From: an uncultured Bacteroidales bacterium | Lineage (GTDB): Bacteria > Bacteroidota > Bacteroidia > Bacteroidales > UBA4417 | Length of the DNA stretch: 38,185 bases | Assembly: GCA_903913645.1 (NCBI GenBank) | Contig: CAIWMA010000439.1 | Coordinates: forward strand, 1 to 38,185 | Reading direction: 5' to 3' | Shown: piece after piece, positions 1-38,185 of the stretch | How the letters are laid out: each line of letters begins with the position of its first letter | Position numbering within the stretch: the first letter of the stretch is position 1 | The notes under the pieces: generated by a model | What the model saw: the letters and a program-made list of their open reading frames with translations, nothing else | Told to the model about the DNA's origin: nothing | The model's database searches: none | Position numbers and translations under genes: made by a program

Positions 1-3000
1 CCACCGGCACAGAGCATTCCTGTAACAACTCCCGTAACCGACAAGGCTGCTGCTGGCTGGGTAATGGTTATCGAAGTTGTTGCGATACATGTATTAGGAG
101 TATGGCCAGTAACTACAACAGTATACGTACCCGCTACCAGATTTGTAAGGTTTTGAAGTGCTGACTGTCCACCCGGGACAACGCCTCCGGCGCTGGCGGT
201 CCAGGCATAGGTATAAGGCGTGGCAGTACCGGTCACTGTCAGATTAACCGCTCCGGTATTTCCGCCAAAACAATTCACATTCGTGGCAACTGCACTCAGA
301 ACCGGCAAAGCGTCGATTGTAATTGTCATTGATGCCGATACTGCTCCACAAGGGCCGGCGGGGTCGTTGGTTGTTAACGTTAATATAACTGATCCGGCAG
401 TAATTTCGGCTGCAGTTGGAGTGTAAATAGCGGTTAAACTATTCCGGTCAGGGTTAAAACCTGCCGTTGTTCCTCCTGTCCATGAGGCGCTTGAAGCACC
501 ACCCCCTTTTGTTCCTGCCAAAGTAACACCTGGAGCATCAGCGCAAACAGTACGATTAGCCCCTGCACTTACAATTGCCGTAGGATATACAGTTACTACA
601 AGTGTAAATGGTGTGCCAGTACATTTCGGTGTTGCAGGTGTACCAGTATAAGTGAAGGGAGTAATTGTGTATGTGGCAGTTTGTATATTGGTTGTCGGGT
701 TGGTTAAAGTACCTGTAATACTTAATAAACCAGTTCCCGAAGCACCGCCGGTAAGTCCTCCTGTAACAACTGGAGCAGCCCAGGTATATGCAGTGATTTC
801 AGGAGCAGGTGGAACAAAAGTGCTTGCATTTGGCACGCCATTAATAGGGGTAGCATTAAATAATGTACCGCTGCAAACATCCAAAAGTTGATTTGGGACT
901 TCGGGTGTTGGATTAAGCACAACTGTTGTTGAGGCTGTTGTTCCCGGGCAATTGTATGCATCAAGAACCGAGACGGTATATACTCCACCCGCATCATGTG
1001 CAATATTTGAAACAACCGGATTTGCCAAACTGGAAGTAAATCCATTCGGACCGGTCCAGGAATAAACTATAGGTGGGCTGCCTCCAGTAATGGTGGACGT
1101 TAGATTCAAAGTACCCCTGCTGCAAATAGGAGAAGCAGCAGGCGAATTACTGCTTGCACTAATTGAAAATGGCACACTAGCAAGGGTGCCAAATGAGATA
1201 TCATCAATACCAAAATCATTACCAGGCAAGGAAGTATTCAAGTCAACTATACTTAGGACTACTGGACCGCTCAGGGCTCCTGAATTCCATTTCGGATTGC
1301 TGTAGAATCGGGTCCAGTAAGTGTTTGTGTTTGCCAGTGCTACAGTATTGGGACCTGCTCCCAAAGTTGCAGTAGTACCAACTTGCACACCATTAACGGC
1401 AAACCGAAGTTGTGCATAATTTCCGGCATCATTTACACTCATTGCCCAGGCTGCAAAATAGTAATCGGTATTTGGCTGGACAGTAACCGTTTCTTTCCAA
1501 ACAACCAGGGTACCATGCCCGTTCACAATCATGAAATTCTTATTCCCTGTAACATTTTGAGTATGGTCAATCCCAAAGAAATAGGTGTGAACATTTTGTC
1601 CATTGTTAACAATCGAATATCCATTAATTCCACTATCATCATACAATTCGCCTTGTCCTGCCGGGACAAGACCTGGTTGATCTACCTTATAAGCATAATC
1701 GCTTGTAAATCCTGAATTCCCGGCCGAGAAATTGCCGTTAACCACTAATTCCTGTGCTACTGCGATGGAGCTACTGGCAGAACAGCCCGATGCATTGGTA
1801 ACAGTTACGGTATAATTTCCGGCAAGATCTACATCAATATAATTAAGTGTAGCACCGGTGTTCCAGGAATAAGTGCATGACGCACAGGTTGAAGACGTTA
1901 ACCGAACCTTTCCAATTGAGCGGTAGGTGCAATAATCGGAGACTATTGTGGGTGTTGGTGTTGGGTTGACTGTAATTGTAAATGTCTTGGCAGTCCCGGA
2001 ACATCCATTGGCGACCGGCGTAACAACAATATTGGCAATTATGGGAGTAGTTCCGCTATTAACTGCTGTAAATGAGGCAATAGTACCTGTTCCACTTGCA
2101 GCAAGTCCAATTCCCGGATTATCATTAGTCCAGTTGTATGCTGTGCCTGTAACTCCTGATCCGGCAAAAGCAATGGCAGTAGTACTTGCTGCACTACAAA
2201 ATGTCTGATTGGCCGGCTGAGTCACAGAAGGAATGGGATTGACTGTAACAGTAACAGTTTGAGGAGAACCTACACAACTTCCGGCAGTACCAGTTGGCGT
2301 TACGGTATAAACTACCGTTTGAACGCTGGAAGTGGCATTGGTCAGAGTATTACTCAAAGTACTTGTTGATTGACTGGTAGTACTCTCACCGGTTACGTTT
2401 GCGTTTGATACTGCAACCCAGGCAAATGTTGATGGAACACTTGCAATTAAAGGTATATTCACCGTCCCGCCACTGCATACAGAAGCAGTATTGCTGCTTG
2501 TCATAGCCGGAACTGGATTTACAGTTACTACAACTGAATTGCTACCTGGGCAATTAGTGACGGGGTCAGTATAAGTTGCAATGTAAGTTGTGGTTGTCGA
2601 AGGTGTCACATTTGTTGGAGTTGCAATATTTGAAGTAAAACCAACAGGAATAGAAGTCCATGCTATTGTTGCAGTTGCTGATGGAGTTCCTGATAAAGAA
2701 ATATTATCAATGGCCCAATATCGGTCGTTAGTAGCAACATATCTATATCTAAACTTAAAATTCGTGTTTCCAATATATGCACTTAAATTAATACTCTGGT
2801 GGACAAAACCATTAGAGGTACCATGGCTGGTATTTTCATTATAATCCGGAACTGATAAAGCTGTCCATGAGGTCCCATTATTTGTAGAAATATCAATATA
2901 TGCGTAATCTCCATTACCGGCTCCCCTGTCATTAAAGTAATCATAGAAATCAAGAGTTAGGCTAGTATAGTTTGTTGTGTTGATTTGAGGACTTACCAGT

Positions 3001-6000
3001 GTAGTTAAAGTACTGGCACCAGCTTGAGACCTACTATCACTCAAATAAAAATTACTTGCATCATTCGAACTAAAAGTGACCCATGTATTAGCATAATTAT
3101 TTTGACGTACCGTCCATGTAGCATTAGCCACTGTACCTCCAGACGAAGTGTTGGTGGTTGTCCAGCCATTTGGACCTGTAGTTGTACCCGCTGCAACAGA
3201 GTTGAAATTTTCAGAAAGAAGAGTTGGAGAACCTGAAGATGAGATGTTTGAAGACGATGTTAGATTTATGCTTGCACCTGAGCAAATTGTGGTGCTTGAC
3301 GAATTAATTGTTACAACTGGCGCAGGAACAATAGCCACAGAAACAGGATAAGTAACCGGGTTTACACAATCATTGGATTGTAGTGTATATAGGTAGGTAA
3401 CACTAGCAGTAGTAGATGTGTTATTAATAAGTATCTCGTTTGGATTTCCAGTTCCTGATGCTACCGGATTGCCTAAAGCAGCTGCTCTTGTCCATGGGAA
3501 AATAGTACCAACTACATCGCTTGTGGGAACGTAAGAAAAAGTTGTACCTCCGCAGATAGGTGTAGGGCTTGATGTGCTTGTTAAATGAGGCGTTGGAGTA
3601 ACAATAACAACTACATTCTGAATATTTGAACAACCATTTGAAGATAATGTATATACATAGGTAACTGCAATTGGGCTGTTAGTAGTATTTAATAAGTATT
3701 CATCAGGATTACCTGTACCTGAATTAGCTGGATTTGAGATTCCGGCAACAACAGCCCGTGTCCAGTTAAAGGTAGTTCCTAAGGTAGTACTGGTCGGCAT
3801 GTAAGTAAAAGCTACATTACTACATACACCTGTTGGTGTTAGTGTACTTGATAATGTCGGTATGGGATTTACTGTTATGGTAGCTGTTGCTGAATAACTA
3901 GCCGGGCAAGTTCCGTTTTGTACTACTGCCCTGAACTGCGTAGATTGAGTTAATACACCGGAAGTATAGCTTGTTGCTGTATTGACTATATCGGTCCAAC
4001 TTGAGAATGGGCTAACCGAATATTGCCATTTTGTAACTGTTCCTACTTGCCCTGAAAGTGTTAGCAATCCACTGGAACTGCCTGAACAAATAGTGGCACC
4101 TCCTGCAACAGAACCCCCGACTGAAGTAGGTGAAACCGTAACCGTTGTTGAAGCCGAATTTGCCTGACTGCACACTCCACTGGTAACAACCGCCCTGAAT
4201 TCTGTTGTTTGTGTCAATGCCACGGAGGTATAAGTTGAAGCAGTATTTGCGATGTCAATCCAGGTTGAAAATGGACTTACGGAATACTGCCATTTGGTAA
4301 TTGTTCCGGTTTGGCCGGAAAGGGTTAGCAGACCGCTGGTACTGCCCGAACAAATGGTGGTTCCTCCTGAAACTGTGCCACCCACAGAAGTTGGATCAAC
4401 AATTACTGTTGTTGAACCCGAATTTGCTGAACTGCAAATTCCACTTGTTACTACTGCCCTGAATTGTGTTGTTTGTGTTAGTGAACCCGAGGTGTAAGTT
4501 ATTGCGGTATTTGCTATATCAGTCCAACTTAAAAATGGGCTTACCGAGTATTGCCATTTAGTAATTGCTCCGGTTTGTCCGGAAAGGGTTAGCAGACCGC
4601 TGGTACTGCCCGAACAAATTGTGGTTCCTCCGGAAACTGAACCACCTGCAGATATTGGATCAACTGTAACTGTTGTTGGTGATGAATTAGCAGAACTGCA
4701 AATACCACTCGTAATAACTGCCCTGAATTGTATTGTTTGGGCTAAAACTCCGGAAGTAAAGCTTGTGGTTGTATTTGCTATGTCGGTCCAGATTGAGAAT
4801 GGACTTACCGAATATTGCCATTTGGATATAGTTCCGGTGTGTCCTGAAAGGGTAAGTAATCCGCTTGTTGTACCTGAACAAATAGTGGTACCTCCGCTAA
4901 CTGCGCCGCCTACAGACGGTGGATCTACATTAACCGTTGTTGGTGTTGAATTAGCAGAACTACATATGCCACTGGTAACAACCGCCCTGAATTGAGTTGT
5001 TTGTGTTAATGAAACTGAAGTATAGCTTGTCCCTGTATTTGCAATATCAGACCAGCTTGAAAATGGACTTAGCGAATACTGCCACTTTGTTACTGTTCCA
5101 ACTTGCCCGGAGAGAGTTAGCAATCCGCTTGTGCTACCTGAACAAATTGTACTACCTCCACTTACACTTCCTGCAACACTTATTGGATTTACAGTTATGG
5201 TTGCAAATGCTGAGTTCACTACCGCACACACCCCATTTTGCAATACTGCACGATATTGCGTCGTATTTACCAGATTAGTACAATTCTGAGTTGTTGAAGT
5301 ATTACTGATATCGCTCCAACTCGTTCCGCCGTTAACAGAATATTGCCATTTCGTGATAGTACCGGTTTGGCCGATCAGGGTTAGAGTACCTGTGTTGGTT
5401 CCGTAACAAACTGTTGCGTCAGCTGATACAGTTCCTCCAACCGTAGGCTGATTTACTGTAATAGTTACAATTGACGAATTTGCGGATGCACATACACCGC
5501 TTTGAACAACTGCCCGGTACTGAGTTGTAATTATTAGGTTGGTATATGCTTGACTGGTAGTGGTATTGTTGATATCAATCCAGTTTGTTCCTCCATTTGT
5601 TGATGATTGCCATTTGGTTACTGTGCCTGTCTGTCCGCTCAACGACAGCGTTCCGGAGTTAGTACCACTACAAACTATAGCATCTGAGTTAACAGTGCCA
5701 CCTTGCGAAACAGGATCAACAGTAATAGTAAACGTCGAATTTGACCCATTACATCCATTGGCACTCGGCCGCACTGAAACTATAGCGGTAATAGGAGCCG
5801 AAGCGGCATTAATTGCCGTAAAAGACGGAATATTCCCTGTTCCGTTTGCAGACAGACCGATAGTTGTATTATTATTCCCCCAGGTATAAGTGGTTCCTGT
5901 AACCGTCCCTGTAAAAACAATCGCAGGTACATTATCCCCGTTACAATAATCCATATTAGCTGGAACACTGACATTTGGTGTTGGTTTGATAGTGGCATTC

Positions 6001-9000
6001 ACAGTATAATTGCCGGAGCATCCTCCTCCTGTCAGCGAATAAACATAAGGAACAACCACATCGGTCACAGTAGTATTTATGAGTGTCTCGTTTATATTCT
6101 CCGTTCCCATCCCTGCAGGATTACTTATCCCGGGTACTAATGCTCTCATCCATGTCATTGTAGTTCCTGTAACTGAACTAATAGCATTATATATAAATTG
6201 AGTATTGCTGCACACTGCAGGAGGAGAAAGCGAACTTATTAATGCTGGGGCAGGAAAAACAATAACTATAACACTTTGAATTGTTGTACAACCATATGAA
6301 GATAGTGTATAGGAATAGATTACCATTTTTGCAATTCCTGTTGTATTGATCAGTGTTTCACTAATTGGTCCTGTTCCGGAACTTGCTGCATTTTGAATTC
6401 CTAATACTGCAGCCCGTGTCCAACTAAATGCGGTTAAAGGAGTGTTGCTGGCTGGGGTATAACTGAATATACTGTTGCTGCAGACTGAAGTAGAAAGAGG
6501 ACTTGACAATGTGGCCACCGGGCTAACCGTAACAATCACATCAAGAGGGTTTCCGCTACAACTGTTAGCAGTTGGTATAATTGAGTATGTTGCATTAGCT
6601 TGAAGCAATGTTGCATTTATCAGGCTCTGAGCAATAGAGTTACCGGTTCCATTTGCAGCACCGGTTATACTTCCGGAAGGAGAAACTGCATAAGTCCATG
6701 CAAACGTGGTCCCTGAAACAGAGCTTGACAGGGCAATGGAAGTGGCTCCGCCTGAACATATGGTTTGTGAAGAGGGAGTTCCAATGACTGCCGGGTTCGG
6801 ATTCACAGTAATGACAGCCGTTTTTACCAGTCCTGTACAACCATTTGCTGAAGGGGTAATAGTATAGGTTACTGTCCCGGCTATTGTTCCAATTGCATTT
6901 AAGGTTTGGGCTATGGTTAATCCCGAGGCAGCTATAGCTCCATTCACCCCTGATTGAGCGGCTGTCCAGGCAAACGTTGTACCTGCTATATTACTTGAAA
7001 GAGCAACGGATGTAGCTGCTCCCGAACAAATGGTTTGAGTAGCAGGAGCTATACCGGCAACGGGGCTTGGATTTACAGTAATGATAACATTAATAGGAAT
7101 TCCTGCACAACTATTCGCTGTCGGAGTAATAGAATAAGTTGCAGTTCCGGATGTTGTTCCTATTGCTGTAAGTGTTTGACTTATTGTTGATCCTGATCCT
7201 GAAAATGCTCCCGAAACTCCAGACTGTACCACCGACCATGAAAAGGAAGTTGATAATACGTTACTTACCAGGGCGACGGATGTGGCTACACCGGTACACC
7301 TGGTTTGCGATGAAGGTGTAGCAATGGCTACCGGGGTTGGATTTACTGTAATTACAACCGTTTTTATAACTCCTGCACATCCATTGGCTGAGGGCGTAAT
7401 AGAATAAGTTGCGATTCCAACGGTTGTTCCTGTTGCGGTAAGAGGTTGGGCAATTGTTGCGCCCGATCCTGCAGTAGCTCCCGAAACATCCGATTGAACA
7501 ACTGTCCATGAAAATGTAGTGCCTGTAACCGCACTTGTCAGGATTATTGAAGAAGTTGCTCCTGAACAGATAGTCTGCGCTGCCGGAGTGGCAATAGCTA
7601 CCGGGGATGGATTCACTATGATGAGTACTGCATTGCTGATTTTATTTCCACATGCCGGCGTTCCTGTAGCTGTTGCAATTATATGATAATATGTTGATGT
7701 GATTAATGCTGGAGGCTGATAGGTTAATCCAGTCTCTCCATTGATCAGTGACCAGGTAGAATTATTCAGACTTGAATACCATTGATAGGAAAATGTTTCA
7801 TTTGCCCCGGTGGCAGCAGTTGAAGTAAGCTGGAGAGGGGTAGTATTATAGCAGATATTTTGATCTGTCGAAACAACCGGGCTGTTCAGATCAGGAAGAA
7901 CTGTTATTATTAGCACATTACTAATTACCGTTCCACAGGCAGGTGTCCCCTTAGCTGTTGCTACAAGCCTGTAATAGGTTGTAGCAGTTAAAGCAGGTGG
8001 CGAATAAAACCAATAATTGGTAGCTCCTGCAATATCCGTCCAAACAGAATTATCAGGGCTTGATTGCCACTGGTATGTGAAAATTCCGCTTCCGCCTGTC
8101 GCAGTTGTTGCGGATAATGCCGACGGAATCGTATTAAAGCAAATGGTCTGGTTGGCTGAAGCTACAGGTGCTGTAAGATTGGGGCGAACTGTGATTGCAA
8201 TACTGCTACCCGTTGCAGCGCCGCAACTACCCGAAGAAACAATCCTTCTGTAGTACATATTGGATACCAAGGCCCCCGGAGTTAATGTAGGCAAAGTAGA
8301 ATCTGCAATAGTTGTCCAGGTTGAATTATTAAGCGAACTCTGCCACTGGTAAGTATAGCTCCCAGTGCCTCCCGTTGCTGCCAGGAGTTCTGTAAGCCCT
8401 GCAGGGATTGTATTATAACAGATTGTTTGCGCTGAGCCTATCGTCCCGGAAGTTATATTCGGATAAACTGTGATCAAAACCGAATTGCTTGTTCGATAAC
8501 CACAAGCCGGAGAGCCTGTTGCTGTTGCAATAATATGGTAATATGTTGATGAAGTTATTGCTGGTGGTTGGTAGGTTGTTCCTGTCGCACCGCTTAAAAA
8601 ATTCCACGAAGAATTGTTTGTGCTTGAGTACCATTGATAAATGAAAGTACCATTTCCGCCGGAGGCTGTGGTTGTGCTCAGCGATAAAGGCACTGTATTA
8701 TAACAGATAATCTGGTCAGCAGAGGCTACCGGAGTAGTAAGGTCCGGAAGAACCGTTATCGTTAACACATTACTAATTACTGTTCCACATGCTGGTGATC
8801 CTGTAGCTGTGGCAACAAGGCGGTAATATGTTGTAATTATTAAAGCAGTTGCCGGTGTATAAGAGCTATAGTTGTTAGCACCTGCAATATCAGACCACAC
8901 TGAATTATCCGGGCTTGATTGCCATTGGTATGTGAATGTTCCGCTTCCGCCTGTTGCAGGTAAAGATGACATTGCTGATGGAATTGTATTATAGCAGATA

Positions 9001-12000
9001 GTCCGGCTGGTTGAGGCAAAAGGCACTGTCAGGATGGGGCGTACTGTAATTAAAATTCCATTACTGTTTGCAGTACCACAACTCCCAGAAGTTACAATCC
9101 TTCTGTAATACATATTTGCGACCAAAGCTCCCGGAGCTAATGTAGGCGATGTGGAATCTGCAATAGTTGTCCACGTTATATTATTAGGCGAACTCTGCCA
9201 CTGGTAGGTATAGGTCCCGGTTCCACCTGTTGCTGGTGCGAGCTCTGTCATGTTTGCAGGGATAGTATTATAACAGATCGTTTGCGCTGTACCAATAGTT
9301 CCGGCAGTTAAACTGGAATTAACCGTGATTAAAACGGCATTGCTGTTTTTACTTCCACAAGATGGTACACCGGTTGCGGTTGCAACAATGCGGAAATATG
9401 TCGATGTTGTAAGGGCCGAAGGCTGATAAGTTGTTCCTGTCGCACCTGTAATAAGATTCCATGTCAAATTGTTCAGACTCGAAAACCACTGATAATTAAA
9501 TAATCCATTACTACCTGTTGCAGAAGTTGAACTTAGAATAGCAGGTGCCGTGTTGTAACAGATGGTTTGGTCAGCTGAGGCAACAGGGCTGATCAGGTCA
9601 GGTAGTACTGTAATTGTCAGCACATTACTGACTACAGTTCCACAGGCTGGTGTGCCTGTAGCAAAAGCTATTAGCCTAAAGTAAGTTGTTGTTGCTAAAG
9701 TGGCTGGGGTATAGGAACTATAATTATTGGCGCCCGAAATATTAGCCCAAACTGTATTATCTGGGCTTGATTGCCACTGGTATGTGAATGTTCCGCTTCC
9801 ACCGCTTGCACTAGTTGCAGTTAATGCTAACGGAACGGTATTATAACAGATAGTCCGGCTGCCCGAAGCAACTGGTGTTATCATTATGGGGCGAACAGTA
9901 ATCAAAATACCTGTACTTGTTGCTGAACCGCAACTCCCCGAAGTTACGATCCTTCGATAATACAGATTGGATGCCAAAACTCCCGGAGCTAATGTAATTA
10001 ATGTAGAATCCGGAATTGTTGTCCATGTTGAATTATTAGCAGAACTCTGCCACTGGTATGTATAACTACCGGTACCACCGGTAGCTGTTGAAAGTTCAGT
10101 AAGGCCTGCAGGTATACTATTATAACAGATCGTTTGGGCGGTACCTATCGTTCCAGAGGTTACGATGGGATTAATAGTAACAACTTCTGTTGCTGAATTT
10201 GCCACCGGGCAAACCCCATTCTGAACAGCTGCTCTGTAATAGGTGGTTACAACCAGATTTGTTGCAGTATAAGTTGTTCCAGTGTTTGAAATATCGGTCC
10301 AGGTTGTGCCTCCGTTGGTAGAATATTGCCATTTTGTTACTGTTCCTGTTTGGCCCGATAAAGTGAGCAATGTACTATTTGCGCCTGAGCAAACACCGCC
10401 ACCACCGGTTATCAAACCTCCTGCGCTTGCCGGGACAACAGTAACCTTAGCTGATACCGAATTAGCTGCTGTGCAGGATCCATTCTGAACAACTGCTTTA
10501 AAATCGGTGGTTACATTCAGGTTGGTTGTGGTATATGTGATTCCAGTGTTTGAAATATCTGTCCAACTTGAACCTCCATTTGTAGAATATTGCCATTTAA
10601 TTACTGTTCCGGTTTGACCCGATAAAGTGAGAAGGGTACTGTTTGCTCCTGAGCATACACTTGCACCTCCGGTTACGACTCCTCCGGCACTGGCCGGAAT
10701 AACTGTAACAGTAGCAGGCAACGAAATGGCGGAGTTACAAGCGCCATTCTGAACAACTGCTCTGAAATCTGTAGTTACGACCAGGTTGGTCGCGCTATAT
10801 GCAGTTCCGGTATTTGAAATATCAGTCCAACTTGAGCCTCCGTTGGTGGAATACTGCCACTTAATTATTGTTCCGGTTTGGCCCGATAATGTAAGAAGAG
10901 TATTGTTTGTCCCCTGGCATACACTTGCCCCACCGGATATTGCTCCTCCGATACTGGCTGGAATAACTGTAACAGTAGCTGGAACCGAATAAGCAGAAAT
11001 GCAAGTCCCATTCTGAACTATTGCTCTGAAATCAGTACTTACAATCAGGTTTATTGCAGTATATGTAATTCCTGTGCTTGAAATATCGGTCCAGGTTGTA
11101 CCTCCATTAGTGGAATACTGCCATTTAATAACGGTTCCGGTTTGGCCCGACAAAGTTAGCATAGTGCTATTTATTCCAATGCATACGATTGAGCCTCCGG
11201 CTACTGAACCTCCTACACTGGCTGGTATAACCGTAACAGTAGCCGATAACGAATTGTCAGGAATGCAAACGCCATCCTGAACAACTGCCCTGAAATCTGT
11301 GGTTGTAACCAGGTTGGATGCGGTAAATGTTGTTGCGGTATTTGAAATATCAATCCAGGTTGTGCCTCCGTTGGTGGAATATTGCCATTTTGTAATTGCT
11401 CCGGTTTGACCCGATAAAGTGAGTAGTGTACTGTTTGTGCCTGAGCATACTGTTGTTCCACCTGTTATTATACCACCCACACTGGGAGGATCAACGATAA
11501 CAGCAGCTGATAATGAGTTTACGGAGGGGCAAATTCCACTCTGAACTACTGCCCGAAATTCGGTAGTTATTGTAAGGTTGTTTGCTGTATATGTTGTAGC
11601 AGTATTCGTGATATCAGCCCAGATTGTTCCTCCATCTATGGAATATTGCCATTTTGTAACAGTTCCGGTATAACCCGACAATGTCAGGAGTGTGCTGTTT
11701 GTGCCTGAACATACTGTTGTGCTGCCTGCAATTGAACCACCTACACTGGAAGGATCAACGGTAACCATTGCTTGTCCGCTTTGAGCTTGCGAACAGGTAT
11801 TTGCATCGCTCACACTCAATAACGTATACGTATCAATCCCCGGAGTTCCGGTAACGGCATTAATAGTTACAGGGTTTCCCTGCGATGTATTTGTACTTGT
11901 TCCACCGTTAAAAGTATATGTAAAAACGTAAGGAGCTGTACCACCTGTGCCGTTAAAGGTAATCAATGGCAAGGATTGATTCTGGCAAACAGTTGTTGAA

Positions 12001-13919
12001 CCTGAGATAGTTGCTGTCGGCAATGCATTTACGGTGACAGTTACACTTTTTGTAACTGAATTGCTGTTTGCATCTGTAACTGTAACCGAATATGTTATCG
12101 GTCCTGGTGAAGATGTTGGAGGTGTAATCGCTTGTGTTATTTCCCCGTTTGGTGACCATAAATATGTAAAACCAGGATTCCCAACCGCATTGGCAGTTAG
12201 CGTCAACGACGCGCCCTGGCATACTGCTAACGAAGGATTTGCTGCAATGGACACTGATATCGGTGAAGGTATAAGCGAAATGCCGGCAAAATCTGCCGAA
12301 CTGGTAACTCCTGAGGCTGAAATAGTTGGTGCTGTTATAATTCCTGAATTCGACCAGGCTGCTGGAGAACCATTCCAAATTCCGGTTACTATATTAGCTA
12401 TGTTTCCATTTATATCAGCACCTGTATTGACAAAAGTGCCTGTGATATCATATGTGGCAGAACTGATTCCTGATAGATTGACTGACCAGTACCTGGTAAT
12501 AAAATCCGCAGCACTGTTATCCTGAGGATGTTGTCCATCAGTAACCCGTACACCAGCAAAAGATCCTGATGCGAAAGTACCGGAAGTAAAATTCAACGTA
12601 ACAGGAGAATATTCCGCAGTTCCGGTTTTATCACCGATTGGAAATACATATGACCCGATCCCGGTGAAACCACGACGACATTCACCTCCGCCATCAGCTA
12701 CTATCATATTCGTAACAGACGGATTGCCAGCAACTGCCGCAGCACCCAATGTGAGATCATTTGAACCAAGGATCAGATTTCCGTTAGTTAAGGTTAAAGT
12801 ACCATCAATAATTTCGCTGTTTCCAAGCCTAGCTCCTGATGAATTATTCAAAGATAGATTATTGAAAATTGTCTGCTGCGATCCACCTATGTTTTGAGCA
12901 GTTGTGCCAGTTAACCCAAGGCTTCCGTTGTTATTATCAAATATTCCGTTATTAATGAAATCTCCGGCCAGGTTAAGAGTGCCGGAAGTAGTTTTTAAAG
13001 TACCATTATTTATTGTAAGAGCATCAATGGAAATATTCTGGTTACCAAAACTAAGTTCACCAGTGCCATCTTTAACAATGCTGCCGGTTCCGGTGGATGT
13101 ATATAGCAATCCCGGAATAAAAACGTTAGAAGCCCCCTGAATTGTTACAATATTTGCTTTCAGGTTTAGTGCACCGAAAACCAGCAGATCGCCTAAAGCA
13201 CTGCTTATGCTGGAATTAACACCATCGATGTCTATGGAACCAAACCATATATTTGTCCCACTTTTATTTATTAATGAACCACCAGTTGCTCCAGACCCTG
13301 AAAGGCTTAATGCCTCAGATATAGCCATCATTGGAGTACTTTCCAGCTCCAACTGAGCAGCATTATTAACAACAATGCCATTTACACTGCTGCCTGCGCC
13401 CTGCCCGTTCTGAAGGTTTAATATTCCGGCATCAACCGTTGTGATTCCGTCATATAGGTTTGTTCCGGACAGAATTAATTTCCCTGTTCCGCTTTTTGTT
13501 AAATTAGCAGCTGCTCCGCTTATTACTCCCGAAATAGTTAAAGTACCACTTACAGTTATAGATGCAAGCGCAGGCAAAACCAACGGGCATAAGATGGTTG
13601 CCGTTCCCGAAATATCAGTAATTGCAACACCACTTACACCAATAATTGTTAAACTATTCGGACCGGAAATGGATCCGCCAGGCATATCAGTTATGGATCG
13701 GCAGTTCCCATTTACATTCATGGAAACGATTACTCCCGCGCTAATTGTAATATCATCTCCAATACCAGGGAATCCTATACCACCCCAGGTAGCCGGATCA
13801 TTCCAATTTCCATTTTGGATGGCTGTAAAGGAAGCTCCTTTAACAATATTCCCAATAGAGAGAAGTAAAAAGAACAACCCTATTAGAAGATAATGCCGTA
13901 TATGGAGTATTTTTTTCAA
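1..13919 (-). CDS. Giant multi-domain repeat surface protein (SprB/adhesin-like), C-terminus outside window
   Basis: One open frame runs from a TTG at 13919 to the left edge, 4,639 complete codons. I checked the codon phase at about a dozen conserved Trp, Asp and Asn positions along its length and at the left edge, and it never shifts. Residues 1-29 are a Lys-rich start plus hydrophobic stretch, a likely signal peptide. Residues 30-543 are Ser/Thr/Gly/Asn-rich beta-helix-like sequence. From 544 onward come Ig/PKD-like domains, each with a Cys near the first strand and another near the last, in several repeat arrays (listed separately). There are jelly-roll-like domains at about 3564-3747 and 4054-4247, and SprB-like repeats at about 4537 to the end. 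Known relatives are T9SS-exported adhesins and gliding proteins of Bacteroidota. Cell-surface adhesion is inferred. The usual C-terminal sorting domain is not visible. No ATG exists in frame upstream, so the start is uncertain (see the leader ORF at 13916-13945). Confidence 0.93.
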   Translation of the reverse strand, partial: MKKILHIRHYLLIGLFFLLLSIGNIVKGASFTAIQNGNWNDPATWGGIGFPGIGDDITISAGVIVSMNVNGNCRSITDMPGGSISGPNSLTIIGVSGVAITDISGTATILCPLVLPALASITVSGTLTISGVISGAAANLTKSGTGKLILSGTNLYDGITTVDAGILNLQNGQGAGSSVNGIVVNNAAQLELESTPMMAISEALSLSGSGATGGSLINKSGTNIWFGSIDIDGVNSSISSALGDLLVFGALNLKANIVTIQGASNVFIPGLLYTSTGTGSIVKDGTGELSFGNQNISIDALTINNGTLKTTSGTLNLAGDFINNGIFDNNNGSLGLTGTTAQNIGGSQQTIFNNLSLNNSSGARLGNSEIIDGTLTLTNGNLILGSNDLTLGAAAVAGNPSVTNMIVADGGGECRRGFTGIGSYVFPIGDKTGTAEYSPVTLNFTSGTFASGSFAGVRVTDGQHPQDNSAADFITRYWSVNLSGISSATYDITGTFVNTGADINGNIANIVTGIWNGSPAAWSNSGIITAPTISASGVTSSADFAGISLIPSPISVSIAANPSLAVCQGASLTLTANAVGNPGFTYLWSPNGEITQAITPPTSSPGPITYSVTVTDANSNSVTKSVTVTVNALPTATISGSTTVCQNQSLPLITFNGTGGTAPYVFTYTFNGGTSTNTSQGNPVTINAVTGTPGIDTYTLLSVSDANTCSQAQSGQAMVTVDPSSVGGSIAGSTTVCSGTNSTLLTLSGYTGTVTKWQYSIDGGTIWADITNTATTYTANNLTITTEFRAVVQSGICPSVNSLSAAVIVDPPSVGGIITGGTTVCSGTNSTLLTLSGQTGAITKWQYSTNGGTTWIDISNTATTFTASNLVTTTDFRAVVQDGVCIPDNSLSATVTVIPASVGGSVAGGSIVCIGINSTMLTLSGQTGTVIKWQYSTNGGTTWTDISSTGITYTAINLIVSTDFRAIVQNGTCISAYSVPATVTVIPASIGGAISGGASVCQGTNNTLLTLSGQTGTIIKWQYSTNGGSSWTDISNTGTAYSATNLVVTTDFRAVVQNGACNSAISLPATVTVIPASAGGVVTGGASVCSGANSTLLTLSGQTGTVIKWQYSTNGGSSWTDISNTGITYTTTNLNVTTDFKAVVQNGSCTAANSVSAKVTVVPASAGGLITGGGGVCSGANSTLLTLSGQTGTVTKWQYSTNGGTTWTDISNTGTTYTATNLVVTTYYRAAVQNGVCPVANSATEVVTINPIVTSGTIGTAQTICYNSIPAGLTELSTATGGTGSYTYQWQSSANNSTWTTIPDSTLITLAPGVLASNLYYRRIVTSGSCGSATSTGILITVRPIMITPVASGSRTICYNTVPLALTATSASGGSGTFTYQWQSSPDNTVWANISGANNYSSYTPATLATTTYFRLIAFATGTPACGTVVSNVLTITVLPDLISPVASADQTICYNTAPAILSSTSATGSNGLFNYQWFSSLNNLTWNLITGATGTTYQPSALTTSTYFRIVATATGVPSCGSKNSNAVLITVNSSLTAGTIGTAQTICYNTIPANMTELAPATGGTGTYTYQWQSSPNNITWTTIADSTSPTLAPGALVANMYYRRIVTSGSCGTANSNGILITVRPILTVPFASTSRTICYNTIPSAMSSLPATGGSGTFTYQWQSSPDNSVWSDIAGANNYSSYTPATALIITTYYRLVATATGSPACGTVISNVLTITVLPDLTTPVASADQIICYNTVPLSLSTTTASGGNGTFIYQWYSSTNNSSWNFLSGATGTTYQPPAITSSTYYHIIATATGSPACGYRTSNSVLITVYPNITSGTIGSAQTICYNTIPAGLTELLAATGGTGSYTYQWQSSLNNSTWTTIADSTLPTLTPGALVSNMYYRRIVSSGSCGAATGSSIAITVRPNLTAPVASANQTICFNTIPSALSATTATGGSGIFTYQWQSSPDNSVWTDIAGATNYWFYSPPALTATTYYRLVATAKGTPACGTVISNVLIITVLPDLNSPVVSTDQNICYNTTPLQLTSTAATGANETFSYQWYSSLNNSTWSLINGETGLTYQPPALITSTYYHIIATATGTPACGNKISNAVLIIVNPSPVAIATPAAQTICSGATSSIILTSAVTGTTFSWTVVQSDVSGATAGSGATIAQPLTATGTTVGIATYSITPSANGCAGVIKTVVITVNPTPVAIATPSSQTRCTGVATSVALVSNVLSTSFSWSVVQSGVSGAFSGSGSTISQTLTAIGTTSGTATYSITPTANSCAGIPINVIITVNPSPVAGIAPATQTICSGAATSVALSSNIAGTTFAWTAAQSGVNGAIAASGLTIAQTLNAIGTIAGTVTYTITPSANGCTGLVKTAVITVNPNPAVIGTPSSQTICSGGATSIALSSSVSGTTFAWTYAVSPSGSITGAANGTGNSIAQSLINATLLQANATYSIIPTANSCSGNPLDVIVTVSPVATLSSPLSTSVCSNSIFSYTPASNTPLTAFSWTRAAVLGIQNAASSGTGPISETLINTTGIAKMVIYSYTLSSYGCTTIQSVIVIVFPAPALISSLSPPAVCSNTQFIYNAISSVTGTTMTWMRALVPGISNPAGMGTENINETLINTTVTDVVVPYVYSLTGGGCSGNYTVNATIKPTPNVSVPANMDYCNGDNVPAIVFTGTVTGTTYTWGNNNTTIGLSANGTGNIPSFTAINAASAPITAIVSVRPSANGCNGSNSTFTITVDPVSQGGTVNSDAIVCSGTNSGTLSLSGQTGTVTKWQSSTNGGTNWIDINNTTTSQAYTNLIITTQYRAVVQSGVCASANSSIVTITVNQPTVGGTVSADATVCYGTNTGTLTLIGQTGTITKWQYSVNGGTSWSDISNTSTTQNCTNLVNTTQYRAVLQNGVCAVVNSAFATITVNPISVAGSVSGGSTICSGSTSGLLTLSGQVGTVTKWQYSLSPFSSWSDIANTGTSYTSVSLTQTTQFRAVVTSGICSSANSTPTTVNVDPPSVGGAVSGGTTICSGTTSGLLTLSGHTGTISKWQYSVSPFSIWTDIANTTTSFTSGVLAQTIQFRAVITSGICSSANSSPTTVTVDPISAGGSVSGGTTICSGSTSGLLTLSGQTGAITKWQYSVSPFLSWTDIANTAITYTSGSLTQTTQFRAVVTSGICSSANSGSTTVIVDPTSVGGTVSGGTTICSGSTSGLLTLSGQTGTITKWQYSVSPFSTWIDIANTASTYTSVALTQTTEFRAVVTSGVCSQANSASTTVTVSPTSVGGSVAGGATICSGSSSGLLTLSGQVGTVTKWQYSVSPFSSWTDIVNTATSYTSGVLTQSTQFRAVVQNGTCPASYSATATITVNPIPTLSSTLTPTGVCSNVAFTYMPTSTTLGTTFNWTRAVVAGISNPANSGTGNPDEYLLNTTNSPIAVTYVYTLSSNGCSNIQNVVVIVTPTPHLTSTSSPTPICGGTTFSYVPTSDVVGTIFPWTRAAALGNPVASGTGNPNEILINNTSTTASVTYLYTLQSNDCVNPVTYPVSVAIVPAPVVTINSSSTTICSGASINLTSSSNISSSGSPTLLSENFNSVAAGTTTGPNGWTTTNTSSGGTVANATWTVRQNNYANTWVTFSSNDASNFYLSDSRSQAGASTLTTLVSPQINTTNYTSLTLDFYDYFNDRGAGNGDYAYIDISTNNGTSWTALSVPDYNENTSHGTSNGFVHQSINLSAYIGNTNFKFRYRYVATNDRYWAIDNISLSGTPSATATIAWTSIPVGFTSNIATPTNVTPSTTTTYIATYTDPVTNCPGSNSVVVTVNPVPAMTSSNTASVCSGGTVNIPLIASVPSTFAWVAVSNANVTGESTTSQSTSTLSNTLTNATSSVQTVVYTVTPTGTAGSCVGSPQTVTVTVNPIPSVTQPANQTFCSAASTTAIAFAGSGVTGTAYNWTNDNPGIGLAASGTGTIASFTAVNSGTTPIIANIVVTPVANGCSGTAKTFTITVNPTPTPTIVSDYCTYRSIGKVRLTSSTCASCTYSWNTGATLNYIDVDLAGNYTVTVTNASGCSASSSIAVAQELVVNGNFSAGNSGFTSDYAYKVDQPGLVPAGQGELYDDSGINGYSIVNNGQNVHTYFFGIDHTQNVTGNKNFMIVNGHGTLVVWKETVTVQPNTDYYFAAWAMSVNDAGNYAQLRFAVNGVQVGTTATLGAGPNTVALANTNTYWTRFYSNPKWNSGALSGPVVLSIVDLNTSLPGNDFGIDDISFGTLASVPFSISASSNSPAASPICSRGTLNLTSTITGGSPPIVYSWTGPNGFTSSLANPVVSNIAHDAGGVYTVSVLDAYNCPGTTASTTVVLNPTPEVPNQLLDVCSGTLFNATPINGVPNASTFVPPAPEITAYTWAAPVVTGGLTGGASGTGLLSITGTLTNPTTNIQTATYTITPFTYTGTPATPKCTGTPFTLVVTVYPTAIVSAGANRTVCADAPGVTLAGTKGGGASSASWTGGTTAGFNPDRNSLTAIYTPTAAEITAGSVILTLTTNDPAGPCGAVSASMTITIDALPVLSAVATNVNCFGGNTGAVNLTVTGTATPYTYAWTASAGGVVPGGQSALQNLTNLVAGTYTVVVTGHTPNTCIATTSITITQPAAALSVTGVVTGMLCAG
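3870..5717 (-). repeat. Array D: seven 264-bp tandem repeats, second array of the 88-aa domain
   Basis: Trp codons lie at 5610, 5346, 5082, 4818, 4554, 4290 and 4026, again exactly 264 bp apart. The units are homologous to array A (TICSG, LTLSGQTG, TKWQYS, QFRAVV). Inner copies carry SVSPFSSW where array A has STNGGTTW. Neighbouring units share runs of near-identical DNA; for example about 40 bases around 4318-4356 recur around 4582-4620, which suggests recent homogenisation. Residues about 2735-3350. Confidence 0.95.
6525..7613 (-). repeat. Array C: four 90-aa Ig-like repeats
   Basis: Trp codons lie at 7506, 7236, 6966 and 6696, a 270-bp period; the last unit is slightly longer. The shared motifs are NPxPVAxAxP, QTICSG, FSWTV or FAWT, and ATYSITPSANGC. 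Residues about 2103-2465 of the giant protein. Confidence 0.9.
7614..10172 (-). repeat. Array B: three copies of a three-domain (about 852-855 bp) super-repeat
   Basis: Nine Ig-like domains have Trp anchors at 10050, 9774, 9486, 9198, 8922, 8631, 8343, 8067 and 7779. The spacings are 276, 288, 288, 276, 291, 288, 276 and 288. Domains 1, 4 and 7 share the motifs YQWQSS and YYRRIVTSGSCG. Domains 2, 5 and 8 share SSPDN and ATGTPACG-like motifs. Domains 3, 6 and 9 share YQWYSS/YQWFSS. The unit of duplication was therefore a triplet. Nearly all domains carry TICYN near the start. Residues about 1250-2102. Confidence 0.92.
10173..11756 (-). repeat. Array A: six 264-bp tandem repeats (88-aa Ig-like domain)
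   Basis: Unit starts fall at 11756, 11492, 11228, 10964, 10700 and 10436. The conserved Trp codons (KWQYS motif) lie at 11649, 11385, 11121, 10857, 10593 and 10329, exactly 264 bp apart. Each unit carries VCSG-type and NGxC-type cysteines and the motifs LTLSGQTG, KWQYSTNGG and FRAVVQNG. The lack of any indel in six copies points to recent amplification or homogenisation, or to strong length constraint. Residues about 722-1249 of the giant protein. Confidence 0.95.
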
Positions 13920-13945
13920 TATAATAACCGGCTTAAGTTTTTCAT
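13916..13945 (-). other. Nine-codon leader ORF overlapping the giant gene start
   Basis: An ATG at 13945 begins a nine-codon ORF (MKNLSRLLY) ending in TGA at 13918-13916. The TGA overlaps the TTG start of the giant gene (TTGA, 13919-13916). An AGGG, the only Shine-Dalgarno-like purine run nearby, lies about 10 nt before this ATG and not before the TTG. Possible readings are termination-reinitiation coupling, a -1 frameshift that would fuse MKNLSRLLY to the signal peptide, or chance. Confidence 0.4.
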
Positions 13946-14120
13946 TTGTAATGATCCCTGTTTTCTGCCTGATAGAAATAAATTACATAGTGCTTGTAAT
14001 CAAATCGTTATGCAGCATTTCTTAATAATTCTATTATGATTACTTAAAACCTGCTAATGCTTCCGAAGTTAATGCTTAGGAAAAGCACATAATTATGCAC
14101 TAATTTATAAACATTTACGG

Positions 14121-14150
14121 CAAAAGTAATAGCATTAAGGCGCCAACAAA
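14121..14150 (-). promoter_or_regulatory. Predicted Bacteroidota promoter of the giant surface protein gene
   Basis: On the minus strand, TTTG (14150-14147) is followed after 18 nt by TACTTTTG (14128-14121). This matches the -33/-7 pattern TTG, N17-23, TAnnTTTG known for the phylum. The predicted leader is about 170-200 nt, long enough for regulation. Confidence 0.65.
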
Positions 14151-14558
14151 AGAAATATATCAAATTTACATATTTTCTGCCTTTTATTTCTCAACTTTAA
14201 TTACTTCTTAAAATATTCCAGACAACAAAATACTGGCTTAGCTCAATAAAGTTGAAGCAACAGAACAACTTTCAATCAAAATAATTTTGGTAAAACTACT
14301 ATGTATTCAAAACCTTATTTTTATATTATTCATTTAACAATGAGTATTTATTTCGTGTTATTACAATATCGTATATTGATTTGTCAATAGCATTTCGCAA
14401 AAACTATTTTGATAAAAATGTAGTAAAACTCTATTGAAATTAAAATTTTGGTCCCAAAACTTCTATCGAGCAAGTATTATTTACATATCGTTTACAAACT
14501 TTTACATTTCATTTGTTATGTTTTACACTTCCTTTAGTTATCAGCGGCGTTTTGTGCT

Positions 14559-14566
14559 CATCTTTG
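14559..14566 (+). promoter_or_regulatory. Weak -7-like element upstream of the DUF1573 gene
   Basis: CATCTTTG differs from TAnnTTTG at the first base. It lies about 30 nt before the ATG at 14596. No clear -33 TTG is seen at normal spacing. Confidence 0.35.
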
Positions 14567-14595
14567 CAAAAACAATTTTAACACTTTAAATAATC

Positions 14596-15024
14596 ATGAA
14601 AAACCTTATTCTTGTAGCTATTATTTGTGTTCTTGGCTTAAGCCAGGTAAATGCTCAAAATGCCACTCCTGCAGGTGCCGCTGCAACAACAACAGTTGCA
14701 AATCCTAATGCTCCAAAAGCTAAATGGGATAAAACAGTCAGTGATTTTGGCGAAATTGAGCAAGGAATCCCTAAAGAGGCTGAATTTAAACTCACCAACG
14801 AAGGAAAAGAGCCATTGCTTATTTCGTCCGCCAAAGCCGGTTGCGGCTGCACTAACCTGAAATATTCTCAGGAACCCGTTCTACCAGGAAAATCGACCAT
14901 TATTGCCGCTACATATAATGCTGCAGCTATGGGAGCTTTTACTAAAAGCATCACAGTAACAACCAATGCCGACCCTAACCCGGTTATGCTGATGATTAAA
15001 GGAACTGTTATTGCTAAAAAATAA
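14596..15024 (+). CDS. Secreted DUF1573-domain protein
   Basis: A 142-residue protein with a signal peptide (residues 1-20, cut near VNA-QN), an Ala/Thr-rich linker (21-40) and one DUF1573 beta-sandwich domain (about 43-140). The family hallmark GCGCT is present, with Cys83 and Cys85. DUF1573 proteins are abundant in Bacteroidota and resemble ASH/MSP-type Ig folds; no molecular function is established. The gene is monocistronic: it diverges from the giant surface protein gene and ends in a strong hairpin shared with the convergent ribbon-helix-helix gene. The start is supported by the signal peptide directly after the ATG. A periplasmic or surface location is inferred. Confidence 0.88.
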   Translation: MKNLILVAIICVLGLSQVNAQNATPAGAAATTTVANPNAPKAKWDKTVSDFGEIEQGIPKEAEFKLTNEGKEPLLISSAKAGCGCTNLKYSQEPVLPGKSTIIAATYNAAAMGAFTKSITVTTNADPNPVMLMIKGTVIAKK

Positions 15025-15054
15025 TGGCATTCGGAATTTAAGAATTCCTATATA

Positions 15055-15088
15055 AAAAAGCGGCAGGATTTAGTTCCTGCCGCTTTTT
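15055..15088. terminator. Bidirectional intrinsic terminator
   Basis: A 14-bp perfect stem pairs 15055-15068 with 15075-15088 around a 6-nt loop, with an A tract on one side and a T tract on the other. It serves the DUF1573 gene (+) and the convergent ribbon-helix-helix gene (-), whose TAG stop directly abuts it. Confidence 0.9.
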
Positions 15089-15274
15089 CTATTTATCAGT
15101 ATCTGTATTTCCTACAGCCGAAGGAGGTGGCCACCTTCTGGCATCTTTCAAAGCCTTACTTATAATCCATTCCAATTGCCCGTTTGTACTACGAAATTCA
15201 TCAGCAGCCCATCGCTCGACAGCTGCACAAATTTCTTCATCAAGGCGAAGGGCAAAAACTTTCTTTTTCGACAT
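15089..15274 (-). CDS. Arc-family ribbon-helix-helix DNA-binding protein
   Basis: A 61-residue protein. It starts with a basic strand (MSKKKVFALRLDEEI), then two helices containing AAVERWAADEFRS and NGQLEWIISKALK, the strand-helix-helix pattern of Arc/MetJ-type regulators. A Pro-rich tail follows. Proteins of this type bind DNA as dimers through the N-terminal strand. It is the last gene of a minus-strand set, 38 bp after the hydrolase gene, with SPFH and PH-like genes further upstream, so it may regulate that set or be co-made with it. No toxin-like partner is adjacent, so I do not call a toxin-antitoxin pair. Its target is unknown. Confidence 0.82.
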   Translation of the reverse strand: MSKKKVFALRLDEEICAAVERWAADEFRSTNGQLEWIISKALKDARRWPPPSAVGNTDTDK

Positions 15275-15312
15275 CTGTATTATTGATTACCGGCTTTTAC
15301 ACGATTGTATAC

Positions 15313-16704
15313 TTATTTTTGATTAATCCATTTAGCAATTTCCGCCAGGGCTACTGGCGAAAATGTTTGTTCAATCTGTGCATATTCAGCAGGTGAGCCT
15401 GTCTTGCATTCCTGGAACAAATGGTTGAGGTTTGGCAATTCTATTGCTGTTACATTTTTGTTTCCGCCTTTTGCCAAGGCTGCTTTTATGGCCGACAAGT
15501 TCTCTTTTGGTGGCACCTGCATATCCTTTTCGCCGTTAAGTGCTAAAACCGGGCACTTCACTTTTTCCAGGGCTGTTGCAGGATTGTATTTGATAAAATA
15601 TACCATCCATGGACTTGTAATCCGATCGACCTGAAGTTTAACAGCATCAGCTTCGCTCATTCCATCTGTTTTTTGAGCATCAGGAGATTCTTTAAAGTTC
15701 TGCGTTAAGTAATCGGTAATATCTTTATTTAATGCAGCAGTATTGGTCGATTTTATAACAATTTCAAAAACATCGGTATTAATTTCCCGTGATTTTTGCA
15801 ATTCAATTTCCGAAATACCTGAAGCCCGGCCGATCAATTCCTGCTGAAGTAATAGTATCTGGTTACCTTGTAATCCGGTTCCCGCAAGCAATACTATGAA
15901 TTTTACATCTTTTGATTTTGCTGCAACCATTGGTGCAATAATTCCGCCTTCACTATGCCCTATTAGCCCGATTTTCTTTTTATTAATTTCCTTTCTGGTT
16001 TTCAAATATGCAATAGCAGCTTCAACATCCGATGCAAAATCCTCAGAAGTTGCGGCCTTAAAATCGCCTTCAGAATGCGCCACTCCTCTATCGTCATATC
16101 GCAAAACGGCTATTCCATTCCTGGTTAAATAATCAGACACAACCAGGAATGGTTTATGTCCCATAAGTTCCTCATCCCTGTTTTGTGGTCCGCTTCCGGT
16201 AATTAGTACGACAACCGGGAAATTCCCGCCTTTTACAGGCAATGTAAGCGTTCCGGATAATTTAATGTTTGCCCTTTCATTTCTGAAAGTAATATCCTCC
16301 GAATAGTAAGGATAGGGCTTCTTTGGTTCCTGTGGTCTAACTACTTCAGGTTTTGCAATAATATCCCGCTTTAGCTCCAAAACCAAGGATTGACCTCTTT
16401 GCTTGAAATTCCCTACAAAACTACCCTCTTTAAATTCTCCTTCATATTCAATTCCCGCGTTTGCAATCTTCAAATTCAGAATTGAATTTTCAAAAGTGGT
16501 AGATGTAACCGGAATTCCTTTTGCTCCCTGGTCAGGACTGTCCATTGTAGAAGTATATCCCGTGTCAGTTTTGGCAATGTTGAAGACTATCCTGAGCTGC
16601 ATTCCGCTAACTTTCAGAACCCCGTTCCATTGCCCTGTAATATCCTGGGCAAATGCTGCTACTGTTAATATACTCATAAGAATTATGAATGTTATCTTTT
16701 TCAT
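15313..16704 (-). CDS. Secreted alpha/beta hydrolase with N-terminal lipocalin-like domain
   Basis: A 463-residue protein with a signal peptide (1-19, AFA-Q). Residues 20-115 form a beta-rich domain (GQWNGVLKVSGMQLRIVF) of the type found ahead of many Bacteroidota hydrolases. Residues 135-463 are an alpha/beta hydrolase: oxyanion region ITGSGPQNRDEE (168-179), RYDDRG (212-217) and nucleophile elbow GHSEGG with Ser251. Asp394 (NGEKD) and His428 (NLNH) complete a triad by position. It probably acts on an ester in the periplasm or outside the cell; the substrate is unknown. It lies 25 bp after the PH-like gene and 38 bp before the ribbon-helix-helix gene, so co-transcription is likely. All catalytic residues are present. 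Confidence 0.9.
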   Translation of the reverse strand: MKKITFIILMSILTVAAFAQDITGQWNGVLKVSGMQLRIVFNIAKTDTGYTSTMDSPDQGAKGIPVTSTTFENSILNLKIANAGIEYEGEFKEGSFVGNFKQRGQSLVLELKRDIIAKPEVVRPQEPKKPYPYYSEDITFRNERANIKLSGTLTLPVKGGNFPVVVLITGSGPQNRDEELMGHKPFLVVSDYLTRNGIAVLRYDDRGVAHSEGDFKAATSEDFASDVEAAIAYLKTRKEINKKKIGLIGHSEGGIIAPMVAAKSKDVKFIVLLAGTGLQGNQILLLQQELIGRASGISEIELQKSREINTDVFEIVIKSTNTAALNKDITDYLTQNFKESPDAQKTDGMSEADAVKLQVDRITSPWMVYFIKYNPATALEKVKCPVLALNGEKDMQVPPKENLSAIKAALAKGGNKNVTAIELPNLNHLFQECKTGSPAEYAQIEQTFSPVALAEIAKWINQK

Positions 16705-16729
16705 TAGTATCAGAATTATTAATTTTTTT

Positions 16730-17266
16730 TTATGAATTCTGCATTAACATTTTTTCGACAGCGCGTTTCATTTCATCCTGCTGATGTGTGCCGAATAAAA
16801 TCTGGCTTCCCTTTTTCAACGTAACCCTTACTCCTATATTACCGCTTACATTAAATGCAGTTTTTCGTGATAACAAACGTTTTCGCCAACCCCATCCTCC
16901 AAATTCCATAACTGGCCTGTATTTTGCCACTTCAACCTCAGCAATTTCTGAAAGTGGGATATATCGCATTTTACGGATTAGAGGAGGGAATTTGTACCTT
17001 ATTCCATCTGACCATATCTCGGTTACCAGATTGCCACTCAGGATAAAAATGAAAACTCCACTTATCACAATAAATGAGAAGATACTGCTCCAAATCAGTC
17101 CATTATTACTCATAGGTTCATCGCCGTATGGTTTGCCAAGGTACAGTTGCTGGTAAAAACTAACGCCAAATCCACCAATTACAAGCAGTATGCAAACAAT
17201 CATGATCCATGGAATATAGGACTGCCGGAATGGTTGTTCTTCACTAAAAATGAGTTTCGCTGCCAT
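16730..17266 (-). CDS. Two-TM membrane protein with PH-like domain
   Basis: I place the start at the ATG at 17266, 4 nt after the stop of the SPFH gene, giving 178 residues. An upstream ATG at 17290 would add eight residues overlapping that gene. Two hydrophobic segments lie at about residues 20-40 and 60-80. The cytosolic C-terminal part (IWSDGIRYKFPPLIRKMRYIP, then SEIAEVEV, then GIRVTLK-like GVRVTLKKGSQILFGTHQ) has the strand pattern of bacterial PH-like domains, ending in an amphipathic helix. No enzyme motif is seen. Immediate coupling to an SPFH gene suggests it is a partner or sensor in the same membrane assembly; this is inference. Confidence 0.75.
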   Translation of the reverse strand: MAAKLIFSEEQPFRQSYIPWIMIVCILLVIGGFGVSFYQQLYLGKPYGDEPMSNNGLIWSSIFSFIVISGVFIFILSGNLVTEIWSDGIRYKFPPLIRKMRYIPLSEIAEVEVAKYRPVMEFGGWGWRKRLLSRKTAFNVSGNIGVRVTLKKGSQILFGTHQQDEMKRAVEKMLMQNS

Positions 17267-17270
17267 ATGG

Positions 17271-18137
17271 TTAATAAATTGAGCCGGCATTTACTACTGG
17301 AGAAGCATCTTTATCCGAGCACAGTACAACAAGCAGGTTGCTGATCATCACGGCTTTGCGTTCATCGTCCAGTTCAATAATTTTACGGTCGGACAGTTTG
17401 TTCAATGCCATTTCGACCATACTAACCGCACCTTCCACAATTTTGGTGCGTGCTGCAACTACAGCAGTTGCCTGCTGACGCTTGAGCATGGCCTGTGCAA
17501 TTTCTGCTGAATATGCCAGGTGGGCAATACGTGCTTCAATTACATTAATACCAGCAATATGAAGCCGTTCCGAAAGTTCTTTTTCCAATACGTGATTAAC
17601 TTCTTCTCCCCCGCCCCGAAGCGTGATATCGGTTTGTTCATCATCAAAATTATCGTAAGCATAATGGCCTGCAAGTTTACGTACTGCCGATTCGCTCTGT
17701 ATTTCAACAAACCTGTTGTAATCGTCGACCTGGAAAGCGGCTTTGAAAGTTTCCTCCACTTTCCAAACCAGCACAATGCCGATCATGATAGGGTTACCAA
17801 GTTTGTCGTTAACTTTAAGCAGTTCACTGTTAAAATTGCGGGCGCGTAGCGAAATTTTCTTTTTGACAAAAAACGGGTTAACCCAGTAAAATCCGTTGCG
17901 CTTCAAAGTTCCCTTGTATTCGCCAAAAAGTGTAAGCACTGAAGATTCATTTGGGTTAATCACCAGGAATCCGGTAGCCATAAAAGCAGTAAAAAGCAGG
18001 CATACGGGCCCTCCTATTACTCCAATTAATTGCTGACTGAACAAAACCAGCAGCAGAATACCACCCACTAAAAATGCCAGTAGGATCGCCAGGCCCATAT
18101 AGCCTGTTGAGGTCGAATCTAATTTTTCTTTTTCCAT
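17271..18137 (-). CDS. SPFH/Band-7 domain membrane protein
   Basis: The likely start is the ATG at 18137 ([15 protein letters not shown]), 288 residues; an earlier in-frame ATG at 18176 adds 13 poorly typical residues. One or two adjacent TM segments lie at about residues 15-60. A Band-7/PHB domain follows ([16 protein letters not shown], then LRARNFNS, then a coiled helix around [23 protein letters not shown]). This is the stomatin/prohibitin/flotillin superfamily, which forms large membrane rings and scaffolds. It heads a four-gene minus-strand set with a PH-like membrane protein, a secreted hydrolase and a ribbon-helix-helix protein. No NfeD partner is present. A role in membrane organisation is a family-level inference. 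Confidence 0.9.
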
Positions 18138-18162
18138 TTTATTTGATATTATTTTGATATCA

Positions 18163-18196
18163 CAATGATACGACATTTTTTGCTTTATCTGACAAA
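18163..18196 (-). promoter_or_regulatory. Candidate promoter of the SPFH operon
   Basis: TTTG (18196-18193) is followed after 22 nt by TATCATTG (18170-18163), one mismatch from TAnnTTTG. It supports the start at 18137 over 18176, because the latter would lie upstream of the promoter. Confidence 0.45.
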
Positions 18197-18229
18197 ATGA
18201 ATAAAATTTTTTTTCTGAGAATCAAAAGC

Positions 18230-18237
18230 TACTTTTG
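18230..18237 (+). promoter_or_regulatory. Bacteroidota -7 element of the HAD nucleotidase gene
   Basis: TACTTTTG is an exact match to TAnnTTTG, 19 nt before the ATG at 18257. It places transcription downstream of an earlier in-frame ATG (18197), so it decides the start codon. Confidence 0.6.
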
Positions 18238-18256
18238 CAATTACCAAAATCCTGAC

Positions 18257-18955
18257 ATGAAAAAAGCATACAAACATATATTTTTTGACCTGGACCATAC
18301 CCTCTGGGATTTTGAACGAAGTGCGGAAGAGACCAAGCGTGAACTGTTCGAAACATTGAAACTTAGGGAAAGAGGCATTGCCAGCTACGAATCTTTCAGG
18401 GAAACCTATGTTGGTATTAACCTGGCTTTATGGGCTTTGTACAGGGAAGGCAAAATCGAAAAAGCCGATCTGAATTTCAGGAGATTTTATGATACGCTGT
18501 GTAAGATGGGAATTTATGACCGTAGTCTTGGTGAAGCTATGGCTTCCGGCTTTATTGAAGGCATCTCATCTAAGGTTTATTTGTTCCCTTACGCAAAAGA
18601 AACCCTGGAATATCTTTACCGGAAATATCCACTGCATATAATAACCAATGGATTTGAAGAAGTGCAGTACAGCAAACTGAAGAACTCAGGTATGGACAGG
18701 TATTTTACCAGTGTGATTACCAGTGAGGAAGCCGGGTCGAAAAAACCGGATGCTGAAATTTTTCAGTTTTCGCTTCGCAAAAACGATGCTTTGGCAAGTG
18801 AGAGCTTAATGGTAGGCGATGACCTGGAAGTAGATATGGCAGGTGCCAGGCAAAATGGTATGGATCAGTTGTATGTAAATCACGAAAAGAAGAAACATTC
18901 TGAAGAAGTTACCATGGAGGTATTTTCGCTTGATGAAATTATGGGATTGCTTTGA
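18257..18955 (+). CDS. YjjG-family HAD hydrolase (non-canonical pyrimidine nucleotidase)
   Basis: A 232-residue protein if started at 18257 (MKKAYKHIFFDLDHTLWDF), which fits the family length of about 225-230. HAD motif I is DLDHT with nucleophile Asp11. A helical cap follows (about 17-95). Motif II is ITNG, motif III is the Lys in SKKPDAEIF, and motif IV is GDDLEVD. YjjG/YfnB proteins dephosphorylate 5'-nucleotides, including damaged pyrimidines (house-cleaning); that substrate range is family knowledge, not seen here. The gene diverges from the SPFH operon with about 120 bp between starts. A palindrome at 19061-19080 follows it. Cytosolic. Confidence 0.88.
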   Translation: MKKAYKHIFFDLDHTLWDFERSAEETKRELFETLKLRERGIASYESFRETYVGINLALWALYREGKIEKADLNFRRFYDTLCKMGIYDRSLGEAMASGFIEGISSKVYLFPYAKETLEYLYRKYPLHIITNGFEEVQYSKLKNSGMDRYFTSVITSEEAGSKKPDAEIFQFSLRKNDALASESLMVGDDLEVDMAGARQNGMDQLYVNHEKKKHSEEVTMEVFSLDEIMGLL

Positions 18956-19060
18956 TTCAGTAAATAATTGAAAAGTTAATGGAAAATAGTTAAATGTCAA
19001 ATGTCTGATAAGCTTTACTGCAAATAAGATATATTTCTGTTTTCTTTTCCTCTTTATTTG

Positions 19061-19080
19061 CCCCGACTTTCAGGTCGGGG
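19061..19080. repeat. Short GC-rich palindrome, copy 1 of a dispersed element
   Basis: CCCCGAC and GTCGGGG form a 7-bp perfect stem around TTTCAG in otherwise AT-rich DNA. An inverted copy lies at 32468-32487. The shared core is about 27 bp including flanks (ATTTG before, GAT after), with a single core difference. It may also help terminate the HAD gene. Confidence 0.75.
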
Positions 19081-19132
19081 ATTCAAATGATTTTCTTTTG
19101 CAAATTAACAGGCATGCTATTTCAAAAAAATG

Positions 19133-19166
19133 CACAAAAAAAAACCCGCTTCTATGAACGGGTTTT
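19133..19166 (-). terminator. Intrinsic terminator of the cysteine-rich protein gene
   Basis: AAAACCCG (19141-19148) pairs with CGGGTTTT (19159-19166) around a 10-nt loop. Read on the minus strand, the stem is followed by nine T residues. Confidence 0.85.
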
Positions 19167-19186
19167 CTTTTTTTTCAACCAATTTC

Positions 19187-19489
19187 TTAGTTCTGTTTAG
19201 GAACCGGGGCAACTTCAGTTTTTGCTTCGCCTTTTTTGCAGCAGCTTTTTCCTTCAGCTTTGCTACAGGTTTTTGAACAGCCTGAAGCTTTAGCATCACT
19301 TTCCTTTGAGCAGGCAGCTGTTTTAGCAGAGGAGCTAGCGCAACAAGCTTTAGCAGGAGTTTCTTTACCGGTGCTAACACTTTCATTTTTAGCTTTTTGT
19401 GCTGTAGTTACTTTTTGTGCCGATGCTGTATTTACAGTAAGAGCAAAGATAAAAGCGAATAACGAAATTACAAGCGCAACTTTTTTCAT
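19187..19489 (-). CDS. Small secreted cysteine- and lysine-rich protein
   Basis: A 100-residue protein with a clear signal peptide (1-24, ASA-Q). The mature part is low-complexity, rich in Lys, Ala, Ser and Glu, with seven cysteines in pairs and singles (ACC, AAC, SGC, KTC, SCC). I recognise no named family. The Cys spacing suggests metal binding or disulfide cross-linking in the periplasm, but no canonical metallothionein motif is visible. The gene has its own promoter element and terminator, so it is expressed alone. The other frames here are low-complexity shadows: this one has the signal peptide and follows the promoter. Confidence 0.8.
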   Translation of the reverse strand: MKKVALVISLFAFIFALTVNTASAQKVTTAQKAKNESVSTGKETPAKACCASSSAKTAACSKESDAKASGCSKTCSKAEGKSCCKKGEAKTEVAPVPKQN

Positions 19490-19528
19490 AGTTATAATTT
19501 ATTAAATTGTTTCTAGAAATATGTAACG

Positions 19529-19536
19529 CAAAAGTA
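19529..19536 (-). promoter_or_regulatory. -7 element of the cysteine-rich protein gene
   Basis: TACTTTTG on the minus strand is an exact TAnnTTTG match, about 40 nt before the ATG at 19489. A TTG lies 15 nt further upstream, slightly closer than usual. Confidence 0.55.
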
Positions 19537-19590
19537 TTGCGAAATATTAGACAAGAAGTTACTTATTTTGTTAAAAAGATGTTAAAGATT

Positions 19591-20262
19591 TTAACGCTTT
19601 CCTTCGCCAAGTATAGCAATCGGAGTAATACCACCTTTCACCTTTTGCTCCAACGAAACTGTGACTTTTGAGTTTAGCGGCAGATAAAGATCCACCCTGC
19701 TTCCAAATTTTATAAATCCCAATTCCTTGCCTTGCAAAATTCGCTCATTGGTTTTTGAATAGCATACAATCCGGCGTGCCAGTGCTCCTGCAATTTGTCG
19801 AATCATAATCGGGCCATATCTATTATGTTCAACAACAACCGTATTTCGCTCGTTTTCGGTGGATGATTTTGGATGCCAGGCTACCAGGAATGATCCAGGC
19901 CAATAATTAGTATATACAATTTTACCTGAAACCGGATACCTGTTAACATGCACATTATTAGGTGACATAAAAACCGAAACCTGTAACCGCTTGTCATTAA
20001 AAAATTCATCAACAAATACTTCTTCTATTGCTACTACAGTACCATCAGCAGGACAGAGTGCAATATCGGAATCCTCAATCAGTTCCCGAAATGGCATTCG
20101 AAAAAACCGGACAACAATTATCCAGCAAACCAGCAATGCAATGTATCCAAGGTAATGGAAGATTGTTTGTACAGGGAAAAAATAGTTAGTACCTATCAGC
20201 AAAACAGCAGCCGCAAGGGTTGCTGTGGCAATGCTGTTATATCCTTCTTTGTGTATTTTCAT
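19591..20262 (-). CDS. psd: Phosphatidylserine decarboxylase proenzyme, short form
   Basis: A 223-residue protein that makes phosphatidylethanolamine from phosphatidylserine at the inner membrane. Two TM stretches lie at about residues 12-52. The core has CPADGTV (70-76), SVFMSPNNVHVNRYPVSG (96-113) and the self-cleavage site FGS in KFGSRVD. Gly187-Ser188 is the predicted cut, and Ser188 becomes the pyruvoyl cofactor. The length fits the short PSD-A class. It is the last gene of the operon starting at rsfS, 18 bp after cdsA, whose CDP-diacylglycerol product feeds this pathway. No phosphatidylserine synthase gene is next to it, although psd and pssA are often paired. Confidence 0.95.
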   Translation of the reverse strand: MKIHKEGYNSIATATLAAAVLLIGTNYFFPVQTIFHYLGYIALLVCWIIVVRFFRMPFRELIEDSDIALCPADGTVVAIEEVFVDEFFNDKRLQVSVFMSPNNVHVNRYPVSGKIVYTNYWPGSFLVAWHPKSSTENERNTVVVEHNRYGPIMIRQIAGALARRIVCYSKTNERILQGKELGFIKFGSRVDLYLPLNSKVTVSLEQKVKGGITPIAILGEGKR

Positions 20263-20280
20263 TAATTATTAACGTATTAA

Positions 20281-21102
20281 TTACCTGCAAAAGAACGCCA
20301 AATATACGAATACAAATGGAGCTGAGAGTAAAACAGCATCGAAACGGTCGAGCAGGCCACCGTGACCGGGCAGTATATTTCCCGAATCTTTGATTCCAAG
20401 GCTGCGTTTAAGCATGGATTCAACCAGGTCGCCGAGCGTGCCTGAAATCACAATAATAATAGCAAGGGTCATCCATTGAGTTACATTAAGTTGCCTGAAA
20501 ATAAACGAAATTCCCCAGGCAGTAAGTAAAGCAAAAAGAACGCCGCCAAAACTTCCTTCCCATGTTTTGCCAGGTGAAATGCGTTCAAAAAGTTTGTGTT
20601 TGCCAATCAGTGATCCAACAAAATATGCCCCGGTATCATTAAGCCATAAAATGACCAAGAAACCTAATACAATTCCGTAATGAAAGGGACCGGAAAGGAC
20701 AACAGGATTAAAGAAATACATCATCAAACCAAATGGTACCGCAATATATGCAACAGCCATAATACTGTAGGCAATATTGCCGAAAGGATTTATCTTATTC
20801 CGCCAGAGTTCGAGGAGAAAAAGAAAGAAAATAAATGGAATTATAACAATTATTCCAGAAGCAGGAATCAATTCCATAGCATTTGCCGCCAGGGTACTGT
20901 AGGTTATCCCGCCAACAAGTAAGGTTGCCCATTTTGGCGGTTGTGTCTTTTCAGTTTCAATCAGCGAGATGAACTCATTCAGGCTATAAATAGTGACTAT
21001 TAATAAAAGTCCTGAGAATACATTCTGACCCAACAATGCAGAACCAACCATTGCGATAACAAAAAAAACTGCAGTAAGTGAGCGGGTAGCTAAGTTATTC
21101 AC
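20281..21102 (-). CDS. cdsA: Phosphatidate cytidylyltransferase
   Basis: A 273-residue polytopic membrane enzyme, about eight hydrophobic segments, that makes CDP-diacylglycerol from phosphatidate and CTP. The CdsA signature is present near the C-terminus: SMLKRSLGIKDSGNILPGHG followed by GLLDRFD. NDTGAYFVGSLIGKHK, SPGKTWEGS and a final hydrophobic helix are also typical. Its start overlaps the end of the DUF2007 gene by 8 bp, so the two are probably translationally coupled, and psd follows after 18 bp. The length is normal for the family. Confidence 0.96.
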   Translation of the reverse strand: MNNLATRSLTAVFFVIAMVGSALLGQNVFSGLLLIVTIYSLNEFISLIETEKTQPPKWATLLVGGITYSTLAANAMELIPASGIIVIIPFIFFLFLLELWRNKINPFGNIAYSIMAVAYIAVPFGLMMYFFNPVVLSGPFHYGIVLGFLVILWLNDTGAYFVGSLIGKHKLFERISPGKTWEGSFGGVLFALLTAWGISFIFRQLNVTQWMTLAIIIVISGTLGDLVESMLKRSLGIKDSGNILPGHGGLLDRFDAVLLSAPFVFVYLAFFCR

Positions 21103-21301
21103 CTTTAAATTTAAGTATTAATTGGTTGGCTTTCAAAACTTCTTCGGTTGGCACACATATTTCTATTTCACCAAACCCGTAATTAGAATCCTGTTTATTC
21201 ATGAGAACACATTCAACATCATTGTCGGCCAATATTTCTTTCACTATTTCAGCCTCATAAAGCTGGTTTGTAGTGTATATTACTCCCCAATTTTCAGACA
21301 T
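21095..21301 (-). CDS. DUF2007-domain small protein
   Basis: I choose the ATG at 21301 (MSENWGVIYTTNQLYEAEIV), giving 68 residues. Extending further upstream would overlap the LUD gene and add unrelated sequence. DUF2007 is a short alpha/beta domain sometimes described as a putative signal-transducing protein. The pattern here is YEAEIVKEILADNDVECVLMN, then GEIEICVPTEEVLKANQLI. No catalytic residues are evident. It sits between the LUD gene (16 bp) and cdsA (8-bp overlap). Cytosolic, function unknown. Confidence 0.8.
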   Translation of the reverse strand: MSENWGVIYTTNQLYEAEIVKEILADNDVECVLMNKQDSNYGFGEIEICVPTEEVLKANQLILKFKGE

Positions 21302-21317
21302 AACGTTAAAATTTAAC

Positions 21318-21965
21318 TTAATCTTCTGACGGCGGAGTTTCAACCAGGATGACAAATAATTCACGTGGACCATGGGCCCCCATGACAAGTGTCTTCTCAA
21401 TATCAGCGGTACGGCTTGGGCCTGTTATTACTGAAAGCATTGATGGAAGCTTACCTGAATACTTATTCTGAACTGATGTAAAAGCATCCTTCAAATCGTC
21501 AACCAATTGATTCACGTATGCAATAACCACGTGAATTTCAGGGTACACATTCAACCTTCTGCTCGTTTTGGAAGAGACCATTATACTTCCAAGCCTGGCG
21601 ACCAGGAATTCACACCCTGTTATTCCAACGCTGAGTTGCTGCAGGCTGTCCTCACCTGAATCGAACGGAACACCAGCCTGTGTAAGCATATATTGAAATT
21701 CGGGTTCCAGGCAATAAATATTATGCCATTCACATTCAGCATAGAGGGCGGATAAAGTACTTACGACTTCACTTTCATTTTCACAATAAATAAAAACACC
21801 GCCCATCCTGGTAAACTCCTGAGCAAAATTTACATCTGCGGTATCATTCATCGGCGTATAAACCGGTGAGTCGAAATCTACCTTCGGAAAAGGATTGTCG
21901 GTTTTATAAATTAAGGCATGGCGTACTTTTTTCAGCACCTTCTCCCTTGATGTACTTTCTTCCAT
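21318..21965 (-). CDS. LUD-domain protein (LutC/YkgG family)
   Basis: A 215-residue protein with the LutC-type alpha/beta fold: N-terminal helix (REKVLKKVRHALIYK), EFTRMGG, a central GVTGCEFLVA-like stretch (GITGCEFLVARLGSIMVSS), then TGPSRTADIEKTLVMGAHGP and a closing ELFVILVE strand. In Bacillus, LutABC oxidises lactate. Here there is no lutA or lutB next to it. The gene follows ftsH by 89 bp and precedes DUF2007 by 16 bp. Its partner could be a distant iron-sulfur protein, and the CCG-domain proteins at 27-31 kb are one speculative option. Confidence 0.88.
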   Translation of the reverse strand: MEESTSREKVLKKVRHALIYKTDNPFPKVDFDSPVYTPMNDTADVNFAQEFTRMGGVFIYCENESEVVSTLSALYAECEWHNIYCLEPEFQYMLTQAGVPFDSGEDSLQQLSVGITGCEFLVARLGSIMVSSKTSRRLNVYPEIHVVIAYVNQLVDDLKDAFTSVQNKYSGKLPSMLSVITGPSRTADIEKTLVMGAHGPRELFVILVETPPSED

Positions 21966-22054
21966 TTTTATGCTACGTTATTTACCCTGATACTGTTTTT
22001 TCTGACAAGGTAAATTTATACATTTTCCCTTAACACAATGCAACAATTTTCTAC

Positions 22055-24157
22055 CTAAGAAAGAATATTTGGATTAACTCCATTCTCAGCTTTTTCGGGA
22101 TTATCACTTATTTCCGGTAAATCATCAATGGCTGGTGAAGTAGCAATTCTTGCAGCGGCTTCAGCCTGCCTTTCCTCAATGGTTTCACCATTGCTGTTGA
22201 TCATAACGTGGTCATGATCCGGGAAAGGGCGTTTGCCAAATATTTTCTCAAGGTCTTCGCGGAAAATAACCTCTTTCAGAAGCAGAATTTCGGCTAACTG
22301 ATTTAGTTTATCGCGATTATCGGAGAGAAGCTGTTTAGCTTTTGTATAACACTCTTCAACCATTTTATGGATTTCATCATCGATAACCCGCGCTGTTTCT
22401 TCGCTGAAAGGCTTCGAAAAAGAGTATTCATTCTGACCAGAAGAATCATAATAACTTATATTCCCGATTTTCTTATTGAGTCCGTAAAAAGCAACCATAG
22501 CATACGCCTGTTTCGTGACTTTTTCAAGATCGTTAAGTGCACCGGTCGAGATTTTGCCAAAAACTATATCTTCAGCAGCACGACCACCAAGGGTTGCAAT
22601 CAGCTCATCAATCATTTGCTCGTAAGTGGTAATCTGACGTTCATCAGGCAAATACCATGCTGCTCCCAATGCTTTTCCACGGGGAACAATGGTAACTTTT
22701 ACAAGCGGATGTGCATGCTCTAGAAGCCAGCTTACAGCAGCATGTCCTGATTCGTGATATGCGATCACTTTCTTTTCGTGTTGCGAAATAATCTTGTTAC
22801 GCTTTTCAAGTCCGCCTACAATACGGTCGATGGCATCGAGGAAATCCTGTTTGTCGATCATTTTCTTATCGCTGCGGGCAGCAATCAAAGCTGCTTCGTT
22901 GCAGGCATTTGCTATATCGGCACCTGAAAATCCGGGAGTTTGCTTTGCGAGGAAATCAACGCTTGTCGATTCATCCATTTTCAGATTGCGCATGTGCACT
23001 TTGAAAATAGCTTTACGTTCTTCAAGATCGGGTAATTCAATATAAATTTGCCTGTCAAAACGTCCGGCACGCAGAAGAGCCCTGTCCAGGATATCAGCCC
23101 TGTTGGTAGCAGCCAGAATAATAACACCGGCATTGGTTTGGAAACCGTCCATTTCGGTGAGTAACTGATTCAGTGTGTTTTCACGTTCATCATTACCACC
23201 AGTCATAGCACTACGACCACGGGCACGACCTACTGCATCAATTTCATCAATAAAAATAATGCTTGGCGCTTTTTCTTTGGCTTGTTTAAAAAGATCACGA
23301 ACACGTGATGCACCTACACCTACGAACATTTCGACAAAATCGGACCCAGAAAGTGAGAAAAACGGAACTTTTGCTTCGCCGGCTACGGCTTTAGCAAGCA
23401 GGGTTTTTCCTGTGCCCGGAGGACCTACGAGTAATGCCCCTTTAGGAATTTTACCTCCAAGGTCAGTATATTTCTTGGGATTCTTAAGAAATTCGACGAT
23501 TTCCATTACCTCCACTTTTGCTTCCTGAAGGCCTGCTACATCGTTGAAATTCAGCGAAACCATGGTGTCCTTATCAAACAGCTGGGCTTTTGATTTCCCG
23601 ATATTAAATATCTGTCCGCCGCCGCCTGCGCCGCCTTTAGTCATCATTCGCATGATTAAAAACCAGAGTCCGACCAGGACAACGATAGGTAAAATCCATC
23701 CAAGAATATCGCCGCCCCAGTTTTTACGTGTCACGTTTTTTACATACACAGGTTCTGTAATAGTAGCCTGGGCTTCGCGAACATCCTTTTCGAATGTTTC
23801 GACTGATCCAATCTGGTAAACATATTGCGGAGCAGCTGTGGTTAAAGAGTTTGCAGGCTTAACGTCTTTAAACTTAGCCAAACCCAGCTTATCTTTTTTG
23901 ATGTATACTTCTGCCTGTTCCTTATTTACTAAAAGCAATTTCTCAACTTCCTGGTTTACCAGCATTACTTTGAGATCGCCCCAGCCTAATTCTTTTGGTG
24001 CGGCTCCCATATTGTTGAGATAGAGCCCAAACAAAATTACTCCCAGAACACCATATATCCAGTAAAAATTAAATTTCACCTTTGGCATTTTAGGCATTTT
24101 AGGCCCACCTGACCCTTGAGATTTATCGCCTTTGTTTAAGTTTTCCTCGTTACTCAT
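22055..24157 (-). CDS. ftsH: ATP-dependent zinc metalloprotease FtsH
   Basis: A 700-residue membrane AAA protease for quality control of membrane and short-lived cytosolic proteins. TM1 (about 31-48), a periplasmic domain (50-150) and TM2 (151-171) come first. The AAA domain has Walker A GPPGTGKT (245-252), Walker B IIFIDEID (300-307) and the second region of homology ([20 protein letters not shown]). The M41 protease domain has HESGH (468-472) and the third zinc ligand Asp543. The acidic C-terminal tail (about 645-700) is longer than in E. coli FtsH and lacks obvious motifs. It lies 27 bp after rsfS. All key residues are intact. Confidence 0.98.
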
Positions 24158-24184
24158 TATGTAGAAATTCTAAAATTAAAATCC

Positions 24185-24562
24185 TTAGTTAATAACCTTT
24201 ACTTCTTCGCGCGGAGCATCGGCCCACAATTTTTCCAATTGATAAAATCCACGTGTCTCTGTCTGAAAAATATGCACAACCACGTCGAAATAATCAAGCA
24301 GTATCCATTCACAGTTTTCGAAACCTTCCTTGTGAGATGGCGTGCCGCCGACAGCTTTTTTTACTTCAGCCTGCACTGAATCGGCAATAGCATCCACCTG
24401 CGAACGGGATGCGCCATGACATATTACAAAATAATCAGTAATTGAATTCGGTATTCCTGAGAGGTTAAGCTTTACTATATCTAATCCGAGTTTTTCCTGC
24501 ATCCCTTTAACAATAATATCAGCAAGCATTCCCGAAGTTTCACTCTTTTTACGTTTCACCAT
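24185..24562 (-). CDS. rsfS: Ribosome silencing factor RsfS
   Basis: A 125-residue protein of the RsfS/Iojap family, which binds uL14 on the large ribosomal subunit and blocks subunit joining in slow growth. The family core is clear: ITDYFVICHGASRSQVDAIA, then GFENCEWILLDYFDVVVHIF and the YQLEKLW ending. The basic N-terminus (MVKRKK) is normal. It is the first gene of a six-gene minus-strand run (ftsH, LUD, DUF2007, cdsA, psd) with a promoter element at 24703-24710. The neighbouring FtsH is typical in Bacteroidota. Confidence 0.95.
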   Translation of the reverse strand: MVKRKKSETSGMLADIIVKGMQEKLGLDIVKLNLSGIPNSITDYFVICHGASRSQVDAIADSVQAEVKKAVGGTPSHKEGFENCEWILLDYFDVVVHIFQTETRGFYQLEKLWADAPREEVKVIN

Positions 24563-24702
24563 CTATTTAAAATTAGTTTTTTATTTGTAATACCTGCCTT
24601 CGGATAACTCTCTTTCACAATATGCCAGGTTTTTCCGACCGGAGATTCAGCTAAACATTTAACTATTTATAGCCGTCTTTCACCTTAATTGCTAACGGGT
24701 TG

Positions 24703-24710
24703 CAAAGGTA
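24703..24710 (-). promoter_or_regulatory. -7 element of the rsfS-ftsH-LUD-DUF2007-cdsA-psd operon
   Basis: TACCTTTG on the minus strand, an exact consensus match, gives a leader of about 130-140 nt before the rsfS ATG at 24562. No good -33 element is seen at 17-23 nt. Confidence 0.55.
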
Positions 24711-24813
24711 GGGATTTAAAGTAAATGTTTATTTGATAATAGAACGGTATTGTATCAAACTTCAGTCCTTTTTATAAAACACGACAATTTGTCACTAAAC
24801 GATTCACGGCTGT

Positions 24814-24847
24814 TTGAACGCTTTTGAGCACTATTTGTTTAACTTTG
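24814..24847 (+). promoter_or_regulatory. Promoter of birA
   Basis: TTG (24814-24816), a 23-nt spacer and TAACTTTG (24840-24847) match the Bacteroidota pattern. The leader to the TTG start at 24886 is about 35 nt. Confidence 0.6.
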
Positions 24848-24885
24848 CTTCTTAAAAGAAGTTAATATCTAAAAATCAGAATTTT

Positions 24886-25623
24886 TTGATCCCAGCAATC
24901 ATACGCCTGCCAGAAATCAAATCCACCAACAGCTATGCCATCGAACTCCTCTCAAAAGAGCGGCCGACAGAAGGCTGTGTGATTATTACCGATCACCAGA
25001 CTGCCGGAAAAGGCACTGATACAAATACATGGGAAAGCGAAAAAGGGAAAAATCTTACGTTCAGCTTGATTTTATACCCTGCCTTAGCGGCCGATCAGCA
25101 GTTTATTCTTAATAAGGCAGTTGCTCTGGGAATTTATGAATTCCTACGGGCGGAACTTCCCGGCCACAGAGTTTCTATAAAATGGCCAAATGATCTTTAT
25201 ATTGTTGATAAAAAAATATGTGGGATACTGATTCAAAACTCAGTAACAGGAAATAAGCTGGAATACATGGTTGTAGGAATAGGGCTTAATGTGAATCAAA
25301 CTCTTTTTACAAGTGATGCACCAAATCCGGTATCAATGAAAATGGTAACCGGTACGGAATTTAACTTAGACGAAATCCTTCAGAAATTATTGCATTCCAT
25401 CTTTTTACGCTACACGCATTGTAATCCCCGAACAACCAGGAAAATTGAAAGCGAATATCTGACAGCGCTTTATCGACTGGAGGAATGGCACGATTATCTT
25501 GTGAAAGGAGTCAAAGTCCATTCAAAGATTACAGGCACAAATGCCTATGGCCAATTGCTATTGGAAAATCAGACAGGCGAAACTATAGTTTGTGATTTAA
25601 AGGAAGTGAAATTTATTATCTGA
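24886..25623 (+). CDS. birA: Biotin-[acetyl-CoA-carboxylase] ligase
   Basis: A 245-residue ligase without a DNA-binding domain, so it should attach biotin to carrier proteins but not repress biotin genes. The core motifs are STNSYAIELL, the biotinyl-AMP loop region GKGTDTNTWESEKGKNLTFS (41-60), KWPNDLYI with the catalytic-type Lys, KKICGILIQ and VVGIGLNVNQ. The adenylate loop is unusual: E. coli has GRGRRGR here, while this protein has GKGTDTN, lacking the arginines. The start is TTG at 24886; upstream in frame there is a TAA and no ATG. It is divergent from rsfS. Cytosolic. Confidence 0.93.
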   Translation: MIPAIIRLPEIKSTNSYAIELLSKERPTEGCVIITDHQTAGKGTDTNTWESEKGKNLTFSLILYPALAADQQFILNKAVALGIYEFLRAELPGHRVSIKWPNDLYIVDKKICGILIQNSVTGNKLEYMVVGIGLNVNQTLFTSDAPNPVSMKMVTGTEFNLDEILQKLLHSIFLRYTHCNPRTTRKIESEYLTALYRLEEWHDYLVKGVKVHSKITGTNAYGQLLLENQTGETIVCDLKEVKFII

Positions 25624-25696
25624 TCGCTGATAAGGATCAATTCTATTTTTAGTAATGCCTACAAGCGTTTTGCGAAACGTAAGTTTTGCTAAAAAC

Positions 25697-25732
25697 CAAG
25701 ATCCAAAATCCATGAATGGAAATTGGATCTTG
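25697..25732. repeat. Strong hairpin between birA and the XylF-like gene
   Basis: CAAGATCCAA (25697-25706) and TTGGATCTTG (25723-25732) form a perfect 10-bp stem, with an inner TCCA/TGGA pair in the loop. Lying between convergent genes it is probably a terminator, but it has no T tract on either side. Confidence 0.65.
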
Positions 25733-25775
25733 AGGTCTTCGAAACATGATAAACTCATTTTTCCTGTGAATCAGA

Positions 25776-26762
25776 TCACTTTGCCTTTTTGCTGGTATTG
25801 ATTTCCATTCCAATATTTCCCCTGTTTACTGAAATGGGATCAATCAGAAGTGACGGCACCAGTTTAGTTCCGTTATTAACAGTATAGGTAGCATAGAATA
25901 TTGTATTGCCTTTAGCCAGATCCATTGCCATGCGGGCAGCATTGGAAGCCAAATCCTCAATTGATTTATAAACTGACATCGCCTGCAATCCAAGCACAAT
26001 ATTTTCGCGGGCCTTAGTATCAGCATCCTGACCTGCTACCAGGACTTTACCAGCCAGCCCTTTTTCCTGTAAAGCTTTTATTGCTCCGCTTGCTAGAAGA
26101 TCATTACCGCAAATAATGGCATCTACTTTATTATTACTCAGGCATTCCTTTGCGGCTTCATAGCCATCTTCGAAAGTCCATGCTTTCACCATTTTATTAT
26201 ATATCAGTTTAATATCACCACGTTCGATATAAGGCTGGAGAATCCCCATTTGCCCAAATTGCAGCAAAAAGGAATTTTTGTCGATGAATGCCCCTCCAAT
26301 AAGTGCAACATTCCCTTTTTGTAACCTGTTCTTGATATAATCTGCCTGAAGTTGACCGACCTTAACATTATCAAAAGAAACATAATAATTGACATTAGCC
26401 TCCTGGATCAGCCGGTCGTATGAAATCACTTTTATAGAAGCCTGATTTGCCAGTTTTACAATCTCAGCTGCTTTCTTCAGGTCAACCGGTAATATTACCA
26501 GGACATCAACTTTCTGACCAATAAGTTGTTTTGCCTGTTCGAGTTGTTTGTCAGCATCGCCATGAGCGGAAAGGCATATCACTTTCCCTCCCAATTTATC
26601 AACATTTTGAATAAAAAACGTTGTATCCTGAGCCCATCGCTCAACATTGTACTGATCCATTAATAAACCGATCACTGGTACTTTTTCCCGTGGTTTGCAG
26701 GATTGAATGAAGATTGACCCTGCTAAAAGCAAAATTGCAGAAAAGACTATACTGGTTTTCAT
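25776..26762 (-). CDS. Orphan XylF-like sugar-binding lipoprotein
   Basis: A 328-residue type 1 periplasmic binding protein. The signal peptide ends in SIFIQSC, so Cys22 is the probable lipidated residue (Bacteroidota accept relaxed lipoboxes). The fold motifs are VIGLLMDQYNVERWAQD, ILPVDLKKAAEIVKLAN, VISYDRLI, YYVSFDN, VDAIICGNDLLASGAIKAL and AGQDAD, close to D-xylose-binding XylF. No ABC ATPase, permease or two-component gene adjoins it. It may work with a distant transporter or as a sensor; both are inference. A gap of 299 bp separates it from the Hdr-like operon upstream, so it probably has its own promoter, which I could not identify. Confidence 0.88.
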   Translation of the reverse strand: MKTSIVFSAILLLAGSIFIQSCKPREKVPVIGLLMDQYNVERWAQDTTFFIQNVDKLGGKVICLSAHGDADKQLEQAKQLIGQKVDVLVILPVDLKKAAEIVKLANQASIKVISYDRLIQEANVNYYVSFDNVKVGQLQADYIKNRLQKGNVALIGGAFIDKNSFLLQFGQMGILQPYIERGDIKLIYNKMVKAWTFEDGYEAAKECLSNNKVDAIICGNDLLASGAIKALQEKGLAGKVLVAGQDADTKARENIVLGLQAMSVYKSIEDLASNAARMAMDLAKGNTIFYATYTVNNGTKLVPSLLIDPISVNRGNIGMEINTSKKAK

Positions 26763-27061
26763 CGCGTGTATGTATTGGGGTTTATACTAATAGAGTTACT
26801 TACACAAATCCAGAAAAATGTCAATTTCAATCTTTTGATTGATGTTCTAAAGATAATGCAAAAATTTGAAAAATCATAATAATATCGAAATTATATTCTA
26901 TTCAGATTTATATATATGTCTGTTTATCTGCTTTATATAAACATTTTACATAACAGGATAGTTATATAAGCAGGTTAAATGAATAATTTTCGGAATTGAA
27001 TTATTTCGGTTTTTTCAGAATTAGTACAAGAAAATTATACCTGGAGAAAAAAGAAATCAGC
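26763..27061. other. AT-rich gap between the Hdr-like operon and the XylF-like gene
   Basis: About 300 bp with no ORF, no clear hairpin and no exact TAnnTTTG on the minus strand. I see nothing definable in it. Confidence 0.5.
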
Positions 27062-28891
27062 CTATAGTTTAACCATATCAACTGTTTGCTTATGTAACTT
27101 GTTTAGAGCCAGGTTTTCGGCAACAACTTCAGCAATATCTTTCACTACAGTTGCATTTCCAGAATCAAAAGTCTTTTTACAGAGCGGGCAAGCAGTAACC
27201 AGTATGTCAGGTTGAGATTCGCAGAGAATTGTAAGCGCTTTGTCCCTTATCAAATTTCGTTTTACGGCATCCATGTTTAAATCGCCAATGCTTCCTCCGC
27301 AACAAAGTGAGTTCACACGTTCTTCAGAAACATCGGCCACTTCGGCGATTTGTTTCAACACATTTCGTGGTTGTTCGTAAATTCCTGATCCTCTCCCTAA
27401 TTCGCATGGATCGTGATAAACGGCTTTGAGATCAGTTTGCCTCAATACTAGTTTGCCATCCTTAACCAGGTTATAAATAAAAACTGAATGGTGCATCACC
27501 TGAATTCCGTCCAACTGATAATCATCATTAAAGACCTTGTAGCATATTGGGCATGAAGTAACCAATATTTTAGCTTCTGTATTTTTTATTTTTGCGGAGT
27601 TTTCTGAAATAAGTGTAAGAGAAGCCTCTTTCATCCCGGCAAGTTTCAATGGACGGCCACAACATACCGATCCATCTTCATCCAGAAAGGTAAAATCAAT
27701 TTTTGCTTTTTCGAAAATCTGCAACATAGCCCGTTTAACGCCGGGAGTAAGATGGCCCATACAACCAGCAAAATAAACGACTTCAGCCTTTTTTTCAACA
27801 ATAGGTTGGTTAACAAGATACGTAAAATCAGAGGCAAAACCTTTATTATCAACACCTCTGGCTCCTATTCTCAATCCGAGTGTATCAATTCCAACCGGGC
27901 ATACTTCGAGACACCGGCCGCACATCATGCAGTTCGAATTAAGCTGAACCTCAGGCAGTTTTTCGCGTAATGAGCGGATAAAGTACACGGCTGTTGATCC
28001 TGTAAGCCCGGCCTGGTTCATCTGGCAAACATCGATACAAACGCCGCACCGTGGACACGAACGTATTTCTATTTCACTGAAGCTTCCAGGATATTTACCT
28101 TGATCGATTCCCGCGTTACGTAAAAAGATTAGAATGATTTCCGTAGGAATATGCATAAATCTACTCCAGGGAAGTGTTACAAAGAAAATGCCGAGCATTG
28201 TAGAATATGCCCACCAGGCAGGGTAAGCCATGTATTCTAGAGGGAGAATTGCGTCGAAAATACTGCCCAGTGTGTTGGTAAGAAATCCTCCCCCTTTGTA
28301 TATTCCTGCGGTAAAACTCTCGGCAAGAAGACGCATCGGGAAAATAAGCCAGAGCGAAGTGATTGCCCACCTGTCAAAACTATTATGAACAGTTGTTCTT
28401 TTCAATCCAAACCATTTTGATCGTGTTCGTTTTATAACTGCTAGAACTAATCCTGACAAAACAAATAAAAGAATCAAATCCATTGTAAACCTGAAAAAGC
28501 CAGGCAAAGTGAATATTTCAAAGGGAAGCACCCGTTTGTCGTGAATAAAAAATTTTAGAAAGATAGGGTAATAAGGTGGATTGATATGCCCGCCGCTATA
28601 GACGCGTGATTCAATGTTTCCCATCACAATCAGCAAAAACCACCCAAGTGCAAAACTCATATGCATGTAGCCCAGCAACGGATTCCTTTTAAACATCCGT
28701 CGATGCAAAAGGCTTTCAAGGAAAATTTCATTTACTGTTTTCAGCAAATTAAAAGAGAAAAGTGCCATTCCTGCCTTCACCCGATCGGATGCATCCATCA
28801 TGGCAATCCAGCGGCTGTATTTAACCACTAAAACACCCAGAAGGAATAATAATCCGATAAAAAATGGAAGTACAAAAAGGTCAAAGGTCAT
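27062..28891 (-). CDS. Membrane cytochrome b-HdrD fusion, heterodisulfide-reductase-like
   Basis: A 609-residue protein. Residues 1-255 form five or six TM helices resembling the NarI/HdrE/QmoC cytochrome b module, with candidate heme His residues such as His76. Then come two 4Fe-4S motifs, Cys279/282/285/289 and Cys321/324/327/331. Two complete CCG domains follow: Cys377, Cys410-411, Cys447/450, and Cys496, Cys530-531, Cys568/571. In HdrD such motifs bind the non-cubane 4Fe-4S clusters that reduce disulfides. The fusion predicts electron transfer between the quinone pool and a thiol/disulfide or similar two-electron substrate. It is the last gene of the five-gene set, about 50 bp after the small HdrC-like gene. 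The substrate is unknown. Confidence 0.9.
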   Translation of the reverse strand: MTFDLFVLPFFIGLLFLLGVLVVKYSRWIAMMDASDRVKAGMALFSFNLLKTVNEIFLESLLHRRMFKRNPLLGYMHMSFALGWFLLIVMGNIESRVYSGGHINPPYYPIFLKFFIHDKRVLPFEIFTLPGFFRFTMDLILLFVLSGLVLAVIKRTRSKWFGLKRTTVHNSFDRWAITSLWLIFPMRLLAESFTAGIYKGGGFLTNTLGSIFDAILPLEYMAYPAWWAYSTMLGIFFVTLPWSRFMHIPTEIILIFLRNAGIDQGKYPGSFSEIEIRSCPRCGVCIDVCQMNQAGLTGSTAVYFIRSLREKLPEVQLNSNCMMCGRCLEVCPVGIDTLGLRIGARGVDNKGFASDFTYLVNQPIVEKKAEVVYFAGCMGHLTPGVKRAMLQIFEKAKIDFTFLDEDGSVCCGRPLKLAGMKEASLTLISENSAKIKNTEAKILVTSCPICYKVFNDDYQLDGIQVMHHSVFIYNLVKDGKLVLRQTDLKAVYHDPCELGRGSGIYEQPRNVLKQIAEVADVSEERVNSLCCGGSIGDLNMDAVKRNLIRDKALTILCESQPDILVTACPLCKKTFDSGNATVVKDIAEVVAENLALNKLHKQTVDMVKL

Positions 28892-28943
28892 TGCAGTGGG
28901 TCAGGGGTTAGGATTTGGTTATTGGGATTCAGGGATGAATTTA

Positions 28944-29315
28944 CTATTTAGTATTTACAGTTTCTGCTGACAACTTTTTATCATACAAAGCTTTACCAAT
29001 TTGGATTACAAGATTACGGGTACTTACATTCCGCGGACAAACCAATTGACATTTACCGCAAAGCATACATTTTGAAACTTCATTTTCCAGGCTTTTTGTC
29101 TCGCCACGACGTAATAAAAGGATAACCTGCCTGAGGCTGAAATCAGTAAACTGACCAGCTGTGCATGTAGCAGCGCAAGTTCCGCACGAAATACAGAGAT
29201 TTAATGTAGGTTCAGCTTTTGCAATAATCTTACAGATATCATGGTTGTTGGCATCATAATCAATCTGCCTGTCTCGCGTTATTGAATATCCAAAGTATTT
29301 CGCTTTCTTTTCCAT
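28944..29315 (-). CDS. Small HdrC-like 4Fe-4S dicluster protein
   Basis: A 123-residue protein with two cubane cluster motifs, Cys41/44/47/51 (CISCGTCAATC) and Cys83/86/89/93 (CMLCGKCQLVC). These lie in a helical frame typical of HdrC and the soluble half of QmoC. The usual Pro after the first motif is Thr. It lies 9 bp after the HdrA-like gene and probably passes electrons between that flavoprotein and the membrane subunit. It differs from the longer HdrC at 31531-32241, so the operon holds two HdrC-type subunits. Confidence 0.88.
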   Translation of the reverse strand: MEKKAKYFGYSITRDRQIDYDANNHDICKIIAKAEPTLNLCISCGTCAATCTAGQFTDFSLRQVILLLRRGETKSLENEVSKCMLCGKCQLVCPRNVSTRNLVIQIGKALYDKKLSAETVNTK

Positions 29316-29324
29316 AAAAGCCGC

Positions 29325-30344
29325 TTATGATTTCAGGTAATCTGCAACTGCCAATGCAGCAGAACGGGCATCGGCAAGCGTGTCGGAAACAGATTTCGGA
29401 CCGGAACAAGTACCGGCAACAAAAACGCCAGGTATTTCAGTACTATTAGTATGTAATACTTCGTCAAGCGGCTGAATAAATCCATCGGACACATTTTTTA
29501 AGCCTAACATGTTAGCCAGGGGTTTTGTATCGGGAGCAGGTTCCATACCTGCCATCAGAACCAATAAACCAACTTTGATGCGGAGAGGTTTGCCCAACAA
29601 GGTATCCTCAACTTTCACTACAATGTTACCGTCTCTATCTTCGGTTGATTCGCTGAGCCTGCCACGGATAAACTGAATATTGTATTTTTCCTGTGCTTCT
29701 TTGTAAAGCTCTTCATAATGCCGGCCGAACATGCGCAAGTCCATATAAAAACAGAAAACTTCGGCATCGGGAAGCAATTGTTTGACCTCAATGGCTTGTT
29801 TAACAGCAGTAATACAACATACTTTTGAGCAATGCAGGTTGTTGACTTTTTCATCGCGGGAGCCTACGCAATGCACAAAACCAACCCTTTCGGGTTTATT
29901 GCCATGCCTGTTTACAAAAGCTTTCCCCGAAGCAAACAATTCTTCCAGATCGGCTGAAGTGATTACATTCTCATAAATTCCATAACCATACTCTTCTTTA
30001 CGATGAGAATCGAAAAGCTGAAATCCTGTAGTCAGTACAACTGCATCGGCCTTTTCCTGCCAGCCATTGTGGCCGGAAATTGTGAAATAATCATTTACAG
30101 CTTCCAGTCCTGTTACTTTAGTAGCTGTTTGAATTTTAATACTACTGTCTAATCCTTTCGTGATAGTCTCAAGGGCATCCTTCCCAGATAAAAGAGTTGG
30201 GAACAGGGCATGCCATTTTTTGAGATGACCGCCGGACACATCCTCCTTTTCAACCAATGTAACATGGAAACCCAACTTCGCCAGGCTTGCCGAAGTTTCG
30301 AGTCCTGCCGGACCAGCTCCAATTACAACTACGTGTTTTCCCAT
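29325..30344 (-). CDS. HdrA/QmoA-like FAD oxidoreductase subunit
   Basis: A 339-residue flavoprotein. The N-terminal Rossmann motif is VVVIGAGPAGLETS (6-19). The HdrA-specific insertion is present: HCVGSRDE, then HCSKVCC (Cys159, 172, 176, 177), which binds a 4Fe-4S cluster near the FAD in HdrA. GTCSGPKSVSDTLADARSAA (311-330) closes the FAD site. Compared with methanogen HdrA it lacks the N-terminal domain and both C-terminal ferredoxin domains, so it is closer to QmoA in layout. Classic flavin bifurcation with a partner hydrogenase or formate dehydrogenase is not supported locally. It lies 113 bp after HdrB and 9 bp before the small HdrC. Confidence 0.9.
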   Translation of the reverse strand: MGKHVVVIGAGPAGLETSASLAKLGFHVTLVEKEDVSGGHLKKWHALFPTLLSGKDALETITKGLDSSIKIQTATKVTGLEAVNDYFTISGHNGWQEKADAVVLTTGFQLFDSHRKEEYGYGIYENVITSADLEELFASGKAFVNRHGNKPERVGFVHCVGSRDEKVNNLHCSKVCCITAVKQAIEVKQLLPDAEVFCFYMDLRMFGRHYEELYKEAQEKYNIQFIRGRLSESTEDRDGNIVVKVEDTLLGKPLRIKVGLLVLMAGMEPAPDTKPLANMLGLKNVSDGFIQPLDEVLHTNSTEIPGVFVAGTCSGPKSVSDTLADARSAALAVADYLKS

Positions 30345-30457
30345 GTTTTTGTTTAGATCAGCGATATCTCTCTATGTAGGTATAAAAAAAGATTTAAAAA
30401 CAAAGATTAACGATTTCAAATTCAGCCTTTGAATTAAACCAGGAAGAAATGCTGGCA

Positions 30458-31534
30458 TTACTCCGAATAAAACTTAAGATACGAAGGTGATTCGGGCATC
30501 CCCAGATCTTCCCCGTTTTTACCTTTAAACTTTCGTGAAGAATCATACGGTATTCCAATTTTATCCAGAAGAGGTTCAGCCGGAACCTGGTGTACCTGCA
30601 AGCCAATTTCCCATGGATCATAACCCATAATCATACCGGCAACTTCCTCATACGTAAATACCGGGATTCCATTATGGTTTTCCCCATACGTTTTTCCTTC
30701 CATTTCGCTGAGTGCATATTGCCAGCGGTCAAGGAACATAGGGCAGCCTGGGCAATTGGTTATAATCATATCAGGTTCATAGGGCTCCATCGACTCAAAT
30801 TTCTTTTTTGAACAGGAAAGTGAGAACCCTCGGTTAGCCTGAACGAGATACTGTCGGAATCCGAAGCCGCAACAATGGCGACGCTCCGGATAATCGATAA
30901 CTTCGCCGCCCCAGGCTTCAATCATTCCAGAAAGAACATAAGGATATTCGGCACCGCCAATACCTTTGTGTGGGAACATTTTTGAATAATGGCAACCTAT
31001 ATGTTCAACAACTTTTAATGGCTTTCCTGTATTTTTATCGACCAGTTTATATTTTGCTTTTGCCGCAATCTGATGCCTGAATTTATAGACAATATCGCTG
31101 GCATGCGCCAGGTTTTTTGGCTTGGTGAATTCACGGCCGGTTGCTTTGAAAAGATATTCTCTTATCTGTGCTTCCTTTTCAGGAAAATGATGCCAGGTAT
31201 CCAGGATTTCGGTATACAACCCGAAACTGGTAACACACGACGCTGCATAATTTTCGTAGCCGGCTTCCGTCATAAGCGCAAATTGCCTGGCAACAACGGT
31301 CATGGTAGTATCGAACGGAACCACATCCGAATGGTAGCCAATACCTGTGCAGGAAGTATGATGTTGCTCGTCGTGAATATCCTTGCCAAGTTCATCTTTC
31401 AGAATTTTTACAAACACAGCTTCGGCTCCCGGGAAGAAAGTCTGCCTGATACAGCTTCGGGCATAAAAATAATGATCATCGGCAATTTCCTTCTGATAAT
31501 CCTGCCATATCAGCCTTTTCCCTTCTAACTTCAT
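30458..31534 (-). CDS. HdrB-like CCG-domain subunit
   Basis: A 358-residue protein. The C-terminal CCG motif is complete: Cys181, Cys221-222 (HCCGFG) and Cys261/264 (NCPGC), as needed for one non-cubane 4Fe-4S cluster. The N-terminal copy is reduced: Cys28, a single Cys62 (SCTG in place of CCG) and Cys100 without its CxxC partner. This predicts one active cluster rather than the two of methanogen HdrB. Its ATG overlaps the HdrC stop by 4 bp (ATGA), so the pair is translationally coupled. The roughly 70-residue C-terminal extension has no motif I recognise. Cytosolic catalytic subunit by analogy. Confidence 0.9.
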   Translation of the reverse strand: MKLEGKRLIWQDYQKEIADDHYFYARSCIRQTFFPGAEAVFVKILKDELGKDIHDEQHHTSCTGIGYHSDVVPFDTTMTVVARQFALMTEAGYENYAASCVTSFGLYTEILDTWHHFPEKEAQIREYLFKATGREFTKPKNLAHASDIVYKFRHQIAAKAKYKLVDKNTGKPLKVVEHIGCHYSKMFPHKGIGGAEYPYVLSGMIEAWGGEVIDYPERRHCCGFGFRQYLVQANRGFSLSCSKKKFESMEPYEPDMIITNCPGCPMFLDRWQYALSEMEGKTYGENHNGIPVFTYEEVAGMIMGYDPWEIGLQVHQVPAEPLLDKIGIPYDSSRKFKGKNGEDLGMPESPSYLKFYSE

Positions 31535-32241
31535 TCGTGATTGTGTTTTTGATTGTTGGCAGTATATATATGCTGGAAATATTCACTATTGGTATCAGTA
31601 CCGAATTCAAGGCCCATTTCGGCGGCTTTTTCCTTCGAAAATTCCTCTATCTTGTCGTATCTTTCCTGCCCGCCGGTAATTTCAAATATTTTCTGCAATT
31701 CGTCAAGATCATCCTGCGAAATTTTTCGCAAGGCACCCGAACCTTCGCCATTATAATTTGCCCCAAGCTTATTCATGACCGGAATCAGGTTTTTATGTTC
31801 CCAGTCCCAGACAGGCCCTTGTTCGGGATGCATTCCCGGATCAACCATATCCGGACGCACACAATATCCTGAAGCTAAAATCTGATCACCAATGGTGCGC
31901 TTTACGGCTAGTTGCTGGCGGCCTTTTTCGGATTCGGTAAAAAATCCCATATCCTGGGATACCGACCGCAAAGCCATAATAAGCAATCCCGGGGCATTGC
32001 CACGCGGACACCGGGTTTTGCAGGACATACACTCGCCACAATACCAGATAGCATCACTGCTCATCAGTTCACGGATTTTTTCGTCATCCTGCGACTGGAC
32101 AGTAGTAGCGATAACCCTTGGATCGTAATTGTAAAATTCGGCAGCAGGGCATATTGCGGTGCATGTTCCGCAGTTTATACAGGCTTTCAGGCTTTCAACA
32201 AACCTGATATCATCTGCCAGCCGGTTATAAAGTTCGCCCAA
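31531..32241 (-). CDS. HdrC-like 4Fe-4S dicluster subunit
   Basis: A 236-residue protein with cluster motifs Cys21/24/27/31 (CINCGTCTAIC) and Cys68/71/74/78 (CGECMSCKTRC), then a long C-terminal region (about 100-236) absent from simple HdrC proteins. The start is TTG at 32241: a TAA lies four codons upstream and no ATG intervenes. It is the first gene of the Hdr-like operon and overlaps HdrB by 4 bp. The predicted role is to wire HdrB to the HdrA-like flavoprotein. The His/Asn-rich last residues have no obvious role. Confidence 0.9.
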   Translation of the reverse strand: MGELYNRLADDIRFVESLKACINCGTCTAICPAAEFYNYDPRVIATTVQSQDDEKIRELMSSDAIWYCGECMSCKTRCPRGNAPGLLIMALRSVSQDMGFFTESEKGRQQLAVKRTIGDQILASGYCVRPDMVDPGMHPEQGPVWDWEHKNLIPVMNKLGANYNGEGSGALRKISQDDLDELQKIFEITGGQERYDKIEEFSKEKAAEMGLEFGTDTNSEYFQHIYTANNQKHNHE

Positions 32242-32346
32242 AATATTTAATTATGGTGGTGGAGTAAATACTTTTATCTTTATGAATATCAAACAGATAA
32301 AAGTAATTTTAAATCTGATTTTATATATTCAGAATTAAATATCGGG

Positions 32347-32379
32347 CAAAGATAAATTAATCGCTCTTAAAGAATCAAA
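32347..32379 (-). promoter_or_regulatory. Promoter of the Hdr-like operon
   Basis: TTTG (32379-32376), a 21-nt spacer and TATCTTTG (32354-32347) on the minus strand fit the Bacteroidota consensus. The predicted leader is about 100 nt before the TTG start at 32241. Confidence 0.65.
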
Positions 32380-32404
32380 ATGGCTATATTTGTTATAAAG
32401 ACTA

Positions 32405-32445
32405 AATAAAAATAGCAGGGATAGAAACCTGCTATTTTATTTTAT
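32405..32445. terminator. Terminator after the pyrE/SRPBCC operon
   Basis: AATAGCAGG (32411-32419) pairs with CCTGCTATT (32428-32436). A-rich DNA on the left gives T residues on the minus strand, and T-rich DNA follows on the plus strand. Confidence 0.75.
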
Positions 32446-32467
32446 TATTGAATGATTAATACCTTAT

Positions 32468-32487
32468 CCCCGACCTGAAGGTCGGGG
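32468..32487. repeat. Short GC-rich palindrome, copy 2 of the dispersed element
   Basis: CCCCGACC and GGTCGGGG form an 8-bp perfect stem. In reverse orientation it matches the element at 19061-19080 with one core difference and shared flanks. It lies between the SRPBCC gene and its likely terminator. Confidence 0.75.
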
Positions 32488-32537
32488 CAAATTGTGTCCG
32501 GACTATTTTTGACTAGCTATTAACTATTCCCAATCAA

Positions 32538-32948
32538 CTATTCCTTTTCCATTTCCTCTTTCAGTTTCGGAACAATCATATCCACAAAATTCTGCAAAGG
32601 TTTTTCTGCCATCATGGCAATGAAAGGATTCATATCTGCATCAATCACCATCTGAGCCTGGCATTGGCCGGAGGTTGTTTGCCGGATAAAAGTTTCGAGT
32701 GTAAATCCAAATGGAAGTTTGCCTTCGCCAATCATAATTATTTCGGTGTTCGGAGTCTTGCTTGTGATACGCAAACCCAGTGTTGCCAAACCTTTAACTT
32801 CGAATGAACAGGAATCACCTGTCGATTGCCAGTTCACTACCTGCTCCGGCAGTAAGCGGGCAAAATTATCAAAATTGGTCAGGAAATCATATATTTTCTG
32901 TGGCTGGCAATCGATAATTGCTTTTTGACTTTCTATACGTTTGCTCAT
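32538..32948 (-). CDS. SRPBCC (START-like) family protein
   Basis: A 136-residue protein starting at the ATG at 32948 (MSKRIESQKAIIDCQPQKIY); an earlier in-frame start would lie inside pyrE. The helix-grip pattern is visible: an opening strand, KIYDFLTNFDNFARLLPEQV, GDSCSFEVKGLATLGLRI, and a long C-terminal helix (MAEKPLQNFVDMIVPKLKEE). Such domains bind hydrophobic ligands; the ligand is unknown here. Its ATG overlaps the pyrE stop (ATGA), so it is translated with pyrE. Cytosolic. Confidence 0.85.
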   Translation of the reverse strand: MSKRIESQKAIIDCQPQKIYDFLTNFDNFARLLPEQVVNWQSTGDSCSFEVKGLATLGLRITSKTPNTEIIMIGEGKLPFGFTLETFIRQTTSGQCQAQMVIDADMNPFIAMMAEKPLQNFVDMIVPKLKEEMEKE

Positions 32949-33598
32949 TTTTCTATCCCCCAATTTCTGGGATTCTCGCGCCACTGAATAAGTGATTGCA
33001 TATCTGAATCCTTTATATGATTTTGCTCCAGAGCCTTTTTAATCAGGTAGTCGTAATTAGTGAGCGTATGTAATATGCAGTTAGCGGCTTTGAAACTTTC
33101 TTCCGCATCATTTAATCCGTATGTAAAAATTGCAACCATTCCTTTCACATTGCAACCTGCTTCACGCAATGCCTGAACTGCATTAAGACTGCTTTTACCT
33201 GTCGAGATAAGATCTTCAACCACTACAACCGATTGACCGCTTTCGACTACACCTTCAATCTGGTTTTCCAATCCATGACCTTTTTTCTCAGAACGGATGT
33301 ATACGAAAGGCAAGCCCAATTCCTGGGCTACCAGGGCACCAATTGCAATAGCGCCGGTTGCAACTCCGGCAATTACGTCAACGGTACCATACTCTTCGTT
33401 TATCAACTTTACAAATTCCTGGCGTATATATGTGCGGATTTTCGGGTATGACAACGTACGCCGGTTATCGCAATAAATAGGGGATTTTATACCGGAAGCC
33501 CATGTAAAGGGGTTAGCATTATCAAGCTTTATTGCTTTAATTTGCAAAAGCGATTCGGCAGTAATAAGCCCGGTTTCTTCAAACTTTTTTCTCATCAT
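32945..33598 (-). CDS. pyrE: Orotate phosphoribosyltransferase
   Basis: A 217-residue enzyme that makes orotidine 5'-phosphate from orotate and PRPP in pyrimidine synthesis. The family motifs are WASGIKSPIYCDNR, the GVATGAIAIGALVAQ loop, YIRSEKKGHG with the catalytic Lys region, and the PRPP-binding motif VVVVEDLISTGKSS. The start is an ATGATG pair (33598 or 33595), giving MMRKKFEETG or MRKKFEETG. The first ATG overlaps the start codon of the divergent Nudix gene. A perfect -7 box (TATCTTTG, 33607-33600) directly abuts the start, so the mRNA may be leaderless. Its stop overlaps the SRPBCC start. Confidence 0.96.
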   Translation of the reverse strand: MMRKKFEETGLITAESLLQIKAIKLDNANPFTWASGIKSPIYCDNRRTLSYPKIRTYIRQEFVKLINEEYGTVDVIAGVATGAIAIGALVAQELGLPFVYIRSEKKGHGLENQIEGVVESGQSVVVVEDLISTGKSSLNAVQALREAGCNVKGMVAIFTYGLNDAEESFKAANCILHTLTNYDYLIKKALEQNHIKDSDMQSLIQWRENPRNWGIEK

Positions 33599-34223
33599 GC
33601 AAAGATATACAGTTTTTTTAAACGAAAGAACAGTTTTAATCTGTAAGGATTCCAATATTCCTGAATCCAGACCAAATAATATTTCACTCGAATATAAAGA
33701 CAAAGCCTCACTTGTAAGAGCTTATACAGATTTTTACAGCAATGAGGAATGTGTAAATTTAACAATAAATACCGGAAATAAGTTCGCTGAAGCATGTAAA
33801 TTTTTCAATGCCATGTTCACTCGGATTGAAGCAGCGGGAGGAATAGTCAGGAATCAAAAGGAGGAATATCTCTTCATTAAAAGGTTAGGCGTTTGGGATT
33901 TACCGAAAGGAAAATTACACAAAAAGGAATCTGTCCAGGATGGTGCTTTGCGCGAAGTTATGGAGGAAACTGGTCTTAAAAATCTTTTAATAACAAGGCA
34001 ACTAACATCTACATTTCATATTTACACGGATAGAAAAGGCAGAGAAATTTTAAAAGAAACCTACTGGTTTGAAATGACCTGCCTTGAAGATCAGGAGCTA
34101 GTACCACAGCTGGAAGAAGATATTACCGAGGTGAAATGGATTGGCAACGGCCACTTGAATATTCCGCTACAAAACACATATGCATCACTCCGCCAATTGC
34201 TGGAAAGCTATCTGAATGGTTAG
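33597..34223 (+). CDS. Nudix hydrolase
   Basis: A 208-residue protein. The N-terminal 75 residues (MQRYTVFLNERTVLIC) resemble the leader domain common in Bacteroidota Nudix proteins. The Nudix box matches exactly: Gly105, Glu111, then REVMEETGL (119-127), with the usual spacing GX5EX7REUXEEXGU. GGIVRNQKEEYLFIKR and WDLPKGK precede it. The family hydrolyses nucleoside diphosphate derivatives; the substrate cannot be read from sequence. The start codon lies in CATCATG, overlapping the pyrE start on the other strand, so its promoter must lie inside pyrE. Confidence 0.93.
   Translation: MQRYTVFLNERTVLICKDSNIPESRPNNISLEYKDKASLVRAYTDFYSNEECVNLTINTGNKFAEACKFFNAMFTRIEAAGGIVRNQKEEYLFIKRLGVWDLPKGKLHKKESVQDGALREVMEETGLKNLLITRQLTSTFHIYTDRKGREILKETYWFEMTCLEDQELVPQLEEDITEVKWIGNGHLNIPLQNTYASLRQLLESYLNG
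33600..33607 (-). promoter_or_regulatory. -7 element of pyrE abutting its start codon
   Basis: TATCTTTG, an exact consensus match, ends 1-4 nt before the two pyrE ATG codons. Transcription would begin at or within the ATG pair, pointing to a leaderless or nearly leaderless message. Confidence 0.5.
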
Positions 34224-34360
34224 GATAACAGTGTAGTATTGAATAACAACTTTACCCGTATTTCGAAATTAAAGGAATAAATATCATAACATCAATCGGA
34301 TATTGCATCTATTTATACTGATTATTAACTACTTCATGTTTTTTGATCGCTATTTAAGAG

Positions 34361-34368
34361 TACCTTTG
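34361..34368 (+). promoter_or_regulatory. -7 element of the DEAD-box helicase gene
   Basis: TACCTTTG is an exact match 23 nt before the ATG at 34392. A TTG lies 15 nt upstream (34343-34345). Confidence 0.6.
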
Positions 34369-34391
34369 CCGGCTTAATCTTAAATCTTTTA

Positions 34392-36338
34392 ATGAATACA
34401 TTTGACCAATTGGGCCTTCAGGAAAACATCCTGAAAGCAATCAAAGAACTGGGGTTCGAAAACCCTATGCCCGTGCAGGAGGCCGTTATCCCGCGAATAA
34501 TTGAAAACAACACTGACATTGTTGCCCTGGCACAAACAGGAACAGGAAAAACCGCAGCTTTTGGATTACCGCTGCTTCAGCTTATCGATCCTGACAACAA
34601 AAAAACACAGGCACTCATTCTGAGCCCTACACGCGAACTGTGTATGCAGATAGCAAGTGACCTGAATTCTTACTCAAAATATATGCCTAATATTAAAGTT
34701 ACTGCCGTTTACGGTGGTGCAAGTATTGAGGCACAAGCAAAACAGCTGAGAGCCGGCACGCAGATTATCGCCGCCACCCCGGGCCGTATGCTCGACATGA
34801 TTATGCGTAAATACGCTGATTTGTCGGAAGTACGTTTCCTGGTTCTCGATGAAGCTGACGAAATGCTGGATATGGGTTTTGAGGAAGATGTTCAATCAAT
34901 TATTGAAAGTACTCCCAAAGACCGTCACACATTCCTTTTCTCGGCTACCATGCCGTCGGATGTTGAAAAAATTGCCCGGCGGTATATGAAAAGCCCTGAA
35001 ACATTAAGTATGGGTCAACGCAACGTTGGTGCAACTAACGTGAAACACATGTATTATGTTACCCATGCCAGGGACCGTTACACGGTTCTGAAGCGTGTTG
35101 CCGATTTTCATCCTGAAATGTATGCCATTATTTTTTGCCGTACACGCCAGGAAACACAGGAAATTGCAGATTCACTTATCCGCGATGGATATAATGCTGA
35201 TGCACTTCATGGCGATTTATCACAATCACAGCGTGATCATGTGATGAAGAAATTCCGTGAAAAACACCTTAACATGCTTGTTGCTACCGATGTAGCCGCT
35301 CGCGGAATTGATGTAAGCGACCTTACCCACGTTATTAATTACCAACTTCCTGATGATACTGACAACTATATCCATCGCTCTGGCCGTACAGGCCGTGCAG
35401 GGAAAGACGGAGTGAGTATTTCCATCATCAATTTAAAGGAGAAGGGCCGTATCAAATTGCTCGAACGGCAGATCGGTAAGGCTTTCAGTGCAGGTAAAAT
35501 ACCTTTAGGACGCCAGGTTTGTGAAAAACAACTTTATCACCTGATCGACCGTATGGAAAATGTAAATGTAATTGAAGACGAGATCAATGATTTCCTTCCT
35601 GTCATTTACAAGAAACTGGACGCGATGAGCAAAGAAGAAATTATCAAACGCTTTGTTTCCATTGAATTCAACAGTTTCCTCGAATATTACCGTGATGCCA
35701 AAGATCTGAATGTTGACGAATCGCGTGAGCGTGGTGATCGTTCGGATAGTGGTTCATTCACCAGGCTTTTCATGAGCATTGGCCGTAAAGATGGATTGAC
35801 TGTTCCGAAACTTCTTGGTATGGTTAACGAATATACCAATAGCCGTGATTTAAAAGTCGGCAGGATTGAATTGGGTGACACCTTTACTTTTATTGAAGTA
35901 GATACCAAGTATCTTCCTTTGTTTATGGCGTCTTTTAAAGACCAGACTATGAACGAAAGGCCAATTAAAGTTGATGTTGCAGAAGATCAGACTTCATCGG
36001 AACGGCCAGGTCGTTCATCATACGGAGGAGGAAGAGGCGGAGATCGTGGAGGTGACCGAGGCGGAGATCGCGGAGGGTACAGAGGCGGACGCAGCAGCGG
36101 CGGTGATCGTGGCGGTTATGGCGGTGGTGATCGAGGCGGCTCAGGCGGCGGCGGTTACAAGAAAAGCTATGGCGGATCAAGCGACAGGCCAGCTTACAAA
36201 GGTGGCGGAGATCGCAGAAGCGATTCAAGCCGTTCAGCAACCCGTCCGGATTCGGACAGAGGTGGCAGCAGGCCTTCAGGCGGTGAACCTTGGTACAAAG
36301 AACAAGCCGGGAAACCAGGGAAGAAGAAGAGGTTTTAG
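34392..36338 (+). CDS. DEAD-box RNA helicase with DbpA-type domain and RGG tail
   Basis: A 648-residue protein of the DeaD/CsdA type. Helicase motifs: Q motif (Gln29), motif I AQTGTGKT (47-54), PTRELCMQ (79-86), TPGR, DEAD (153-156), SAT (184-186), RGIDVSD (304-310) and HRSGRTGRAG (328-337). Residues about 456-530 form the DbpA-like RNA-binding domain. Residues 540-606 are an RGG/DRGG low-complexity tail, followed by a basic end (KKKRF). The role is probably RNA unwinding in ribosome assembly or cold adaptation, by family. The gene has its own promoter and a terminator at 36443-36477. Confidence 0.96.
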   Translation: MNTFDQLGLQENILKAIKELGFENPMPVQEAVIPRIIENNTDIVALAQTGTGKTAAFGLPLLQLIDPDNKKTQALILSPTRELCMQIASDLNSYSKYMPNIKVTAVYGGASIEAQAKQLRAGTQIIAATPGRMLDMIMRKYADLSEVRFLVLDEADEMLDMGFEEDVQSIIESTPKDRHTFLFSATMPSDVEKIARRYMKSPETLSMGQRNVGATNVKHMYYVTHARDRYTVLKRVADFHPEMYAIIFCRTRQETQEIADSLIRDGYNADALHGDLSQSQRDHVMKKFREKHLNMLVATDVAARGIDVSDLTHVINYQLPDDTDNYIHRSGRTGRAGKDGVSISIINLKEKGRIKLLERQIGKAFSAGKIPLGRQVCEKQLYHLIDRMENVNVIEDEINDFLPVIYKKLDAMSKEEIIKRFVSIEFNSFLEYYRDAKDLNVDESRERGDRSDSGSFTRLFMSIGRKDGLTVPKLLGMVNEYTNSRDLKVGRIELGDTFTFIEVDTKYLPLFMASFKDQTMNERPIKVDVAEDQTSSERPGRSSYGGGRGGDRGGDRGGDRGGYRGGRSSGGDRGGYGGGDRGGSGGGGYKKSYGGSSDRPAYKGGGDRRSDSSRSATRPDSDRGGSRPSGGEPWYKEQAGKPGKKKRF

Positions 36339-36350
36339 TTTATTGAGTTG

Positions 36351-36411
36351 ACAAGGAGAGTGAGCGAGGAGCGACAAGGCGAAGGGCGACAGGGCGAGAA
36401 GCGATGGAGTA
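36351..36411. repeat. Imperfect purine-rich GCGA-type short repeat
   Basis: About 60 bp after the helicase stop with repeated GCGA, GCGACAAGG and GGGCGAC-like words and almost no pyrimidine runs, between AT-rich flanks. It may be a decayed short tandem repeat. Confidence 0.5.
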
Positions 36412-36442
36412 AATGACTAAAGAAAATTCTTATTAATATTTT

Positions 36443-36477
36443 AAAAAAAAACGCCTCATTACTGGGGCGTTTTTTTA
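36443..36477. terminator. Bidirectional terminator between helicase and trxB
   Basis: ACGCC (36451-36455) pairs with GGCGT (36466-36470), extended by an A8 tract pairing with a T7 tract. It serves both convergent genes. Confidence 0.88.
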
Positions 36478-36540
36478 TTCCTTTAATTTTCCTGAATAGT
36501 TATACCAATTTACGGATCACTATTAACTATTAACTTTTCA

Positions 36541-37491
36541 CTATTTATTATTCTTCTCCCCCAGCCAGCGCTCAGCCTCAATAGCAGCCATACAACCTGT
36601 ACCAGCGGCAGTTACAGCTTGGCGGTAAACATGATCCTGTACATCCCCGGCTGCGAAAACACCAGCTATATTGGTGCGTGTGCTTCCGGGAATGGTTTTA
36701 ATGTAGCCTTGTTCATCCAGGTCAATTTGACCTTTAAAAATGTCGGTGTTTGGAGTATGTCCGATAGCTACGAAAAAACCCTGTACTTCAATTTCACTAA
36801 TTTCGCCGGTTTTAGCGTTTTTCAATCTGGCACCAGTAACAACTTTATTATCGCCGGTAATTTCTTTTGGTAGCGAATTCCAAAGGATTTCGATATTCGG
36901 TGTATTCATAACCCTGTGCTGCATGGCTTTAGAAGCACGCAGTTCGTCGCGACGAACAATCAAGTATACCTTTTTACAAAGTTTTGCCAGGTAAGCGGCT
37001 TCTTCGCAAGCGGTGTCGCCACCACCAACTACGGCTACATCCATTCCGCGGAAGAAAAATCCATCGCAGGTAGCACAGGCCGAAACACCATGGCCGTTGT
37101 ATCTTTTTTCTGATTCAAGCCCGAGCCAGCGTGCCGTGGCACCCGTTGAAACAATTACTGTATCAGCTTCAATAACTTTACCGCTATCGGTGGTTGCCTT
37201 CAGAGGATATTGCTGAAAATTCACTTTTTCGATGATGCCAAACCTTACATCAGTGCCAAACCGCTCGGCTTGGTGTTGCAGATCATCCATCATGGCCGGG
37301 CCGGTAACACCTTTAGGATAACCGGGGAAATTATCCACTTCGGTAGTGGTTGTAAGCTGTCCGCCCATTTGTATGCCTGTATAAACAACAGGTTTAAGAT
37401 CGGCACGGGCAGCATAAATGGCAGCAGTATATCCGGCAGGACCGGAACCTATGATAAGGCATTCAACTTTTTCAACTTCGGTAGATGACAT
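36541..37491 (-). CDS. trxB: Thioredoxin-disulfide reductase
   Basis: A 316-residue FAD/NADPH enzyme that reduces thioredoxin. The FAD motif is GSGPAGYTAAIYAARA (15-30). The redox-active pair is CATC (Cys139 and Cys142). The NADPH motif is VVGGGDTACEEA (154-165), and the second FAD motif is GVFAAGDV near the C-terminus. Length and motif order are normal. It is monocistronic, converging on the helicase gene, with a -7 element at 37517-37524. The nearby Hdr-like operon also handles thiol or iron-sulfur redox chemistry, but nothing links them directly. Confidence 0.96.
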   Translation of the reverse strand: MSSTEVEKVECLIIGSGPAGYTAAIYAARADLKPVVYTGIQMGGQLTTTTEVDNFPGYPKGVTGPAMMDDLQHQAERFGTDVRFGIIEKVNFQQYPLKATTDSGKVIEADTVIVSTGATARWLGLESEKRYNGHGVSACATCDGFFFRGMDVAVVGGGDTACEEAAYLAKLCKKVYLIVRRDELRASKAMQHRVMNTPNIEILWNSLPKEITGDNKVVTGARLKNAKTGEISEIEVQGFFVAIGHTPNTDIFKGQIDLDEQGYIKTIPGSTRTNIAGVFAAGDVQDHVYRQAVTAAGTGCMAAIEAERWLGEKNNK

Positions 37492-38185
37492 AATATGTTT
37501 TGTTATTAGGAGGGTGCAAAAATACTATTTAAAGTGGTAACGACATAAATTATACCACTCTTTAATAACCAAATATATCAACTAAAAAGGTGAGATAGAT
37601 ATGACAGAATGGCTGGTTTTCCTGCGCTTTACGTTTATTGAAAACAGTAATCAGCCTGATCATCCCGGGAATGTTTCCATGCATCTTTTAATGTTTTATT
37701 GAAAACCAAACTACTAATTTCACCAATTAATTCCCATGTTTAAAACCGGCATTTTCCAGGAACCTGCACGTAAACGGACACTTAATGCATCGCCACAAAA
37801 CAGGTGCAAAATCACAATTTCCTGATTTTATTCTTTAGCAAAAAAAAAGTTATCTAATTGAATTCCTTCATTTTCTTGTTTTTTGAGGGTATTAAAAAAC
37901 AAAATGCGAAAAATTAATTTACAAAAAACAATAAGTTACAACTTCCGTTTGAATAGCAAACAGACCATATTTACTTCTTAGGGCTGATTTCATTATACAT
38001 TTAGTAAAACGCAGGCCTCATTCGGCTTAATTATCTGCTGATAGCAAATCGGAGACAAACAATAATGTTCGCCAATCTGAAGTCAAAAAGCGAAATATTT
38101 TGTACCTTTATACACCTAGAGCACATGGGCCTCATTCAACTATCTGTTTTTTGCTAACGTATTGAAATCTGGTCGCATCTCGGCA
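37492..38185. other. Gene-free right end of the window
   Basis: About 690 bp, AT-rich, without an ORF I can support. It holds the trxB promoter region. A near-consensus element (TACCTTTA, around 38103-38110) might belong to a plus-strand gene beyond the edge. I see no RNA gene or repeat. Confidence 0.55.
37517..37524 (-). promoter_or_regulatory. -7 element of trxB
   Basis: TATTTTTG on the minus strand matches TAnnTTTG, 25 nt before the ATG at 37491. No clear -33 TTG at normal spacing. Confidence 0.5.

Follow-up and report, generated by a model that had tools for sequence, protein, structure and literature searches.

The window, which is the whole stretch of DNA analysed (38,185 nucleotides), contains five co-directional genes in the order C1-B-A-C2-D on the minus strand (27062-32241, from ORF calls), and the best explanation of their product is one membrane-anchored heterodisulfide reductase (Hdr)-type complex. 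Judged by sequence comparison, its nearest known plan is the soluble sulfur-oxidising sHdr system, not Qmo. The complex would most likely function as a quinone-linked sulfur (thiol, persulfide, or disulfide) oxidoreductase, a reading to which a probability of about 45% is given. About a third of the sampled Bacteroidales genomes carry the operon. The original prediction is partly supported: a membrane, probably quinone-linked Hdr-type complex acting on a sulfur, disulfide, or other two-electron substrate holds up, but the proposed mosaic of HdrABC, HdrDE, and Qmo gives way to a core of the sHdr type with an HdrED-like subunit added.

Gene content and the soluble subunits

ORF calls, Pfam, and NCBIfam agreed with the five gene types predicted on one strand. 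C1 (31531..32241; 236 aa, TTG start) and the small C2 (28944..29315; 123 aa) are HdrC-like, each with two [4Fe-4S] motifs; B (30458..31534; 358 aa) has an HdrB fold with sHdrB1-type motifs; A (29325..30344; 339 aa) is a short HdrA/sHdrA-type FAD protein; and D (27062..28891; 609 aa) is an HdrED/EtfD-like protein with a predicted five-helix cytochrome b, two [4Fe-4S] motifs, and two complete CCG domains. By Pfam, Fer4-type pairs are present in C1, C2, and D, B matches CCG once and D over two stretches, and A matches Pyr_redox_2. The NCBIfam matches of C1 and B are HdrC and HdrB, respectively, and that of A is the HdrA core; among the matches listed, none of the five proteins reached a curated cut-off. 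The gap between A and C2 has a median of 3 bp (71 measured loci), and no H gene lies between them in the window. No MvhD, Flx, APS reductase, or hydrogenase gene was recognised by eye among the window ORFs, as had been stated. An HdrA/Qmo-like pair, also named by eye, is found elsewhere in the genome, on a different contig.

A candidate Bacteroidetes-type promoter (TTTG-N21-TATCTTTG; 32347..32379, minus strand) lies upstream of C1, as judged by the Bacteroidetes consensus. The pattern alone is not significant (2 found vs 1.6 expected by chance per window), and the single promoter originally claimed for all five genes is only putative. A terminator-like hairpin of 11 pairs (32409..32438) is located between the upstream SRPBCC gene and C1, with 11 such sites found vs 6.4 expected. 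The sigma-70 scan showed no excess (16 vs 19.2 expected), and the Rfam scan returned nothing at gathering thresholds.

Residues 3-333 of A align with sHdrA 6tjr (2-336/349) over the full length (E 5.8e-64), and four cysteines (C159, C172, C176, and C177) align with those of sHdrA and HdrA. Against HdrA2, the best stretch covers residues 97-335 (316-558 of 777). In the A tree, which includes one experimentally studied sHdrA row, the sHdrA and HdrA rows were separated from the Bacteroidales and cyanobacterial A proteins (plus one long QmoB-like row) by a 98/98 split, and A fell outside the sHdrA clade of H. denitrificans and the type-II-like rows. The retained FAD motifs and HdrA-core cysteine set would be compatible with a flavin-based bifurcating or confurcating complex, in which A splits electrons between a ferredoxin-like low-potential carrier and menaquinone via C2-D. 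This reading is rather improbable: A, at 339 aa, has no room for the extra domains of the long HdrA, the operon contains no ferredoxin-reductase, MvhD, or Flx gene, and short sHdrA-type flavoproteins are not known to bifurcate.

The C-terminal CCG of B is complete (C181, C221, C222, C261, and C264). Of the N-terminal CCG, only C28, C62, and C100 remain; position 63 is occupied by T/S/G and position 103 by Ser, and neither position is Cys in any of 95/95 rows. One of the noncubane sites is thereby predicted to be degenerate. The degenerate motif (C..SC..C-x-T-S) and an insert after the CCG are common to B, the cyanobacterial B1, and two type-II-like B1 proteins. The same proteins were separated from three canonical HdrB and the cyanobacterial B2 by a 100/100 split; long branches occur in both the C1 and B trees, and from the B tree only the coarse splits were taken into account. 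B thus has the features of the sHdrB1 type, as defined by cyanobacterial and type-II-like rows, none of them experimentally studied. Besides its two [4Fe-4S] motifs, C1 has an extra cysteine (C127) invariant in 86/86 aligned sequences. C1, B, and A are homologues of the sHdr core. The core is assigned to the sHdr type on the basis of the full-length match of A to sHdrA 6tjr, the sHdrB1-type motifs of B, and the cyanobacterial order C1-B1-A-C2-B2.

According to a passage of PMC11582611, type I sHdr genes are syntenic as C1B1A-H-C2B2, and type II genes combine C1B1A-H-B3 with etfAB in one cluster. The operon shares with type I (Hyphomicrobium denitrificans) the ordered C1, B1, A, and C2 homologues, the short HdrA, and a B of the sHdrB1 kind; however, no H gene, separate B2, or LbpA was seen here, D occupies the place of B2 after C2, and A lies outside the sHdrA clade. 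The C1-B1-A core is shared with type II, and the type-II-like loci L171 and L173 also have a cytochrome b-CCG protein; however, the Bacteroidales operon has no Etf genes or B3, and the type-II-like cytochrome b-CCG protein and B3 have lost the cysteines of CCG1, whereas D keeps all of its CCG cysteines. The Picosynechococcus PCC 7003 plasmid (NZ_CP016476.1) has the same C1-B1-A-C2 order with a two-CCG protein last, and the identity is 42-47% for C1, B, and A, but only about 31% for C2. Its B2, however, is a soluble protein of 290 aa, followed by a weak SQR-like protein (83 bits vs a cut-off of 525). As in the Bacteroidales operon, no gene annotated as LbpA/GcvH was found in the 19-kb cyanobacterial stretch.

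An HdrA-core flavoprotein and HdrC-type ferredoxins are also shared with HdrABC and QmoABC. However, A lacks the flanking Fe-S domains of the long HdrA, B has one degenerate site instead of two clusters, and there is no QmoA-QmoB-QmoC set beside an APS reductase (the latter judged by eye among the window ORFs). C1 and C2 match the qmoC model in its HdrC-like part only. The Qmo-like reading was rejected because no QmoB/QmoC-type subunit is present and D has CCG domains, which QmoC is not known to have; no Qmo-specific feature was found to justify the original label.

The membrane subunit D

The membrane domain of D (residues 1-265; 28097..28891, minus strand) has no Pfam match; its prediction as a cytochrome b is based on five helices of TM length in the model, the invariant H63/H77/H247 in the alignment, and the fold match to EtfD. 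CCG domain 1 (C377/C410/C411/C447/C450; 27533..27781, minus strand) has Ile449 where EtfD-type proteins have His, and CCG domain 2 (27167..27421, minus strand) contains C496/C530/C531/C568/C571. All 18 Fe-S cysteines are invariant in 81/81 rows, and position 449 is Ile in 80/81 and Val in 1/81. All ten CCG cysteines of the Hdr type are thereby retained in D, in contrast to EtfD.

EtfD is both the best fold match and the best PDB sequence match of D (model vs 9ojn: E 1.3e-21, TMq 0.70, rmsd 8.8). The whole-chain cytochrome b-FeS-CCG fold is common to both, with heme b predicted from the histidines, and H77/H247 also occur in the genome's own ETF:menaquinone oxidoreductase (EMO). It could be proposed that D is itself an EMO/EtfD and the operon a branch of ETF-linked fatty-acid or amino-acid oxidation; EtfA was indeed found in 25/27 operon-positive relatives. 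However, EtfA is as common in genomes without the operon (30/33; no significant association), and one complete genome (G044, 100%) has the full operon with no ETF_alpha match. Etf genes were located near the operon in only 1/100 loci (L109, about 5 kb away on the other strand). Moreover, the window's genome has a separate EtfB-EtfA-cytb/FeS-CCG cluster, whose membrane protein shows the EtfD ligand pattern at CCG1 (C,C,T,C,H,C vs C,C,C,C,I,C in D). D thus has Cys and Ile in place of the Thr and His of EtfD, plus the extra invariant H63, and the operon contains no ETF partner. A passage of PMC13083937 describes EtfD as an electron wire, and the His at CCG1 as making that cluster non-catalytic. 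Considering the separate EtfD-type cluster, the ligand differences, and the genome without EtfA, the EMO reading was judged quite unlikely.

In architecture and ligands, D resembles HdrDE of methanogens, which also has cytochrome b, Fe-S motifs, and two complete Hdr-type CCG sites; however, D is fused in one chain and is found with C1-B-A-C2. The complete noncubane sites, unlike EtfD-type wires, would suit a menaquinol-driven disulfide reductase like HdrDE, in which D would hand the electrons of menaquinol on to a disulfide, either of low molecular weight or in a protein, to serve as an electron sink or for redox control. This proposal leaves the sHdr-type flavoprotein arm and the invariant one-cluster B unexplained, and no special thiol cofactor gene was recognised nearby by eye, so that it is given a low probability.

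Distribution and co-occurrence

The original prediction placed the genes in a Bacteroidota genome, which is true but understated. The five-gene order, for which a search had been proposed, was found in 87/100 fetched loci (two of which, L044 and L062, are the same contig, and in some of which the contig ends within D), and A, B, and D occur together in 76/247 Bacteroidales genomes. Some operons are split, with A-C2-D and C1-B (G498) or B-A and C2-D (G016) on different contigs. C1-B without D or a short A in G463 (92% complete), and A and B without D in G640 (76% complete), show that the coupling of the subunits is not strict.

Gene association was analysed in 60 genomes, 27 operon-positive and 33 without; operon-positive means a strong B match, plus G027, in which B is cut by the contig end and A and D are present. 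The E cut-offs were set by the analyst, and the genomes are not independent. No significant association with the operon was found for CydA (18/27 vs 26/33), UbiE/MenG (24/27 vs 30/33), or GcvH (25/27 vs 30/33), and the methionine-gamma-lyase-type gene was not enriched (17/27 vs 15/33, p 0.20). UbiE/MenG had no strong match in the operon-bearing G016 and G056 (99% complete); thus, a home-made menaquinone pool is not universal, and scavenging or another quinone would be needed.

Two genomes with the full operon (G019 and G033, 98-99% complete) have no GCV_H match at E 0.001. LbpA therefore seems dispensable, and no known sulfur carrier would serve the operon there. This finding, together with the position of A outside the clade of H. 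denitrificans and type-II-like sHdrA, argues against an sHdr-like oxidation of sulfane sulfur to sulfite with an unrecognised carrier replacing LbpA. The sHdr core homology and plan speak for such a pathway, as does the sulfide detoxification suggested for Black Sea isolates, including Bacteroidota, with heterodisulfide reductase genes (PMC11129491, in a passage that does not give the gene order in Bacteroidota). Sulfite formation is considered unlikely.

Neighbourhoods and proposed function

Outside the operon, each neighbour family is limited to at most 9 of the 100 loci. A methionine-gamma-lyase-like gene directly follows D in 4/100 loci (L049, L093, L099, and L102) and is also present in 3/10 second C1-B loci. 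TusA, FlpD/MvhD-type, and HdrA/QmoC-like genes are located upstream of the operon in L049 and L099, which are near-identical assemblies, and in L047 genes for YeeE (sulfur transport), a rhodanese, and a DsrE-like protein lie at distances of 1-7 kb from C1-B. Most of the 100 loci, the window among them, have no such sulfur-related neighbours. The link to sulfur is drawn from homology and from the minority of loci that do. A literature search (titles and abstract starts) gave no description of the five-subunit complex among the matches listed.

As a quinone-linked sulfur oxidoreductase, the complex would be arranged with D in the inner membrane and its Fe-S part on the cytoplasmic side. Heme b (H77/H247) would exchange electrons with menaquinone, and the two cubanes of D would join heme b to the paired noncubane clusters. 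C2 might be the electron carrier linking D to A, the FAD/[4Fe-4S] protein, and C1-B might be an interchangeable front end in contact with the substrate. Less surely, the substrate would be a thiol, persulfide, or disulfide of the cytoplasm, and electron flow from it to the menaquinone pool would be more frequent than the reverse; within the oxidoreductase reading, oxidation vs reduction is put at about 60:40. The EMO and bifurcation readings exclude this one, while the menaquinol-driven reductase and sulfite formation are overlapping special cases of it.

More tentatively, the operon might represent a third sHdr-like class, independent of LbpA and ETF, with a one-chain HdrED-type membrane subunit, its double noncubane site intact, taking the place of B2. 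In about a third of Bacteroidales genomes, it might connect a cytoplasmic sulfur compound to menaquinone as a respiratory link not recognised so far, and C1-B front ends might be exchanged to suit different substrates. If so, many Bacteroidales of the gut, lakes, groundwater, and digesters would possess a hidden electron-transport branch linked to sulfur or thiols, and D would be a natural example of the Hdr catalytic site being housed in a fused membrane subunit, alongside a soluble arm of the sHdr type. The habitats are those suggested by the record titles. Some organisms with the operon are cultured, such as Butyricimonas synergistica DSM 23225 (L112).

Conservation of the five-gene operon

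The five genes all lie on the minus strand, in keeping with the co-directional Hdr-like set originally claimed, and their domains were backed by Pfam and NCBIfam: C1 (31531-32241) and C2 (28944-29315) each encode an HdrC-type Fer4 pair, B (30458-31534) HdrB, A (29325-30344) an HdrA core, and D (27062-28891) Fer4 and two CCG domains. Among the matches listed, none of the five reached a curated NCBIfam cut-off. An SRPBCC-like gene (Pfam match slightly under its cut-off) and pyrE (assigned by eye) are located upstream of the operon, and a XylF-like binding protein gene downstream; these families adjoin the operon in at most 6 of 100 loci. The window also contains a 4639-aa open reading frame for a very large protein (3-13919, minus strand), which continues past its left end.

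The five-gene order was sought in other Bacteroidota genomes, as the original prediction had proposed. A profile of B found at least 592 relatives in the genome contigs; the best 80 loci, from records labelled with Bacteroidota lineages, were retained, and 20 stretches from further relatives completed a 100-locus set. The order C1-B-A-C2-D was present in 87 loci (L044 and L062 are one contig), with short gaps between successive genes (median 4, 11.5, 3, and -4 bp). Several of the other 13 loci are interrupted by contig ends; L042 and L047 represent second copies of C1-B, the operon genes are split in L053, and unrelated genes come after C1-B in L079. Among 247 genomes sampled from the bacterium's order, short A was found in 78, B in 78, D in 77, and all three in 76; the exceptions were G463, in which only B was found, G640, with A and B, and G027, with A and D and a B truncated by a contig end. 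The operon is divided between two contigs in G498 (A-C2-D and C1-B) and G016 (B-A and C2-D). Across 395 genomes sampled from the phylum, the best B match outside the window's own genome had an E-value of 3.4e-35.

Relationship to known Hdr-type systems

The operon is predicted to encode a conserved membrane Hdr-type complex; among the papers listed by literature searches, none described it. It shares its core with the soluble sulfur-oxidising sHdr system, and the B2 position is taken by a one-chain HdrED-like subunit, D. A mixture of HdrABC, HdrDE, and Qmo had been proposed; the HdrED-like part was retained, but the core is better described as of sHdr type. Judged by the features tested, the complex does not belong to sHdr type I or II, ETF:menaquinone oxidoreductase (EMO), HdrABC, or Qmo.

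Subunit A aligns from end to end with sHdrA (structure 6tjr), and C159, C172, C176, and C177 are kept in all 88 aligned rows. Its tree separates sHdrA and HdrA from a group (98/98) of Bacteroidales A, Picosynechococcus plasmid A, and one long QmoB-like row, which mostly lacks a resolved internal branching. The predicted structure of B (pLDDT 84.7) has the HdrB fold, with 5odc_B as best match (TMt 0.86). Of the five cysteines in its N-terminal CCG, three remain; in 95/95 rows, residue 63 is Thr, Ser, or Gly and residue 103 is Ser. A similar N-terminal motif and a common insert occur in cyanobacterial B1 and two type-II-like B1 proteins. On the Picosynechococcus PCC 7003 plasmid, C1-B1-A-C2-B2 is accompanied by a protein that matches SQR weakly (83 bits, cut-off 525). 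Two genomes from the same phylum, L171 and L173, contain C1-B1-A, B3-like, EtfAB, cytochrome b-CCG, and GcvH-type proteins (Pfam-checked for L171); this set fits the type II sHdr described in an excerpt of PMC11582611. A lone B-like CCG protein is encoded on an A. ferrooxidans plasmid (L170, 8749-10089), near globin, hemerythrin, and GcvH-annotated genes. An HdrA/Qmo-like pair, named by eye, lies elsewhere in the window's own genome (L215 3-3247, contig C17).

The predicted structure of D (pLDDT 87.4) matches EtfD, the EMO protein, along the whole chain (rmsd 8.8), and 18 Fe-S cysteines and H63, H77, and H247 are invariant (81/81 rows). In EtfD, according to an excerpt of PMC13083937, Thr replaces the second Hdr Cys of the first CCG domain, and a His completes the second cluster, described there as non-catalytic. 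D has Cys and Ile at these positions, giving C,C,C,C,I,C; its second site is complete. Contig C462 of the window's own genome encodes EtfB and EtfA together with a cytochrome b-FeS protein and with a CCG protein whose ligands, C,C,T,C,H,C, follow EtfD. Given the Hdr-type ligands of D and this separate protein, a paired Hdr-type site is predicted in D, and D is unlikely to be the main ETF acceptor of this genome.

Proposed quinone and sulfur linkage

The complex most likely works like a quinone-linked thiol/persulfide/disulfide oxidoreductase, in line with the earlier claim of a quinone-linked complex acting on a disulfide or other two-electron substrate. The heme histidines and modelled fold of D argue for the quinone link. 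Against it, G016 and G056, both 99% complete and carrying the operon, gave no strong UbiE/MenG match; CydA showed no association with the operon.

A sulfur link is favoured by the gene neighbours at some loci. A methionine-gamma-lyase-like gene stands immediately 3' of D in 4 of the 100 loci, and one occurs at 3 of the 10 second C1-B loci. In L049 and L099, which are near-identical, TusA, FlpD/MvhD-type, and HdrA/QmoC-like genes precede the operon, and in L047 YeeE, rhodanese, and DsrE-like genes lie at a distance of 1-7 kb from C1-B. Against it count the absence of sulfur-type neighbours from most of the 100 loci, including the window, and the lack of enrichment of methionine-gamma-lyase-type genes among operon-positive genomes. 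The carrier LbpA is essential for sHdr in H. denitrificans (excerpt of PMC6067878); the Bacteroidales complex seems not to need it, because G019 and G033 carry the full operon without a GCV_H match. GCV_H-type domains, not ordinary GcvH, were seen in frames of ~560-600 aa and 240-250 aa in the window's own genome (G000:C313:44198-47638) and same-genus genomes.

Second C1-B loci

Ten second-type C1-B pairs (L042, L047, and L203-L210) have no adjoining A-C2-D and form a recurrent cluster. NifX/IssA-like and Mrp/ApbC-type ATPase genes were noted by eye at several of these loci, a DUF134 gene is found in seven, and an OsmC-like gene in two.
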